In this document: in pieces, positions 1-64,000 of the stretch | Layout of the letters: each line of letters opens with the position of its first letter | Position numbering within the stretch: the first letter of the stretch is position 1 | Assembly: GCA_000156295.1 (NCBI GenBank) | Contig: DS999227.1 | Span: 96,361-160,360, forward strand | DNA from: a marine gamma proteobacterium HTCC2148 | GTDB taxonomy: Bacteria > Pseudomonadota > Gammaproteobacteria > Pseudomonadales > Halieaceae | DNA: 64,000 bases | Direction: 5' to 3' | The notes under the pieces: model-generated | Seen by the model: only the letters and a program-made list of their open reading frames with translations | Database searches by the model: none | What the model was told of the DNA's origin: nothing | Translations under genes and position numbers: made by a program

Positions 1-1496
1 TCGAAAACCGGTTCCGGAAAATGCTGCCCCCATGGCCCCGCAAAACGCAGCTCATTCGCGAGGTCCAGGGCGAAATCGCCAGCCCCCAGCTCACCGTCTG
101 ATTCGACTACGGCCTGCAGTTCGACATCTTTGGCATGGCGCTCCACCTCCGCAATAAATGCTGTATTAAAGTCACGGTAAAGCTCGCGCGGAATGGTCAA
201 TCCCGCCGCCATAGCGTGCCCGCCAAATTTGAGAATCATGCCCGGATGACGGGTGGCAACCGCGTCGAGTATGTCACGAATATGAATTCCATTGATGGAC
301 CGGGCGGAACCTTTAATTTCGCTTTCATCACCATCGGCAAAAACGATTGTTGGTCGATGCAGCCTGTCTTTAATCCGAGAAGCAAGTATGCCAATAACGC
401 CCTGGTGCCAGTCGCCCTGATACAGCGTCATAGCCACGGGCACACCGACTTCATCCAGGGCTAATTCATCCAGCAGTTGGAGCGCCTGATCCTGCATACC
501 TTGCTCAATTTGTCGGCGGTCCTGGTTTTTCTGGTGCAGTTCGCTTGCGAGCCTGCGGGCGGCCGAAGGCTCATCCTGCAACAAACATTCAATGCCCACC
601 GAAATATCGTCCAGCCGGCCCGCAGCATTAATGCGAGGTCCAACTGCAAATCCCAGGTCTGATGCCACCACACCGCGCAGCGGGCGAGAGGCCACTTCCA
701 ACAGGGCAATTATGCCCGGGCGTGCCTGCCCTGCGCGAATACGCTGCAGGCCGGCTGCAACTAATATTCGATTGTTTCGATCCAGGGGCACAACGTCGGC
801 GACTGTGCCGAGTGCAACCAGGTCGGTGAGTCGCCCCAAGTTAGGTTCTGTTCTATCGGCAAACCAATCCCGATTCCGCAACTCGGACCGCAAGGCCATC
901 ATGATGTAAAAAATGACTCCAACACCAGCGAGATTTTTGCTGGGAAAGTTACAGCCCGGCTGATTGGGATTAACGATAACGTCAGCATCCGGCAATTGGT
1001 GGCCAGCGAGATGATGGTCGGTGATCAGTGTATTGATACCCTGTTCCCGCGCAGTGGCAATGCCATCAATACTGGAGATACCGTTGTCTACAGTAATGAT
1101 GATGTCGGGCTTACCCTGCTCCAGGGCGAGTTCAACAATTTCTCGGGTCAGGCCATAGCCATATTCAAATCGATTGGGCACCAGGTAGGACACTTGCGTG
1201 GCACCAAATGATTTCAATGCATCCAAAGCCAGCGCGGTACTGGTCGCGCCATCTGCATCATAGTCGCCAACAATAAGAATGCGTTGTTGCTCAGCCAATG
1301 CGTCAGCGAGCATTTTCGCTGCGCGCTCTGCGTTAAGTAATTGTGCAGGTGGCAGCAGGTGGGTGAGACCAAGGTCGAGGTCTTGAGATGACCGCACTCC
1401 CCTGCCGGAATAGACCCTGGCAAGGAGGGGATGCAGCTTATTTTCGTCCCACTGGACTGAGGAGTGAGTTTCGCGCCGACGAATAAGTTTGTTCAC
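1..1496 (-). CDS. recJ: Single-stranded-DNA exonuclease RecJ (3' end cut by window edge)
   Basis: RecJ degrades single-stranded DNA 5' to 3' in recombination and mismatch repair in the cytoplasm. The reading frame is open from a GTG at 1496 to the window edge, so about 498 residues of a usual 570-580 are present and the C terminus is missing. The DHH-family motifs are visible: a DYDADG stretch encoded near 1250-1268 and TDHHLAGH near 1000-1022, followed by the VNPNQPG segment typical of RecJ. The start lies 12 bases after the thrC stop, so the gene is probably the last member of a hom-thrC-recJ transcript, an order common in Pseudomonas relatives. No clear Shine-Dalgarno sequence precedes the GTG. 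Identity is confident; the exact start is less so. Confidence 0.95.
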   Translation of the reverse strand, partial: MNKLIRRRETHSSVQWDENKLHPLLARVYSGRGVRSSQDLDLGLTHLLPPAQLLNAERAAKMLADALAEQQRILIVGDYDADGATSTALALDALKSFGATQVSYLVPNRFEYGYGLTREIVELALEQGKPDIIITVDNGISSIDGIATAREQGINTLITDHHLAGHQLPDADVIVNPNQPGCNFPSKNLAGVGVIFYIMMALRSELRNRDWFADRTEPNLGRLTDLVALGTVADVVPLDRNNRILVAAGLQRIRAGQARPGIIALLEVASRPLRGVVASDLGFAVGPRINAAGRLDDISVGIECLLQDEPSAARRLASELHQKNQDRRQIEQGMQDQALQLLDELALDEVGVPVAMTLYQGDWHQGVIGILASRIKDRLHRPTIVFADGDESEIKGSARSINGIHIRDILDAVATRHPGMILKFGGHAMAAGLTIPRELYRDFNTAFIAEVERHAKDVELQAVVESDGELGAGDFALDLANELRFAGPWGQHFPEPVF

Positions 1497-1508
1497 AATC
1501 GCGCTAAA

Positions 1509-2906
1509 TCAGGCGTTAATATTCTTCAGCATAAACGCCTGCACTGCTGAAAGGTCATTGGGCAAGACTTCGAATCGTTCAGGGCGATCGAATAAATCAC
1601 GCAGGTGATGGGGCAGCGATGGCTCCGTATCAAGCTTGGCTGCCTTCACCGCGCCGGGGAATTTCGCCGGATGAGCAGTGGCCAGCGTTACCACGGGAAC
1701 CGAGGCGGGAACCTTGGCATCAAACGCCGCTTTCACACCAATCGCACTGTGCGGATCCAACATATATTCACAGTCTTTCCAGGTGGCTGCCATCTGAGCG
1801 CAGGTTTCCGCATCATTAACACATTGGCTGGAAAACAATGCACTGGCCTTGGCCATCGCCTGTTGTGAAAAGCTGATGTCGCCCTGGTCGAAGTCAGCCA
1901 TCAGCTGTGCAATGGAAGCACCATCACGTTCATACAAATCAAACAACAAACGCTCAAAGTTGGACGAAACGGTAATGTCCATACTCGGGGACAGAGAATG
2001 CTCAAGCGGCTGGCGCCCGTAGCTGCCATTGCTCATAACTCGGTGCAACACATCATTGCGATTGGTAGCAATAATGAGGCGCTCAATGGGGAGACCCATC
2101 TGGCTGGCCAGATAGCCGGCGAAAATATCGCCAAAATTTCCCGTCGGCACAGAAAAAGCGACGCTGCGCCCGGGTGCGCCAAGCGCAACAGCAGCATAAA
2201 AGTAATACACAATCTGGGCCATGATCCGAGCCCAGTTAATCGAATTAACAGCTACCAGCCTGCGATCTTCTGGCAGGAAATCACGCTTGTTAAAACTGGT
2301 TTTGACCATCGCCTGGCAGTCATCAAAATTGCCCTGCACCGCCAGGTTGTGAATATTGTCTCCAACCACTGTTGTCATCTGTTTGCGCTGTACGTCGGAG
2401 ACGCGGTCATGAGGGTGCAGTATAAAAATATCGATGTTCTTACAGCGCTTGCAGCCCTCAATGGCGGCGGAGCCTGTATCCCCTGAAGTCGCGCCCATGA
2501 TCACCACTTTTTGATGCTTTCGTTCCAGCACATAGTCAAGCAGACGCCCCAGCAGCTGCAGGGCAAAGTCTTTGAACGCAAGCGTAGGACCGTGAAACAA
2601 CTCCAACACCCACTGGTTGTGGCCGAGTTGAATCATTGGCGCCACAGCATCGTGGCGAAATTCAGCGTAGGTCTCTCGCACGATTGCTTTTAAATCATCT
2701 TCAGGAATACAGTCGCCCACAAAGGGAGTGATGATTTTATGTGCCAGCTGAGAATAATTCAGACCTGCCATACTGCCGATTTCCTCGGCGCTGAAACTAG
2801 GCAAAGACTCTGGAACATACAAACCGCCATCCGAGGCAAGCCCTGTCAGCAGTGCTTCTTCGAAGTTGAGCGCAGGGGCCTGGCCCCGGGTGCTAATGTA
2901 TTTCAC
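1509..2906 (-). CDS. thrC: Threonine synthase
   Basis: This PLP enzyme converts O-phosphohomoserine to threonine, the last step of the pathway begun by the adjacent hom. The protein is about 465 residues, normal for the long form of the family. The PLP-binding lysine is in the LAFKDFALQ segment, and the phosphate-binding ATSGDTGSAA and TGNFGD loops are present. The frame is open upstream to a TTG at 2936, but that would overlap hom; I choose the GTG at 2906, which gives the family-typical MKYISTRG N terminus and leaves a 10-base gap after the hom stop. Co-transcription with hom is likely. Confidence 0.95.
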   Translation of the reverse strand: MKYISTRGQAPALNFEEALLTGLASDGGLYVPESLPSFSAEEIGSMAGLNYSQLAHKIITPFVGDCIPEDDLKAIVRETYAEFRHDAVAPMIQLGHNQWVLELFHGPTLAFKDFALQLLGRLLDYVLERKHQKVVIMGATSGDTGSAAIEGCKRCKNIDIFILHPHDRVSDVQRKQMTTVVGDNIHNLAVQGNFDDCQAMVKTSFNKRDFLPEDRRLVAVNSINWARIMAQIVYYFYAAVALGAPGRSVAFSVPTGNFGDIFAGYLASQMGLPIERLIIATNRNDVLHRVMSNGSYGRQPLEHSLSPSMDITVSSNFERLLFDLYERDGASIAQLMADFDQGDISFSQQAMAKASALFSSQCVNDAETCAQMAATWKDCEYMLDPHSAIGVKAAFDAKVPASVPVVTLATAHPAKFPGAVKAAKLDTEPSLPHHLRDLFDRPERFEVLPNDLSAVQAFMLKNINA

Positions 2907-2916
2907 TTTTTTTACC

Positions 2917-4230
2917 CTAACCGTCCAGTGCTTCAACCCGAATGCGGGCTACTTCGCCTGAAATAGATTCTAATGCCTCGATAGTGGCGACCGCTACATC
3001 CATGCTGCCTTGCGATGCGCGACTGGTGAGAACAATCAAAGGCACGCGAGTTTCACCTTCCGCCGGTGGTTTCTGAATTAAAGCTTCCATACTAATGCCG
3101 TGATCGCTAAAAATTGATGCTATCGAAGATAATACGCCGGGTTTATCCTCTGCAATAATCCGCAGATACCATGGTGTGACGACCTGCTCCATCGGTAAAA
3201 CAGGCAAAGCCTTAAGGTCTGCAGTAGCAACACCTAAGGCCGGCACTCGACAGGACTGTCCAGCAGACAGCTCTCGCGCCAGGTCAACGATATCGGCGAC
3301 TATTGCAGATGCGGTGGGCTCTGCCCCCGCACCTGCGCCGTAGTATAGAGTGGGACCAACTGCGTCTCCCTCCACCAACACCGCATTTTTAACGCCATTT
3401 ACGTTAGCCAGTAAACGCCCCTCAGGTATCAACGTGGGATGAACCCGCAGTTCTACGCCGTCGGCACTGTGCTTGGCAACGCCCAGGTGCTTGATGCGAT
3501 AACCCAGTTCCTCAGCGTATTCCACATCCTGTGTAGTGAGTCTGGTAATCCCCTCGGTGTAGACAGAACTAAATTGCAGGGGCATACCAAATGCCAACGA
3601 CGCGAGAATTACCAGCTTGTGCGCGGCATCAACCCCTTCTACGTCGAAAGTGGGGTCGGCTTCGGCATAGCCCAGTTCCTGGGCTTCGGTGAGTACGTCG
3701 GCAAAGTCTCGACCTTTCTCACGCATTTCGCTAAGAATGAAATTGCCCGTGCCATTAATAATACCGGCAAGCCATTCAATTCGGTTGCCGGCAAGCCCTT
3801 CGCGCAAAGCTTTGATAATAGGAATGCCGCCAGCCACCGCTGCCTCGTAGCGAATAACAACATTGTTCTGTTCTGCGAGTGCGAACAGCTCGTTACCAAA
3901 CTCTGCAACCAGTGCTTTATTGGCGGTCACTACGTGTTTTCCATTGCGCAGCGCCTCTTCAACCAGCTCTTTAGCAACCGAAGTACCGCCAATTAACTCC
4001 ACCAGAATTTGCACCTCGGGGTCTCTGGCGACGTCAAAGATATCCCGACTAACCCGAATCTCACCGATGTCACAGGCGGGGTTGTCACGGCGAGCACCGA
4101 TGTGAATCACCTCCAGCTCAGCCTGGGCGCGGGCGTTGATCGACTGTGCATTGCGATTCAACACGTTGAAGGTGCCACTGCCAACAGTGCCAAGACCGCA
4201 AATGCCGATTTTTACAAGATTTGAGCTCAT
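2917..4230 (-). CDS. hom: Homoserine dehydrogenase
   Basis: Hom reduces aspartate semialdehyde to homoserine, the branch point to threonine and methionine. At 437 residues it is the stand-alone form without a fused aspartokinase. The N-terminal Rossmann motif GICGLGTVGSGT is at residues 8-19, the catalytic homoserine dehydrogenase region follows (GIINGTGNFIL, TFDVEGVDAAHK), and a C-terminal ACT domain starts near residue 350 and probably mediates feedback by threonine. It sits 30 bases downstream of alaC and just upstream of thrC, forming an amino-acid operon. Confidence 0.96.
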   Translation of the reverse strand: MSSNLVKIGICGLGTVGSGTFNVLNRNAQSINARAQAELEVIHIGARRDNPACDIGEIRVSRDIFDVARDPEVQILVELIGGTSVAKELVEEALRNGKHVVTANKALVAEFGNELFALAEQNNVVIRYEAAVAGGIPIIKALREGLAGNRIEWLAGIINGTGNFILSEMREKGRDFADVLTEAQELGYAEADPTFDVEGVDAAHKLVILASLAFGMPLQFSSVYTEGITRLTTQDVEYAEELGYRIKHLGVAKHSADGVELRVHPTLIPEGRLLANVNGVKNAVLVEGDAVGPTLYYGAGAGAEPTASAIVADIVDLARELSAGQSCRVPALGVATADLKALPVLPMEQVVTPWYLRIIAEDKPGVLSSIASIFSDHGISMEALIQKPPAEGETRVPLIVLTSRASQGSMDVAVATIEALESISGEVARIRVEALDG

Positions 4231-4260
4231 TATTAGCTACTTTCCCCGATACAACTCTGG

Positions 4261-5457
4261 CTAGGCCGCTGCGACCCCATCATTTTTTATCATTTTTCGA
4301 ATGTTGCGGATAGCCTGTCGAGTTCGGTGTTCGTTCTCGATCAAGCCGAAGCGCACATAGCCCTCGCCGTATTCACCGAAACCCACGCCGGGTGACACAG
4401 CAACCTTGGCCTCTTTTAGCAATTTTTTACTGAACTCCAGTGAATTCAGGTTCGAATAGCACTCGGGAATTTTCGCCCAGACAAACATGGTCGCCTTGGG
4501 TGGGTCTACAGGCCATCCGGCATCGGTGAGCCCAGAACACAGAACATCCCTGCGGGATTTATACATCGCATTAATTTCACTAACACAGCTCTGATCACCT
4601 TCAAGCGCGGCAATAGCAGCGACCTGAATAGGCGTGAACATCCCGTAGTCAAGATACGATTTGATGCGAGCCAAAGCGCCTACGAGAGCCTGGTTGCCGC
4701 AACAGAAACCCACGCGCCACCCCGGCATGTTATAACTTTTGGACATACTGTAGAACTCTACTGCAACATCCATTGCGCCCTCTACCTGCAAAATAGAAGG
4801 TGCTACATAACCATCGAAGCAAAGGTCCGCATAAGCCAGGTCCTGCACGACCCAAATCTCGTTCTCCTTGGCGATAGCGACCACACGCTCAAAAAACTCA
4901 AGTTCAACGCAATAAGCTGTTGGGTTCGATGGAAAATTCAGCACCAGCATTTTAGGCCGCGGCCAGCTATTTTGAATTGCCTTCTCCAGTTCGTCGAAGA
5001 ATTCCTCCTCATTTGCGCCCATGGGTACGTGACGGATGTCCGCCCCGGAAATGACAAAGCCATAAGGGTGAATTGGATAAGAGGGGTTTGGCACCAGAAT
5101 CGCGTCCCCGGGGCCGGTCGTCGCAAGGGCCAGATGAGCAAGCCCCTCTTTCGAACCCAAAGTTACAATAGCTTCTGTTTCTGGATTCAGGGTCACGTCA
5201 TAGCGACGCTGGTACCAGTCACAAATCGCTCTGCGCAGGCGCGGAATGCCCTTGGACTGCGAATAACGGTGGGTATCACCCCGTTGGGCGGTTTCCACCA
5301 ACTTGTCGACAATGTGGTCAGGTGTCGGCTGGTCTGGATTGCCCATGCCGAAATCAATGATATCCTCACCCGCCGCGCGCGCCTGCTGTTTCAAATCCCC
5401 AATAATATTGAAAACATAGGGGGGAAGGCGTGATATCCGCCGAAATTGCTCGTCCAC
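4261..5457 (-). CDS. alaC: Glutamate-pyruvate aminotransferase AlaC
   Basis: A class I/II PLP aminotransferase of 398 residues. Family knowledge places this subgroup as alanine-forming transaminases (AlaC) related to LL-diaminopimelate aminotransferase. Visible features are the N-terminal [13 protein letters not shown], the NFPSNPTA substrate-cofactor loop, and [15 protein letters not shown] carrying the Schiff-base lysine. It lies 30 bases upstream of hom on the same strand, the same arrangement seen in Pseudomonas relatives, so it is probably co-transcribed with threonine genes. A diaminopimelate role cannot be excluded from sequence alone. Confidence 0.9.
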
Positions 5458-5683
5458 AGTATTAACTCTGAATTGGGGCCCAAAGAGGCTGGATTGATGA
5501 CCGGGAAAGGTCAGGAACAGTAAGGTTTCAGAGGAGTTATGTCAACGCGCGGGGCCGTAACTGTGGCATTGTACCCGCGCTTAATGGTGCCAAATTAACC
5601 GACCCTGGCATCCCCGCACAGGCAGGGAAGCAAGGTCAGGCGTCAGTTAGCGATAACTGTCGCCCATTTGAAGCAGCTAGTGG

Positions 5684-6433
5684 CTAGTTCAGGCCCAGCG
5701 TCACCATCAACTGGTCAGCACTCTGATAGCCAGGAATCATCTGGCCTGTTTCGGTGATCATCGCGGGTGTGCCACGCACTCCCAACTCTTGACCCAACTG
5801 ATACTGCTGGGCTACCGGATTGTCATCACACTGATTAACCGCAACAGATTCCTTGTTTTTCAGGCTAGTCAATGTTTCCTGCGGGTTTTTCGCGCACCAG
5901 GCTCCGACCAACTGGCGATACCCCGGGGAGTCCATGCCAGAGCGCGGATAAGCCAGATAGCGCACTTCAATGCCACGTTTATTGAGCTCAGGTACCTCTT
6001 TATGCAACTTCTGGCAGTAAAAGCACGTCACGTCTGTGAACACTGAAATATGAGCAAGTGTGTCACCCTGCGCCGGGAAAACGATCATATCCTTGGTATC
6101 GACCGCTTCCATCTTCACCAATCGCTCTTTATCGCGGCGTTTTTCCGCAAGGTTTACGAATTGGCCATTATTCACCTGAAACAAATCGCCAAGGATAAAA
6201 TAACTGCCATCTTCCGTCGCATAAACCATAGGGCCAGCCTCGAACTGGACTTCCAGCATCCCGGGAACCTCACTGGTTTCAACGGTAGCCACCTTCAGCC
6301 CCATTGCCGGACTATCCAGGGCAGCGCGCACCTTTGCCACAGTGGCTTTATCAGCTGGAGTCCCCGCCTGGGCGAAGACTGCCAGCGCCAGCAGCAGAAA
6401 CGCAGAAACGGACTGATTAAATCGAAATACCAT
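5684..6433 (-). CDS. dsbC: Thiol:disulfide interchange protein DsbC
   Basis: A periplasmic disulfide isomerase of 249 residues. The first 23 residues form a signal peptide (hydrophobic FLLLALAVFAQA). An N-terminal dimerisation domain follows, then a thioredoxin-like domain with the active site in DVTCFYCQKLH. The usual DsbC active site is CGYC; here the second position is Phe, which is unusual. A second cysteine pair (WCAK and QCDD) matches the structural disulfide of the family, and the cis-proline loop RGTPAMI is present. It lies between xerD and alaC with gaps of 92 and 226 bases, an order conserved in Pseudomonas relatives. Confidence 0.93.
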   Translation of the reverse strand: MVFRFNQSVSAFLLLALAVFAQAGTPADKATVAKVRAALDSPAMGLKVATVETSEVPGMLEVQFEAGPMVYATEDGSYFILGDLFQVNNGQFVNLAEKRRDKERLVKMEAVDTKDMIVFPAQGDTLAHISVFTDVTCFYCQKLHKEVPELNKRGIEVRYLAYPRSGMDSPGYRQLVGAWCAKNPQETLTSLKNKESVAVNQCDDNPVAQQYQLGQELGVRGTPAMITETGQMIPGYQSADQLMVTLGLN

Positions 6434-6525
6434 GGTTTTTCCTCAATTGCGGGTGACAAACTCCTCGCCTGCCACCGGATAAATTATGCATCGCCTATTT
6501 GAACAATTTTAACGCCGAGAGTTCC

Positions 6526-7422
6526 TCAGCCCCTGGGATGATGCTGCGCATGCAATTCCTGCATTCGCTGCTTGGCCACATGAGTGTATATCTGGGTCGT
6601 CGTCAGGTCGCTATGCCCCAGCAACATTTGCACTACCCGCAAGTCAGCACCGTGGTTAAGCAGGTGGGTAGCAAATGCATGCCGCAACGTATGGGGAGAC
6701 AGGTTCTGCTTGATCCCAGCGCGCTTCGCGTAGATTTTAATACGATACCAGAAGGTCTGGCGAGTCATCTGTCGCCCTCTTTTGCTCGGAAACACTACAT
6801 CTGAGGGAATTCCCTTGAGAAGCTCAGCCCGGGGGCCTGCCAGGTAGCCCTGCAACCAGGCTAGCGCTTCCTCTCCCATGGGTACCAGGCGTTCTTTGCT
6901 GCCTTTACCAAACACCCTGACAACTCCCTGGTTAATACTGATTTGGTTTATTTGCAATCCGGTTAACTCGCTAACGCGCAAGCCACAGGCGTAAAGCATC
7001 TCCAGCATAGTCCTGTCACGATACTCCAGCGCGATATCCAGGTCCGGGGCATCCAGTAGCTTGTCAACATCGCCCTCGGACAGTGACCTGGGCAGAGGGC
7101 GTCCCAGCTTTGGACTGTCTACATCCAGGGTGGGGTCTACGGTCAACCTGCCCTCGCGCAGCAGGTATTTGTAGAAACCTCGCGCGCAGGACATAAATCG
7201 CGCGGTAGAGCGCTGCGACTGCCCCTGCTGTAACCTCGCACCAAGGTAGGCCTGAAGCTCGGCCCTGTCAGTGGAAATAACTGAGCTCTTTTTACTCTTC
7301 GCCAACCAGTCATTGAACTGCCTTAAATCACGACGATAAGAACTGAGCGTATTATCACTCAGCCCCTTCTCCATCCACATGGCGTCAATGTAGCGTTCAA
7401 TTTCAGGGTGTACGGCACTCAC
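6526..7422 (-). CDS. xerD: Site-specific recombinase XerD
   Basis: A tyrosine recombinase of 298 residues that, with XerC, resolves chromosome dimers at dif. The N-terminal SAM-like core-binding domain covers about residues 1-90. The catalytic set is complete: Arg in CGLRVSEL, Lys in FGKGSKERLVP, HTLRHAFATHLL and LGHSDLTTTQIYTH with the nucleophilic Tyr. The neighbouring dsbC and hom genes are the classical xerD context, so this is the housekeeping enzyme and not a phage integrase. Its start overlaps the stop of the upstream 119-residue gene by 4 bases (ATGA), implying translational coupling. Confidence 0.95.
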   Translation of the reverse strand: MSAVHPEIERYIDAMWMEKGLSDNTLSSYRRDLRQFNDWLAKSKKSSVISTDRAELQAYLGARLQQGQSQRSTARFMSCARGFYKYLLREGRLTVDPTLDVDSPKLGRPLPRSLSEGDVDKLLDAPDLDIALEYRDRTMLEMLYACGLRVSELTGLQINQISINQGVVRVFGKGSKERLVPMGEEALAWLQGYLAGPRAELLKGIPSDVVFPSKRGRQMTRQTFWYRIKIYAKRAGIKQNLSPHTLRHAFATHLLNHGADLRVVQMLLGHSDLTTTQIYTHVAKQRMQELHAQHHPRG

Positions 7423-7778
7423 ATAGCGGCCCGAATTTGCTGAGCGGATAGAAAAACAGAACCTTTGAGGGCACCTTGACGAATTTTCTCGCCTGTTTCG
7501 GTGATTCGACCAAAGAAATAACTGGGAAAGTTTTGACGATCCGGAAGCACTGAAATTCCAACTACGAAAGCATCTGGCACGCTGGCGGCTAAGTCCATGT
7601 AGTTTTCAGAAAACATCGTATCGATTACTTTAGCTTCATCATCCAGCAGAAGCATATACATTCCAGATTTAAAGGGCATCCCGTTTTTATTCGCTTTAAC
7701 TTTAAAATCACCCAACTCAATTTCGTATCCCAATCTGCTAATCGTAACACCAACCTCAGTAGCAGCCGCTGTGTTCAT
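7419..7778 (-). CDS. Unknown 119-residue protein between an OpgB-like gene and xerD
   Basis: I do not recognise this protein. It has no signal peptide or membrane segment. It contains alternating beta-like stretches (YMLLLDDEAKVIDTMF, AFVVGISVLPD) and an invariant-looking SYFFGRI. Its ATG overlaps the stop of the upstream sulfatase-fold gene (TAATG) and its stop overlaps the xerD start (ATGA), so the three genes are almost certainly translated together. The tight coupling argues that it is a real gene. No function is proposed. Confidence 0.75.
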   Translation of the reverse strand: MNTAAATEVGVTISRLGYEIELGDFKVKANKNGMPFKSGMYMLLLDDEAKVIDTMFSENYMDLAASVPDAFVVGISVLPDRQNFPSYFFGRITETGEKIRQGALKGSVFLSAQQIRAAM

Positions 7779-9346
7779 TAAAGGAGAAGAGTAGCTTCAT
7801 TTACTGACTCTGTTGTCAATTCATCTAACCGGTCATCGAATAGAGAATGAGCGCCAGTATGTGTCCGAACCGTAGCGACTCCGGCCGCGTCAATAATAGT
7901 GGGGGCAACGTTCAAGTGATTGCCTTGTATATCGGAAATATCACCGGGATGATTGTCAAACAGCATAAACATAAGTTTGCGTGCCGCATGATTTTCGTTC
8001 AACACGGGCCAGAGTGAATTCCGCATCGATAGGTGGTCGCTAAATAGCACTATTAACGTGCGTTCCATATCCGCGTTATTGCGAACATGGCGAATAAATT
8101 CACTAATGAGCAAGTCGCTACAGCGCAATGAGTTCCCCATATCGTCATCAAATTCTTGTGAGCAGCTGCGCGATGGGTATCCGTTGGGGTGATGTGTATC
8201 AACAGTGAGTAACGTCAATAGGTAAGGCTGGCTGCTTTTTTCAAGCTCTTTAAATTTTTCCCTCGCGAGGGCAAACAAACTGTCATCGTACAATCCCCAG
8301 AGACTTAGATAATCTGGGTCTTCCAACTTAGAAGCGAGCTGCTCTCGCCCCAAAACCTCGTGGTAACCATGAGCCGATAAAAAGTTGCCTTTACCGGCAA
8401 ACGCAAGATCCGCGCCGCCCATAAATACAGATTTGTAACCTCTGTCTGCAAGGATATCACCTAGGCAGGTGCTATCTGGATACGGTTTTTCAACAGAAGC
8501 AATCGTACTGTTCCCAGTACTGTGCACGCTGGCCATCAACGGAAATCCACACTGACTGGCAACCATGCCGCCTATAGTCCAGCCGGTTCCAGCAATCTGC
8601 TGCATATTGCTAAACATATGAGCATCGGCTGCCAGTCGTTTAATTTTAGGTAAATAGTCCTGAGGGAAGATAGCCGTGTCTAGATAAATACTTTCCAGAG
8701 ACTCTGCATATATGAGAATAATATTTTTGCGATCGTCGGAGAATAAGCCTTTATCACTTGAATGCAGGCCGCCATCAGATTCTACATACAGACCATATTG
8801 ACTAGACACATCAATTTCATTAGCAACAAGTAAATAGCTCACAAAGGACCAAAGCGGCGCAGAACTCAGGAACACTGCCAAAAAAGCGATAGGCAGGGGC
8901 AGCAGACGCAGCGCACGAGGAACAACGACAACGGGTATAACAAGGGGCAAGGCAGTGCTGAGAATTAATCCCAGAAACCCAAGAATTGCCGGGACCTGAT
9001 AGCTGCTAAGCGCCTGTGGCAGGGTGCCTATATTTAAATGAAAAAAGAAAGCTTCTGTATAGCCCACTCCCTGCATGTAAAACGACACTGCCAATGAGAA
9101 TGAAAGCAGATAAGAAAGTAAGGAAAGTGAGGCGCAAAGCACTCTGGTACCCACGCCACTGGAAACCGTTCCAATGCGCCATAAGGCGGCAAGAAACACC
9201 AAGGTACCCATTATCCAAAGTGGACTTGCGCCATAGGCCAAGCAGGCCGTGAGAGGCACGCTGAGGTGCGTCAAAGCTAGAACCAGCAGGCCCAAGACCC
9301 GACCATTTGGTGCAATCACATTTATATGAGCCACAGGTGCCAACAT
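7778..9346 (-). CDS. LTA-synthase/OpgB-like phosphoglycerol transferase (sulfatase fold)
   Basis: An inner-membrane protein of 522 residues with about four or five hydrophobic helices in the first 190 residues and a periplasmic sulfatase-fold domain after it. NIILIYAESLE marks the metal-binding start, GTGWTIGGMVASQCGFP carries the expected Thr nucleophile, and LLTLLTVDTHHPNGYP and VLFSDHLSM the other metal ligands. These segments match my memory of E. coli OpgB (MdoB), which transfers phosphoglycerol to osmoregulated periplasmic glucans. A related phosphoethanolamine or other alditol-phosphate transferase is possible. It heads a coupled three-gene set with the 119-residue gene and xerD. Confidence 0.8.
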   Translation of the reverse strand: MLAPVAHINVIAPNGRVLGLLVLALTHLSVPLTACLAYGASPLWIMGTLVFLAALWRIGTVSSGVGTRVLCASLSLLSYLLSFSLAVSFYMQGVGYTEAFFFHLNIGTLPQALSSYQVPAILGFLGLILSTALPLVIPVVVVPRALRLLPLPIAFLAVFLSSAPLWSFVSYLLVANEIDVSSQYGLYVESDGGLHSSDKGLFSDDRKNIILIYAESLESIYLDTAIFPQDYLPKIKRLAADAHMFSNMQQIAGTGWTIGGMVASQCGFPLMASVHSTGNSTIASVEKPYPDSTCLGDILADRGYKSVFMGGADLAFAGKGNFLSAHGYHEVLGREQLASKLEDPDYLSLWGLYDDSLFALAREKFKELEKSSQPYLLTLLTVDTHHPNGYPSRSCSQEFDDDMGNSLRCSDLLISEFIRHVRNNADMERTLIVLFSDHLSMRNSLWPVLNENHAARKLMFMLFDNHPGDISDIQGNHLNVAPTIIDAAGVATVRTHTGAHSLFDDRLDELTTESVNEATLLL

Positions 9347-9431
9347 GTTTCTTTAAATTCGTGCCTGCAGTGTACCGCTCTTAGACTGTTAGCATCAGCT
9401 ATTTACCATAGCCATTCGATCTTACACGCAC

Positions 9432-9458
9432 AAAAAAGCGGCCACTAAAGGCCGCTTT
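9432..9458 (-). terminator. Rho-independent terminator after rplS
   Basis: Read on the minus strand, an 8-bp stem (AAGCGGCC with GGCCGCTT) and a 6-base loop are followed by a run of T. It lies about 25 bases past the rplS stop and ends the rpsP-rimM-trmD-rplS transcript. Confidence 0.9.
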
Positions 9459-9483
9459 CGAAGACTGCTAAGGTAAAACTGGA

Positions 9484-9837
9484 TTAACCCAGCTTTTCCT
9501 TAATACGGGCAGCCCGACCAGACAGCTCACGCAGGTAGTAAAGCTTAGCTTGGCGCACGTCACCACGGCGCTTGACGGACAAACTGTCAACCAAAGGGCT
9601 GTAAGTTTGGAAAGTACGCTCAACACCAACACCGTGGGAGATTTTGCGCACGGTGAAAGCAGAGTTCAGGCCGCGATTACGCTTGCCAATAACAACGCCT
9701 TCAAAGGCCTGCAAACGCTCACGTTCGCCTTCTTTCACTTTTACCTGAACAACCACGGTATCACCGGGGCCGAACTCGGGCAGGTCTTTTTCCATTTGTT
9801 CAGCGTCAAGCTGAGAAATGATCTTGTTGGTGCTCAT
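9484..9837 (-). CDS. rplS: 50S ribosomal protein L19
   Basis: A bridge protein of the large ribosomal subunit near the 30S interface. It has 117 residues, normal for the family, with the hallmark [23 protein letters not shown] region and the C-terminal [18 protein letters not shown]. It is the last gene of the rpsP-rimM-trmD-rplS operon and is followed directly by a strong terminator. A ribosome-binding AAGGAG-like stretch precedes its ATG. Confidence 0.98.
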
Positions 9838-9890
9838 GGTGCGCTCCTTTAGTGTTCCAGTCGTAGCTTCACAGCTAGCGGGCTCGTTAA

Positions 9891-10628
9891 TTAACTTCGC
9901 TCACGGAGATATTCCGCCAGCAATTCATTCTCTTCGGCCGTCATTGACCGGCTCTGCAGCATATCCGGGCGACGCTCTTGCGTCCTGCCCAGTGCCTGCT
10001 TCAGGCGCCAGCGGCGAATCAACTCGTGATTTCCGCTGAGCAAAACATCGGGTACCCGTTTACCCAGGTACTCCTCGGGCCTTGTGTAGTGTGGACAATC
10101 CAACAATCCATCAGCATAGGAATCCTCTTGTGCAGAGTCCTCATGCCCCAAAACACCTGGCAACTGGCGTGTCACCGAATCGATGACTACCATGGCAGCC
10201 AACTCACCGCCACTTAGTACATAATCGCCGATGGATAGTTCCTCATCGACTTCGGCTTCTATAAGACGTTCATCAACGCCCTCATAGCGGCCTGCGACCA
10301 ATATCAGCGCTCGCTCTCGCGAAAGTGCCACAGCCTTACTGTGATCGAGTCGCTGACCCTGAGGTGACAGGTAAATTACTTTTGCCTCTTCCCCTGTCGC
10401 CGCCTTTGCTGCAGCTATTGCTTGCTGCAAAGGGTTTATTTTCATCAACATACCCGGGCCGCCACCATAGGGCCTGTCATCCACCGTACGATGCTTGTCG
10501 GTGGTGTAATCCCGCGGATTGCTGTGGCTGATCTGAACCAGACCCTGTTTCACCGCCCTGCCAGTAACACCAAACTCACTGACAGCCTCAAACATTTCCG
10601 GGAACAGGCTTACCAGTGCGATCTGCAT
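9891..10628 (-). CDS. trmD: tRNA (guanine-N1)-methyltransferase
   Basis: TrmD methylates G37 of tRNAs that read CNN codons, preventing frameshifts. The 245-residue protein has the SPOUT trefoil-knot region with [22 protein letters not shown] and [15 protein letters not shown], which bind S-adenosylmethionine, and a C-terminal tRNA-binding helical domain with RRPDM. It sits 53 bases upstream of rplS and 26 bases downstream of rimM. Confidence 0.98.
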
Positions 10629-10654
10629 CCTGCCTCCCGGTTATTTCTGCCGAC

Positions 10655-11209
10655 CTATTCTTCGTGAATAAACCAGTCTATATCTATCACTGCCTCTTCC
10701 AGGTCTACCCTGCTGACTGTATCGCCGGGCAGATAGGGAATGAGCCGCTCCTTATCATCAATACTGTCGCCAGTGGCCTTTAAGACCAACACATCATTGG
10801 CACCAGTTTCGATCAGGTAATCCACGGTGCCCAGCAACACTCTGTCATCACCGGAATCTGGCTCTCGACCCCAAGCCTGCAGACCCTGCAGTTGGCGCCA
10901 ATAAAACTCACCCTCTTCCAGCGGTGGAAGACTATCGGCTTCCACCACGATTTGCAGTCCCTTATAGGATTCTGCCAGGTCGCGGTCATCAACTCCCGCA
11001 ATATGGGCAACCATGCCCTTACCCTGTGGCTTCCAATGATCGAACTCCACCGCTACCAGTGCACCTCGACGCTGAAGCATCCACTTACCGAAGCGGAAGA
11101 GATTCTCCGCAGGATCAGTGAACGAATGTATTTTTACCCAGCCCTTTATGCCATAACAGCCCGTAATCTTACCGGCGGTCAGGGGGTTGGATCCGGACTC
11201 ATTCATCAA
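10655..11209 (-). CDS. rimM: Ribosome maturation factor RimM
   Basis: RimM binds S19 and helps mature the head of the 30S subunit. The 184-residue protein starts its RimM N-domain with AGKITGCYGIKGWVKIHSFTD and has the PRC-barrel-like C-domain with EFYWRQLQGLQ and the ERLIPYLPGDTVSRVDLEE ending. It lies between rpsP (17-base gap) and trmD in the standard operon order. Confidence 0.97.
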   Translation of the reverse strand: MMNESGSNPLTAGKITGCYGIKGWVKIHSFTDPAENLFRFGKWMLQRRGALVAVEFDHWKPQGKGMVAHIAGVDDRDLAESYKGLQIVVEADSLPPLEEGEFYWRQLQGLQAWGREPDSGDDRVLLGTVDYLIETGANDVLVLKATGDSIDDKERLIPYLPGDTVSRVDLEEAVIDIDWFIHEE

Positions 11210-11226
11210 AGACCGGTCGCCCGGCC

Positions 11227-11478
11227 TTAAGCCGCGGCTACTGCTGCGTCCTTGACCAGTTTGGCGACACGCTCAGACAGCTGGGCACCTTGGCCCTGCC
11301 AGTACTCGATGCGGTCGGCGTCGACGCGCAGACGCTCTTCCTGGCCACGGGCAACCGGGTTAAAAAAGCCCACGCGCTCGATGAAACGACCGTTACGCGC
11401 ATTGCGGTGGTCAGTTACGGTCAGGTGGTAAAAGGGGCGCTTCTTGGAGCCACCACGTGCAAGACGAATTGTTACCAT
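11227..11478 (-). CDS. rpsP: 30S ribosomal protein S16
   Basis: A small-subunit protein of 83 residues with the family signature [21 protein letters not shown] and the [14 protein letters not shown] segment. It is the first gene of the rpsP-rimM-trmD-rplS operon. The 280 bases upstream, before ffh, hold only a short hairpin near 11,631-11,645 and presumably the operon promoter, which I could not pin down. Confidence 0.98.
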
Positions 11479-11758
11479 TTGCTTAAAATTCCTGAAAAAT
11501 TAGAGGCATCTGAGTCGATTTGCTTCAGCTACCCACGACAAAAACCGACACACCGGCCGGAAAGGTGGCGTATCATACGGAAATCAGCTGTGGAATAAAA
11601 CCCCAAAAGCGGGATTTATTTAGGTAATTCCGCAGCTTAGCTGCGAAACCAGTTACCTTTACCAGACCTCCTTTGGGGAGCGCGGTAGCTTCTGTTCAGG
11701 CCCCATTAGCACAAAGGGAGCCAGTCTTGCGATCCGGACTCCAGAAGTCTTAAACAAT

Positions 11759-13165
11759 CTATCTGAAGGGCGGCATCCCGCCCGGAGGCATGCCACCTGG
11801 ACCACCCATACCGCCGCCGCCGGGTGGCATCATTCCACCAAGGCCGCGCATCATTTTCTGCATACCCCCGCCTTTCATCTTCTTCATCATTTTCTGCATC
11901 TGCTTATGCTGCTTTAACAGGCGGTTGAGGTCTTGCACCTGAGTTCCAGAACCTTTGGTGATACGACGTTTGCGAGACCCCTGAATCGTCTCCGGACGAC
12001 GCCGTTCGTTGGGGGTCATAGAGTTGATCATCGCCTCCATACGGGCAAACATTTTCACATCCAGGTTTTGCTGAGCCATTTGTGCCATGTTTCCCATGCC
12101 CGGCATCTTATCCAACATGCCGGTAATACCACCCATATTGTTCATCTGCTGCAGCTGGTCACGAAAGTCCTCGAGGTCGAAGCGCTGACCCTTTTTGACC
12201 TTGCGGGCCAATTTAGCAGCTTTTTCCTTGTCGACCTTCTGCTCTGCCTCTTCGATCAGGGACAGTACATCGCCCATGCCAAGAATGCGTGACGCCAGGC
12301 GATCCGGGTGGAACGGATCCAGGGCTGCGATTTTTTCGCCAACACCCAGGAATTTAATAGGCTTACCCGTGATCGAGCGCACCGACAGGGCCGCACCACC
12401 GCGCGTATCAGCATCAACCTTGGTGAGAATGACACCGGTCAAAGGCAACGTTTCTCCAAAAGCTTTGGCGGTGTTGGCTGCATCCTGGCCTGTCATGGCA
12501 TCGACCACAAACAGGGTCTCGATGGGATTCACTGATGCATGAAGCTGCGCGATCTCAGCCATCATATCCTCGTCTACCGCGAGACGACCCGCGGTGTCCA
12601 CGATGAGTACATCAGAAAATGACTTCTTGGCATGGCTAAGTGCCGCAGTGGCAATGTCGACCGGTTTTTCCGAGGACTCGGAAGGGAAAAAATCGACACC
12701 CACCTCAGCTGCAAGGGTTTCCAGCTGCTTGATTGCGGCAGGACGGTAGACATCAGCCGACACTACCGTCACCTTCTTTTTATCGCGCTCTTTCAGCAAT
12801 TTGGCCAATTTGGCTACAGAGGTTGTTTTGCCTGCCCCTTGCAGACCAGCCATAAGAATCACCGCCGGGGGCTGGGTTGCAAGATTGAGCCCTTCGTTGG
12901 CGGAACCCATAACGGACTCGAGCTCGGACTGGACTATTTTCAGAAAAACTTGTCCCGGGCTGAGGCTTTTCATCACCTCCTGGCCAACAGCCCGCTGTTT
13001 CACGGACTCCACGAACTGTTTCACCACCGGTAAAGCCACGTCGGCCTCCAGCAGCGCCATACGCACTTCACGCAAGGTTTCCTGGATATTATCTTCGGTG
13101 AGGGTTGCCTTACCGGAAATCGAACGCAGACTGTTTGACAGGCGATCGCTGAGACTTTGAAACAT
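11759..13165 (-). CDS. ffh: Signal recognition particle protein Ffh
   Basis: Ffh binds 4.5S RNA and signal peptides and targets ribosomes to the membrane. In 468 residues it has the helical N domain, the SRP GTPase G domain with GLQGAGKTTSVAKLA (P loop), DTAGRLAVDEDMM and TKVDADTRGG, and the M domain, rich in Met and ending in a Gly/Met/Pro tail. The tail is longer and more glycine-rich than in E. coli. It is divergent from ypjD with a 107-base gap, as in many gammaproteobacteria. Confidence 0.98.
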   Translation of the reverse strand: MFQSLSDRLSNSLRSISGKATLTEDNIQETLREVRMALLEADVALPVVKQFVESVKQRAVGQEVMKSLSPGQVFLKIVQSELESVMGSANEGLNLATQPPAVILMAGLQGAGKTTSVAKLAKLLKERDKKKVTVVSADVYRPAAIKQLETLAAEVGVDFFPSESSEKPVDIATAALSHAKKSFSDVLIVDTAGRLAVDEDMMAEIAQLHASVNPIETLFVVDAMTGQDAANTAKAFGETLPLTGVILTKVDADTRGGAALSVRSITGKPIKFLGVGEKIAALDPFHPDRLASRILGMGDVLSLIEEAEQKVDKEKAAKLARKVKKGQRFDLEDFRDQLQQMNNMGGITGMLDKMPGMGNMAQMAQQNLDVKMFARMEAMINSMTPNERRRPETIQGSRKRRITKGSGTQVQDLNRLLKQHKQMQKMMKKMKGGGMQKMMRGLGGMMPPGGGGMGGPGGMPPGGMPPFR

Positions 13166-13272
13166 CTAAATACTCTCGAACTTCATAATGGAGAGCAGCC
13201 GCTATTGATTCTGCTGGGCCACCCCTGTACAAAGGACGAAGTATACGCCACCTCGGTCCAACCCCCAAACTG

Positions 13273-14076
13273 ATGTCTGCCAGCCTCCTAGCACCTATTG
13301 CTGCATTACTTTATCTGACCGCGACAGGTCTGCACCTCATGCACATTTTTCAGCAACGCCAGGGGTTAAGCCGCGCGGTTGCCGTCATGGGCAGCATTGC
13401 GATGGTCTGCCATAGCATTGTGGCCGTGCAGGGTGTCAGTGTTACCGGCGGCCTAAGCCTCGGGTTTTACAAGATTTCCGCCTTGATGTTTCTGGCTGTT
13501 AACCTGGTGTGTGTCTTGCTGATGCTTCGACGCCCACTGCAAAACCTGCTTGTCGTTCTTTTTCCGCTCTCGGCAATGTCGGTGCTTGTGTCGACTTTCG
13601 CACCCGAGACAGCATCAATTACCACTCAATTACCCGGTGGACTGCTGTTGCATATTGGCTGCTCTATTCTGGCCTATGCAGTACTTACCCTGGCTGCAGC
13701 CCAGTCAGCATTGGTTGCCGCCCAGGACTATCAGCTACGCCACCGACATACTCACGGTATTGTCCAAATACTACCGCCCCTGCAGCTCATGGAAACCATG
13801 CTGTTTGAACTGCTCTTGGTGGGCGTGGTCCTGCTCACAATTTCCATCATAAGTGGTTTTATATTCCTCGATGACATTTTTGCCCAGCATCTGGTGCACA
13901 AGACTGCGCTAACTATGCTCGCCTGGGTTCTGTTCTCCGTGCTGCTATGGGGCCACCACAAGCTGGGGTGGCGCAGTCAAACAGCCGTGCGTCTTACGCT
14001 CGCCGGTTTCGCCGCACTGATGCTGGCTTTCTTTGGCTCCAAACTGGTCCTCGAACTGATATTACAGCGCGGCTAA
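13273..14076 (+). CDS. ypjD: Cytochrome c assembly-type membrane protein (YpjD/CcsA family)
   Basis: An integral inner-membrane protein of 267 residues with about eight hydrophobic helices, the first starting at residue 3. The histidines in LLLHIGCSILAYAVLTLAAAQSAL and in the C-terminal helices are in the places where CcsA-type proteins bind haem. Family knowledge places YpjD next to ffh in gammaproteobacteria, and it is divergent from ffh here. Its exact role in cytochrome c or haem handling is not established. It is followed 81 bases later by a CorC-like gene on the same strand. Confidence 0.85.
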   Translation: MSASLLAPIAALLYLTATGLHLMHIFQQRQGLSRAVAVMGSIAMVCHSIVAVQGVSVTGGLSLGFYKISALMFLAVNLVCVLLMLRRPLQNLLVVLFPLSAMSVLVSTFAPETASITTQLPGGLLLHIGCSILAYAVLTLAAAQSALVAAQDYQLRHRHTHGIVQILPPLQLMETMLFELLLVGVVLLTISIISGFIFLDDIFAQHLVHKTALTMLAWVLFSVLLWGHHKLGWRSQTAVRLTLAGFAALMLAFFGSKLVLELILQRG

Positions 14077-14157
14077 TCGTGCCCGCTGGGGGCTTGCTCC
14101 TACCGATCTTTTTCTTCAAGATACCGACTCAGACATTATTATAGGTTTATACCCACC

Positions 14158-15429
14158 TTGAACGAAGCACCGCTGGGTCTACTCTTCTCGGTTTTGGCTG
14201 CACTTGTTCTTCTCTCCGGTTTTTTCTCAAGCTCAGAAACCGGCATGATGTCCCTCAATCGCTATCGATTGAAGCACCTGCAGAACAATAAGCACCGAGG
14301 CGCTACTCGCGCCGGCAAATTACTGAAACGCCCAGACCGGCTTATCGGCTTGATTCTGATCGGCAACAATTTGGTCAATATTTTTGCCTCGGCCATCGCC
14401 ACGGTCATCGCCATACGACTGTGGGGCGACGCGGGAATTTTCATTGCCACTTTCGCTCTAACCCTGGTCATCCTGATCTTTGCTGAGATAACGCCGAAAA
14501 CTATTGCAGCCCTTCACCCTGAAAAAATAGCGTTCCCCGCCAGCCTGATATTGCTACCGCTATTGAAAATACTCTACCCACTGGTCGCTGCAGTAAACTG
14601 GATAACCAACGGCTTACTGCGCACGTTTGGCATGGACCCTGCGAAACAAAATGACGAACACGTTTCATCGGATGAATTGCGTACTATCGTCACCGACGCA
14701 GGCAAGCTGATTCCCGCACGCCACCGCGGCATGCTGCTCAACATTCTCGACCTTGAAGAAGTCAGCGTCGACGATATTATGGTTCCGCGTAACGATGTTT
14801 TTGGTATAGACCTCGATGACAGCGACGATGAGATCCTGCGCTATATTCAAACCAGCTCTCACACCCGTTTGCCCGTATGGAAAGAAGACATCAACAATAT
14901 TGTAGGCATGCTGCACATGCGCAATATGAGCCGGGTAATCGATAGCCAGGGACTAGATCGAAATGCGCTGGAACGGGAAATGGAAAAACCCTACTTCATA
15001 CCGGAAGGCACCCCCCTGCATACCCAGCTCCTGAATTTTCAGCAGAAAAAGAGCCGACTTGCCGTCGTTGTAGACGAATACGGAGAGGTGATGGGGCTGG
15101 TCGCACTGGAGGATATTCTTGAAGAGATCGTTGGCGAGTTCACCTCTAATATGGCAGGCACCGAGGACAATATTTTTCCCCAGCGAGATGGTAGTTTTAT
15201 TATTGCAGGCACTGCCAATATTCGAGAAATCAACAAATCCCTGGACTGGCATCTGCCCACCGACGGCCCCAAGACAATCAGTGGCCTGATCCTCGAATAC
15301 CTGGAAGGCTTTCCTGACGCCAATGCCGGCCTGTCTATAGACACTTACCGACTGGAAATTCTCGAACTTGAAGGTAATGTTGTGCAGGCCGTAAAGGCAA
15401 ATGTGGTCGCTGCTGAACCGACAAATTAA
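14158..15429 (+). CDS. CNNM/CorC-type transporter with DUF21, CBS and CorC domains
   Basis: A 423-residue membrane protein of the HlyC/CorC (CNNM, YfjD-like) family, thought to take part in magnesium or cobalt transport. An N-terminal DUF21 domain with about four membrane helices covers residues 1-190 and includes SGFFSSSETGMMSLNRYRLKHL. Two CBS domains follow at about 200-330 (VSVDDIMVPRNDV; RLAVVVDEYGEVMGLVALEDILEEIVGE), then a CorC/HlyC domain to the end. The start used is TTG at 14158 and has no obvious ribosome-binding site, so the start is less certain than the family. It is probably co-transcribed with ypjD. Confidence 0.9.
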   Translation: MNEAPLGLLFSVLAALVLLSGFFSSSETGMMSLNRYRLKHLQNNKHRGATRAGKLLKRPDRLIGLILIGNNLVNIFASAIATVIAIRLWGDAGIFIATFALTLVILIFAEITPKTIAALHPEKIAFPASLILLPLLKILYPLVAAVNWITNGLLRTFGMDPAKQNDEHVSSDELRTIVTDAGKLIPARHRGMLLNILDLEEVSVDDIMVPRNDVFGIDLDDSDDEILRYIQTSSHTRLPVWKEDINNIVGMLHMRNMSRVIDSQGLDRNALEREMEKPYFIPEGTPLHTQLLNFQQKKSRLAVVVDEYGEVMGLVALEDILEEIVGEFTSNMAGTEDNIFPQRDGSFIIAGTANIREINKSLDWHLPTDGPKTISGLILEYLEGFPDANAGLSIDTYRLEILELEGNVVQAVKANVVAAEPTN

Positions 15430-15439
15430 GCGCTTCTAT

Positions 15440-15631
15440 TTACAGCAGCTTTACCGGGAATGAGTCTTTGCGGCGCGCGATTGCCCGCTCCAGAATATCT
15501 TGCTTGCCTTTGGGGCTCTCCATAAACCATTCGGTGATTTCCCCGGCGCTACGAAAGCAACCCTGGCAAATATCATTATCGTCCAGAACACAAATTGAAA
15601 TGCAAGGTGACTGCGGGCCAATATCGTTCAT
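15440..15631 (-). CDS. DUF1289 small cysteine-rich protein
   Basis: A 63-residue DUF1289-family protein. Four cysteines in the pattern [11 protein letters not shown] and ICQGCFR probably bind zinc or an iron-sulfur cluster, and the GEITEW segment after them is the family hallmark. The function is unknown. Its ATG overlaps the TGA of the carbonic-anhydrase-like gene, so the two are translated together. Confidence 0.85.
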
Positions 15632-16152
15632 GTCTGCTCAACCAAGTCCTGAACAAAGCGCTTGGCATTGCCTACGTAATGATCGGCATTACGCTGCAGC
15701 TGCAATTGCGCCTCATCACTCAACTGCCTGACAATTTTTGCCGGTGAGCCTAGCACCATCGAGCCATCAGGAATTTCAGAGCCTTCAGTAACCAGCGCAT
15801 TGGCGCCTATCAAACAGCCTTTGCCCACACGTGCACCGTTGAGCACGACCGCATTGATGCCGACCAACGAACCATCGCCAATCGTACAGCCATGCAGCAT
15901 GGCGCTATGGCCCACTGTTACATTTTCGCCAACGATCATTGGGTAACCTGGGTCAGCGTGCATAACAGTGCCATCCTGGATGTTACTTCCTGCACCAACC
16001 TCAATACGATCCGCATCACCACGCAGTACGCAGCTAAACCAGACGCTGACATTGTCATGCAAAGTGACATCACCAATCACTGCCGCATTGGGCGCTATAA
16101 AATGGCCTTGGCCTAACAGCTTTACCTGTTTATCCCCCAGGGAGTACTTCAT
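15628..16152 (-). CDS. Gamma-carbonic anhydrase-like hexapeptide protein
   Basis: A left-handed beta-helix protein of about 174 residues in the YrdA/PaaY group. Three histidines (VMHAD and GHSAMLHGC) match the zinc ligands of gamma-carbonic anhydrases. The frame opens at 16167, but I choose the ATG at 16152, which gives [10 protein letters not shown] and forms an ATGA overlap with the upstream Nudix gene. Some family members lack measurable carbonic anhydrase activity, so the reaction is not certain. It is the middle gene of a Nudix, carbonic anhydrase-like, DUF1289 set. Confidence 0.88.
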
Positions 16153-16754
16153 GGTCTGGCATTCCAATCACGTTGTAAATCAAGGCCCGCATCGTAGGCA
16201 ATATTTGCCATCATAGCCAGCACGGCTGCTGTTACACCCCAGATATTGTCGTCATTCATTTGATAGTGCGGCACCATTCTCTCAGCGCCATTTACCTGCA
16301 TTCGCTCCAGTCGAAACAAATCAACATCAGCAAAGCAGCTCAAAGGCTGGGTAAACAACGAGTCAAATTCACCGTAGTCAATTTTCAGCTCCAATTGAGC
16401 AGGTACACGAGCGATACAGGGGTGAACTTCAAACCCTGTTCTTGTTACCAGCGGAGATAATTCTCCGAGCGCATGTACCAGCTCTTCTCGAACCCCAACC
16501 TCCTCCCAGGCCTCGCGTCTTGCAGTTACCCAAGGGGTAAGGTCTTCAGGCTCGCGCTTACCGCCGGGAAAAGCGATTTCACCCGGGTGATTTTTCAGGT
16601 GCTTTGCCCGTCTACCCAGAAGCACTCTGGGCTCAGCCTCGTCTGACAGCATCACCAGCACTGCCGCCTGCGGCAGGTCGCTGTGGTCCCAGACTAAGCC
16701 ATTCAGCACCAGCGAATTTTCCAGTGTTTGCAGAATGGGGGATAGCAAGCCCAT
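16149..16754 (-). CDS. CoA-pyrophosphatase-type Nudix hydrolase
   Basis: A 201-residue Nudix hydrolase. The Nudix box starts at [12 protein letters not shown] and continues to [12 protein letters not shown], and the upstream [21 protein letters not shown] is typical of the NudL/YeaB CoA diphosphatase subgroup. These enzymes cleave CoA or acyl-CoA to 4'-phosphopantetheine derivatives. It sits 36 bases downstream of tgt on the same strand and overlaps the next gene by 4 bases. Confidence 0.88.
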
Positions 16755-16790
16755 CAGGCCAGCGCCTCTGTCCGGAAAGTAATGCCAGAC

Positions 16791-18967
<2,177 letters not shown>

Positions 18968-19022
18968 CGATTAATACCGTAAACCAGCAGTTCCGCACTC
19001 ACTGACATCCATTCATGGACAC

Positions 19023-19048
19023 AGAAGCCGGCACAGGGGCCGGCTTCT
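19023..19048 (-). terminator. Terminator-like 10-bp hairpin
   Basis: AGAAGCCGGC pairs perfectly with GCCGGCTTCT around a 6-base loop, 23 bases past the stop of the 93-residue gene. It lacks a long T run, so its strength as an intrinsic terminator is uncertain. Confidence 0.65.
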
Positions 19049-19071
19049 CAGGGTGCAACCTGCTAAAGAGA

Positions 19072-19353
19072 CTACTCTTCCTCAGGAGCCTCTTCTTCGG
19101 CAGCCTCGGATTCTTCTTTTGCAGCTTCAGGTTCTTCTGCAGCAGCTTCAGCTTCTTCAGCGGTCTCTTCCTCAACCGGCGCTTCTTCGGGTGCAGCAGC
19201 CGCTGCTACCTTTATCAGGTCTTCCGCCAGTAAAATTTTGACTTTTTCTTCGCCATTAACAGCGTTCTTGTTGGCATCCTTTACCGCATAGCGGTCATCG
19301 CTGCGCTTGAAGATGCTGTAATCTGCAGTTTTCTTAACCAGTTTCATGGCCAT
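19072..19353 (-). CDS. Small protein with basic N-domain and Ala/Glu-rich tail
   Basis: A 93-residue protein. Residues 1-50 form a compact, mostly charged domain (ADYSIFKRSDDRYAVKDANK) and residues 51-93 are almost only Ala, Glu, Pro and Val, strongly acidic. No signal peptide or membrane helix is visible. A good AGGAGA-like ribosome site precedes the ATG. I recall similar conserved hypothetical proteins in gammaproteobacteria but no function. The acidic tail suggests a disordered or binding region. Confidence 0.75.
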   Translation of the reverse strand: MAMKLVKKTADYSIFKRSDDRYAVKDANKNAVNGEEKVKILLAEDLIKVAAAAAPEEAPVEEETAEEAEAAAEEPEAAKEESEAAEEEAPEEE

Positions 19354-19477
19354 GTTCTTTTCTCCTCAAAGGTACTCAGATCATCCGCACTTTCAGCGGC
19401 CTGGGTATAAATTAGCTGCTCTCGACGGAGCTGGCGCGGAGTTTACAACCAAATAGGGGCGGGGTTAAGGAAAAATA

Positions 19478-19505
19478 TTGCAGTTTAGAGGCCGATTGCT
19501 ATAAT
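19478..19505 (+). promoter_or_regulatory. Sigma-70 promoter of tRNA-Leu
   Basis: TTGCAG and TATAAT are separated by 16 bases, with a TGC before the -10 box and a GC-rich stretch (CCCGCGC) just downstream. Such a discriminator is typical of stringently controlled stable-RNA promoters. The predicted start gives a leader of about 105 bases before the tRNA. Confidence 0.7.
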
Positions 19506-19618
19506 CCCGCGCTCTCCAAACAGACGTCCAGGCGCTCTTTGCCGATTCAGCCTTTCTGAGCTGAGACACAGAGCAGTGGAGAATGAGATGCTGCGACGTC
19601 ATAGGTTAAGAGTAAAAT

Positions 19619-19703
19619 GCCGGTGTGGTGGAATTGGTAGACACGCTAGATTCAAAATCTGGTTCCTTCGGGAGTAACGGTTCAAGTCCGTTCACCGGTA
19701 CCA
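19619..19703 (+). tRNA. tRNA-Leu (anticodon CAA)
   Basis: An 85-base tRNA with the encoded CCA. The acceptor stem pairs GCCGGTG with CACCGGT, the D loop contains GGTAGACAC, the anticodon loop is TTCAAAA giving CAA, a long variable arm (GGTTCCTTCGGGAGT) marks a class II tRNA, and the T arm contains GGTTCAAGTCC. Confidence 0.95.
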
Positions 19704-20001
19704 CTCTCAACCTAAAGTAATTGCACATTGCAAGCCACGTGCTGATCGCGTGCATCCTTTGTGTCACTCAATAGTGAATGTGTGAGCATCCCCTAAGCGC
19801 ATGCAGGAGACAGGGTGAGGTAAGCCTGTCGCTCACGGCTTTAACAGGCAGTTTGATAACCATCAGACTGACTAATGAGCTGATTAAAGCGCCTCTTTAT
19901 CCGATCGAACAAATCTCTACTTTTCGCTCGTTTTATCTGGAAATGCAGCCCGCGCGCACCTAAATTCGATGACTGAAATCATCTGAAAACAGGACCAACG
20001 G

Positions 20002-21252
20002 GTGAAAAATTTTGACCTCACCTTCAAAGGAGATATTCTCCCTAACTACGACCCTGCTCGCGTTCGCGAGGGCCTGGCTGAGTTGTTTCAAGTTCGCGAC
20101 CCCCTCGTTATCGACGAGTTGTTCTCCGGGGATACCTTCGTATTACTTAGCAATCTGGGACGCAAGTCGGCAGCGGACTATTTCAGAAAGATTACTGATA
20201 TCGGTGGAGTAGCACAATTGGTGCCGACTGAGTCTTCGGCTATCCCCACAGACGCACCCAAACAGCAGGTAATGACCCGGGTACAGAAGGAGAATACGGG
20301 CGTGTTTTTTGCCTCCAGCCCTCACCGTGCCAGAAGGGGCGAAATTATCAGCGACCCTGCAGTCGACACTCTGCTTGAGCCTGAAGAGACCTCAGCGACT
20401 ATTTTAGAACCAGCCGTGCCGCCTGCCAATGAAATCCTGGCAAAACTGCAAGACCTGAAACTGAACGCGAAAACCCGTCACAAGAGCAAGCTGAAGCAGT
20501 TGAGCCAGATGCAAAAAGAGGTGAAAGACGAAAATGTATCAGCCCTGAAGAACGTCGAGGTAGAGAGGGAGGCAGCCTTGCTCGCCGCGAAGGAAGAATT
20601 TGCTCGCTTGCAGCAGCTGGAAGCCGAGAGCAAAGAACAACTCGACAAAAGCCTTTCCATTCTTTCTGCAGAGGAGGCCGAAAAAAAACACAAACTGCAA
20701 CGCCAAATCAAGCAAGTGAATGAGCAGACTGCAACTGCACAAAAGAAAGACGAAGGAACCGCTACACAACTTGAAATTGACCGCTCGGCTTGTCAAAAGT
20801 TGGCCGAGAAAACTATTGAAAGCTTGAGAGCGAAAATTGCTGCATCAGAAGAACAGGTAAAGCGGGACCTTTTAGCAATAGACCTTTTGCAGCAGGAAGC
20901 GGGAGCCGTGTTGCAGCAAGAGCAAGCACGACTGGCAATGAAAGCAGAGTCGTTACAGGAAGCCTATCAGCAAGCCATCAACAGCCTGCGAATACAACGG
21001 CAGGAACACGAGCAGCAGCAAATAACTGAAGTGAATGAAATTCGCCATCTCCGTCAACTGGCGGATCGCGCGCACGAAGACAGGCTTGCCGAACTCTGGA
21101 AACGGGAACAACAGTTCAACAACAACGTTCAGGAACGCCTCAACGAGCTGGAAAAAACACGAGCGAGACATGAGCAATCGCTGGATGCTCGACTGCTCAG
21201 GTTCAAGGAGGAAGAAGAAAAGATTAAACGAGGCGAGGTTTCTTTTACTTGA
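20002..21252 (+). CDS. Coiled-coil protein with small N-terminal alpha/beta domain
   Basis: A 416-residue protein starting at GTG. Residues 1-75 (FDLTFKGDILPNYDPARVREGLAELFQV and LFSGDTFVLLSNLG) resemble a small domain I know from the N terminus of several uncharacterised gammaproteobacterial proteins. Residues 130-410 are a long charged coiled coil rich in Gln, Glu and Lys. There is no signal peptide or membrane helix. The domain pairing suggests a structural or scaffold role, but I cannot name a function. It is isolated between tRNA-Leu and the TetR gene. Confidence 0.75.
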   Translation: MKNFDLTFKGDILPNYDPARVREGLAELFQVRDPLVIDELFSGDTFVLLSNLGRKSAADYFRKITDIGGVAQLVPTESSAIPTDAPKQQVMTRVQKENTGVFFASSPHRARRGEIISDPAVDTLLEPEETSATILEPAVPPANEILAKLQDLKLNAKTRHKSKLKQLSQMQKEVKDENVSALKNVEVEREAALLAAKEEFARLQQLEAESKEQLDKSLSILSAEEAEKKHKLQRQIKQVNEQTATAQKKDEGTATQLEIDRSACQKLAEKTIESLRAKIAASEEQVKRDLLAIDLLQQEAGAVLQQEQARLAMKAESLQEAYQQAINSLRIQRQEHEQQQITEVNEIRHLRQLADRAHEDRLAELWKREQQFNNNVQERLNELEKTRARHEQSLDARLLRFKEEEEKIKRGEVSFT

Positions 21253-21257
21253 CTTGA

Positions 21258-21283
21258 AATTCTGAACCGATCGGTTCAGAATT
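21258..21283. promoter_or_regulatory. Perfect 26-bp palindrome, likely TetR operator
   Basis: AATTCTGAACCGA is followed directly by its exact reverse complement. The centre ACCGATCGGT is the kind of core bound by TetR-family repressors. It lies 35 bases before the TetR start, where it would cover the promoter of the TetR-dehalogenase genes. Confidence 0.85.
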
Positions 21284-21317
21284 ATTGTCTTCCTAAACAG
21301 CCGAGCGATGATTTCTT

Positions 21318-21905
21318 ATGGCACGCCCCTCCTCTTTCAAGCGAGATGCAGCGGTCGATGCAGCGCTGAAGGTGTTTTGGCGCAGGGGCTATGCGGCCAC
21401 GTCCATGCCAGAATTACTCGGCGCCATGGGTGTGGCAAGAAGCAGCTTTTATGCATCATTCTCCAGCAAGCGCGAGCTATTCAAAGAGTGTCTTGAGTTA
21501 TTCGGCAAGCGCACGCTGGCTATTTTGGCGATGCCCGGGTCTTCCCGCGAGAACCTTGCCCCGATTCGGACATTCTTCTTACAAACTGTCAGCGAAGCAC
21601 CCGAGCAGCGAATTTCCCGGGGCTGCATGATGGTCAACAGCGTCTTGGAAATGGCGGACGTTGACCCCGAGTTACAGCTACTGGCACAAACCAAGTTGGA
21701 TGAAATACAGGACCGATTTCGGCAGCTGCTAACGAACGCACAATTGACTGGCGAAATGACCGACACCTACAGCCCTGCTGAACTGGCTGAAACCTTGATG
21801 ACGCTGAATCTGGGCATTCGCGTCCAATGTAGAAAGCAGGTTGACCGAGCTCGTCTACAACAATCGATAGATACCAGTCTCACTCTATTTGGCATCGCCG
21901 CCTAA
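21318..21905 (+). CDS. TetR-family transcriptional regulator
   Basis: A 195-residue regulator. The N-terminal helix-turn-helix is in AALKVFWRRGYAATSMPELLGAMGVARSSFYASFSSKRELF (residues 15-56), and the rest is a ligand-binding helical domain containing RGCMMVNSVLEM. The perfect palindrome upstream is the probable autoregulatory site. The dehalogenase gene starts 18 bases downstream on the same strand, so the regulator probably controls it and responds to its substrate or a related compound. Confidence 0.92.
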   Translation: MARPSSFKRDAAVDAALKVFWRRGYAATSMPELLGAMGVARSSFYASFSSKRELFKECLELFGKRTLAILAMPGSSRENLAPIRTFFLQTVSEAPEQRISRGCMMVNSVLEMADVDPELQLLAQTKLDEIQDRFRQLLTNAQLTGEMTDTYSPAELAETLMTLNLGIRVQCRKQVDRARLQQSIDTSLTLFGIAA

Positions 21906-21923
21906 CCCCATAAGGACCACTTA

Positions 21924-22802
21924 ATGATTGCAGAAACGATGACTTATGAAAAAAAATTCGCCACTGTTGACGGCAAAAGGATTGCTTATGTTGATGTGGG
22001 CTCAGGTGACCCCATCGTATTACTACACGGCAATCCGACCTCTTCCTTTTTATGGCGCAACGTCATTCCCGAATTAGAAGGTAGTGGCCGAGTAATCGCT
22101 CCAGACTTGATCGGCCAAGGTGACTCCGACAAACTGCCCGCAAGCGACGGCGTCGATCGCTACAGTTTTGAGGTGGCCTACCACTACTTGGCCGGACTCT
22201 TGAAGGAGTTGGGCGCAGAGGAAAAGGTCACTCTGGTGGTTCACGATTGGGGCAGCGGCCTGGGTTTCCATTGGGCAATGAATAACCCGGATGCGATTCA
22301 CGGCGTTGCCTATATGGAAGCTATCGTATGCCCACTCAACTGGGATGACTGGCCTGAAGGCGCCAGGGGAATTTTCAAAGGCTTTCGCTCTGATAAAGGG
22401 GAAGACCTTATTTTGAATCGAAACATGTTTGTCGAAGCCGTTTTGCCAACCTCTGTCATCCGCGAGCTCACCGAAAAAGAGATGGCAGCCTACCGGGAAC
22501 CCTTTTCATCATCGGACGATCGTCAACCTACGCTCAATTGGCCAAGGCATATCCCTATCGATGGCGAGCCCGCTCACATGGTTGACCTGGTCAACGCTTA
22601 CGGCGCTTTTATGGCGGGCAGCGACATTCCCAAGCTATTCATCAACGCGGACCCAGGATCAATCCTGACCGGCCCGGCCCGCGAATTTTGCCGGCAATGG
22701 CCCAACCAACAAGAAGTTACCGTCAACGGCCTGCATTTTGTGCAGGAAGACTCCCCTGTCGAAATCGGCCAAGCGGTAGCCAACTGGCTAACGAACATTT
22801 AA
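21924..22802 (+). CDS. Haloalkane dehalogenase, LinB-like
   Basis: An alpha/beta hydrolase of 292 residues that should cleave carbon-halogen bonds in the cytoplasm. The nucleophile is Asp in VVHDWGSGLGFHW, the halide-stabilising Asn is in HGNPTSSFLWR and Trp follows the nucleophile, the catalytic acid is Glu in YMEAIVCPLNWDDWP, and the catalytic His is in GLHFVQEDSP. This Glu position and the MAAYREPF and PKLFINADPG segments put it in subgroup HLD-II with LinB and DhaA. Ribosome site AAGGA is 8 bases before the ATG. It follows the TetR gene and precedes a DUF1330 gene. Confidence 0.93.
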   Translation: MIAETMTYEKKFATVDGKRIAYVDVGSGDPIVLLHGNPTSSFLWRNVIPELEGSGRVIAPDLIGQGDSDKLPASDGVDRYSFEVAYHYLAGLLKELGAEEKVTLVVHDWGSGLGFHWAMNNPDAIHGVAYMEAIVCPLNWDDWPEGARGIFKGFRSDKGEDLILNRNMFVEAVLPTSVIRELTEKEMAAYREPFSSSDDRQPTLNWPRHIPIDGEPAHMVDLVNAYGAFMAGSDIPKLFINADPGSILTGPAREFCRQWPNQQEVTVNGLHFVQEDSPVEIGQAVANWLTNI

Positions 22803-22827
22803 TTACCCCCAACACAGGAAATAACAC

Positions 22828-23142
22828 ATGTCTGATGCACCAGCTTACGTCATTGCCAATTTCATCGTTCACGACAAGGATGAATACCGTAAATATGAAA
22901 AAGGATTTTTCCCGATATTAAATCGTCATCAAGGCGAATTTTTTACCTTCGACGACAAGCCAGTGACCTTCGAGGGCGCAGAGCCCAGGGAAGGTCGAAT
23001 GGTTATCTTCAAATTTCCGAACGAAGACGCTGCCAAGTCATGGTATAACGACCCGGACTACCAGCAACTGTCAGAGTTTCGCCGCGCCGGTACAGACCTG
23101 AAATTCATTACCATGGTGCACGGCCTTCCACCGCGAGACTAG
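22828..23142 (+). CDS. DUF1330 small protein
   Basis: A 104-residue protein of the DUF1330 group (dimeric ferredoxin-like fold). APAYVIANFIVHDKDEYRKYEKGFFPIL and GRMVIFKFPNEDAAKSWYNDPDYQQL are family features. It begins 25 bases after the dehalogenase with a ribosome site AGGA, so it is probably co-transcribed. The function of the family is unknown; its place suggests an accessory role in the dehalogenase operon. Confidence 0.88.
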   Translation: MSDAPAYVIANFIVHDKDEYRKYEKGFFPILNRHQGEFFTFDDKPVTFEGAEPREGRMVIFKFPNEDAAKSWYNDPDYQQLSEFRRAGTDLKFITMVHGLPPRD

Positions 23143-23252
23143 GAAGCCGGTTTAGCGACGACTGGTGGCGTGCCCTGTCTATAAGAACTTGATGGTATCG
23201 CTGGCGCAAAATTCTTCGCCAGCTCTACTCTCGGTAAAAAATTGGAGAACAG

Positions 23253-24788
23253 GTGGTGGAGATGGAGATAGATACACTCAAGGACTTTGCCCTTGGTTTT
23301 ATCGAGGTGAGCGCTATTGTGCTGAGCCTTGCGTTTGGCCTGTTGATCATTGCCATCGTTTATATGTACGTAGTCGATGTCACCCAGACCTCTCAGACCA
23401 TACGTCGCAATTATCCCGTTATTGGCCGCTTTCGTTATTTTTTTGAACATCTGGGGGAATTTTTTCGACAGTACTTTTTCGCTCTTGACCGCGAGGAGCT
23501 CCCCTTTAATCGCGCTCAGCGCTCATGGGTATACCGCGCTGCCAAGGACATTGATTCCACCGTGGCGTTTGGATCAACCAACCCGTTAAATCAGCCCGGA
23601 GACTTTATTTTTCTAAACGGCCTGTTCCCGCCGCTCGAAGAGGAAGTAAAGCCACGAACAGACATTTGCTTCGGTGAAAACTTCGCCGCTAATCCCTATC
23701 AAACTTCTTCATTTTTCAATATTTCTGCAATGAGTTTCGGTGCCTTGTCTGCGCCGGCAATTGCAGCCCTTTCTACCGGCGCCTCTAAGGCAGGGATTTG
23801 GCTGAATACTGGCGAAGGCGCTATCTCCCCCTACCACCTTAAAGGCGGCTGTGACGTTATTTTCCAGATCGGCACAGCTAAGTATGGGGTGAGAGATCAG
23901 ACGGGCAATTTGAGTGACGACAAGCTCCGTGAAATCGCGGCTCATGAGCAGGTGCGAATGTTCGAAATAAAGCTCTCCCAGGGAGCTAAGCCTGGCAAGG
24001 GCGGAATACTTCCTGCAGCCAAGGTCACCGAGGTCATTGCCAGTACAAGGGGCATACCCGCAGGCGAGGATTCCCTCAGCCCCAACCGCCATCCCGACAT
24101 CAGCTCTATTGCAGACTTGCTCGAGATGATTCACCGAGTACGCCAGGTAACCGGCAAGCCTACTGGAATCAAAGCAGTCATTGGGCAATCAGCATGGCTG
24201 GACGAATTGTTCCAGGCAATCCAGGACAAGGGCCTGGACTATGCCCCTGATTTTTTCACTGTCGATAGTGCCGACGGGGGCACCGGCGCGGCACCTCAAA
24301 GCCTGATAGATTTTATGGGCTTACCGGTAAAACGCAGTCTGCCATTAGTCGTGGACAAGCTGGTGGAATACGGTCTGCGCGACAGAATTCGAGTGATTTG
24401 TTCGGGCAAGATGATCAACCCGGCAGGTGTTGCCGCCGCTCTTTGCCTGGGCGCAGACTGCGTAAACTCTGCCAGGGGCTTCATGTTCGCGCTCGGCTGT
24501 ATTCAGGCATTACAATGCAATAAAAACACCTGCCCCACAGGCATCACTACGCATGATGAGGACCTGCAAAAAGGCTTGGACGCAACAGATAAGGCCGCAC
24601 GCGTCGCCAAGTACGCGCAGAATCTTATGCACGAGGTCGAAGTTATTTCCCATTCGTGTGGCGTGGCTGAACCGTCTCTGTTGCGGCGTGAGCACGCGCA
24701 GATCATCAACGAAATGGGCAGTCCGCAGGCGCTGACTGAAATCTATCCCGACGCGCGAACGCGATCGCGGTACCAAAGCGGTAGCTAG
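23253..24788 (+). CDS. FMN-binding glutamate-synthase-like protein
   Basis: A 511-residue protein resembling the FMN-binding (synthase) domain of glutamate synthase without the amidotransferase domain. An N-terminal membrane helix (FIEVSAIVLSLAFGLLIIAIVYMY) anchors it. ISAMSFGALSAPAIAALSTGA, DGGTGAAP and CNKNTCPTGITTHD match the FMN and 3Fe-4S sites. The GTG at 23253 has a GGAG five bases upstream and is preferred over the ATG at 23262. The electron partner and true substrate are unknown. Confidence 0.9.
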   Translation: MVEMEIDTLKDFALGFIEVSAIVLSLAFGLLIIAIVYMYVVDVTQTSQTIRRNYPVIGRFRYFFEHLGEFFRQYFFALDREELPFNRAQRSWVYRAAKDIDSTVAFGSTNPLNQPGDFIFLNGLFPPLEEEVKPRTDICFGENFAANPYQTSSFFNISAMSFGALSAPAIAALSTGASKAGIWLNTGEGAISPYHLKGGCDVIFQIGTAKYGVRDQTGNLSDDKLREIAAHEQVRMFEIKLSQGAKPGKGGILPAAKVTEVIASTRGIPAGEDSLSPNRHPDISSIADLLEMIHRVRQVTGKPTGIKAVIGQSAWLDELFQAIQDKGLDYAPDFFTVDSADGGTGAAPQSLIDFMGLPVKRSLPLVVDKLVEYGLRDRIRVICSGKMINPAGVAAALCLGADCVNSARGFMFALGCIQALQCNKNTCPTGITTHDEDLQKGLDATDKAARVAKYAQNLMHEVEVISHSCGVAEPSLLRREHAQIINEMGSPQALTEIYPDARTRSRYQSGS

Positions 24789-24950
24789 GTCAAAGCCTCC
24801 GGCCAAGGATGGTGACTCTCAAAAATGCAGCCCTGCCCAAGAAGTAGGCCTGAGTAACGATGATGATACGTCAGGGGCCAGGAGTGCAGTCAAAGGCTTA
24901 AATACCACCATCAGACTCTGGCCTTGTCACCGTAGTAACCCTGCTTGAAT

Positions 24951-25223
24951 TTAAGAGGCCTCGTTTGCTCGGTCAAATTCCGCTTTTTTCATCGCTTGCA
25001 CCTGTTGCATTTGGTGCCGATAGGCGTCGATAACCTTCTCCATACCTGATTCTGTAAGTCCGCCTTCATTTCCCGCGGACACATACGTTGCATACACGGC
25101 AGATGCCGACATCATAGCTGCGGAAATAACGTGAGTGCCCACGTTCTCATCCTTGATTGTATTGGCAAGATCAATAAAACGATTCATGCATTCGTGGTGA
25201 AGTTCGGCATCAGATTTTGACAT
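24951..25223 (-). CDS. DUF3144 small protein
   Basis: A 90-residue acidic helical protein of the DUF3144 group, with NRFIDLANTIKDE and ISAAMMSASAVYATYVSAGN. An AGGAGC ribosome site precedes the ATG. No function is known. Confidence 0.8.
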   Translation of the reverse strand: MSKSDAELHHECMNRFIDLANTIKDENVGTHVISAAMMSASAVYATYVSAGNEGGLTESGMEKVIDAYRHQMQQVQAMKKAEFDRANEAS

Positions 25224-25264
25224 CGGTTAGCTCCTGAAAACAGAGTATGGGAAAGCGGAGGAGT

Positions 25265-25555
25265 CTAGCACTTTAGAGCGACCGTGCGAATCGCTGCAAC
25301 GGCTAAAAGATACTTAATCAGCCCCCGGCTAAATTCCCCCGTTCGCAGAAAATGCTCAGTTTGTTCCCAGACCACGGAATTCCAAATCATGGTCGTATGC
25401 AGCCTAGGTACTTGTAAAAAGTCCATCATTCGCGGAACGATAGTTTCTGCAACAGACACAGGTCCATCGCTGGGCTGATCGGGAAAGCCCGGTAGAGACG
25501 TGGTATTTCTCAAGTTGCCCGCAATGACTCCTGACTGAAACCTCACTGGTCCCAA
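25265..25555 (-). pseudogene. C-terminal remnant of an alpha/beta hydrolase
   Basis: The 96-codon frame starts at an unlikely TTG immediately after an in-frame TAA. Its sequence GPVRFQSGVIAGN, DGPVSVAETIVPRMMDFLQVP and HFLRTGEFSRG resembles the C-terminal third of a lipase-like alpha/beta hydrolase family I remember, including the region just before the catalytic His (LHTTMIWNS). The N-terminal two thirds with the nucleophile elbow are absent. I read it as a decayed gene. Confidence 0.55.
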
Positions 25556-25950
25556 TTAACGCACAAACTACTGCTGTCGCCGGCCCAACTGATCTATAGC
25601 GAGCGGCTTAAATTCTCCACAAAAATCGAATGCCCCCTCCGCTCTCGACTCCACTTTAGAGGCGTCACAGACAAGCCGATCTGAACACGCCATGCAATAG
25701 CGCCACACGTGCCTTAGGGGACTCGCTTTGCGAACTAGCGACAGGGCTTGCCAAAGCCAAGACCAAAAGCAGATAACGCGGCTAGATCACTAAACATAAT
25801 CAGGGTTCTTAGCCGCTACATCGACCTCTAAATTGTACGTCAGCGGTGTTATTTCCAATGTGACCTCCTCCTGTTTTTTTTTGCTATCATTGGTCCAAAC
25901 CCCGGAAGCAACCCCCGGGACAAACAAGTACGACTTTACCAGGACCCCGA
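25556..25950. other. Intergenic stretch without a recognisable gene
   Basis: I see no convincing gene. The part next to 25,556 is probably decayed hydrolase sequence. A T-rich tract near 25,872-25,883 may belong to the promoter of the outer-membrane gene, but I cannot define -35 and -10 boxes. Confidence 0.5.
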
Positions 25951-26877
25951 ATGAAGCTGTCGGCACACACGATTAAAACTTCCTGCGCCCTTGCCAGCGT
26001 GTTGTTCGCCATGCCTGCTGTTTGCGATGAGGGTCAAGCTTCAACTGAATTTTCAGCTGAAGTAGGACTGGGAGCTGAATATGATAGCAACGTCACTATC
26101 GACGAACTGGATGCCTCCAGTAGCGAGAGCGACTATTCGCTCAATATGGATGTGGAACTGCAACTGGATCATCAGTTCAATGACACAACCAATGTCGCAG
26201 CTACTTACAATTTCAGCCAAAGCAACTACGACCAGTTCAGTTTTCTTGACAGGCAGACACATTTGCTGGGACTTGATCTCGGCACCAGCTTTCGCAAGAT
26301 CAACTCCGGACTATCGCTTTACTATATCAACGCTCGCCTCGACGGCAGTGCTTTTTTAAAATACTACCGGGCTTCCCCGTACCTGTCCGGGTTTCTCGCC
26401 AAAAAGTGGTTCGCCCGCGGAGCCTACGTATACTCTGACAAAACGATTGAACAAAACCAGGGACGCGATGCCCAAAGCCATGCGGGCGAACTGGACCTCT
26501 ACTATTTTCGCCGGGGCTTACGCAGCTATTTTAATTTCGGTTACAAATACAAAGATGAAGATGCGATAGAGGATCGTTTCGACTACGCCGCCAACAACAT
26601 CAAGGCCCGCTATGTTCATAGGTTTGATGCATTTGGCGATGTCCTCAAGACTGAGTTCTCGTGGCGTTATGAACACCGTGATTACAGCTCAGTAACGCCA
26701 AGTATAGGAGAGGAGCGCGATGACAAGCGACATCGATGGCAGGTGGATATTGAGTACCCGGTTCTGGGGTCTGGCGCAATCGCGGTCTACGCGGGCTACG
26801 CTGACTACGACTCTAATTACCCGCGCTCAGACTATGACCAAGAGGTGGTAGGGACCCGGCTGTCATACAGCTGGTAA
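25951..26877 (+). CDS. Outer-membrane beta-barrel protein
   Basis: A 308-residue protein with a signal peptide (CALASVLFAMPAVC) and many alternating aromatic strands, ending in SYSW, the typical C-terminal aromatic signature for outer-membrane insertion. It resembles surface lipoprotein assembly modifier-like barrels (EVGLGAEYDSNVTIDE). It is convergent with the S8 peptidase gene, with one base between the stops, suggesting they share a surface role. The ribosome site AGGA is 6 bases from the ATG. Confidence 0.8.
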   Translation: MKLSAHTIKTSCALASVLFAMPAVCDEGQASTEFSAEVGLGAEYDSNVTIDELDASSSESDYSLNMDVELQLDHQFNDTTNVAATYNFSQSNYDQFSFLDRQTHLLGLDLGTSFRKINSGLSLYYINARLDGSAFLKYYRASPYLSGFLAKKWFARGAYVYSDKTIEQNQGRDAQSHAGELDLYYFRRGLRSYFNFGYKYKDEDAIEDRFDYAANNIKARYVHRFDAFGDVLKTEFSWRYEHRDYSSVTPSIGEERDDKRHRWQVDIEYPVLGSGAIAVYAGYADYDSNYPRSDYDQEVVGTRLSYSW

Positions 26878-28677
26878 TCAAGACTCGTCAAAGCGCAGCA
26901 ACCCATAACCATAAATTTCATCGCGTCCTGGGGGCCCAAGGTCTTCCGCTGATTGGTATAATGATGTCATCACATCTTTTTCAGGGTGTTGACTCATGAG
27001 ATTGGCGGCCGCGGTTACCGCAAATGGCACTGCAAAAGAGGTTCCCGAAGACGCAACATAGCCTCCCCCAGCTTTCGCGTGCAGCAAACCAACACCCGGA
27101 GCGGCGATATCAAGATAATCGCCACGGTTCGCCAGACGGAACACCTGGTGGCCCTCATCGACTGCAGTCACCGCTACAACCGAATTATACGCAGCCGGAT
27201 ACATTGGCTTGGCGATCGGGCCGCCGTTTCCAGCCGCAGCCATGACCAGCACTTCCCGCTCGGCGGCGCGTTGAAGCGCAGCTTCCAGTAATCGATTAGG
27301 GGGGCCAGCCAGACTGATATTAACGACATCAACCTCTGCCGACATCAGCCAATCAAGCGCTCGCAGCAAACTTACCGTCGAGGCAATTTCACCTCTTTCA
27401 GCGTCCTGTTCAAAAACCGCAGCCGCATACAGCTGGGCATTCGGTAGTAGTCCCTGATAACCGGCGTCATTAGCCGCGATGATTGATGCAATAGCGGTGC
27501 CATGAAAGTCGGGGAGCTGTGCTCCCTGCGACACGAAAGAACGGCTCTGGATATTAGCAGCCGTGAATGCCGGATGGTCGAGATCCACCCCACTATCAAT
27601 CATCCCGATACGGGGTGTAAGTTGCGATCCTCGCTCAGGCATATTGATCGCAGCCCTGGGAGTAAGACCAGTGTTATTTACCGCCAGCTGTGATCCCGCT
27701 GTATAAATGTGATTAAGGTCCACCTCAGCTCTATCCTTGCCCACCACATCGAGCACTCCGCGGCGCACCTCGGTTATGTCAAAGCTGGATGGCCCGGCCA
27801 CCTCCGCAAGGCGCATGCCCAGAGCGGGCAGATCGGTGACGGTATCGAAAAGGTAACCTTTTTCAGCTAACTCCTCGAAAACCACAGGCTCAGCCATTAC
27901 CAGCCACTGCTCGCGATGTATTCTTTGCTCATCGACATCAAGATCGGTCTCTAGGTTATCAAGGATGTCATCAATCTGACTTTCGAAACGCTCTTCTACG
28001 CTGTCAGCCACTTGCAATTCAGCAGAGGTTTCAACCACTTGTTCTACGCTACTCTCGACCGCAGTTTCAACCTCGCCTTCCACACTCTCCTCAACGTTCG
28101 ATTCAACGCTCTGAGCTACTTCTTCCTGCACAGCATCTTGTATTTCATCTTCAACCGAATCTTCTACTGTACTGGCTACGGCCTCTTCGACGGCCTCCTC
28201 AACGACCTCTTCGACACTTTCTTCCACGTTCTCTTCGACGTCTTCAGTGACCGCATCGGCAATCTGTTCTTCAACCGTATCTTCAATGGCGTCTTCCACG
28301 CTGCCTTCGATGGTTTCTTCGACTATCTGTTCTGATTCTTCTTCAATTACCTGCTCGACTACTTCCTCGACAGCTTCTTCAACCTGTTCTTCTATTACTT
28401 CGACCACGCGGTCGCCAGGGCCCAGCGTTAACCGGTCTTCGATGGCTTCTTCCACTGCTTCTTGCGCGCTTTCCTCAGCTGCCTCTGCGATGGCGTCATC
28501 TACGGCTTCCTCGACGACGTCTTCGACAGATTCTTCTAGATCGTCTTCAATGACCGAACCGACCAGCTGCCCAGGAACCTGAGCCAACGCCCCATAAGGA
28601 ATAGCAATGACCAAACTGAGCGCTATGAGAGCCGCACGCAGCAGACCAATACCACTGGATATATCTAATATGTTCAT
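26878..28677 (-). CDS. S8 subtilisin-like peptidase with long Glu/Val repeat region
   Basis: About 599 residues. A signal peptide (LLRAALIALSLVIAIPYGALAQ) is followed by roughly 200 residues made of short Glu/Val/Ala/Asp repeats such as EEAVEEVVEQVIEE, then a linker and a complete S8 catalytic domain: Asp in MIDSGVDLDHP, His in DFHGTAIASI, Asn in AAAGNGGP and Ser in SSGTSFAVP. The frame opens at TTG 28698, but the ATG at 28677 is preferred because it places the signal peptide normally. The repeats are strongly acidic and may bind calcium, form a surface spacer or act as a propeptide. It is divergent from an ECF sigma gene. Confidence 0.85.
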   Translation of the reverse strand: MNILDISSGIGLLRAALIALSLVIAIPYGALAQVPGQLVGSVIEDDLEESVEDVVEEAVDDAIAEAAEESAQEAVEEAIEDRLTLGPGDRVVEVIEEQVEEAVEEVVEQVIEEESEQIVEETIEGSVEDAIEDTVEEQIADAVTEDVEENVEESVEEVVEEAVEEAVASTVEDSVEDEIQDAVQEEVAQSVESNVEESVEGEVETAVESSVEQVVETSAELQVADSVEERFESQIDDILDNLETDLDVDEQRIHREQWLVMAEPVVFEELAEKGYLFDTVTDLPALGMRLAEVAGPSSFDITEVRRGVLDVVGKDRAEVDLNHIYTAGSQLAVNNTGLTPRAAINMPERGSQLTPRIGMIDSGVDLDHPAFTAANIQSRSFVSQGAQLPDFHGTAIASIIAANDAGYQGLLPNAQLYAAAVFEQDAERGEIASTVSLLRALDWLMSAEVDVVNISLAGPPNRLLEAALQRAAEREVLVMAAAGNGGPIAKPMYPAAYNSVVAVTAVDEGHQVFRLANRGDYLDIAAPGVGLLHAKAGGGYVASSGTSFAVPFAVTAAANLMSQHPEKDVMTSLYQSAEDLGPPGRDEIYGYGLLRFDES

Positions 28678-28826
28678 ATTTTTCAGTAACTTGCGCAAAG
28701 CATGCTAATATTTACCGTCGCAACAAAACGTCGTCTAGTGTATTAATGACGTGCCGCGCCAAGAAAAATTCCAATTGATGGAATAAAATAATGCGGCTAA
28801 ACGTCCACTATTTTAACAGGATTTGT

Positions 28827-29318
28827 ATGTCAGCGCTCCAGGATTCGCAACGTGAAGCCCTAATGGCCGAACTGGGTGGATTACGCCGTTACTGCTACTC
28901 GCTGACTGGCAATGCCGCTGACGCGGACGACCTCTTGCAAACGACCGTTGAAAAGTTGTTGCAAAAAGGAATGCCAGAAGACGCTCATCCTGCCAAGTGG
29001 AGTTACCGGGTTTGCAAAAACGTCTGGATTGACGAGCTGCGAGCCAGGAGTGTTAGACAGCGTTATCCGGCGTTAGCCGATGAAGATGACGAGTCACATT
29101 CTACCGAGGAAGTCGCTGGCGGCGAACGGGAATTAGAAGCTGTATCAGCAGCGCTGGAAAAGCTGCCGGATGAGCAAAGGCTAACCCTGACCCTGGTGAC
29201 CGTAGAAGGAAAGACCTACGCTGAGGCAGCAGAAATACTCGAGGTTCCCGTTGGGACCGTTATGAGTCGCATCGCCAGAGCGAGGAAGAATTTACTACAG
29301 CATTACAGCCCCGATTAA
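28827..29318 (+). CDS. ECF-type RNA polymerase sigma factor
   Basis: About 163 residues with sigma region 2 (GNAADADDLLQTTVEKLLQK) and region 4 (EGKTYAEAAEILEVPVGTVMSRIARARKNL). The ATG at 28827 is chosen over the earlier start at 28791 because AGGA lies just upstream and the protein then begins with the usual MSALQD. An anti-sigma gene starts 24 bases after it, and the S8 peptidase gene is divergent. Confidence 0.92.
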   Translation: MSALQDSQREALMAELGGLRRYCYSLTGNAADADDLLQTTVEKLLQKGMPEDAHPAKWSYRVCKNVWIDELRARSVRQRYPALADEDDESHSTEEVAGGERELEAVSAALEKLPDEQRLTLTLVTVEGKTYAEAAEILEVPVGTVMSRIARARKNLLQHYSPD

Positions 29319-29342
29319 ACAGATGGCTGACGAGACACTATT

Positions 29343-30038
29343 ATGAACGAGCAGGATTACGAATTACTGTCCCAGTATCTGGACCAGGAACTGGATGACG
29401 ACACCACCCGTCGACTGGAGCAGCGTCTAACTGCTGAGCCAGACTTGCAGGATACGCTAAATCGCCTCGGGAGCCTTGATAACCGACTTAGGCAGGCATA
29501 TTCCGGTACTGACCAGGCCCCCAAACATATTCTCGATATGCTCCGCCCAACCCCCGCAAACGTTGTGGCATTCCCACAGCGCAGGCGACCCGCCTGGCAA
29601 TATGCAGTCGCAGCGTCCCTAATAGCTGCGGCTGGCCTGGTATTAGCACCACAGTGGCAGGCGCCCGCCACCACCGCTCCATCACTTGCCTCGGTACTAG
29701 AGACCACGCCCTCTATGGCTGACGGGTGGAAGGCTCTCGCGGATGGCAGAGAAATGCGCCCGGTGCTCAGCTTTAAGGCGGTCGATGGCACCTGGTGCCG
29801 AGAGTACATTGTTGCGCGCGAAGGCGCCGCAGAACATGGTGTTGCATGCCGTGATGACGGGCGCTGGAATACTCGCGTCCTGGCTCCCACCAGCATCCCA
29901 GGAGACGCTTCTGACTTCCGCCCTGCGGGCGCGGGGGATTCAGATGCAGTAACCAATTACCTGGCTGAGAAAGCTGAGGGTATAGCACTTAACGCAGCGG
30001 CGGAAAAATCTATCATCTCCTCCAACTGGAGCGAGTAG
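29343..30038 (+). CDS. Membrane-anchored anti-sigma factor
   Basis: A 231-residue protein with an N-terminal helical domain typical of anti-sigma factors (MNEQDYELLSQYLDQELDDD and TRRLEQRLTAEPDLQ), one membrane helix at about residues 88-105 and an extracytoplasmic domain of about 120 residues with two cysteines. There is no HxxxCxxC zinc motif. It should hold the preceding sigma factor at the membrane until an envelope signal arrives. Confidence 0.85.
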   Translation: MNEQDYELLSQYLDQELDDDTTRRLEQRLTAEPDLQDTLNRLGSLDNRLRQAYSGTDQAPKHILDMLRPTPANVVAFPQRRRPAWQYAVAASLIAAAGLVLAPQWQAPATTAPSLASVLETTPSMADGWKALADGREMRPVLSFKAVDGTWCREYIVAREGAAEHGVACRDDGRWNTRVLAPTSIPGDASDFRPAGAGDSDAVTNYLAEKAEGIALNAAAEKSIISSNWSE

Positions 30039-30058
30039 GTCCATAGATATACCCCTTG

Positions 30059-30090
30059 GCCCGGTTGTCGCAAGATCGCCGGGCTTTTTT
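30059..30090 (+). terminator. Rho-independent terminator after the anti-sigma gene
   Basis: GCCCGG pairs with CCGGGC around a 14-base loop and is followed by six T. It lies about 20 bases after the anti-sigma stop. Confidence 0.85.
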
Positions 30091-30527
30091 ATGCTCAAAA
30101 CATCTACGGAAGTCACAGCGACGCTAAGCGTTAAAAGGTTTTAGCGAACGCTAAATGATTGATTTAAAAGAGAAACAGGGCCTGCCACCCCATGTAGATG
30201 ACAGGCCCTGAAGTTCAGTGCGGAGGGCTAGCGGTCCCCGCTCTGGGAGGCATGAGCCATAGATCCAAACAAGCTACCTTGTCCAGATCTATAGCGAAAA
30301 GAGTGAGGTCGGCGGTGGCAGCAACGCATTCCGTGATGTCCGTGTGGACTTTGACGCGTATCCAAATAACTGACAACCCGTTACCTCGAGGTGGTGTTTC
30401 ACTCCACTTTAAAGACATGACGTGCATGCCACCCGCTTTATTCCATCATTTTCGAAAATAATTTAACGATTTGTAAGCTACCGCCCCGGTCAGAGCGCCA
30501 AGGCGGTTAATCGCCTCACCACAACCA
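30091..30527. other. Gene-poor stretch with inverted repeats
   Basis: No convincing gene. It holds the palindrome TTAGCG-AA-CGCTAA at 30,141-30,154 and the inverted repeat CAGGGCCTG / CAGGCCCTG at 30,176-30,184 and 30,202-30,210. The stretch separates the chromosomal genes from the island edge. Confidence 0.5.
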
Positions 30528-30556
30528 AAAAAGGCCACCTCTTAGGTGACCTTTTT
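30528..30556 (-). terminator. Terminator of a former tRNA gene
   Basis: A 13-bp near-perfect stem (A/T-flanked AGGTGACC with GGCCACCT) has a T run on both sides, so it can act in both directions. It lies just downstream of the tRNA-Pro 3' fragment, as expected for the terminator of an intact tRNA gene. Confidence 0.8.
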
Positions 30557-30567
30557 CAACAGTTTTA

Positions 30568-30594
30568 TGGTCGGGACGGCAGGATTTGAACTGC
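30568..30594 (-). repeat. 3' end of tRNA-Pro: probable left attachment site of the island
   Basis: The minus strand reads GCAGTTCAAATCCTGC (T arm) then CGTCCCG, A and CCA, which is the 3' end of a tRNA-Pro. One G is missing from the usual GGTTCAAATCC, and no D arm or anticodon arm follows, so this is a fragment, not a gene. A tRNA 3' end left beside the old terminator is the classical scar of integration into a tRNA gene. Confidence 0.7.
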
Positions 30595-31083
30595 TAGAGC
30601 CAACATCCAATACCATAAAAATCAATAAGTTACAGGGACTCCAGTTGGGACAAGTGGTCCTGAGAGGCCTGGAGTGGCGCCTTCCGTGCAACAAACTGGC
30701 GACAAACGAACCGCGGGAAGCCCAAAACTCGACCGATCGAGCGTTCTACTCCTACCTTGGGGACAGGATTTCTCCCGCTCAAAGGCACCGCCTCGAGGGA
30801 TTCGAACCCTCGATAGGGCGGCGAGTGTCGCCGAATGTCCCTATAAAACATGTAGTTAGTGAAGCGACAACCGTCACTCGCCGTCACTCGGCGACTAGGT
30901 ACCACACAAAACACCACACAGAAGCCCATTTTTGCGGGCATTGTTGTACCCAGCTCTTGCCCCTCTTTACTTCCCTGAATTTTTCCACAGCCCATTGGCC
31001 TTGTCCAAGAGGTTCACCTCATTCCGAAGAGCACCAACCGGAGTCTATAAAACCATCTTTTGTACTTTAGTGAGGACATTGAA
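30595..31083. other. Island edge without clear gene; tRNA-Ser-like T-arm fragment at 30,791-30,819
   Basis: No convincing gene. At 30,791-30,819 the minus strand reads a T arm (GAGGGTTCGAATCCCTC) and flanking bases typical of tRNA-Ser, but no acceptor or anticodon arm. Near 30,877-30,893 a short unit (CGTCACTCG) is repeated in tandem. The stretch looks like nested integration debris. Confidence 0.5.
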
Positions 31084-31311
31084 ATGTCATACAGCACCTA
31101 TCATCAACCCGATTGGGATCAATATGAGGATTACTGCGACCTGCAAGTCCGACAGCTCCCGAACCTGAAAGGGAAAAAAATAGAAGTCGCCATGCTGACT
31201 TTCTATGAAACCAAATCAGGTAACTGCATTCGCTTCATGGGCGAGTACTGCTCTGAACGTTTAGAGGATTCAATTACAAACATGATCCGTCATGGGAGGG
31301 TAGAAACCTAA
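31084..31311 (+). CDS. Small unknown island protein
   Basis: A 75-residue protein from the ATG at 31084, chosen because GAGG lies upstream at normal distance. It is acidic and aromatic-rich near the start (MSYSTYHQPDWDQYEDYCD) with a beta-like LTFYETKSGNCIRFMGEY. I do not recognise it. It is on the opposite strand to the large defence block and close to the island edge. Confidence 0.6.
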   Translation: MSYSTYHQPDWDQYEDYCDLQVRQLPNLKGKKIEVAMLTFYETKSGNCIRFMGEYCSERLEDSITNMIRHGRVET

Positions 31312-31445
31312 ACATGATGATGGCGGGCCCGCCGGCCCGCTATCCCACGTAAGACATCTATTGGTCATTTCTCAATATTGGAGATGGCTCTAAACCGATC
31401 AAATCAAAAAATTGAAGAAATCAAGAGAATGAAGGAGATCAGATT

Positions 31446-31730
31446 ATGATCATTGAAGACCCCGTAAGCTACCTTTTTGGAACACCACATATGTTTGCTG
31501 TGTTCTATAAGGACCCCAATGGAAAGAGCCGTGTGGAATTCCACGTAGACACTGGTCCTGGTCTACTTGTGGAATTTTCACTGGCCGAAACTCGGATCAT
31601 TGATCACGGCGATCAGGCTGGCATCGAATTTTCCAGTGACAATTTTAGTGTGACTCTGCACGTGAGCGGACCGGCAAAGCGAAAATTCACGCAGTTCCTA
31701 GCAACTGAGTGCAACTGCACACCAAAGTAA
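31446..31730 (+). CDS. Small unknown island protein
   Basis: A 94-residue protein with a strong ribosome site AAGGAG before the ATG. It is mostly beta-like (HMFAVFYKDPNGKSRVEFHVDTG; GLLVEFSLAETRIIDH) and ends with ECNCTPK. No family is recognised. It may form a small unit with the preceding 75-residue gene, 134 bases upstream. Confidence 0.6.
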   Translation: MIIEDPVSYLFGTPHMFAVFYKDPNGKSRVEFHVDTGPGLLVEFSLAETRIIDHGDQAGIEFSSDNFSVTLHVSGPAKRKFTQFLATECNCTPK

Positions 31731-31853
31731 ATGGAACTTCAAACTACCTGATGAACCATTTTTGATGTCACTAGATGTAATAGTTCAGGCCTGATATGAC
31801 CCATTCGCGGTCATCGGACCGATACCTGCCAGATCAGGTCTCGACTAGTACAC

Positions 31854-34800
31854 CTAACCTTCCTCGGTCTCGTGCAACAGTACCTTAAGATCATGAATAT
31901 GCGTGTCAACAAACTTAAGCTCAGCAGTGTCGTCCCCTAACTCGACAAGCACCGTAGTTCCCTCAGAATCGAGAATGTCTTCGAGTAAGTTTTCACTCGC
32001 CTTGGTATCTCGCTTCACGAACTCTTTGTACTTAGCTGCACAGGTAGGGCAGAGCCCGATATGCGCTTCGTTTCGTTCCCGTTTCATGCCTCGCGCAATC
32101 TCCACGGAATCGAAATAGAAATTTCCGTTGCGTTTCTTGAAGGGCATTATGTCGTGACATAGCTGACAAACTTGCTCCTCATCTTCGTTCGTATAAAGGC
32201 TGCGTAAGTAAGTTGAAGCCTCTTTTGAGCCAGCTGAAGTTCTTACAGATCTAGTCCTTTCTTCGTAACCAACCCGATCTGAATCCGCGATCGATTCCTC
32301 AACCTTAGAACGCCGCCTGTCTGGATTTTTCACCTCGTTTTCTGGAAACTCGGGATCGTAAGCCTGACGATGTGCCAAACTCAAAAATTCTTCGTACAAT
32401 TCCGGATCAGTTCTTAGCGTGTTAATGAGTTCGATCTCCTCATATGAACAACCTAAAATTTTTGCCGCCGTTTCCTTCGCTCCTACTTTCGCGCGGTTTT
32501 CTTTCTCTAAACTGCCGAATCCGACCGCAGACATCCAACCGTTATCATCGTTCAGCTGCAAATCATCGTGTATTTCACCCGGATCGATTTCCTTAGCAGT
32601 GAGCCAGCGCCCGTCTTTACTTGGTATCCAGGCAGCGTCCTTTAACACGCACACAAGATTTGAGTCAGCGTATCGGGTACTGTACTGGGCATTCGGTCGA
32701 TACTTGGCGTTCAATACTCTGGGATCTACCCCATTCATTGTTCTGACCACGATGCTTGCTATAGCGAGGTTAGGATTGGCAAGCAAGCTTTTGATACCGT
32801 CGATTGTATAGTCTTCGCGAACGCCCCTATGCGTTTCCCTCGCACTCCGCATCCCCTTACGCAGCTCATTGACATGAGGGTTATTCCATAGATCGCAAGT
32901 TTCAATCTTCAGGCCGTCCCTAACACCTAACTTTCTAGCAAACTCCGCAAAGCCCTCAACATTCAAGTAGTCTTCCGACAGGGGGTAGCTAGCCACCTCT
33001 TGGTCATCGCTGCGGTAAACCTCGTTTAGCCCGGTTGGCGTAAAAGGAAGGTCTAAATGGACTGATTCAGCAGCCACAAGATATTTGTTGTCTTGAGTGA
33101 GGAAAATAGTTCGTTCTTTGAATATCCTGAAACTGCCGCCGTCGGCAACGAAGCCAACAAACCTCTTCATGTGCTCTACATTCAATTGGGCCTCTACAGA
33201 ACCCTCACCTTCCGAATAGAACTCGTCCAACACAGACATTACTTCGTCTTGATCGCCATATTCCTCAACATTACAGTGCCCGAGAAATTCGAGTATACGT
33301 TCATTTGGCTTCTTGCCCAGACCTTCAAAAATTGCGGATGATACAAAATCGGATGGTGCTACGTTCAATGCATCCGGATTTGGAAGGTAAAGTTCAAACC
33401 CGTATTCCAAAGATTCGGCATCAGTCAGCACAATGCGCATCGAATCCAGGCGATATTCGCTATCCGTACGCTTTGCTGCAGTGTTCAATAGCAAGTAGAA
33501 CTTTTGAATCCAGCTTGGATCCTTGGCCAAAAGCCACTCCTCCGCTTCATCTACCTCTTCGTCATCCTGGTCGTAGTAAGAAAAATTTGTTTCTACGGAA
33601 TCGACAAATGCTTGTCGGTTAAAGGTAGTTACATTTAGGTCATCCAAAAGCTTGTCGGCTCGAGAATTCTGGAGCACGCCAGCCACCCAGGCACTCTTTT
33701 CAGAATCGAGAAGTACACGGATGTCACTATCATCTATGTGATCAGATAACTCCTTCAATCCCTTTACAGCCTGCTTTGCCTTAACAAACCCACCTGATTT
33801 CCTTTCGAGCAGCCTTTTGTTTCTAAAATGCTTATGGCTGGCGGTTCGAAAACGCTCAAAAAATGCTGGGATGTTGTCTTCACTGTTTGGGATCACATTG
33901 AGAAACTCTATATTCAATAGCCCAATATCTTTCAGCGAAAACATCGATTCGAGTAGTAAATCAACCATGGTTTCAATAATGCCTACATTTCCTTCATCGT
34001 CATGCTTAATGCTCGCCCTATCCACCGAAGAGGCGAAAGGTCCATTCAAATGAAACTTCAGCCCTGTACTCTCTTTTTCAGCGGGGAAAAAAATACATAA
34101 TTTTCCATCTGTTTCAACTACTTTCATCTGTCTAGCTATATCAACATCTGGAAGAAGCTCCGTCATTTTTGAACTTCTGCACTTGAGCTCATACGCGATC
34201 GCACAATTAAGATCACCATGTCCGTCCAGCGGTTTCTGGTAGACCATGAACCAGGCCCGCTCTGATTTAATACCAGCAAGTGGATTGGTGACTTCAATGC
34301 GCGCGAGCTCTTGATGCACCTCACTAGGATGCTCTCGGAACACCCGACCCTTGCCTCTCCCTTGGACCTCCCATTTGATGCTCTTAATGCTATTTAGGAA
34401 GAGAACGGCACTGTGATCAAGTCTTGAAAAAACTTTGAGAATTTCCTCACTACACTGCTCAGGGGTCTTCTCAGAGCTTCCCAGCGGGAATACGAATAAG
34501 GTTTCGCTATCTTTGCGAGAAACAGGCGTTATCTGTATTGGGCAGAAAAGATGCTCGATCTTAAAACTGTAGTCACCTGAATGAATCTCGGGCGTATCGC
34601 AATACGAGAAAACAGCCTTAAACCCAACACCAAACTTTCCTATCTTGTTTACATCATCCTTTTTTGTGCTGGTCCCAATACCTGTAATAGACTCCACGTC
34701 CTTGTGATTAAATTGCCTTGCTCCATTGTGTGCAAAACGAAGTTCTTGGCCAGATAGCTCAAACCGGACGTATGTAGCCTTAGCATCCTCGGCATTCTGT

Positions 34801-34952
34801 AGTAATTCGTAAACAAAATGTGCCTGATCCGGGTACAGTTCGGCCATAAGCTTTCTAAGGCCAGCTTCTGCATCGTTCTCCCTGGCAGTTTCGATGAAAC
34901 GAGATCGCTTCTCGTTGAGCTCCGATATAAAATTTTCAGGAGACACGGTCAT
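31854..34952 (-). CDS. Sacsin/NOV-type GHKL ATPase protein
   Basis: A 1032-residue protein. Residues 30-180 form an HSP90-like (GHKL) ATPase of the sacsin type: FVYELLQNAEDAKAT (N box), FAHNGARQF and IGKFGVGFKAVFSY (glycine-rich lid). The middle is a long region without recognised domains. Near the C terminus, CQLCHDI and LCPTCAAKY form a likely zinc site in a HNH-like or ribbon context. Its start overlaps the end of the HEPN-SNF2 helicase gene by 17 bases, so the two work as a pair. Such ATPase-helicase pairs occur in bacterial conflict systems; the target is unknown. Confidence 0.82.
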   Translation of the reverse strand: MTVSPENFISELNEKRSRFIETARENDAEAGLRKLMAELYPDQAHFVYELLQNAEDAKATYVRFELSGQELRFAHNGARQFNHKDVESITGIGTSTKKDDVNKIGKFGVGFKAVFSYCDTPEIHSGDYSFKIEHLFCPIQITPVSRKDSETLFVFPLGSSEKTPEQCSEEILKVFSRLDHSAVLFLNSIKSIKWEVQGRGKGRVFREHPSEVHQELARIEVTNPLAGIKSERAWFMVYQKPLDGHGDLNCAIAYELKCRSSKMTELLPDVDIARQMKVVETDGKLCIFFPAEKESTGLKFHLNGPFASSVDRASIKHDDEGNVGIIETMVDLLLESMFSLKDIGLLNIEFLNVIPNSEDNIPAFFERFRTASHKHFRNKRLLERKSGGFVKAKQAVKGLKELSDHIDDSDIRVLLDSEKSAWVAGVLQNSRADKLLDDLNVTTFNRQAFVDSVETNFSYYDQDDEEVDEAEEWLLAKDPSWIQKFYLLLNTAAKRTDSEYRLDSMRIVLTDAESLEYGFELYLPNPDALNVAPSDFVSSAIFEGLGKKPNERILEFLGHCNVEEYGDQDEVMSVLDEFYSEGEGSVEAQLNVEHMKRFVGFVADGGSFRIFKERTIFLTQDNKYLVAAESVHLDLPFTPTGLNEVYRSDDQEVASYPLSEDYLNVEGFAEFARKLGVRDGLKIETCDLWNNPHVNELRKGMRSARETHRGVREDYTIDGIKSLLANPNLAIASIVVRTMNGVDPRVLNAKYRPNAQYSTRYADSNLVCVLKDAAWIPSKDGRWLTAKEIDPGEIHDDLQLNDDNGWMSAVGFGSLEKENRAKVGAKETAAKILGCSYEEIELINTLRTDPELYEEFLSLAHRQAYDPEFPENEVKNPDRRRSKVEESIADSDRVGYEERTRSVRTSAGSKEASTYLRSLYTNEDEEQVCQLCHDIMPFKKRNGNFYFDSVEIARGMKRERNEAHIGLCPTCAAKYKEFVKRDTKASENLLEDILDSEGTTVLVELGDDTAELKFVDTHIHDLKVLLHETEEG

Positions 34953-37900
34953 TGTTCACTTCCTCTGTGATAGTTAGCCTTCCGTATGCCATCGGTTCAG
35001 CCTTAATATCTGATCGAATCAAAGACGCATCGAGCTCAGATAACCTTCTCTCGTAGTCTGCGATGGCATTTGCCTTTTGTGCAGTCCTCATCCTTTGGAT
35101 ATTTGAATTAGTCACCCGGGATAGCTTCTCGTCAAGTACCGCTATACGAGCATTGTGACTCTTGTTGAGACTCTCCCTCCGGAACATTACTACGCTTTCA
35201 TTTTTCCCCCGATGACTCTCTACCGCTTGTGTCCAATAGGAATGATGCGAACCTTCTAATGCGTCGATGACTTCTGCATCAAGCGGCACCAAATTCTCGC
35301 TTCGCGTTGGACGCGCATATTCCAGAATACCGGGAAATGACTCCGCGACCTTTTCATCAGAGCAAACAGTTTTCAGAAGCACATCGCCATTTACTCCGCT
35401 GTAATCCCACTCATAGATTGCAAACGGATACTCTCCTGGCGGCAAGGCACTACTGCTAGCTGAAAGCTCTACGAAGGGCTGCTCTTCTTTCTTGGAAGTG
35501 GCAGAGGCCGCTTGTTTTGCTAGTGGATGCACTGGATTTATAAACATCAGCGACGGATCATCCGACGCAGCTGCACTATCGAAAGTTAAAGAAAGATGCG
35601 GTTCAGCACCTTTCAACCAATCAGCCCATGCTTTGTAGACTGGCGACTTTTTGATCGACAGATTATGGAAGTCTTTTAGCAGTAACTCTCGCTTATCCTG
35701 CGACAAACGAAGCGTCTTAATAGACTTTTCACCGAGAAGATGTTCCTGATCCTCTCCAAACAGACCAGCCAAATATCGAGTGATCAGATTTTCTATGGCC
35801 GAAATGCTGAGCCAGTAACTGCTAGCCCCCTCGATGTCTCGCTCTAGTTGCTCAGCGGGCAACCGAATACCGAACAATTCAGCCTGCCTGTCCTCAAGAG
35901 CTTGCTGCTCTTGAACATCTCTTATCTCATTGTCAGCCAGTTGCTGTAGTCGATCGGCCTGCTCTGATTTAGATAGAGTCACATCTTCCGCCACAGAGCG
36001 AATTTCCTTGGAAATATTCCCGAGAATCTCCTCGCTCGCTCCAACTGATCTATTGAATATACCGATTCGCATTAGGCATCTGTCGTATATCTCAGCGTCT
36101 ACTGTCCCAGGCGTTATCAGGTTATAGATGACGACTTTTTCACTTTTTTGGCCATTTCGATCTATTCGACCTATGCGCTGTTCGATCTTCATCGGATTCC
36201 AGGGAAGGTCGTAATTGACCATGGCATCGCAGAATTGATAATCAAGACCTTCGCAACCGACCTCAGAGAATAGCAGTACGTCGAGACTATCTGAATCATT
36301 GCTATCCAGCTTGAACCTGTTCCTCAGCAAGACCCTCTCTGAGTCTGGTACTCCGCCGTGAACTAGACCAATTTCGTACCCATCTTGCGTAAGCCTCTCA
36401 CTCAAGTAACTTAATGTATGTCGAAACGTGCTGAAGACCATGAGCCTCCGATTAGGAAGCGCCTGCTTTTCCTGAATTATTTTCTTCAAACGGTCGTATT
36501 TTGGATCGTCATCTCCTAAAGCTCCAGCCAGCTCTTTCACCGCGGTGATCTTCTTTACTATCTGATCAGAATCCTCCAGCATCGGCAGCCCTTCTCCAGG
36601 CTGATCCTCAAAACCATCAAATAACTCAGTATCGCGTCTCGAGAGAATGTCACCGATCATAGGGGCCAACCCAAAGATGCAGCTAGCGGCCTGTCGCCGA
36701 ATCGTGGTCATCATGAAGTTAATACTCGTGCCAGGATTGAGGCGAGATAGAATTTCTGCCTGCGCTTCGAGCAGCTCATCATGAAGAGCAGACTGAGCTT
36801 TTGTAAAAGGTACACTTTCGGTTCTGGGTTCTCTTACAGTGAACTCGCCAATATCTCTCCTTCTCGTTCTGTTGATCAGCCCAGAGAAACTGTGAAAACC
36901 CTCGAGCTGCTGAATCGCTGCTACTCGCTGCTGCGGACTCAATCTTCCAGATGCCAATAGCCCCTCGAGGTCTACAAACTCTGGATTGTCTTTAAGGATT
37001 TTTGATCCCCACTCAGTTGATGCTGCCTCCTGCATCGCCTCCCAAGCTTGTGCTTCCCAGCCTTCAGACGCTGACCTAGCAAATTCTACTGCTCGGTTGA
37101 TAGACGGATTTGGACCAGACATGTGATTGAAGCTCTCCTCATCAATCACCACATCCGGACGTAGCATATTCAACAGAACGTACAGGTCTTTGCTTCCGAG
37201 CTGGACCGGTGTCGCAGTAAGAAATACAACAGCTTCCGCGTTGTCGCAAAAAAACCTTACCGCCTCATGCGTCTGAGTATTAGGATTCTTGGCATGATGG
37301 GCCTCATCCACGATTACTAAGTCGAACTTAGGAGGGGGGTCTAGATCCAGCAGACCCTTTTGGCTTTTACTAGAGCGCGAATTAGAATCTTGGTCACCAT
37401 GGATCAGTGACTCGTCCAACAAAGAGTAAGGAATTATGGTTTTTTCATGCTGATCGGGCCATTCGCCTTCAAGATCACACTCCTGAACGCAGAACTTTAG
37501 AGTCTTACCGTCCAGCTGGGTGAACCTCTCATCAAAGCGGCGCATCTCGTTAAGCCACTTTTTCTCTGTTATCAGAGGTCGAGGACAAATGATGAGTACT
37601 GACTTGATCTCCCGGCGCGCTTGTAGCTCCCGAAGAATCAACCCGGCCTCGATAGTCTTTCCAACCCCTACACCATCAGCGATAAGCAGCCTTGGCCTAT
37701 CGGAGCGGATAAACTTCATAACAGGACGAAACTGGTACGGAATAAAGTCCACTCTCGCGGCATTTAGCGAATAAAGCGTTGAGAGGCTGGGATGTTGAAT
37801 TTGCCTCGCGGAAAGCTGAGCATTGAACTGATCAAATGAAACTGGAACGAGCCCAGGAGCATCCGACCCATGAGCCGCTAGCTGCGATGCATAAAAGGCC

Positions 37901-38535
37901 TTCGATTCGCCATCGATGAATACACGATAGCGGTCCTCCTCTTTTCTAGGCTCAACTCCAATCACTGGACCAAACCGTTGGGGATCTGATGACAAGTGAA
38001 CGAGATCCCCAACCTTGTAAGCTGTAGATTCTTCAGGCTCTGGAGCTACTATAGGCTGATCCACAGGCTCTGGTTGCGGCTGTCGAGTAGATGGCTTCGT
38101 GAGGATTGCGTCTCGGCTATTCCGGGCCTTCTGGATGACTTCATCGTCCCCTTCGAACATAGACAAAAACCTAACCAGAGTATCCAGATCTCGATAAATG
38201 TCCTCCGCTGGATATGCCTCCACTCCAGCATGGGCCCATCGATTTCGGATCATTAGGACTTCCTTGAGGTAATGCCTCGCATCCTGGCGAAGGCCAGCCT
38301 TGAAGCCTATGTCGTACCAATTTCTATCTAGAATTCTTCCTAATGCGGCAAGATCCAGGCCCGACAGCTTATCTATATTGAGAGTTTCAATATGTCGCCG
38401 CTGGGAATCGCTGACCTTATACAGCACACATTCCTTCCACCAAGCCTCACCACCTACCCGTGGCAACCAATCTTCCAAGAACGACAAAATCACCTTGGTC
38501 ACATCAAGCTGAATTTCCGCCATCTTTGCCTGCAT
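34936..38535 (-). CDS. SNF2-family helicase with N-terminal Swt1-like HEPN domain
   Basis: About 1199 residues. Residues 1-150 (numbered from the upstream GTG at 38553) look like a Swt1-type HEPN domain with the Rx4H motif in MIRNRWAHAG, which in active HEPN domains cleaves RNA. A SNF2 helicase follows: VGVGKTIEAGLIL (Walker A), VDEAHHAKNPNTQ (motif II), STFRHTLSYLSERL and QRIGRIDRNGQK (motif VI), then a long helical C-terminal region. I prefer the ATG at 38535 because GGAG is six bases upstream. It is paired with the sacsin-type ATPase. Defence function is inferred from architecture and location. Confidence 0.85.
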   Translation of the reverse strand: MQAKMAEIQLDVTKVILSFLEDWLPRVGGEAWWKECVLYKVSDSQRRHIETLNIDKLSGLDLAALGRILDRNWYDIGFKAGLRQDARHYLKEVLMIRNRWAHAGVEAYPAEDIYRDLDTLVRFLSMFEGDDEVIQKARNSRDAILTKPSTRQPQPEPVDQPIVAPEPEESTAYKVGDLVHLSSDPQRFGPVIGVEPRKEEDRYRVFIDGESKAFYASQLAAHGSDAPGLVPVSFDQFNAQLSARQIQHPSLSTLYSLNAARVDFIPYQFRPVMKFIRSDRPRLLIADGVGVGKTIEAGLILRELQARREIKSVLIICPRPLITEKKWLNEMRRFDERFTQLDGKTLKFCVQECDLEGEWPDQHEKTIIPYSLLDESLIHGDQDSNSRSSKSQKGLLDLDPPPKFDLVIVDEAHHAKNPNTQTHEAVRFFCDNAEAVVFLTATPVQLGSKDLYVLLNMLRPDVVIDEESFNHMSGPNPSINRAVEFARSASEGWEAQAWEAMQEAASTEWGSKILKDNPEFVDLEGLLASGRLSPQQRVAAIQQLEGFHSFSGLINRTRRRDIGEFTVREPRTESVPFTKAQSALHDELLEAQAEILSRLNPGTSINFMMTTIRRQAASCIFGLAPMIGDILSRRDTELFDGFEDQPGEGLPMLEDSDQIVKKITAVKELAGALGDDDPKYDRLKKIIQEKQALPNRRLMVFSTFRHTLSYLSERLTQDGYEIGLVHGGVPDSERVLLRNRFKLDSNDSDSLDVLLFSEVGCEGLDYQFCDAMVNYDLPWNPMKIEQRIGRIDRNGQKSEKVVIYNLITPGTVDAEIYDRCLMRIGIFNRSVGASEEILGNISKEIRSVAEDVTLSKSEQADRLQQLADNEIRDVQEQQALEDRQAELFGIRLPAEQLERDIEGASSYWLSISAIENLITRYLAGLFGEDQEHLLGEKSIKTLRLSQDKRELLLKDFHNLSIKKSPVYKAWADWLKGAEPHLSLTFDSAAASDDPSLMFINPVHPLAKQAASATSKKEEQPFVELSASSSALPPGEYPFAIYEWDYSGVNGDVLLKTVCSDEKVAESFPGILEYARPTRSENLVPLDAEVIDALEGSHHSYWTQAVESHRGKNESVVMFRRESLNKSHNARIAVLDEKLSRVTNSNIQRMRTAQKANAIADYERRLSELDASLIRSDIKAEPMAYGRLTITEEVNNDRVS

Positions 38536-39005
38536 CTCATTCTCCGCGATCACTTAGAAAACCATTTGTTAAATACTAACATCCACCCAACGGCTGGAAA
38601 TTGCCGACAGCGACAATTCCATGACCCTCGCCGCCAGTATCTTCAGTTTCCACCAAATGTAAATCTAAGATGTTGATTTTGATCGTCATATCGACAAAAA
38701 GCTCTGGACTGACCCACAAAATCATTACCTCACAGCAACGGTCAGATACCCCACAAATGTGAATCACCGGTCTTTCCCGGCCGTCAACCGCTCACCATGA
38801 ATCCCGATGGCTTATAGTGCTGCACGCCGATTGGCTTTCTGGCTGGAACCTACCAGCCGCAATCACAGCAAACTTCACCACCTTCATCAGAAGCATTCTC
38901 ACAGAATGCTAGCGCCCCTCAACACCCAATTCAGGGCCAACCAAGGACGTGGCACGGCAGCGCAGGTTATTCGCCCCACCTACGCTGGGGTAGTTCGTTT
39001 TTCGA
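38536..39005. other. Intergenic stretch before the helicase gene
   Basis: No convincing gene or sigma-54 site. It should hold the promoter of the helicase-ATPase pair, but I cannot define one. Near 38,974-38,990 a short hairpin (CCCCA / TGGGG) lies just past the DUF2779 stop and may help end that transcript. Confidence 0.45.
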
Positions 39006-40481
39006 TCAGGCCGCGTCCTGATCAGCAATCTCTAACAGCTTCCGGTATAGCTCGACCATGGCATACGTATCCATCTCGCAGTACTTCAGGAGCGCCTCCC
39101 TGAGCTCGCCAGAATCTCCTTTAAGCTCGCCCAGCATCATCTGCTCCAGCTTCAGTGCAGCAACATCACCTGAAGCGACTTCCAATTCTCCATATCCGGC
39201 TCCCGGCACGAGGGCCGGCAGTACTGACTTGATGCTGAAACTGCCGTGAAATTGGGGGTGGTAGACGTTGTTTCTCACTATCGGGAGAAGATCCACCAAT
39301 TTCCCGGCTATCGTGACAAGTTCCTCCTCCAGTTCTGGACAAACTTCAACTAGGCCCATAATGCAGGCCCTCTCAAAACCCGCGTTGTAAGCGACCACCG
39401 AAGTAGCGTCGGCACAGGCCGATACCAAAGCATGGGCTAGGCTGGGGCGTGGGTCACCCCCAGGGTCGGCAAGCCACTCACTATGCTCGACTTGTCCATC
39501 AACACCCATCATATGGCTGCTGAACTGCACAGGAACCTGTGTATATGGGGCACACCCCTCCCATACAGGGATGGCCATGGAAACTGTTTCAAAATCCAGA
39601 AAAGCGGCCGGAAAGTTCAGGCTTTCCAGATCACCAGACAAGCCCGCCTCGACTATCATCTTTTCACTTCGCACCGAGTCCACCTGCCGAGCCGCAATAG
39701 CACTTAGCTTGATACCAGCATCGATCTGGTCGACGGTTTGGACACCTTCAGCTATCAGACTTTGCGCTTTGACCTTACCCAGTCTGTAGAGGGTACTGAC
39801 ATGATGCTCAGGCAGCTCCGGCCAGCACCGCCCTTTAAAAGGACAAGCGCGGGGAGAGTCACATCGTGGCCCCAGATCGGCTTCTGGCGCAGCCTGAGTC
39901 ATTATCGATTGCAGGTCACCCTCGATAGCTATCAAGTCAGGTATTAGCTTCTCAGCCTGGGCAGTCACATCCTCAGAAGTAAAGAGATTAGAAAGGTCGG
40001 GGTACCTGCAGTCCCTGTTCAGGTACACAACCTCTGCGCGCAGGACATTCAGTCCCGCGGCCCTCGCCGTCATGATCTGTACAGCTACATCTGGAATGTG
40101 CTCATCCTTGACGCGAGTAGAAGACTTCACCTCACGAATAACCCATCCCCCAGGCTCGCGCTCAAGCACGTCAATTGCGACAAAAGTACCCTCGTGCTCG
40201 AATGCCGCTTCAAAGATCACCAAGGCCCGATCATCAATTACGTCCAGAGTCTGTGCACACTTCTTGTCATATTCGTACCGTTCGCCCTCTATAAGCACCC
40301 CATCAGGAAAGTAGCCCCTTGCGAGTTCGCCAACACGGTTTCCGCTATCCATGCGCGCCCGAGAGACCTCGTCGACCTCGAGTTCGGGCGAGTTCTTTTC
40401 ATTCGCTCTCAGCCATAGCTGCAGCGGGCACTGGAGCCCCGCCATAAAGCGAGTCTTTGAAAGTACTAGTCCCTTAGTCAT
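39006..40481 (-). CDS. DUF2779 protein: Cas4-like nuclease region fused to a DEDD exonuclease
   Basis: About 491 residues. The N-terminal half resembles a Cas4-type PD-(D/E)XK nuclease: FVAIDVLEREPGGWVIREVKSST supplies the Asp and Glu-x-Lys, and cysteines in LQCPLQLW, CDSPRAC and CPFKGRCW could hold an iron-sulfur cluster. The C-terminal half is the DUF2779 domain with DEDD exonuclease motifs: AFLDFETVSM, VVAYNAGFE and YCEMDTYAMV. The ATG at 40481 has AAGGAG six bases upstream and is chosen over 40499. It follows the 88-residue gene and DUF2130 gene and should be under the sigma-54 promoter at 42,131-42,147. Confidence 0.82.
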   Translation of the reverse strand: MTKGLVLSKTRFMAGLQCPLQLWLRANEKNSPELEVDEVSRARMDSGNRVGELARGYFPDGVLIEGERYEYDKKCAQTLDVIDDRALVIFEAAFEHEGTFVAIDVLEREPGGWVIREVKSSTRVKDEHIPDVAVQIMTARAAGLNVLRAEVVYLNRDCRYPDLSNLFTSEDVTAQAEKLIPDLIAIEGDLQSIMTQAAPEADLGPRCDSPRACPFKGRCWPELPEHHVSTLYRLGKVKAQSLIAEGVQTVDQIDAGIKLSAIAARQVDSVRSEKMIVEAGLSGDLESLNFPAAFLDFETVSMAIPVWEGCAPYTQVPVQFSSHMMGVDGQVEHSEWLADPGGDPRPSLAHALVSACADATSVVAYNAGFERACIMGLVEVCPELEEELVTIAGKLVDLLPIVRNNVYHPQFHGSFSIKSVLPALVPGAGYGELEVASGDVAALKLEQMMLGELKGDSGELREALLKYCEMDTYAMVELYRKLLEIADQDAA

Positions 40482-40532
40482 TCCATTCTCCTTGGTCATA
40501 TCTATCGCTAGTTAAACATCCAGGCCACTGCC

Positions 40533-40799
40533 TTAATGCAGAATTGCACCTGCAGGCACGCCGCCTTCATCCGCCTCGCTACTGTCCGCTGACTCTTCAA
40601 CGGCATTCGCCACCGCATGAGTGATACCCGACATCACCACCGGAAAGACAGATATGCTCCCATCCGTCACTTCCAGCCCAAGCTCGGTCGCTATCAAGCT
40701 CAGAGCAAAAGAGACGTCACTGGGTTCAGCGCCCTTCTTGATCAGCGACCTCGTCATCGACCTTACCTTGCGGCAAATCTCTTCTTGCTCTTCACTCAT
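40533..40799 (-). CDS. Small unknown protein between DUF2130 and DUF2779 genes
   Basis: An 88-residue acidic protein, largely helical (ICRKVRSMTRSLIKKGAEPSDVSFALSLIATELGLEV), without a signal peptide. I do not recognise it. It lies 24 bases after the DUF2130 gene and 51 before the DUF2779 start, which supports co-transcription and suggests an adaptor for one of the two nuclease-like neighbours. Confidence 0.65.
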   Translation of the reverse strand: MSEEQEEICRKVRSMTRSLIKKGAEPSDVSFALSLIATELGLEVTDGSISVFPVVMSGITHAVANAVEESADSSEADEGGVPAGAILH

Positions 40800-40823
40800 A
40801 TGGCTTCCACTCCACTCACAAAA

Positions 40824-42092
40824 TTATGCAACCTCAATGGGCGCGATCTCATCTAGGTGTGGCAGCGAGGCCGTTGACAGACCCTGGAGTTCGCCACAGA
40901 TGCCTACTACATTGACGGTAATTCTCTCCAACTGCCCTTCACGCTTCTTCCAGAGCCGCTGCATGGCGGCCTTTTCACGCTCCAGGTCATCTCGCATCGC
41001 AGCGTAGGCGTCCAGTACCGCCCTCACCTTCTGGGCGAACTGCGCGGAACAGACGTAGTCGTAAAGCGCTTCCATCTTTTCATTCTTACCCGATGAAGCT
41101 GTTCGCTGACGGAAAGCCTCAATCAGGATGGCCCGCAAGGCATCTGCCAGGGGCTTTGCAAACTCGGGCCTGACCAGCCAGATTCCGTCAATCTGGGTAA
41201 AAGGTTCGTCGACATTGGCCGGGTAGGCAGTGCTTACCAGCACCCCGATCTCACCACCCACCGACTGCTGATCATCTTTGAGCTTAGAAACCCACTTGTT
41301 CGACCAGTTCTCGGCTCGCTTTGTCTCCCAGACGATCTTTCCAGCGCTGGCACCGCTTCTTAGGTTCACAGTCTGGATTACATCTGCTCCTCGAACACCC
41401 TTGGAGACAGCATCGACCTGGTCGATTGGAAAAGCCTGGGACAAGATCTCCTCGAGTTCCAATTCAAGCACCTCACCCTGAAGCTGCTGCGAGCCCTGCT
41501 CCAGCTTTCGCTTCAGATCTTCATTTGCACTATGAGCGTCATCGATCTTCTTTCGGAGCTCCGCCTCCCGGAGTTGGAACTCATTGCCCAGTTCAGCACG
41601 CAAGGCGCTCTGCTGCTCCTCGAGCTGACGTTGAAGCGTCAACTCAAGGTCGCGTTTCTCCTGATCGAGAACCTGCTTGGCTTTGCGAAGCGCCAATTCT
41701 TCCTTACGGAAGTCCTCCAGCTTTTCGTCTTTCTCACCAAGCTGTTGCTTCAGATCTGAGAGCTCTTCGGCCGCCTCTTCCCTGGCCTGATCTGCCGCTC
41801 GTGCCTTTTCTTTTGTCAGCTTTTTATGTGCCTTCTCGCGCTCTGCCTGAGCATCTTCCAGTTTGTCTGTGAGGTCACCCAACTGCTCCTCAAACCGGCC
41901 TGATAGTTGCCGTTCAGCAGTACGGACCGCACGTGCCTCCAGAGCCTCTCGCTCTTCAGCTAGCTTCTGGTCGTACTCCTCTTCGTAGCGCTCAATCAGG
42001 TGGTGCGAAATGCCCTGCACAAGAGGGAACTCGTGCGAGCAATCAGGGCAGGTTACGGGGTCGTTGGGGTCTATTACGATGCGTTGGCTCAT
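40824..42092 (-). CDS. DUF2130 protein (zinc motif, coiled coil, nuclease-like domain)
   Basis: A 422-residue protein. It opens with a zinc-binding CPDCSHEF motif, continues as a coiled coil from about residue 35 to 210, and ends with the DUF2130 domain, in which GKIVWETKRAENWSNKWVSKLKDDQ has the Glu-x-Lys of a PD-(D/E)XK nuclease fold. DUF2130 proteins are often found in defence islands. GGAG lies eight bases before the ATG, and a sigma-54 promoter lies 39 bases upstream of the start. It heads a set of three genes ending with DUF2779. Confidence 0.85.
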   Translation of the reverse strand: MSQRIVIDPNDPVTCPDCSHEFPLVQGISHHLIERYEEEYDQKLAEEREALEARAVRTAERQLSGRFEEQLGDLTDKLEDAQAEREKAHKKLTKEKARAADQAREEAAEELSDLKQQLGEKDEKLEDFRKEELALRKAKQVLDQEKRDLELTLQRQLEEQQSALRAELGNEFQLREAELRKKIDDAHSANEDLKRKLEQGSQQLQGEVLELELEEILSQAFPIDQVDAVSKGVRGADVIQTVNLRSGASAGKIVWETKRAENWSNKWVSKLKDDQQSVGGEIGVLVSTAYPANVDEPFTQIDGIWLVRPEFAKPLADALRAILIEAFRQRTASSGKNEKMEALYDYVCSAQFAQKVRAVLDAYAAMRDDLEREKAAMQRLWKKREGQLERITVNVVGICGELQGLSTASLPHLDEIAPIEVA

Positions 42093-42130
42093 TGCTTATT
42101 CTCCAATAAAGATGTCTTATACACCCCTAT

Positions 42131-42147
42131 AGCAGAATACGTGCCAA
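42131..42147 (-). promoter_or_regulatory. Sigma-54 (-24/-12) promoter before the DUF2130 gene
   Basis: The minus strand reads TTGGCACGTATTCTGCT: GG and GC are exactly 10 bases apart, and only one base of the consensus TGGCACG-N4-TTGCW differs. Transcription would start near 42,120, leaving a 28-base leader with a good ribosome site. The 120 bases upstream are AT-rich, which would suit activator-induced bending. Confidence 0.8.
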
Positions 42148-42271
42148 GTTCTTATCTTACTGTTTTTATTGGATATTTATTTCTTTAGCTGCGAGAATTC
42201 GCCTAGCGGAAAGAATATATCATACGTATATATAATATATGTTATGCCCTGAACATCAATACTCTACCGTG

Positions 42272-42889
42272 CTATTCCTCATCCAGAGCGTTAAGGTAAT
42301 CGGCCAGAACATCGCCATGGCACGCCGCGGGACTGCAGAAACAGCCCAGTCGCTTACCCTTAAGTTTGATCAACTCCGACTTCTCTTTGTTGGGAAAAAG
42401 ATCGAAATCAAAGTCATACTTGTACTTTCTGATAACTTCCTCCCGGTCATCCATCTCGCCATCATCATTGCTCTCAAACATTGAATAGGGGTTTCCCCAA
42501 TAAGAGCCTCTGCCAATATATTCGTAGTCTGGCGTGCTCTTCAGGCCTTCGTACTGGGTCTCCCGCTTGATGTTTATTACCCGCGTGATCACGATCTTCA
42601 GAAGGCGAGTGGGTATATCCATCTCCTTTAAGAGAGCTGACTCCTCATTAAACTCCTCGCCATCATCGAAGACTATGGCATGGGTAAGATCTGCACCCTG
42701 AATGGCCAGCAACGGTTCAGCGTTTACACTCCCCTCACTCTCGATGGCATATTGCTCAACGTAGCCATTGTGGTCATTCATATAGAGCAGGCAGACATCT
42801 TCCAAGCGGCTAATGACTTTACCGACCTTGCGCTGGAACTTGCTCTGTGAGAGCAGTTCCTTCGGATATAAAACCAGTACTCTACTCAT
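42272..42889 (-). CDS. DUF4326-domain protein
   Basis: A 205-residue protein. The C-terminal half is a DUF4326 domain with VINIKRETQYEG, YIGRGSYWGNPYS and KRLGCFCSPAACHGDVLADYLN. The last segment has the cysteine pair and the CH motif that probably form the active or metal site. Computational studies place DUF4326 near the DUF488 and rhodanese-phosphatase families, with proposed nucleotide or nucleic-acid chemistry; I recall this without certainty. Its ATG overlaps the stop of the DUF488 gene, so the two are translated together. Confidence 0.82.
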   Translation of the reverse strand: MSRVLVLYPKELLSQSKFQRKVGKVISRLEDVCLLYMNDHNGYVEQYAIESEGSVNAEPLLAIQGADLTHAIVFDDGEEFNEESALLKEMDIPTRLLKIVITRVINIKRETQYEGLKSTPDYEYIGRGSYWGNPYSMFESNDDGEMDDREEVIRKYKYDFDFDLFPNKEKSELIKLKGKRLGCFCSPAACHGDVLADYLNALDEE

Positions 42890-43329
42890 CAGACGAGGTG
42901 TTCTACCTGCAACTCGGCGTCCCAGTGGTCATTCAGATATTCGACTACCAAGCGACGGTGACAAAAATGGGGTTCGTGTTCGCTACACAGCAAGCAACCG
43001 TGATCCATCAGCTCTTTGGATACCGTTCGCTCTATATTTCGCTGTACCATCAAATCCAGATACTGGTCTTCATAGGCCTGCCAGGGAATTTCCTTTTTTT
43101 TATATGCATTGAGGATATCCTTGGTAGGTGCCAGGTCCTCCATGTGGTAGTAATCGGCGTCGCAGAGCTCCTTCAAGAAAAACCGAAGATCATCGCGCTT
43201 AGCGAAGCCGGCTAACTGAGAGATATTATTCAGGCGCACATCCAGCAACTGCCGAACGCCACTCTCGCGAAGCAGCGAAAAAAATCTATCCGCCTTTTTC
43301 TGGGTGAAGCCTATCGTGTAGGTTTTCAT
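42889..43329 (-). CDS. DUF488 protein
   Basis: A 146-residue DUF488 protein. It starts MKTYTIGFTQKKADRFF and ends with HGCLLCSEHEPHFCHRRLVVEYLN, the family's cysteine and CHR motif. The spacing of that motif resembles the CH-containing segment of the neighbouring DUF4326 protein. The family is linked computationally with rhodanese and phosphatase folds, but the substrate is not known. It overlaps both neighbours (43,329 and 42,889), so the trio is a unit. Confidence 0.88.
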   Translation of the reverse strand: MKTYTIGFTQKKADRFFSLLRESGVRQLLDVRLNNISQLAGFAKRDDLRFFLKELCDADYYHMEDLAPTKDILNAYKKKEIPWQAYEDQYLDLMVQRNIERTVSKELMDHGCLLCSEHEPHFCHRRLVVEYLNDHWDAELQVEHLV

Positions 43330-44087
43330 TATTGGCGCCTCAGCAGGTAGCCGGATTGATCGATGACTCCAGCTACAAGTTTATAGTGTTTATTCTGCCC
43401 CCCAAATCTCGGGCTCAAACTGACACATAGCCAATAAGAATCGCCGTTGTTCAGAGGCTTAATGATCTCATCTGCTCCTTCCGCGGGGAATTGTCTACCA
43501 AGAATTCTCCGAATTATAGGGTCTGTCACAGAGAGACCGGAATATTCCTGTCCATTGTATAGAAAGGACGCCATAAGCTTTTTCTTATAACGTCCTTCAT
43601 ACTCGTTGTAGTCGTTCGAGAGATGAAACTGTAAGTTCTGCGGCTGAATAACCTTGAGTGAATCAGTAATCATGCCGTGCTGCTCGTACTGCAAAGAAAC
43701 TTCCGCTGTCGATGTGCCATGCTGTTGATCCAACCAAACATCTTGAGGCGACTCCAGCAGCCTTGCACAAATCGAGGCCTCAAAGTGCCCATGTGAAACC
43801 CATGGGACAGATGTGTCAATCAGCCAATTCTCTGGCTGTCCTGGTTCGGGCGAGTGGTCCCTGAGTCCTATGGTCACAATATCCATCAAATAAATATCCT
43901 GGCCATCAATCTGGTAGAAAGCCTCGGACACAGAGCCATGGTGAGCCGAATTATCTGATACGGGGCGTATCCACGTGTGAGATAGATTCCACTGATTCCC
44001 GCCTGCCTTCGTGACTTCTTTTCCAGCTATGCAACGCCCACCTGGTTTATAGGAATTTGCCAGCACTACTATTGTCTTCTTTTTCAT
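43329..44087 (-). CDS. Dual OB-like domain protein of the DUF488 trio
   Basis: A 252-residue protein opening with IVVLANSYKPGGRCIAGKEV, a signature I associate with the dual-OB (DuOB) domain described near DUF488 proteins. Alternating beta strands dominate, and the sequence ends HYKLVAGVIDQSGYLLRRQ. OB folds usually bind nucleic acid or nucleotides, so it may present the substrate to the DUF488 and DUF4326 proteins. It is coupled to DUF488 by an overlapping start and stop and lies 103 bases after the PLD-like gene. Confidence 0.65.
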   Translation of the reverse strand: MKKKTIVVLANSYKPGGRCIAGKEVTKAGGNQWNLSHTWIRPVSDNSAHHGSVSEAFYQIDGQDIYLMDIVTIGLRDHSPEPGQPENWLIDTSVPWVSHGHFEASICARLLESPQDVWLDQQHGTSTAEVSLQYEQHGMITDSLKVIQPQNLQFHLSNDYNEYEGRYKKKLMASFLYNGQEYSGLSVTDPIIRRILGRQFPAEGADEIIKPLNNGDSYWLCVSLSPRFGGQNKHYKLVAGVIDQSGYLLRRQ

Positions 44088-44190
44088 CCTTGAACTACTG
44101 CTCCGTGTTTACAAATTTTTTTCATCTCACTATGTAGAAATGAAAAGCCTCCGGTTTGTAAAATAAAAAAAGGGGTTGCGTGATCAATTT

Positions 44191-45093
44191 TTAACTCTCT
44201 ATAGCTGGACTTTCGATTGGCTCTCTCTGAAGCTTGGCGAGCTCTTTACGAAAAGTCTCCCGCTCCAAAACCCCCACAAGGACTTCCTCGTCCGCACTAA
44301 GCTCAAACTCACCCAGCCCCTGCCCCAGAAAAACCCCCCCGACATCAGTAAGAATAAACCGGTCATGCATTTCAGCTTTGGGCCAAATTTTGCATTGAAC
44401 AAGCATCCCATCTGGCATCAGTGGTAATACGTGAGAGCGCAAAAAACCCTCCGCATTAGCGTGACGATCTGAAGTATGAATCTCCAGCTTGCGAGCGCCC
44501 TGATTGAAATTTAAGTCTCCGATCACCTTGAAAATTTCAACTAGCAAGGGTCGGTAGTTGCCCCATCTTGGCTGCGTGAACCAAAAGTAAGGGTCCACCA
44601 GGATGATTCTCTTCGACACCCTGAGCATTGACAGAGCCTGAGCGACGATTTCTGGTGCAAGTCGCTTCACATGCGCCTGGTTTGGCTCGTGCCAGCAGCC
44701 AGGGGAATTGAAAAATAGTTCGTCAAGAGGATAGACCGGATGATCGGGGTCAGCTGGCGTACCGGAACTTAAAATCGCATCAAAGGCTGCTTTCTCATGC
44801 TCCTGCTCTGCGTAGATCAACCACCTGGCCTGCCGAGACCACGGATCAACCGAACGATTCTTGCATACGTTAGTGCGATACAACTTTTGTAAATGATTCT
44901 TTAGCCCCTTGCGACGATTCGGGCCAACACCCTCGTCTCTGAGCTGATTGATAATGTGCAGCACCTCCCTATGCCAGTTCTTGGGACAGTCGGCGATTAG
45001 TCGAGAAGGACTTGATATAAATGACTCAAATAGCGTTCTGAGACTGGCGTAATCTCTTAACGACTCCGGATCTACTGCATACTCACGGTGCAT
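44191..45093 (-). CDS. PLD-like protein paired with the DUF3696 ATPase
   Basis: A 300-residue protein. The C-terminal half looks phospholipase-D-like: RIILVDPYFWFT and KAEMHDRFILTD followed by GGVFLGQGLGEF. The usual HxK motif is replaced by HDR, so the nuclease activity of true PLD enzymes is doubtful. The first half is helical and basic. Its ATG overlaps the stop of the DUF3696 ATPase gene (TAATG), so the two are an ATPase-effector pair by arrangement. Confidence 0.65.
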   Translation of the reverse strand: MHREYAVDPESLRDYASLRTLFESFISSPSRLIADCPKNWHREVLHIINQLRDEGVGPNRRKGLKNHLQKLYRTNVCKNRSVDPWSRQARWLIYAEQEHEKAAFDAILSSGTPADPDHPVYPLDELFFNSPGCWHEPNQAHVKRLAPEIVAQALSMLRVSKRIILVDPYFWFTQPRWGNYRPLLVEIFKVIGDLNFNQGARKLEIHTSDRHANAEGFLRSHVLPLMPDGMLVQCKIWPKAEMHDRFILTDVGGVFLGQGLGEFELSADEEVLVGVLERETFRKELAKLQREPIESPAIES

Positions 45094-47081
45094 TAGAAAA
45101 ACACCTCATCATCGCGTTCCTCGAAAAAGCCTTGTGGCCATTCATCAAGAAAATCACCATCATCGCTCACCCGAAGACGCGTGAATCGCGTGCCTGATTT
45201 CGCTGGCTCCACATAGTGAACAGCTAAGTCATCCGATCGGAGATGATCCCTTCTAGACATGTTCGCCGCCACGAAATCGGCTTCTGACTCACTAGTACGG
45301 AAGGCCCCTTGAGATATGATGGCATCCTCTGCAAAAAATTCGCTGTCATCTTCTGCGAGCGATCTATCAAACTCTACACCCAGTGATATTGACTCCATCT
45401 TATTCAGTGAGATATCGGACGTAGCTTCTTCCGCCATAGAATCTCTTACTCTTCGAAGCAATCGCAGCATCAAATGCTCACTGTGCGTCTCCAGCAGAAA
45501 CTGATTTCCCGCATCCAAAGCATAACGAATGAACATATCCGCCAGTTCGGTCTGAAGTCTTGGATGAACGTGCAGCTCTGGCTGCTCAATGGCAACCAGT
45601 GCCTCCTTGAAATGAACACTGGCAACCACCACTGGAAAAAGCTGGGATATGCCGACGCCGATATCCTGAGGCATCACACTCAGCCCATTCTCAGAGTCTT
45701 GTAGCGTCACTCTGGTTTTTTGAGGCAATTCTTCAATTAGGCTGCGTATCCCATCTAGCGGATCATTGAACTCTCCATTCAAGAGATCATAGATAGGGCT
45801 ATCATCACTCAGCTCTTTTATCTTCTGTATCTGTACCTCATATCCCGAACCTAGGCATTTATCGCCCAACCAATAGTTAATCTCATCAATCGATTGTGGC
45901 TCCATTGCTGGGAGGGATTCCCATGCTGCTAAGCCTTTGGCCCACCGGGAACTCGCTTTCGTTCTGGGCACCTCAATGTTCCTTGGCGGTAAATCTCGCA
46001 GAGGACCAATGTAATTCATCCCTTCAAGGATGGAGGCAACACAAGCCAGCGGCCCACAAATTGCGGTATCCAGCGCCCTGCGCAATAGCAGCCGAATAGC
46101 GCGCTCGTAGGGTGCGTCCAGGTCGCCATCTTCAGAAAGGTGCGACCAGGCATCGTCTTCATACACCAGACCTGAGGTGAATGAAGGAAGTGCATTCTCC
46201 TGATTCCGCAGGTTTATAGCGACCTTATCTACTGAGGACGTACTTGGCACACTAGTCACTAGTGATCGTAAGCGCCTCTCCAAATTGGCTGCTCTGCGTG
46301 TGGATCGATGACCCAGTTCCTCAAGTAGCTTTTGCAAGACTTCCTGGCGTGGAACATCGTCCTCATCAATAAGCTCCTCAAGCTCTCCAATTTTGAACTT
46401 GGCATAGGGACGGTCGACGCTGGATATCTCACGCATACCCCTGGAAGATCGCTCGACAACGGACTGGCTCAAGGATTCAGCGAGAATCTCTGAAAGGCTG
46501 CGATCATCATCCAAGAAATCCACTGGATCTTGAAAAATGTGCGAAAGCAGGGGCATTTCGTCGATGTAGACCTGGCGTCCATCTGTGGTGGAGCGGACAA
46601 CTGCCGTTAGTTCTCCGTCAAGCCTACAGCTATACATCTCTACATAGGGTCTGGCCCGATCTTCGCTCCAACGGATCTGCATATCGACATCCATAGTTTC
46701 GAGATCGACAAAGAGGTCTTCGAGTTGATTAAACCCGTACTCTTCCAGAGACTCGGCTTCATGCTCCGTCGCAAAATCAGGAATATCCGAAGACGAAACC
46801 TGGAGAGTGAAGCCAAGCTCTATAGCCGTATCGAGGTTTCTGCCATGAACTACGTTTTCAAATCCACCCAAATCAAGCCAGTCACCGCCCAAATCCGTAG
46901 TGTCAGGGTCCAGATTGCCGTGAAGAATTGCCTCTCTGGCAAACACAAGTGCCTGCAGCACGGTACTCTTGCCTGCGCTGTTGGGGCCGAAGAGCAAGGT
47001 AATCGGCGCGAAGCTAATTTCCTGGACTTCCGCCCCGATCGACTTGAAGTTGGCAAGCCTTAGAGATTTTATCTGTGCCAT
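45093..47081 (-). CDS. DUF3696-type AAA/ABC-like ATPase
   Basis: A 662-residue ATPase of the SMC/OLD type. Walker A is GPNSAGKST at residues 32-40, preceded by LRLANFKSIG as in RecF-like proteins, and Walker B is VAIEQPELHVHPRLQ. A long insertion lies between. The end of the protein (LRVSDDGDFLDEWPQGFFEER) is the DUF3696 signature. Proteins of this type recur in defence islands, usually with a partner, here the overlapping PLD-like gene. The gene lies 17 bases after the Hsp70-like gene. Confidence 0.88.
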   Translation of the reverse strand: MAQIKSLRLANFKSIGAEVQEISFAPITLLFGPNSAGKSTVLQALVFAREAILHGNLDPDTTDLGGDWLDLGGFENVVHGRNLDTAIELGFTLQVSSSDIPDFATEHEAESLEEYGFNQLEDLFVDLETMDVDMQIRWSEDRARPYVEMYSCRLDGELTAVVRSTTDGRQVYIDEMPLLSHIFQDPVDFLDDDRSLSEILAESLSQSVVERSSRGMREISSVDRPYAKFKIGELEELIDEDDVPRQEVLQKLLEELGHRSTRRAANLERRLRSLVTSVPSTSSVDKVAINLRNQENALPSFTSGLVYEDDAWSHLSEDGDLDAPYERAIRLLLRRALDTAICGPLACVASILEGMNYIGPLRDLPPRNIEVPRTKASSRWAKGLAAWESLPAMEPQSIDEINYWLGDKCLGSGYEVQIQKIKELSDDSPIYDLLNGEFNDPLDGIRSLIEELPQKTRVTLQDSENGLSVMPQDIGVGISQLFPVVVASVHFKEALVAIEQPELHVHPRLQTELADMFIRYALDAGNQFLLETHSEHLMLRLLRRVRDSMAEEATSDISLNKMESISLGVEFDRSLAEDDSEFFAEDAIISQGAFRTSESEADFVAANMSRRDHLRSDDLAVHYVEPAKSGTRFTRLRVSDDGDFLDEWPQGFFEERDDEVFF

Positions 47082-47098
47082 TATTCGTTATCTCGGGC

Positions 47099-48838
47099 CT
47101 ATTTACCCTTTGTGTAGTATCCGCCCAGAGTCGGGCTAGAGCTATTTCCACCCGCTGTGATTCGTGCGACGCCGCCACTATCAATAATGCGCTTGCGGGC
47201 ACCGCCCAACGAAACCGCTATTCTTGGATAGTCAGCCTCCAGGTCCGGGTACTCTTCTTCCAGCCAGGTCGGAAATTCTTTCGTCTGTACAAGCTTCAGC
47301 TTCTTCCCGTGTACTTCGATTTCACCTTCTGCAAGCGCCTTAACCATCGGCAGCGAGGCACCACCCCCTGTAAGAGCCAAGCCCAGCGCTCTGTTTGGTG
47401 CTCCCTCTATCCAGCTTGGGTCCACTCGATTCAATATTTCGTCGCGGCATGCCTTTAGTGAATTCCCAAAGTTCACTACCTGCTCAAGCGACAGGAATTC
47501 GTCTAGGGAGACAGAAACCAGCTCGCCCGTGAACAGCCGTACGCTGATTTCGCCGTCCTGAAACAGGCGTTCCTTATAATCCCGGAGGTCTAGCTCCAGG
47601 CTGCCCAGAATGTTAACCCAGTGTTCGTGCTCAGAGGTGACGCCAGCATTTTTAAGGATCAGGCCACGAAGCAGGGTATCGAGATAGTTACCTGCCTCTG
47701 TAATTCCCTGCGATGAACCGTTCACCTCAAATGCGATGCTCTTTCCCTCTTTCTCATCGAAGTGCATGCGATACAGACTAAAATCACTAGTACCCGCACC
47801 CACATCCACGACCATGATCAAAGAGTTGACCCGCTTCTGCCAACTCATAATAGAGCCCGCGACCCCAAGAGGTTCTGTGATTGCCTCTTTAAGGAATGTG
47901 TAGGTGCGCTCGGTATTTCGCAGTTGGGAGACAGCCTCTACAAATGTATTCAGTGGAATGCCTTTCTGAAGAGTGCTGAAGAAAGTATCTGCAAGGATTT
48001 GTGCGTCTCCCAGCATTTCACCCAGCCGCTGGGCCATCTCATTGGATTTGGCACCCTTGAAGCATGGCATGGCAAATCTGCGCGATAAATTTCTTGGCTC
48101 CTCGCTCTCCTCAAGACGGTGGTTGACCGCCCATGTCAGGAACATGAGATAGGCGAGCACCATATCGCCATAGGTGATCTCTATATCCGTAGGATTGAAT
48201 ATATCAGTGACCACACTGCTCAAACCGTCACCTTCTACGGACAAGTAGTGCTTGATGTTATCCAGACGCTTTCGACCTTCTTCAAGACGCGATCGCTCAA
48301 CTGCCATCTGGCCAAACCACAACAACCCGGCGCCATCTATAAATACAGACGAAACCAACATGGTGAAGCTGACTTCCTCCTGGTCACCTGGCACCCCCAA
48401 CTGGAGCACTTCGATATCCTCATAGTCGCGTTCGGGCGTTGCGTCCCTCACCAGCGCAACCTTGGACATAGCGGTACCAAAATCGAGACACAAGCGCCGA
48501 TCCTCTGGAGGCTCTGGCAGTGTGAGCACACTCGTGTCCAACTCAAGCAACGGAGCCACCGGTGCCGACTCCGCAGGTTCTTCGATCTCAGGTACTTGAG
48601 CAGACTCGGGTGTAAACACCGGGACTGGCTTCAATGAAGTGGGTGGACTAACCACCGGGGGAGCGGGAGATGGTGTAGGCACTGGCACTGGCCCACCATC
48701 AATCGCCGCCAACGCCAGCCTCAGAGCAGCCATTTCGTCGTCAGTGAGGCTACCGTTTAGTTCATACTCATCTTCACCAACCTGCCGAATACGCTTCAGC
48801 AGGTTCTTTAATAGTATTTTTGCTTCAATTGCTTCCAA
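47099..48838 (-). CDS. Hsp70/actin-fold ATPase with N-terminal extension
   Basis: A 579-residue protein. Residues 1-50 are helical and 50-110 Pro/Val-rich linker. The ATPase begins with CLDFGTAMSKVALV at 117-130 (phosphate 1), continues with VVDVGAGTSDFSLYRM (phosphate 2) and LALTGGGASLPMV (adenosine loop). The usual Hsp70 substrate-binding domain is absent. It follows a gene whose C terminus looks GrpE-like, so it may be a specialised chaperone or switch. No actin-filament or plasmid-segregation partner is seen. Confidence 0.82.
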   Translation of the reverse strand: MEAIEAKILLKNLLKRIRQVGEDEYELNGSLTDDEMAALRLALAAIDGGPVPVPTPSPAPPVVSPPTSLKPVPVFTPESAQVPEIEEPAESAPVAPLLELDTSVLTLPEPPEDRRLCLDFGTAMSKVALVRDATPERDYEDIEVLQLGVPGDQEEVSFTMLVSSVFIDGAGLLWFGQMAVERSRLEEGRKRLDNIKHYLSVEGDGLSSVVTDIFNPTDIEITYGDMVLAYLMFLTWAVNHRLEESEEPRNLSRRFAMPCFKGAKSNEMAQRLGEMLGDAQILADTFFSTLQKGIPLNTFVEAVSQLRNTERTYTFLKEAITEPLGVAGSIMSWQKRVNSLIMVVDVGAGTSDFSLYRMHFDEKEGKSIAFEVNGSSQGITEAGNYLDTLLRGLILKNAGVTSEHEHWVNILGSLELDLRDYKERLFQDGEISVRLFTGELVSVSLDEFLSLEQVVNFGNSLKACRDEILNRVDPSWIEGAPNRALGLALTGGGASLPMVKALAEGEIEVHGKKLKLVQTKEFPTWLEEEYPDLEADYPRIAVSLGGARKRIIDSGGVARITAGGNSSSPTLGGYYTKGK

Positions 48839-48857
48839 TGCTCACTTCTCCTTGTGT

Positions 48858-50333
48858 CTAGTCGGCCGGGGATACACGTGGTTTCACGAGCACTTTAATC
48901 TTCCCACCGAATTCCTTTTGAATTCCATCACGCTCTACCTTGATCTTACGTACGCCAAGCTGATGGCCGCCCAACATTTCATGCTTGAGCGGGTTGTACT
49001 CGAGAATCTTGCCCTTATCATCCATGTGCTTGAGCTTGCGCATGGTAGCAAGCTGGCGGGCGGCTAGTGCGATTTCGCTGTAACTGCCGGCCGCTTTCTT
49101 TACAGTTTCTGCTAACGGTGGGTCCGATATCTCGAGAAACGGCACCACAGCTCTTTCGAGCTTCTCCATGACCATCTTGCTTTCTTCTACATTAATAAGC
49201 AGCGAGCCGATCTGCTGATCCTCGGAATTGCCAATTTGATGGCTGACATTGCGCTGGCTCTGCTTTACCTTGCCACCCTGCTCCCACCAAGCCTTGGTTT
49301 CCGGATCAAGATCCCGCGCATCTGCAAAGTGTGAAGTTATGGCAGGCATCACCTGTGCAACAGAATTGTAGGCAATGGATAAGACCTCCATGAGGTCAGG
49401 GTCAGTCTTGCCTTGGCGAGCCAGTACCAGAGCGGCCTCTTTAAGTGATGTGCGCACCTTGTTCATATTGTTCGAACTGCGGAGAAGGTCAGTCCAACCC
49501 TGCCTTCCGAACGCATCCTTGGCACTATCCAGCATGCTATATGTCGGGGCCAATAAGGCATGTGAAAAACGCAGCTCAATAATGCGCAGCAGCATGGTCA
49601 GCGACTCATCCAGAATATTAGTGAGAATCTCCTCCTCCACGTCCTTCTTGCCGCTTTTTACAATTTCTGAGAACCAGCTCGCTAACGCCAGGCCCGCGTC
49701 AACACCTACCTCTCCCTGCCACTCACGAACAATTTCACTTGATGCAGTCGTTATCCGGCGAATACGCTTGTATCGTGTATCACCGCCCTTGATCGCGCCT
49801 AACCCGGTCAGTGCGAGCTGGTTCATTTGCCAATAATCAGACAAGGAGCCCGCTTCACGCAATGCTATCGATAAGAGCACGCGACGGGCTTTTTCTGATG
49901 TATCAATCAGCACCGATTGCTTGTGGCAGTAATCCACCAACCAGTCCGCTTCAATAGCCGCGAAACTTAATGCGGCGTAGTACTTTTCGTCACCGTCGGC
50001 CAAGGCCTCGATCGGCAAAGGCGCGGAATCAAATAGTTCAGAAATTCGCGCAAAGACCAGAGAATCACGGGCACGGGCTACAGCAGACAATCGACCCAGC
50101 ACCGCAGCCGCAAGCAGCCGGTTTTCGTCATCGTCACCATCTCCTGCCAAAGCAAGGTCCATGACAGCGTCACTGATAATCGAAAGGTTTTCCTCTTTTA
50201 TGAGTGCCTGGATTTTCTGCTTAGCCATCACCTGAGTGAGCAGTCGATTAACACCTCGGAGATTGTTGGCTGACTGAATAAAATCCAGCTGATCTTCGAC
50301 GCTTTCATGCGTTTCATTTTGTTTATCACTCAC
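48858..50333 (-). CDS. Helical protein with GrpE-like C-terminal domain
   Basis: A 491-residue, mainly helical protein. The last 65 residues contain ILEYNPLKHEMLGGHQLG and GGKIKVLVKPRV, which recall the beta domain of GrpE (the HE after an N/D-P dipeptide, and the final G-x-V strand). The helical body could serve as the rest of an exchange factor or as a scaffold. It lies 3 bases after hsdS and 19 bases before the Hsp70-like gene, which supports the idea of a cognate exchange factor. The assignment is a pattern match only. Confidence 0.55.
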   Translation of the reverse strand: MSDKQNETHESVEDQLDFIQSANNLRGVNRLLTQVMAKQKIQALIKEENLSIISDAVMDLALAGDGDDDENRLLAAAVLGRLSAVARARDSLVFARISELFDSAPLPIEALADGDEKYYAALSFAAIEADWLVDYCHKQSVLIDTSEKARRVLLSIALREAGSLSDYWQMNQLALTGLGAIKGGDTRYKRIRRITTASSEIVREWQGEVGVDAGLALASWFSEIVKSGKKDVEEEILTNILDESLTMLLRIIELRFSHALLAPTYSMLDSAKDAFGRQGWTDLLRSSNNMNKVRTSLKEAALVLARQGKTDPDLMEVLSIAYNSVAQVMPAITSHFADARDLDPETKAWWEQGGKVKQSQRNVSHQIGNSEDQQIGSLLINVEESKMVMEKLERAVVPFLEISDPPLAETVKKAAGSYSEIALAARQLATMRKLKHMDDKGKILEYNPLKHEMLGGHQLGVRKIKVERDGIQKEFGGKIKVLVKPRVSPAD

Positions 50334-50336
50334 GGC

Positions 50337-51497
50337 CTAGAGTTCTCCTGAAAATGCTTTTTGACTAATGGAATGGAACACCGCTTCCGCTCCTCTTTCA
50401 GATGAGGCTTGTCGCTCCTGGCTATCTCTAGTTTTCCAATAAATTTTTGAGAATCTCTTTTGATCTTCAAGGTTGGGGACAGGAATCTCAATCTCGTATA
50501 GCTCTTTGGTTCTTATGCCTTTTACGGTACTGCCCGATGAACGTTTTTCGATCAATCCCTGTACAAATCTATTCAAAAGAGCATGCATTAGGAATTCTTG
50601 AGTTACTTTTCCTAAAGACCTAAGTGAAATCAGCCGCTGACCAACTACCACTTTTTCGTAGTTGCCTAAAAGTGCAACGTTCCCCAGGGGTGCTTCAGTT
50701 GTAAACAAGACGTCATTCTTTTCTGGTAAGCCCCGACTCATCCACTCCAAATAGTTTTCCTCTGGTATGAATTCTCTTGGCTCCTCTGAGATATAACCCT
50801 TTTTGACGTTCTTAGCTGTAATTAAGGGCACACCAGACTCAGACTTCTCCGGTGTCTTCCCCCGATAATCAATATAGGATGTCAATTCTCCAATTTTTCT
50901 TCTGCTTGCCTTTTCGTAACCCTTTGTTGTGAACATTTCACCAAACATATCCAGAAAAACAGCGCGCAGGAATTCGTCGGCGAGCTGGATGGCTTGCTGG
51001 CGCTTGCGGCGGAGGTTGTCGGCCTTATCGAGGATGGCGGCTATGCGTTTTTGTTCTTCCAAAGGTGGCACAGAGATTTCTAATGACTCAAAGTTGCTCT
51101 TATTGATAATTGCTACAGTCGTGGAGGGTGCTAGCGCCTCCATTTTCGGTTTCAGCCGCCCTAACGCGTAGTATCCATACTTTGGAAATACCTTTGTCTC
51201 ATCGAAAATCACACTATTTATCTGCTGATTTGTTGCCAACTCTCTCCCGGCGATAGCGACCTTACCCAGTGTTCCTATGCATGAGACCATTACTGCATTT
51301 TTCGGAATCAACTTTATGGTCTCCGCCCCCTTCTGTGAAAGGGTTTGCGGCGCCTCCGTGATATATGCTGCCAGACCTAGATCGCCAGGTGTTACAAAAG
51401 GAATGTCACCACCAAAGTTATCGTCCAACTTCCTCGAGGGGGTCTTTCCAGTTGCGACCTTGGCTACGTGCTTGATCGCTCGAACTGAATGACTCAA
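50337..51497 (-). CDS. hsdS: Type I restriction-modification specificity subunit
   Basis: A 386-residue HsdS that selects the DNA target for both methylation and cleavage. Two target-recognition domains are visible: residues 1-150 (PFVTPGDLG, PPLEEQKRIAAILDKAD) and 200-386 (PLITAKNVKKGYISEEPREF, IPVPNLEDQKRF). The two conserved helical spacers separate them. It overlaps hsdM by 4 bases. The target sequence cannot be predicted from the protein. Confidence 0.93.
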   Translation of the reverse strand: MSHSVRAIKHVAKVATGKTPSRKLDDNFGGDIPFVTPGDLGLAAYITEAPQTLSQKGAETIKLIPKNAVMVSCIGTLGKVAIAGRELATNQQINSVIFDETKVFPKYGYYALGRLKPKMEALAPSTTVAIINKSNFESLEISVPPLEEQKRIAAILDKADNLRRKRQQAIQLADEFLRAVFLDMFGEMFTTKGYEKASRRKIGELTSYIDYRGKTPEKSESGVPLITAKNVKKGYISEEPREFIPEENYLEWMSRGLPEKNDVLFTTEAPLGNVALLGNYEKVVVGQRLISLRSLGKVTQEFLMHALLNRFVQGLIEKRSSGSTVKGIRTKELYEIEIPVPNLEDQKRFSKIYWKTRDSQERQASSERGAEAVFHSISQKAFSGEL

Positions 51498-53059
51498 AGC
51501 ATCCTCTCAAGATCATTTAGATCACTCTGAATTTCTACTTCTAACTCCATCAAACGCTTTAGAATTTCTAAGGGTGGCTCGTAATCTTCTTTCTCGTATG
51601 GCACTTCTTTGTAGCGTTTAATGGACAAATCGTACTTGTTGCTTGCAATCTCAGTCTTCTCAACCAGAAACGCCTTTGCGGTCTTATCATTCCACTGCTC
51701 AACCGATTTGCCTACGGCGGCCAGGTGGCTATATTCTGCCCATTGCTCCACTAGGTCCGGCAAGTCATCACTACCCTCACCACTCAGAGGCGTTCTCTTG
51801 TCATCCAAGGAAAATCCATCCGCCTGCAGGTCGTAAAACCAAACCCGATCAGTCTGCCCACCTTTGGTGAATATCATCACTGCAGTGCTGACCCCTGCAT
51901 AGGGTTTGAACACGCCGCTAGGCAAACTAACGATAGCTTCCAGCTGGTTGTCTTCAATCATCGACTTGCGCAGCTGCTGGTGCGCCTTTGAAGAACCAAA
52001 CAACACACCATCCGGCACAATCACTGCGGCCCTACCGCCCACTTTGAGCATGCGTAGAATCAGGGCGATAAATAGCAGCTCCGTCTTCTTGGTTTTAACC
52101 GTGCGGAGAATTTCCGGGTCAACATCTTCCTCGTCCAGGCTCCCCTTGAAGGGAGGGTTGGCCAGCACCAAGTCAAAGCCTTCTCTAGCTGATTGGGGAA
52201 AGCGCTCAATGAACCCCTGGCTGAGCGTGTCCTGGTAGTGAATATCCGGTTCGGTAACGCCGTGCATCACCAGATTCATGGCGGCAATGCGCAGCATGGT
52301 GGCATCGAAGTCAAAGCCGTGGAACATATCCCTATCTACATGCTCACGGTGGTCGGCCAAAAGATCACCAGTGTAGATGACCTGCTCCTGCTCTTCTCCG
52401 TTCTCGTCAACGACCATCTCGCGGATGGTGCCATCCTTCGAGCTGTACTTCTCGAGCATGAACTCGTAGGTCGTACTTAAAAAACCTGCTGTACCGCAGG
52501 CCGGGTCACAGATGCGGTCTGTCGCCTTCGGGTCCATCATATCCACCATGGCTCGAATAATGTGCCGTGGCGTGCGGAACTGACCGTTGATGCCCGCGGT
52601 GGTGAGCTTGCTTAGCAGATATTCGTATAAGTCGCCTTTGGTATCCCCCTGGCTCAGCGGCAAATCGTTGACCATATCGATCGCCTTGCGCAATAGCGCA
52701 GGCTTCTGGATCATCAGCTGGGCGTCCTTCATGAACTCGGCAAACAGGGAGCCCTCGCCGCTGGTGGTCTTGAAGAACGGGAACAGCTCGTCGCGTACCA
52801 CTCGCAACAATTCATCGGCAGATTCGATATGCCGGAAGTTCTGCCAGCGCAGGTGCTGTTGCTCATCGGTAAAACGTCGATTGAAGGTTTTACCGGATCG
52901 CTCCGCGCGCTTCTCGTCACTGGTTTCATTCATGTCCAGCAGACGCGCGTACATCAGAAAGGTAATCTGCTCGATCACCGTCAAGGGGTTGGTTACACCC
53001 CCCGTCCAGAACTCTACCCAGAGCTTGTCGATCTTGCCTTTTAATTCGCCTGTAATCAT
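51494..53059 (-). CDS. hsdM: Type I restriction-modification methyltransferase subunit
   Basis: A 521-residue N6-adenine methyltransferase. The S-adenosylmethionine motif is DPACGTAGFL and the catalytic motif IV is LANPPFKG. The helical HsdM N-domain precedes them. It lies 51 bases after hsdR and overlaps hsdS, so hsdR, hsdM and hsdS are one transcript. Length and motifs are normal and the enzyme should be active. Confidence 0.97.
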   Translation of the reverse strand: MITGELKGKIDKLWVEFWTGGVTNPLTVIEQITFLMYARLLDMNETSDEKRAERSGKTFNRRFTDEQQHLRWQNFRHIESADELLRVVRDELFPFFKTTSGEGSLFAEFMKDAQLMIQKPALLRKAIDMVNDLPLSQGDTKGDLYEYLLSKLTTAGINGQFRTPRHIIRAMVDMMDPKATDRICDPACGTAGFLSTTYEFMLEKYSSKDGTIREMVVDENGEEQEQVIYTGDLLADHREHVDRDMFHGFDFDATMLRIAAMNLVMHGVTEPDIHYQDTLSQGFIERFPQSAREGFDLVLANPPFKGSLDEEDVDPEILRTVKTKKTELLFIALILRMLKVGGRAAVIVPDGVLFGSSKAHQQLRKSMIEDNQLEAIVSLPSGVFKPYAGVSTAVMIFTKGGQTDRVWFYDLQADGFSLDDKRTPLSGEGSDDLPDLVEQWAEYSHLAAVGKSVEQWNDKTAKAFLVEKTEIASNKYDLSIKRYKEVPYEKEDYEPPLEILKRLMELEVEIQSDLNDLERML

Positions 53060-53110
53060 TGTCTTCTCTTTAAACTCTTTGCTGCCTGGCTAGCCCAGGC
53101 CATGCAATAT

Positions 53111-56100
53111 TTAGTGTTTTGGTTGCTCTACTGCCTGCTCTGTTGCCTGCCCGGATACTGGCAGCTCTAACTTCTGCATAGGTTCGTCTGCCTTGACAGT
53201 GAACCCGGCGACAAAACCCGCGATCAGATGCGCCTGCTCGTCCTGGAACAGCCCATCAATACCGTCGGTATGCAGTGACTTGAACGGCTGTTCGTACAGG
53301 TCGGTAATGGTCATGTGGCCACGGCGGCAGATTTCGCTTTCCAGCAAGCCCAGGAACCGCTGCTGTATGGCATTAAGCTTAATGTGGTGCTCCTGAACGA
53401 ACTCGGTGAACTGCTGCTTTATCACGCTGGCATCCAGGCCAACGATGGTACGCAACAGTTGATCAACACCGGCAGTCGATTCCGGGAAGAACTCTGCGAG
53501 CAGGTTAAGGTCCACACGAGGGTTCTGTGTGTGCACCATGGCATTCAATTGCGCCAGTTCGGTCTCTGTTACCGGTTCGCCGGCACGGATCTTCTGTAAC
53601 ACTGGATCTTTTTCAAATAGGGGCGTTAATGTTTTCTCTACTTCCTGCCGGTAGATCTCGTAGTCCACCGTGCGGATATTGGTTTTGCGCTCCTGGCTTT
53701 GGTACTCGCCCGCATCTTCCTTGATATCCAGTATCATCAGGGGCTCGGGGGGTGGCGTCGCGCCCTTGTCGCGTAGGTGAATCACCCCGCGCAGGCTCTG
53801 ACGTTGCTGTTCAAAGTCATCGAACGCAGCTACCTGCCAGAAATCATCCTGTTGGATCTGGTTGATGTCCGCCGCCTTGCTGCGCACCTGGTTCAGGTGC
53901 ATGGAGAGGTTACGTACCTTACCCAATATTTGCTCCTTTACCGGCTCAAGCAGCTCGGGCTCTGCCATACGGGCGTACTGTGCATTCACAACATCCAGGT
54001 CGAACTTCAGGGCCTCGCTTTGCCCCTTGATATTGCGCCACTGCATCAGGGGCGCCATCTGGTCGAACAACAGGCTCTTGGTCACCGGTGCAAACTGGTG
54101 TAGCACGTCTACCTGGCTGAGCTGTTGCTTGAGTGTCCAGTTGTCCTTGATAGCGATATTCTTATCGTCCAGGCTATCTATGTCCTGCTTGATCAACACC
54201 ACCATCTTGCCGAAGGCATCCATTTCGCCGCGTTTAAGCGCCTCCTCGGCGAAGACCAGCCGCGATTCAAACAAGTTCTGGCTGAGAGATTTACTTTGCC
54301 GCGGCTCTTCTTCCTCCGGCTCCATCTCGAAGTATTCGAAATTGGCCCAGTGATCAAAGATCAGGAACTTGGACTTGTCATCGCTGCCATCAGTCGCCGG
54401 GCCATACAAGTTCGGACGTAGGCGGGTACCGCGGCCAATCATCTGCCAGAACTTCACTTTGGATTTCACCGGCTTGGCGAACACCAGATTCAGCGCCTCC
54501 GGCACATCGATGCCGGTGTCCAGCATGTCGACAGAGATAGCAATGGTAATCTCGCTGTCCTTGCCGCCTGTCGCCTTGAAGTCGTCGATAAGCTCCTCAG
54601 CGCGCTCGAACTTGGAGTGAATCACGCGGCAGAAGTTGCCACCGTACTCCGGATACATCTCGGCGAACAGTTCGGCCATCAGATCGGCATGCTGGATGTT
54701 GCGGGCGAAGATGATTGACTTACCCAGCGTCTGACCATCAGCCAGCCGCTGGCCGCACTCCATCAGGTTTCTGAGTATGGCGCGATTAGTATCCTTGTTG
54801 TACACGGCCTTATCGAGACTGGCCGCGTTGAAGTCCAGCTCATTGGGATCTATCCCCCGCTCTTCCAGCTCGGCAATCTGCTCATCGCTCAGGCTGTGGC
54901 CCTGGATGCCCTCACGCAGGAACTGAGTGGTGTGGCTGACCACCTTGAAGGGCACCAGGTGGCCGTCTGCGACCGCCTGCTCCAGGGGGTAATTGGCCGT
55001 AGGCATTTTGTACTCGCAACCAAATAGCTGACTGGTGGAGCGACTGATCATTTCCACCGGTGTGGCGGTCAGGCCCAACTGGAGCGCGTCGTAGTATTTG
55101 AAGATATCGCCGAACACATTGTAGATAGAGCGGTGTGATTCGTCTGCGATGATCAGGTCGAAATAGCCCGGGTCGAAGTCCTCCATGATGCGCATCATGC
55201 CCGGATACGTCGAAATGTAGAGCTGGGCGGTCGCACGGTCTGCCTTCTTGCTCTTGCCCACGATGTAGAGCGGTTCGCTAAGGAACTCGTTATAAGCCTT
55301 ACCAGCCTGCTTGCGCAGCTCTTTGCGGTCACACAGGAACAGTACGCGCTTGGCCCAACCGGCATCGATCATGCGCTTGGTCAGCGCAATCGCTACGCGA
55401 GTCTTACCCGTGCCAGTGGCCTGCACCAGCAGTGCCTTGCGGTGGTTAGCGATAAAACGTTCGCAGACGCGGGTGATAGATTCGATCTGGTACATACGCC
55501 CAGCGATATCGGTATCGATGGGGGTGCCGGTTAAGTCCTTGCGCGTGGCGCGCTGGCGAACCATGTACTGCAGGCTGTCTTTGCCATAAAAACTGTAGAG
55601 TTTACGTGGCGTCGCCTTCTGGGCATCGTCCCAGATATAGATGTCGTGACCATTGGTATAGAAAATGACTGGGCGCTGACCATGTGCCTTTTCCAGAGCG
55701 TCGGCGTAGAGCTTGGCCTGTTGGCGGCCTTTTTCAGCATTCTCACGAGTGCGCTTCGCTTCGACTACAGCGAGCGGCTTGCCGTTGTCGTCATAGAGCA
55801 CATAGTCGCAGTAGCCGATGCCGGTTCGCGTGGGCTGGCCGTCCACCTCGACTTCGAATTTGACCTCCTCAGTGTCCTTACCGTTTACCAAATCGATATC
55901 CCAACCGCGGCTGTGTAGCTCAGTATCGATTAGGCGTCGGCGCGTTTGGGCTTCATTCAGCTCCAGCAGGTTCTTGGCAACTTCATTGGCCTGTTTGTGC
56001 TGCGCCGCAGTCGCCTTATCCAGTTGCTGCTTGAGTTTTGCAGCTTCTGCCTGGGCCTCCTGTTCCGCCTGCTGGGATGCTTCGAGCTCAGCCATGGCCT

Positions 56101-56608
56101 GATCAAAGCGAGCCTGGTGCTCGGTCAGGCGCTTCTTGAGCGCTTCAGCCTTTTTCGCAGAGAGTTTCTCGGCAGGCTGCGGTTCTACGAAGGGCTTTAG
56201 ATCGGCCTTGTCGCCCTTCTTCATTGAGAGGAGTAGCCATGAGGCCAGGATATGGGACTCCTTCAACAGCCAAAGACTGCTACCCTTGCCGAACTTGCCC
56301 TCATGCGCAGCCTTGTTGCCCTCTTTACGGATGGCATGCAGTTTGTCGATGATTGCGGTATCGACCACGGAGGCGAAGGCATTGTTCTCGAGGCGGTCGA
56401 TAAACTTGTCATTGGGGTAACAGGGCAGAGACCACTCGCGATAGATAATGCCCACCAGCTTTTCAGCAAAGCAGCGCAACTTGATCAGCGCACTCTGGGG
56501 ATCATCGAACACGTACTTCTCCGCATGACCGCCCAGGTTTGCCAGGTCGGGCCAGTGCGGTCGAAGCATTTCGAAGTTCTGTGATGTCATAGGTTCAATT
56601 CTGTCCAT
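53111..56608 (-). CDS. hsdR: Type I restriction endonuclease subunit
   Basis: A 1165-residue HsdR that translocates and cuts unmodified DNA. A DUF4145 HEPN-like domain (residues 20-130) precedes a coiled coil, the PD-(D/E)XK nuclease (CDYVLYDDNGKPLAVVEAKRT) and the SF2 motor (ATGTGKTRVAIAL, LIIADESHRSIYN, QMIGRGTRLRP). The ATG at 56608 matches the predicted sigma-54 start site (about 56,609), so that transcript would be leaderless from this ATG; the ATG at 56590 gives the more typical MTSQNFEML and a 19-base leader. A TAGGGG before 56608 would serve read-through from the regulator gene. Confidence 0.95.
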   Translation of the reverse strand: MDRIEPMTSQNFEMLRPHWPDLANLGGHAEKYVFDDPQSALIKLRCFAEKLVGIIYREWSLPCYPNDKFIDRLENNAFASVVDTAIIDKLHAIRKEGNKAAHEGKFGKGSSLWLLKESHILASWLLLSMKKGDKADLKPFVEPQPAEKLSAKKAEALKKRLTEHQARFDQAMAELEASQQAEQEAQAEAAKLKQQLDKATAAQHKQANEVAKNLLELNEAQTRRRLIDTELHSRGWDIDLVNGKDTEEVKFEVEVDGQPTRTGIGYCDYVLYDDNGKPLAVVEAKRTRENAEKGRQQAKLYADALEKAHGQRPVIFYTNGHDIYIWDDAQKATPRKLYSFYGKDSLQYMVRQRATRKDLTGTPIDTDIAGRMYQIESITRVCERFIANHRKALLVQATGTGKTRVAIALTKRMIDAGWAKRVLFLCDRKELRKQAGKAYNEFLSEPLYIVGKSKKADRATAQLYISTYPGMMRIMEDFDPGYFDLIIADESHRSIYNVFGDIFKYYDALQLGLTATPVEMISRSTSQLFGCEYKMPTANYPLEQAVADGHLVPFKVVSHTTQFLREGIQGHSLSDEQIAELEERGIDPNELDFNAASLDKAVYNKDTNRAILRNLMECGQRLADGQTLGKSIIFARNIQHADLMAELFAEMYPEYGGNFCRVIHSKFERAEELIDDFKATGGKDSEITIAISVDMLDTGIDVPEALNLVFAKPVKSKVKFWQMIGRGTRLRPNLYGPATDGSDDKSKFLIFDHWANFEYFEMEPEEEEPRQSKSLSQNLFESRLVFAEEALKRGEMDAFGKMVVLIKQDIDSLDDKNIAIKDNWTLKQQLSQVDVLHQFAPVTKSLLFDQMAPLMQWRNIKGQSEALKFDLDVVNAQYARMAEPELLEPVKEQILGKVRNLSMHLNQVRSKAADINQIQQDDFWQVAAFDDFEQQRQSLRGVIHLRDKGATPPPEPLMILDIKEDAGEYQSQERKTNIRTVDYEIYRQEVEKTLTPLFEKDPVLQKIRAGEPVTETELAQLNAMVHTQNPRVDLNLLAEFFPESTAGVDQLLRTIVGLDASVIKQQFTEFVQEHHIKLNAIQQRFLGLLESEICRRGHMTITDLYEQPFKSLHTDGIDGLFQDEQAHLIAGFVAGFTVKADEPMQKLELPVSGQATEQAVEQPKH

Positions 56609-56619
56609 GTAGCCCCTAC

Positions 56620-56636
56620 AGCAAGGGGCGTGCCAA
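56620..56636 (-). promoter_or_regulatory. Sigma-54 (-24/-12) promoter before hsdR
   Basis: The minus strand reads TTGGCACGCCCCTTGCT, a perfect match to the sigma-54 consensus TGGCACG-N4-TTGCW with 10 bases between GG and GC. It fills the 28-base gap between the regulator stop (56,637) and hsdR. Transcription would begin near 56,609. Confidence 0.85.
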
Positions 56637-58166
56637 CTATTCCTTTAGTCCTACATCTTCCATCCACTTATTGAGTGTCTGGTAGTTATTTAGCCCCAGT
56701 TTTTCGGCAGACTTCGTTTTGTTGTTGCCATTTTCTGCGAGCGCTTTTTTAATGTAGTGCTTTTTAAGATCCTTTATAAGCTCTTGAATATCGAAGGTAT
56801 TATCCAAACTTCTACCCAGCAGGTCTCCTGCCTTCGCGGGTCGTTCAAGAAGTGCCTCGCGCATTTCGCGCTCGGTTATGGTCTCGCCTCCAGACCAGAC
56901 CGATGCCCGGGTAAGGCTTGCCTGGAGCTCCCTGACATTACCGGGCCAACCATGAGACTTAATAATATTTCTTGCTTTAGCAGATAATTTTTTATGTTTG
57001 TAGCCAGGATCGAGACCCAGAGCTTCGTTGTTGATGCCTTCGAGTAGTTTGTCTGTGAGTAACATCAGGTCCCCCTCCCGCTCACGCAGGGGTGGAAGAT
57101 TGATCACACCAACAGCTACTCGATAAAAAAGGTCCTCGCGAAAATTACCCTCGACCATCTCAGCCATCAAATCGCGATTAGTTGCAGCGATCACACGCAC
57201 ATCCACCTTCCTTTCCTCGGTGTCGCCCACGCGAGCAAAGGTGCCATCATTTAATACACGCAGGAGGCGCACCTGCGTCTCCGCGGGGAGTTCACCAAAT
57301 TCATCCAAGAAAATGGTGCCACCATCAGCCACCTCAAAATAGCCGGCCTTGTCCTTTTCAGCTCCAGTAAATGCGCCTTTCTTGTGACCAAACAGCTCAC
57401 TGTCAACAAGTTCCTGGGATATGGCCCCGCAGTTTACGGACACTAGCTCAGAACCACTCTCCCCACCCCTTCGGCTGGCTTCATGTATTGCGCGCGCAAA
57501 AAGCTCCTTGCCTGTACCTGACTCGCCGAGGATTAAAACGGGTATATCACGCTCTGCAATCTTCTGTGCTTTGATGATCTGCGCCTTAAGCACTGGACTC
57601 TGCGTAATAATGTCCGTGAATGCGGGCGGAGTTGCGGTTTGCCCGGAGGCAAGGCGCCTAAGAGTGGCATCAGATTCGGCAAGAAGACTGGGAATGAAGT
57701 CAGCCGCGATATCAAAAGGCACGTCCACATCGCCAACGCCCCCTTCCGGAGACGACTGCAGCATCTGCAATTTAAAAGTCGTTTTACAAAGCAACAGCCA
57801 CACAGCATGCATCTGAGGCGTGCCAGGACTAACCAGCACCGAAATCTGCTCTTTATCAAACTCGTTCACCAGCTGACCCAGAAGGCGATTAGATGCCTGG
57901 TAGATATCCCCATAGTGAACTGGTGTTTCGAGCTTGACGGTATGCAGATCTACAAGAATGTCTGCGCCAAGCCTCTCTTTGACCTGCGCCAGCAGCCAAT
58001 CCCCATAAGGCTCTACTCTAGCTGTGGGGTAGTTATACAGTAGGTGTACCTGGGCATGCGGCCGGTCGAGCAAGGTGCTAAGAATGGGCCCCAGCTGCTC
58101 ACCAGCAGACCCGGGTGCATCTAGGTCGTTCCCCCCTACCCAACTGACAAGCACTTCTTTGGTCAT
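56637..58166 (-). CDS. RtcR-like sigma-54 activator with CARF-like sensor domain
   Basis: A 509-residue bacterial enhancer-binding protein. Residues 1-185 look like a CARF domain as in Rtc[11 protein letters not shown] at the start and [14 protein letters not shown], where CARF domains bind cyclic oligonucleotides or RNA ends. The AAA+ core has [14 protein letters not shown] (Walker A), [14 protein letters not shown] (sigma-54 contact loop) and an intact Walker B. A Fis-type helix-turn-helix ends the protein ([18 protein letters not shown]). GGAG lies nine bases before its ATG. It lies between hsdR and the ARPP-1 operon, and three sigma-54 promoters are in the island. I infer it controls them. 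Confidence 0.9.
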
Positions 58167-58379
58167 TTACCGATCTCCTTCTTCTATCAAACCGCCCCGG
58201 ACACTACATTAGCCCCGCAACAGCAGAACAAATATAACAAAAATTTTTATGATGGCGATATATTTTTTATGCCTTCCGACAATAAAAATAGACCTTCGTA
58301 GTCAAAAATCTAGGAGCTAAATATTTTTTATTTATATTTATCAGATAGTTATAAATTATTTACTGCCAGACCAGAAAAC
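58167..58379. promoter_or_regulatory. AT-rich divergent control region (candidate activator and IHF sites)
   Basis: The gap is AT-rich, especially 58,250-58,360. The 11-base unit ATATTTTTTAT occurs twice, at 58,260-58,270 and 58,321-58,331, 61 bases apart. Activators of this type bind 80-200 bases upstream of the promoter with IHF-assisted looping, so this is where enhancer sites are expected. No clear inverted repeat stands out. Confidence 0.45.
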
Positions 58380-58396
58380 TTGGCACAGCACCTGCA
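58380..58396 (+). promoter_or_regulatory. Sigma-54 (-24/-12) promoter before ARPP-1
   Basis: TTGGCACAGCACCTGCA has the GG and GC 10 bases apart, as required, with TGGCAC exact and CTGCA for TTGCW. Transcription would start near 58,407, leaving a 30-base leader with GGAG five bases before the ATG at 58,437. Confidence 0.85.
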
Positions 58397-58436
58397 ATGA
58401 GTATATCGACAACAAATTATTCGTTCTGGAGACACA

Positions 58437-59402
58437 ATGACAGCACCACTACCCAAACATCTCGTATTCGGCCAACCACGCGAATTTCGTGGCCTCGCCA
58501 TCGCGCCGATCTTTGATTTCGGCCAAGAGGCCACACTCGACTACCTGACTCTGGACGAGGCATTCGATCAGTCCGGTATTGAGATCACGGAAACTAGCGA
58601 CTCCGGCAGCGTACCGGAGCTCAAACTCGAGAATAAGGTGGATACCCCGGTCCTGCTACTGGACGGTGAAGAGCTGGTGGGGGCAAAACAGAACCGCGTG
58701 GTGAACCTCACCCTCCTGGTACCTGCACTGGCAACCACGGTCATACCGGTTTCATGCGTGGAATCAGGTCGCTGGTCTTACCGCTCAAGTAACTTCGAGC
58801 GTACCGACCGCACACACTTTGCTCGAGGCCGGGCCAAGAAAATGGCTTCCGTGAGCCGCTCCATGCGCCAGTCCGGCTCAAGGCACAGTGATCAGGGCGA
58901 AGTCTGGTCCGAGATTGACCGCAAGTTCTCCGCCATGGAGTCGGAATCGCACACTTCTGCCATGGCAGATATGTATCAAGACGCCGCGCCAACACTCGAG
59001 GAGTACGTTAGCGAGCTCAATCCAGAGCCCCACCAGGTGGGAGCCTTCTACTTCTTGCACGGCCAACTGGTCGGCATGGACCTATTCGACAAGGCCGGTA
59101 CTTACGCCCGGCTCAATAGCAAGCTCGTCAAGAGTTACGCCATTGATGCGTTGGAGGTTTCGCCTAGCGACCGCCAGCGAGCTTCCCTCTCAGAGGCGCT
59201 GCGCTTTCTAGAGGTCATCGAGGGCGGGCAATGGGAGCGCTACGAATCAGTCGGTATAGGCGAGGACCATCGTTTGTTATCGGGGCATATGGCCTCCGCC
59301 GTACTCGCTGTTGATGGGCAAACCATCCACCTATCAGGTTTTGTAACTGAGCAAGCGCCCTCGGGCTATCGCCCCGGACGCAGGCGCAGGCGGAACCTCT
59401 AA
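58437..59402 (+). CDS. ARPP-1 domain protein
   Basis: A 321-residue protein with the ARPP-1 signature: VLLLDGEELVGAKQNRVVNLTLLVPA, IPVSCVESGRWSYRS, HQVGAFYFLHGQLVGMDLF. In the naming I recall, ARPP-1 is a domain found with ADP-ribosyl-glycohydrolase and rhodanese-phosphatase genes; its reaction is not known. It is the first gene of a sigma-54-dependent operon whose other members bind or cut nucleic acid. DUF488 and DUF4326 genes sit in the same island, which matches that association. Confidence 0.8.
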   Translation: MTAPLPKHLVFGQPREFRGLAIAPIFDFGQEATLDYLTLDEAFDQSGIEITETSDSGSVPELKLENKVDTPVLLLDGEELVGAKQNRVVNLTLLVPALATTVIPVSCVESGRWSYRSSNFERTDRTHFARGRAKKMASVSRSMRQSGSRHSDQGEVWSEIDRKFSAMESESHTSAMADMYQDAAPTLEEYVSELNPEPHQVGAFYFLHGQLVGMDLFDKAGTYARLNSKLVKSYAIDALEVSPSDRQRASLSEALRFLEVIEGGQWERYESVGIGEDHRLLSGHMASAVLAVDGQTIHLSGFVTEQAPSGYRPGRRRRRNL

Positions 59403-59492
59403 CGAGGCACCGAAGTGGAACACCCGACAGGGCCGCGGCAGGGAAGCCGCACTAACTGAAATCAAGCTAAACCATTGCACCGGAGAATGAGC

Positions 59493-59798
59493 ATGAATAA
59501 GCCAAAGAAAGTTCGCCAGATCTACGCGGAACTCCAGCGTGTTTACGGTGGTGAGATTCCAACACACGAGCTGCTGGAGTGCGCGTCGCTGATAGCCGAT
59601 GCGTCTGAAGACTCCATCAGCTCTTCGCCGAAAACGGCATTTCACGGCCGTACGCCGTTTTCGGAGCTTCCGGTGAACGAAGTTATGGAGCGCTGGAGCT
59701 GGCGGATCGTCGGCCAGGAATACTCCGCCGAAGATGACTTCGGCCCACACATGTCTCAGGAGGCACTCCTGGAACACACACTTTCAATGGCTGCATAG
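59493..59798 (+). CDS. Small unknown protein of the ARPP-1 operon
   Basis: A 101-residue acidic protein. The ATG at 59493 is preferred because GGAG lies seven bases upstream. It is helical at the start (KVRQIYAELQRVYGGEIPTHELLECASLIADAS) and contains an EYSAEDDFGPHMSQEALLEHTL ending. No family is recognised. It lies between ARPP-1 and a winged-helix gene. Confidence 0.65.
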   Translation: MNKPKKVRQIYAELQRVYGGEIPTHELLECASLIADASEDSISSSPKTAFHGRTPFSELPVNEVMERWSWRIVGQEYSAEDDFGPHMSQEALLEHTLSMAA

Positions 59799-59807
59799 GG
59801 AGGAAAT

Positions 59808-60080
59808 ATGTCCAACAGTAGAACGCAATTGGTGCTGGGGGTGAAAGAGCATCTACTTACCGGCCACCCGATTACACAGCTTGAGTGCATCGTCCTATTC
59901 GGCGTACCAAGCCTAACCAAAGTGATCTCAGATATGCGCAAGGAGGGCTACGTCATCGAATCCAAGCGCGTCCCGTTCGTAGCCGCGCTGCGCAGGATCA
60001 ACGAGTCGGCGACTCTGGAACCACCTGGAAACCTGCCCATCAAGGAAGTGGCCCTGACCGAATACTGGTTGAGCCGATGA
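59808..60080 (+). CDS. Winged-helix (HTH_39-like) protein
   Basis: A 90-residue protein with an N-terminal winged helix of the type seen in phage and island genes: HPITQLECIVLFGVPSLTKVISDMRKEGYVIES. It could repress or fine-tune the operon or help bind DNA ends. A GGAGG ribosome site precedes the ATG. Its stop overlaps the start of the HNH gene (ATGA), implying coupled translation. Confidence 0.72.
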   Translation: MSNSRTQLVLGVKEHLLTGHPITQLECIVLFGVPSLTKVISDMRKEGYVIESKRVPFVAALRRINESATLEPPGNLPIKEVALTEYWLSR

Positions 60081-60274
60081 TGCGCCTCTTTAACAAAAGA
60101 CAAAGACGAATCCTGGCTTGGGTTGCAGGCGGTCAATGCACTATTTGCCAAAGACCACTCAACAGTAATTTCCACGCTGATCACGTACTCGCTCACTCCA
60201 AAGGTGGAGCAACAACAACAGACAATGGGCAGGCGCTCTGCGCTCCCTGTAACCTCAAGAAGGGGGCAAAATGA
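60077..60274 (+). CDS. Small HNH nuclease
   Basis: A 65-residue protein, nearly all HNH fold: CTICQRPL and LCAPCNLKK bind zinc, and FHADHVLAHSKGG and DNGQ supply the catalytic His and Asn. No recognition domain is attached, so the neighbouring helicase or winged-helix protein probably directs it. It overlaps the winged-helix gene by 4 bases and the helicase gene by 4 bases. Confidence 0.85.
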   Translation: MMRLFNKRQRRILAWVAGGQCTICQRPLNSNFHADHVLAHSKGGATTTDNGQALCAPCNLKKGAK

Positions 60275-61932
60275 AGATCAAACTTCGTAATTGGCAGCGT
60301 GAAGCGCACGACCAGGCCATCGAATGGCTGGTGAAGCGCGCTGAAGATCGGCACTTCCTGATCAATGCCGCTCCCGGCGCGGGTAAGACTCTCGCGTCCT
60401 GCGCTATCGCTGATACGCTCATACAGTCCGGCGAGATCGAGCGGGTAATCGTTATCGCACCTCGTTCCGAGGTTGTTAACCAATGGGCCGATGATTTCCG
60501 CTTTGTAACGGGACGCCATATGGCGAAAGTCACAGCTGCCGATGGCGACATCACCGGGCTTTCTCTCGATGTATGCGCCACGTGGTCGGCCATACAAGGT
60601 CTCCTGCCTGAGTTGCAGGCGGTGTGTCGTGCACAAAAGACGCTAGTGATTTGTGATGAGCATCATCATGCAGCCGTAGAGGCAGCATGGGGAAAGGGTG
60701 CTGATGGCGCATTCGCCAATGGTCGTTTTGTGCTAGTACTTACTGGCACCCCCATCCGTTCGGATGGGGCTGAATCAGTCTGGTTGGCGTATGACGATGC
60801 CGGTGCCATCGACCACCCGGAAGATGGCACCTATACCCTCACCTATGGTGAAGCAGTTGACCTGGGGTATTGCCGACCTGTGACCTTCCATCGGCACGAG
60901 GGCAAATTCACGGTGGACCTGGAGGGTCATCAGGTCAAGGTATCGGGACACGACAAGGCAGAGCTTCCGCCTGAACTGAAACGCGTTCACGGTCTTCAAA
61001 AGGCCCTAGACTTCTACCGCTTGGCCAAGACGCCACAGTTTGAGAAAGACAAGATCACACCACTACTGGATGGCTACCAGTCCACGATGATCGACTGGGG
61101 CAGCGAGAAGCTGACCGAGCTACGGCACCGCATGCCAGAGGCCGGTGGCCTCATCATTGCGCCGAATATCGAGATGGCCGAGTACATGGTGGACCTGATC
61201 GAACGCATCGAAGGTGAAAAGCCGATACTGGTGCACAGCCAGATGCCCAACCCCAACGCGAAGATCCGTGCGTTCCGGAATACTGACAAGCGCTGGCTGG
61301 TATCCGTGGCCATGGTATCGGAGGGCGTGGATATCAAGCGACTGCGTGTGCTTCTCTACCTCCCGAACGCCCTGACCGAGCTGGCGTTCCGCCAGGCGGT
61401 AGGTCGTGTTGTAAGGACTATGGGCGCCCATGACGACACCCGAGCGTATGTCGTTATGCCCTCCTTCCAGCTTTTCGAGGACTTTGCCCGGCGCGTGGAG
61501 GAAGAAATGTCACCCGCTGCCCGCAAGGGCGATGGTTCACCAAAGCATAAGGTCTGCCGTGAGTGTGGCCACGAATGCGATTTGGGAGCTGACTCCTGCC
61601 CTGTGTGCGGCCATGAATTTCCCAAAGCACCTGAGCGACTGAAACCTTGCGGTGACTGCGGTGCCCTCAACCCGATGGCCGCCAAAAGCTGTCACACGTG
61701 TGGCTCATCTTTTGAACAGGACTTTAACCTCACACTGGATGAAGCCTTACGCACCGGGGCGATTGTAAGAGGCATCGATATTGAGGAGGAAGAGGTACAG
61801 AGCGCCGAGGAGATCGCCCCAGTAGTCCGCGGTCGGATTCTTAGAAGCGGTGACCAGCGATTGGTGAAGATCATCCAAACCTTGCCGGATGAGAGCTGGG
61901 CGAGGCTTCGCTCGATTCTCGAGGCGAACTAG
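60271..61932 (+). CDS. SF2 DEAD/DEAH-type helicase with zinc ribbons
   Basis: A 553-residue SF2 helicase. INAAPGAGKTLASCAIA is Walker A, VICDEHHHAA motif II, LVLTGTPIRSD motif III, VSEGVDIKRL and RQAVGRVVRTMG motifs V and VI. Near residues 430-490 two zinc ribbons follow (VCRECGHEC / CPVCGHEF, and PCGDCGALN / SCHTCGSSF). It overlaps the HNH gene by 4 bases and is the last gene of the sigma-54 operon. The HNH-helicase pair looks like a nucleic-acid-processing module. Confidence 0.88.
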   Translation: MKIKLRNWQREAHDQAIEWLVKRAEDRHFLINAAPGAGKTLASCAIADTLIQSGEIERVIVIAPRSEVVNQWADDFRFVTGRHMAKVTAADGDITGLSLDVCATWSAIQGLLPELQAVCRAQKTLVICDEHHHAAVEAAWGKGADGAFANGRFVLVLTGTPIRSDGAESVWLAYDDAGAIDHPEDGTYTLTYGEAVDLGYCRPVTFHRHEGKFTVDLEGHQVKVSGHDKAELPPELKRVHGLQKALDFYRLAKTPQFEKDKITPLLDGYQSTMIDWGSEKLTELRHRMPEAGGLIIAPNIEMAEYMVDLIERIEGEKPILVHSQMPNPNAKIRAFRNTDKRWLVSVAMVSEGVDIKRLRVLLYLPNALTELAFRQAVGRVVRTMGAHDDTRAYVVMPSFQLFEDFARRVEEEMSPAARKGDGSPKHKVCRECGHECDLGADSCPVCGHEFPKAPERLKPCGDCGALNPMAAKSCHTCGSSFEQDFNLTLDEALRTGAIVRGIDIEEEEVQSAEEIAPVVRGRILRSGDQRLVKIIQTLPDESWARLRSILEAN

Positions 61933-62338
61933 AAGAAGACCAATCTAGGCGTGGGAGCGAGCCTGGCAATACCGCACCCTTCGGCCTAACACACTGCCCT
62001 ACAAAAATTTTCTCTAGAGCACCATTGCGCTCTAACTTAGTTAGAGCCGCGCTCAGTCTAATAAAAAATTCTAATAAAGCGGCTCAGCAACACTACTCCC
62101 TATGTTACATCCCATGCCACCCGGGTGTTACATCCCATATGTTTTAGGTGTTACATCCCATAGTCTTTGGGTGTTACATCCCAAAGTTTCGGTGTGTTAC
62201 ATCCCACTGGACTGAAGCGCTTCAACTAATACCATCACCTAACCTTGTTAGTCAGAAAACTCACTTTCCCACTTGTAAACATGCGGCCGAAAAAACTCGT
62301 ATGTTATTAGAAACAACACTGACCAAGGAGAGATATTT
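61933..62338. other. Intergenic stretch with iterons
   Basis: No gene is apparent. It holds the five iterons at 62,103-62,206 and, before them, AT-rich sequence with a short direct repeat of CTAATAAA-like units. It may contain an origin or a control site for the following genes. Confidence 0.5.
62103..62206 (+). repeat. Five direct repeats TGTTACATCCCA at an exact 23-bp period
   Basis: The 12-base unit TGTTACATCCCA occurs without mismatch at 62,103, 62,126, 62,149, 62,172 and 62,195, each 23 bases from the last. The bases between differ. Such iterons bind replication initiators or partition/regulatory proteins on the same face of the helix. No obvious initiator gene is next to them. Confidence 0.9.
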
Positions 62339-62650
62339 ATGGCTAATACAAACCGCAATGGTTCTTTTAAACTCGACCCCAAGGAGAAGTTAGATCAAGC
62401 CATTCAGAATCAAGAATTGAAGAAGCTTCGATTCCGCACAGCGAAGCATCTATGTCAGTCACTGAAGATTGACCCGTATGGCACCCAACTCATCGGCAGA
62501 ATCGGCAAATCAATCCACCACCGCAACCTGCATGTAGTCGAGCACTGGGTGAATGATCAAAGCGATTCTGATTCCACTGGTGAAAACCTAAAAGAACTCT
62601 CTCTCCGTCTACGCGACTATCTGATCGATTCTTGGGATGAAAACTTCTAG
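62339..62650 (+). CDS. Small unknown protein next to the iterons
   Basis: A 103-residue basic-to-acidic protein (FKLDPKEKLDQAIQNQELKKLRFRTAKHLCQSLKID). An AAGGAGA ribosome site precedes the ATG. It might bind DNA at the iterons, but I see no defined DNA-binding fold and recognise no family. It lies between the two repeat clusters and before the excisionase gene. Confidence 0.6.
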   Translation: MANTNRNGSFKLDPKEKLDQAIQNQELKKLRFRTAKHLCQSLKIDPYGTQLIGRIGKSIHHRNLHVVEHWVNDQSDSDSTGENLKELSLRLRDYLIDSWDENF

Positions 62651-62695
62651 TGCTCTGTATGTTTGTATTCGCTCTCAGTCACTAGAATCTAGCAT

Positions 62696-62928
62696 GAATG
62701 CGTTTTTCGGCACTGCATTTTTGGAATGCGTTTTTCGGCAACAAAAGCCTATGAAATGCGTTTTTCGTCATTCTAAAATCTCAAGAAAACACTATAAATA
62801 TAGTACTCAAGATAATTTCTTGAAAAAAAAGGATTTGCTGCGTTTTCTAGTTGCAAAGGGAAGTCTTTGATGCCCAGAATATCTACCAAGAGAGACACCA
62901 CAGGTACACCTTCAATGCGTTTTTTCGA
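62696..62928 (+). repeat. Repeat family AATGCGTTTTTCG upstream of the excisionase
   Basis: GAATGCGTTTTTCGGCA occurs at 62,696 and 62,724, a variant AAATGCGTTTTTCGTCA at 62,754, and a fourth, looser copy near 62,913 (CAATGCGTTTTTTCGAAA). They lie just before the excisionase and integrase genes and may be arm-type integrase sites or excisionase/repressor sites. Confidence 0.75.
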
Positions 62929-62984
62929 AAAAAACTCGATAGAAAAAATGGCAAACAAGCGCGTTAGTTCGAAGAGGGGCAAGA

Positions 62985-63329
62985 GTGACACAACTTCTAA
63001 CACATGAAATAACCGCCGTATCATTGGAGCATTACTCAAATCTTACAGGCTTCAGCATTCCAACGCTGAGGGGGCGAATCAGGGAGAAGCTCTGGCTCGA
63101 AGGAAGGGAGTATGTCAGAAACCCTAGTGGAAAAATTGTTATCAACGTTCCAGAAGCACAAGCCTGGGAGAGTGAAAAATGGCGACAAAGAGCAGAAAGC
63201 GTGGCTCAATCGGAAAATCTCGCGGCCAATTCATCCTGCGATTCTGGTGGCGTGACCCACACGACCCGTACTCAGACTACCGCTGGTCGGTCTCGACACA
63301 TCAGGCCGCTACTGAAGAAAACAGAGTAG
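62985..63329 (+). CDS. Excisionase-like DNA-binding protein
   Basis: A 114-residue protein starting at GTG. A helix-turn-helix-like segment (SLEHYSNLTGFSIPTLRGRIREKLWLEGREY) followed by PSGKIVINVPEAQAWESEKWRQ resembles excisionases. It directly precedes the integrase and overlaps it by about 150 bases in another frame, so the C-terminal tail past residue 65 may not be conserved. Confidence 0.7.
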   Translation: MTQLLTHEITAVSLEHYSNLTGFSIPTLRGRIREKLWLEGREYVRNPSGKIVINVPEAQAWESEKWRQRAESVAQSENLAANSSCDSGGVTHTTRTQTTAGRSRHIRPLLKKTE

Positions 63330-64000
63330 CACTGGAGCAAAGGCTCGAGCACATAAATGCGCAAATCAGAGCAGGTGCATTTTTCCCATGCCAGGAATTT
63401 CCGGATTCAAAGATAGCCGCCTACTGTCAGTGCAGTAGCTGCGCGGCCCTGCAACCACTATCAAGGTCGCACAGCGGGCCGAAAACCCTTGGTGAGTTAT
63501 TTATACACTTCGGTAAGCACGAGCACTCGCGGTCGCTCGGAGAACACAAGATCATCGAGCCCTCGACTTGGGATACCAAGAAGAAAGGAATCAATGCTCT
63601 GTCAAAAGGGTTCACCTGGGTGGATGAAAATGGCGTCCTGTGCCAGGTAGCGTCATTGAGCGACTATCAGATTCGCGAGCTTGCTCCAGATAGCGTCAAG
63701 GAATGGCTTAGTGCTTTCCAGAATCGCCGGGAACTGACCGAACGAGAAAAATCTCCGGCAACCACGAAGTACCTGAACAACTTGTTATCGATCGTTCGTC
63801 AAGCACTGCGCTATGGCCAGCTAAAACGATGGTGGCGTGCACATCCACTGCTCGAGTATCAGGGAGCACTGATCGAGAAGACTAAGGCCGAGAGGCACCG
63901 ACAGAAGAACCAGACACTTTCCAAGCCATTTAGCGCGGTGGAACGAGACCGAATTATCGACTGGTTTCGAAAGCAGTGGGAGCAATGTCCGCTTGCCTAT
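63179..64000 (+). CDS. Tyrosine integrase, Arm-DNA-binding type (cut by window edge)
   Basis: The frame is open from ATG 63179 to the window edge, 274 codons. The N-terminal arm-binding domain (KRGSIGKSRGQFILRFWWRD) is of the DUF3596 type seen in P4- and lambdoid-like integrases, followed by a SAM-like core-binding domain (SVKEWLSAFQNRR, TKYLNNLLSIVRQALRYG). The catalytic domain is beyond the window. It is the probable integrase of the island and points toward the right edge, where an intact tRNA-Pro or attachment site should lie. Confidence 0.85.
   Translation, partial: MATKSRKRGSIGKSRGQFILRFWWRDPHDPYSDYRWSVSTHQAATEENRVALEQRLEHINAQIRAGAFFPCQEFPDSKIAAYCQCSSCAALQPLSRSHSGPKTLGELFIHFGKHEHSRSLGEHKIIEPSTWDTKKKGINALSKGFTWVDENGVLCQVASLSDYQIRELAPDSVKEWLSAFQNRRELTEREKSPATTKYLNNLLSIVRQALRYGQLKRWWRAHPLLEYQGALIEKTKAERHRQKNQTLSKPFSAVERDRIIDWFRKQWEQCPLAY

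What the first reader, a model, noticed from the sequence alone, without database searches (positions are those of the whole stretch)
58437..61932. An inducible ARPP-1, winged-helix, HNH and helicase operon
Five genes in one direction, with ATGA overlaps at the last two junctions, follow the sigma-54 site. The HNH enzyme has no recognition domain and the helicase carries two zinc ribbons, so together they may make a targeted nuclease. ARPP-1 could produce or remove the signal or modification. The combination is not one I recognise as a named system.
Basis: partly seen in the sequence, partly recalled or inferred. Interest (0 to 1): 0.8.

Follow-up and report, generated by a model that had tools for sequence, protein, structure and literature searches.

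The report
CARF-sigma54 switch for restriction and HNH-helicase operons
On a 34-kilobase mobile island in a bacterium, one sensor-regulator gene sits between two predicted sigma-54 promoters that would turn on a restriction enzyme on one side and an uncharacterised nuclease-helicase gene set on the other, which looks like an infection- or damage-triggered DNA-cutting response shared by distant bacteria.

Summary
The five-gene operon is real at 58437-61932: ARPP-1, a small ORF, a winged-helix protein, a 65-aa HNH and an SF2 helicase with two zinc ribbons. A near-consensus sigma-54 site (58380) precedes it, and a divergent CARF-AAA+-HTH activator of the RtcR_PspF2 type lies opposite. ARPP-1 is not core (2 of 42 related loci). 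The core is [ORF2]-wHTH-HNH-helicase: wHTH in 42 of 42 helicase loci from alpha-, beta- and gammaproteobacteria, HNH in 38, HNH and helicase one reading frame in 16. Homologues are rare (3 of 244 genomes of the order). No PADLOC or NCBIfam model fits the helicase over its length; its core is kin to a phage helicase family (phrog_16). The unexpected part is regulatory: a perfect sigma-54 site also sits in the 28-nt gap between the RtcR-like gene and hsdR, and recurs directly after the RtcR-like stop in 7 of 10 RtcR-HsdR pairs examined. A third precedes a DUF2130 gene: 3 of the genome's 11 strict sites fall on this 34-kb island. Best reading: a ligand-sensing CARF activator switches on type I restriction and an HNH-helicase effector together. 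Anti-phage function is inferred, not shown; RadD-like repair is the main rival.

The parts
30568..30591 (.). left attachment repeat of the island: 24 bp identical to the 3' end of tRNA-Pro(ggg) at window coordinate 64730-64753, just beyond the window
40824..42092 (-). DUF2130 gene, predicted third sigma-54 target
   Evidence: PF09903 200 bits; site 42131-42147 (-), 28.2 of 28.5
42131..42147 (-). sigma-54 -24/-12 site TTGGCACGTATTCTGCT upstream of the DUF2130 gene
50337..51497 (-). hsdS
   Evidence: PF01420 Methylase_S 146 bits, two stretches; PADLOC Specificity_I 222 bits
51494..53059 (-). hsdM
   Evidence: PADLOC MTase_I 603 bits; N6_Mtase 206 bits
53111..56608 (-). hsdR
   Evidence: PADLOC REase_I 892 bits
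56620..56636 (-). perfect sigma-54 -24/-12 site TTGGCACGCCCCTTGCT between the RtcR-like stop codon and hsdR
   Evidence: 28.5 of 28.5; same place in L005, L006, L023, L082, L083, L084
56637..58166 (-). RtcR-like activator: CARF + sigma-54-interacting AAA+ + Fis-type HTH
   Evidence: PADLOC RtcR_PspF2 641 bits over 4-507; Sigma54_activat 221 bits
58380..58396 (+). sigma-54 -24/-12 site of the operon TTGGCACAGCACCTGCA
58437..59402 (+). ARPP-1 (PF20208), accessory
   Evidence: 335 bits; Q85, C107 and the CVE-GRW residues invariant in 7 of 7 aligned
59493..59798 (+). ORF2, small, predicted helical; no family
   Evidence: tblastn relatives in 20 of 42 loci; model pLDDT 70, pTM 0.37
59808..60080 (+). 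winged-helix protein (HTH_39)
   Evidence: tblastn match in 42 of 42 loci
60077..60274 (+). minimal HNH endonuclease, 65 aa
   Evidence: H-x-D-H, N and both CxxC found in 38 of 42 loci
60271..61932 (+). SF2 (ResIII-type) helicase with two C-terminal zinc ribbons
   Evidence: phrog_16 147 bits
63179..64000 (+). island integrase (490 aa; reaches window coordinate 64651 beyond the window's end)

Best explanation
A ligand-gated, two-armed DNA-restriction island. The RtcR-like protein senses a nucleotide-type signal with its CARF domain (ligand unknown; by analogy with RtcR, RNA fragments with particular ends). Its AAA+ hexamer then opens sigma-54 polymerase at two promoters flanking its own gene. 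One drives hsdR (and probably hsdM and hsdS) of a type I restriction system. The other drives ARPP-1, ORF2, wHTH, HNH and helicase. The HNH and helicase work as one machine: the helicase translocates on or remodels DNA and the HNH cuts it, with the wHTH and ORF2 supplying DNA binding or gating. A third promoter may add the DUF2130 protein. SHOWN from sequence: gene order, HNH-helicase fusion in relatives, conserved catalytic motifs, conserved sigma-54-like sites on both sides, island repeat at a tRNA gene. INFERRED: the ligand, that this activator uses these promoters, that HNH cuts DNA, and that the target is phage or other invading DNA.
For: wHTH-HNH-helicase order conserved and HNH fused to helicase in 16 of 42 loci. 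Walker A, DEHHH and motif VI residues and eight Cys invariant in 36 of 36 aligned. The best solved-structure matches to the helicase profile are the restriction enzymes LlaGI and LlaBIII, then RadD, all partial. Sigma-54 sites: 58380; 56620 perfect, with the same position after the RtcR-like stop in L005, L006, L023, L082, L083 (26.5 or more) and L084 (26.0). The matrix finds only 34 sites of 26.4 or more in about 785 kb, and none of 3,000 shuffled gaps reached 26.4. In 6 of these 7 gaps an in-frame hsdR ATGGA lies 13-14 nt after the -12 C (L084 by reading). Genome-wide, 3 of 11 strict sites lie on the 34-kb island, binomial p about 8e-5. Modification genes beside 13 of 42 loci against 0.67 genes expected from the class rate. 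Island with other predicted defence genes. Patchy spread with classes mixed on the tree.
Against: No activity, ligand or expression data. 28 of 43 loci have neither an RtcR-like gene nor a sigma-54 site in the held DNA, so the switch is not general for the module. Two alphaproteobacterial RtcR loci (L031, L037) have no site on either side by this matrix. Four loci have a site but no RtcR-like gene in the held stretch (L008, L012, L013, L014), and L021 keeps only a CARF part. Four loci lack HNH (L012, L014, L021, L033). All three core proteins have phage kin in PHROGs (wHTH phrog_4973 37 bits, HNH phrog_2118 50 bits, helicase phrog_16 147 bits), so a replication origin of the set is open. The helicase is well conserved (66% mean column identity). 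In the SAR11 loci I saw no defence gene by eye. The matrix weights, the cut-off 26.4 and the strict pattern were chosen by me after the first site was known, and the strict pattern after all three were, so the p values are indicative only. The modification-gene rate comes from the window's own class, while many loci are alphaproteobacterial. The hsdR-side site overlaps an inverted repeat in the window, L005, L006 and L023, so part of its conservation may have another cause.
Confidence: 0.55

Rival explanations
1. Inducible DNA repair: the helicase is a RadD-like SF2 enzyme and, with HNH, processes broken or cross-linked host DNA; the CARF activator senses damage (for example RNA ends made during SOS or prophage induction).
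For: Helicase profile finds RadD third among solved structures (6jde, E 7e-11); the RadD NCBIfam model matches in three stretches, 54 bits; a rare, well conserved protein. Titles and abstract starts seen tie RtcR to damaged tRNA (PMC7790460) and to the SOS response (PMC9879122).
Against: 54 bits against a RadD cut-off of 720; patchy spread (3 of 244; 1 of 398); modification genes beside 13 of 42 loci; island location.
Confidence: 0.23
2. The module and the type I system are independent cargo of a defence island; the RtcR-like gene regulates only one of them and the other neighbourhood is coincidence.
For: RtcR-like with HsdRMS but without the module in L082, L083, L084, L086; RtcR-like with the module but without HsdRM in the held DNA of L018, L019.
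Against: Sigma-54 sites on both sides in window, L005, L006 and L023; helicase, RtcR-like and Hsd genes recur together in L005, L006, L023, L031, L037.
Confidence: 0.15
3. A replication or maintenance function of the mobile island, derived from phage replication genes, rather than defence.
For: Iteron-like repeats and an integrase lie right beside the operon (62100-62229, 63179 on). Helicase, HNH and wHTH all match PHROGs families of DNA-metabolism type or unknown function (phrog_16 147 bits, phrog_2118 50 bits, phrog_4973 37 bits). This overlooked fact raised this rival from 0.05 to 0.07, at the cost of the repair rival.
Against: The integrase and ORF62339 queries found nothing in L005 or L006, which carry the same operon; no relative confirmed in IMG/VR by the six peptide patterns; 14 phage and 68 plasmid records match, none above 60% identity.
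Confidence: 0.07

Closest known systems
RtcR (activator of rtcAB RNA repair) and RtcR-like CARF-NtrC-HTH proteins tied to restriction systems
   Same: CARF + AAA+ + HTH order; PMC4012209 (passages read) already reports RtcR-like proteins not linked to Rtc and often beside R-M systems
   Different: 327.9 bits against the RtcR equivalog cut-off 650; no RtcB in this genome; sigma-54 sites at both borders and the HNH-helicase operon are not in the passages read
CoCoNuT loci with RtcR homologues and ancillary HsdRMS (PMC11090510, passages read)
   Same: RtcR-like gene with type I restriction genes and predicted shared induction
   Different: no McrB-type GTPase or CnuH hit among the 20 proteins scanned here (a HEPN_Swt1 domain does occur, in the DrmD-like helicase at 34936-38553); here the partner is wHTH-HNH-helicase, transcribed divergently
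RadD / YejH helicase
   Same: SF2 ResIII core with C-terminal zinc binding (RadD's zinc finger recalled, not tested)
   Different: 54 bits against 720; two ribbons; HNH partner or fusion
phage DNA helicase family phrog_16
   Same: helicase core and beyond, residues 1-491, 147 bits
   Different: matches 269-682 of a 986-position profile; named phage records hold only relatives under 60% identity
ARG-ARPP-rhodanese-phosphatase systems (PMC9503650, passages read)
   Same: ARPP protein with nuclease and helicase neighbours; a mSLOG-DUF4326 gene lies on the same island at 42272-42889. Elsewhere ARPP-1 sits with a WYL regulator and an ADP-ribosylglycohydrolase (L072), as published
   Different: no ADP-ribosylglycohydrolase in this genome; ARPP-1 follows a sigma-54 site here
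IscB / Septu PtuB-type HNH nucleases
   Same: HNH fold (IscB 27 bits, PtuB 18.8 bits)
   Different: HNH core only; far below the IscB cut-off of 175

Membership tests
RtcR (RNA-repair activator) | scores above the NCBIfam equivalog cut-off | tested here: not met
   327.9 against 650 bits
RtcR (RNA-repair activator) | controls rtcA/rtcB in the same genome | tested here: not met
   no PF01139 (RtcB) match in G000
RtcR_PspF2 CARF-AAA-HTH | whole-length match with CARF, AAA+ and HTH | tested here: met
   641 bits, residues 4-507 on profile 2-480 of 481
RtcR_PspF2 CARF-AAA-HTH | activates sigma-54 promoters | tested here: inconclusive
   Sigma54_activat 221 bits, sites on both sides; no expression data
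Type I restriction-modification | HsdR, HsdM and HsdS genes together | tested here: met
   HsdR 892 and HsdM 603 bits; HsdS 222 bits
RadD | scores above the RadD equivalog cut-off | tested here: not met
   54.4 against 720 bits
ARG-ARPP systems | ARPP protein with conserved Cys and Gln | tested here: met
   PF20208 335 bits; C107, Q85 invariant in 7 of 7 aligned
ARG-ARPP systems | ADP-ribosylglycohydrolase in the locus | tested here: not met
   no PF03747 match in G000
CoCoNuT | McrB-like GTPase with coiled-coil nuclease tandem | tested here: inconclusive
   no such match among the 20 operon, flank and island proteins given to Pfam and PADLOC; smaller island ORFs not scanned, and I do not know whether PADLOC 2.0 holds CoCoNuT models
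Any named anti-phage system (PADLOC 2.0) for the HNH-helicase module | whole-length helicase match | tested here: not met
   best is PbeA, 47 bits, residues 2-88
Anti-phage defence system | protects cells from phage | not testable with these tools
   needs a plaque or plasmid-exclusion assay

The most novel reading that the evidence does not exclude
A signal-gated restriction system in which one CARF activator keeps a type I restriction enzyme and an unnamed HNH-helicase effector silent until infection or damage releases a nucleotide signal, and then fires both from two back-to-back sigma-54 promoters, with hsdR read from a practically leaderless transcript. If hsdM and hsdS have no promoter of their own, restriction would start before the chromosome is modified, which would make the type I system itself an abortive or self-damaging effector.
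Probability: 0.35. Interest if true: 0.82.

Novelty: new variant of a known kind. Interest (0 to 1): 0.62.

Why it matters
To my knowledge (recalled) type I restriction is usually taken to be always on. A conserved sigma-54 site directly behind a CARF-type sensor gene and in front of hsdR would make restriction a switched response, and would give a ready reporter for finding the ligand of this CARF family. The wHTH-HNH-helicase set is a rare, widely scattered module without a name in the defence libraries searched, small enough (about 2.4 kb with ORF2) to test in a laboratory strain.

Tried and rejected
ARPP-1 as a core component: rejected, 2 of 42 loci. ARPP-1 as part of an ARG pathway in this cell: no ARG in the genome. 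The activator as true RtcR: no RtcB, below cut-off. A recent phage origin of the operon: the IMG/VR scan confirmed none and phage and plasmid records hold only helicases under 60% identity; a remote phage origin stays open. Structure: the ORF2 model is weak (pLDDT 70, pTM 0.37) and the fused HNH-helicase model of L018 too (pLDDT 62, pTM 0.39), so no fold search was run. An upstream activator-binding palindrome in 58167-58436: AT-rich weak inverted repeats and no clear shared element in three loci. A clean empty insertion site: among seven genus relatives, the same left flank lies about 5 kb from a copy of the repeat in two (G106, G241), about 30 kb in G871, about 109 kb in G158, and on another contig in the other three, as listed; so only weakly supportive. 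Literature searches for the module or for sigma-54 control of type I restriction listed nothing whose title or abstract start describes either. Of only 12 of 38 papers were listed. Beyond listings I saw passages of PMC4012209, PMC9503650 and PMC11090510. The library is open-access only, and the 2020 CARF classification paper is not held.
Full report
What is there. Opposite, at 56637-58166, lies an activator with CARF, sigma-54-interacting AAA+ and Fis-type HTH parts; its best PADLOC profile is RtcR_PspF2 with 641 bits over nearly its whole length. Behind it on the same strand come hsdR, hsdM and hsdS.

The core module. A scan of 84,980 species genomes with the helicase gave 42 confirmed loci (a lower bound, since only six peptide patterns were scanned). 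tblastn with the window's proteins (E up to 0.01) found the wHTH in 42 of 42, always upstream of the helicase; ORF2 in 20 of 42; ARPP-1 in 2 of 42, both close relatives. A motif search found the HNH in 38 of 42; in 16 of 42 HNH and helicase are one open frame, in 22 separate, and in 4 (L012, L014, L021, L033) no HNH was seen. In 36 of 42 loci a small ORF upstream of wHTH was aligned with ORF2 (three near copies and three loci without a fitting ORF were left out), but identities to the window outside the closest two are 7-31%, so ORF2 homology in the distant loci is not established. Among the window and 35 loci aligned, key Walker A (G36, G38, K39, T40), DEHHH and motif VI residues and eight zinc-ribbon cysteines do not vary. 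A quick tree of those 36 mixes alpha-, beta- and gammaproteobacteria, and needs at least six changes of HNH state and six of RtcR presence (several long branches, 11 of 33 inner branches under 80% support).

Kin. NCBIfam and PADLOC give only partial, low helicase matches (RadD 54 bits, PbeA 47 bits). PHROGs gives phrog_16, DNA helicase, 147 bits over residues 1-491, phrog_2118 for the HNH (50 bits) and phrog_4973 for the wHTH (37 bits). In solved structures the helicase profile finds parts of LlaGI, LlaBIII and RadD first.

Rarity. The helicase was found in 3 of 244 genomes of the order, all in one genus, one of them a C-terminal remnant near the contig end beside a transposase gene, and in 1 of 398 of the phylum sample, the window's own (at most three candidates per listed genome were scored there). 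The IMG/VR scan confirmed none. Plasmids held 68 matching records and phages 14, all under 60% identity.

The switch. I scored 17-mers with a hand-weighted sigma-54 matrix (maximum 28.5; recalled consensus). The site at 58380 scores 27.2, with none of 300 single-base shuffles reaching it. Over the window and 47 loci (about 785 kb) only 34 sites score 26.4 or more. Thirteen of 43 loci (window plus 42) have such a site ahead of the module: window, L005-L008, L012-L015, L018, L019, L021, L023; L025, with 25.7, was not counted. An RtcR-like gene, whole or partial, is next to the module in 11 of 43; 9 of these have the site, against 4 of 32 others (Fisher p 6e-5; 6 of 8 against 4 of 30, p 0.002, after dropping L005, L006, L019, L039, L041 as near copies). 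L012 and L013 start within about 250 nt of a contig end, so an RtcR-like gene may be cut off there. L031 and L037 have the gene and no site.

A second promoter. The scan also found a perfect site, TTGGCACGCCCCTTGCT, at 56620-56636 on the minus strand. It lies directly after the RtcR-like stop codon and 11 nt before the first ATG of the hsdR frame. I then examined the ten RtcR-HsdR pairs in hand: window, L005, L006, L023, L031, L037 and, from an independent draw of RtcR_PspF2 genes, L082, L083, L084 and L086. In that draw 11 of 274 genomes passed E 1e-120; five of these matched only the AAA+ and HTH part (or little more) and were not followed; the six at 1e-130 or better include the window. Seven of ten pairs have a site within 17 nt of the stop (26.0-28.5). 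L086 has one of 25.5 132 nt away; L031 and L037 have none. In L085, the last of the six (its match spans one stop codon), no Hsd genes follow but a site of 26.5 precedes the next gene. Of 3,000 shuffled gaps none reached 26.4. In window, L005, L006, L023 and L083 an hsdR ATG is 13-14 nt after the -12 C; in L083 the longest hsdR frame begins before the site, so the later ATG is assumed. In L084 an earlier ATG intervenes and the equivalent ATGGA is at 13 by reading; in L082 the first ATG is at 35. So in six of seven the transcript would be nearly leaderless. In the window, L005, L006 and L023 the site overlaps an inverted repeat (e.g. GCCCC-GGGGC); no T run follows, and I do not know its role.

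Genome control. The strict pattern YTGGCACNNNNNYTGCW occurs 11 times in 4.33 Mb and its reversed control 0 times. Three of the 11 are on this island: 58380, 56620 and one 39 nt upstream of a DUF2130 gene (42131). By length 0.09 would be expected; binomial p about 8e-5. The pattern was written after these three sites had been seen, so this p is indicative. The RtcR-like protein is the only sigma-54 activator that I recognised among the island proteins scanned.

The island. A 24-bp exact repeat at 30568-30591 matches the 3' end of tRNA-Pro(ggg) next to the integrase, at window coordinate 64730-64753. The 34.2-kb stretch holds a sacsin-type ATPase (TmtA-like), a DrmD-like SNF2 helicase, DUF2779, DUF2130, mSLOG-DUF4326, DuOB, an AAA_15 ATPase and two PADLOC candidate proteins (PDC-M61A/B). 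Relatives give only weak support for an empty site (see Tried and rejected). L005 matches the coordinates of genome G180, which is in the window's genus, so the host is probably a Seongchinamella species (inference).

Defence context elsewhere. Seven of 42 loci have Hsd genes by tblastn (L005, L006, L014, L021, L023, L031, L037) and six a C5-cytosine methylase (L024, L025, L026, L030, L034, L040, all six confirmed by Pfam). L034 also has Vsr and L040 GmrSD. In 94 class genomes I count 197 N6_Mtase and 61 DNA_methylase matches, pieces included. At that rate (2.66 Mb assumed as mean size) 0.67 genes are expected in the 645 kb of loci, against 13 loci observed. Relatedness between loci makes the formal p too small. 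SAR11 and several other loci show no such neighbour.

How it most likely works. See Best explanation. Shown: gene order, fusion, motifs, promoter-like sites and their conserved places. From established knowledge (recalled): NtrC-type AAA+ proteins activate sigma-54 promoters; CARF domains bind nucleotide ligands; HNH domains cut nucleic acid. Inferred: ligand, target and defence role. The 2014 CARF paper already ties RtcR-like proteins to restriction systems (PMC4012209, passages), and the CoCoNuT paper proposes RtcR-driven defence superoperons containing HsdRMS (PMC11090510, passages). What I did not find in the searches named under Tried and rejected is the HNH-helicase module, or sigma-54 sites at both borders of the activator gene.

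Verdict. A real, conserved and unnamed module under a probably two-sided CARF/sigma-54 switch; ARPP-1 is a passenger. Interest 0.62.

Noticed in passing
window 62100-62229 and 62696-62929: Five direct repeats at exact 23-nt spacing (core TGTTACATCCCA), and three copies of AATGCGTTTTTCG plus a fourth with one extra T, between the operon and the integrase; iteron-like arrays, function unknown.
   Followed up: no
window 42272-42889 and 43329-44087: mSLOG-DUF4326 and DuOB proteins on the same island; [quoted passage not shown]
   Followed up: partly
window 40824-42147: DUF2130 gene with a 28.2 of 28.5 sigma-54 site 39 nt upstream, a likely third member of the regulon.
   Followed up: partly
L085 6531-8468: RtcR_PspF2 gene without Hsd genes nearby, with a sigma-54 site before the next small gene and a phosphatase/vWA-type cluster behind it (domain names by eye).
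   Followed up: no
L021 5840-6697: A protein that matches only the CARF part of the activator, upstream of a module with a sigma-54 site and no AAA+ part found nearby.
   Followed up: no
L080 9387-9644: C-terminal remnant of the helicase at 79% identity near a contig end beside a transposase gene (PF01527) in a genus relative: the module probably lost there.
   Followed up: partly
window 56612-56629 and L023 5321-5341: Inverted repeats overlapping the hsdR-side sigma-54 site with arms that differ between loci but still pair (GCCCC/GGGGC, ACGCTC/GAGCGT).
   Followed up: no
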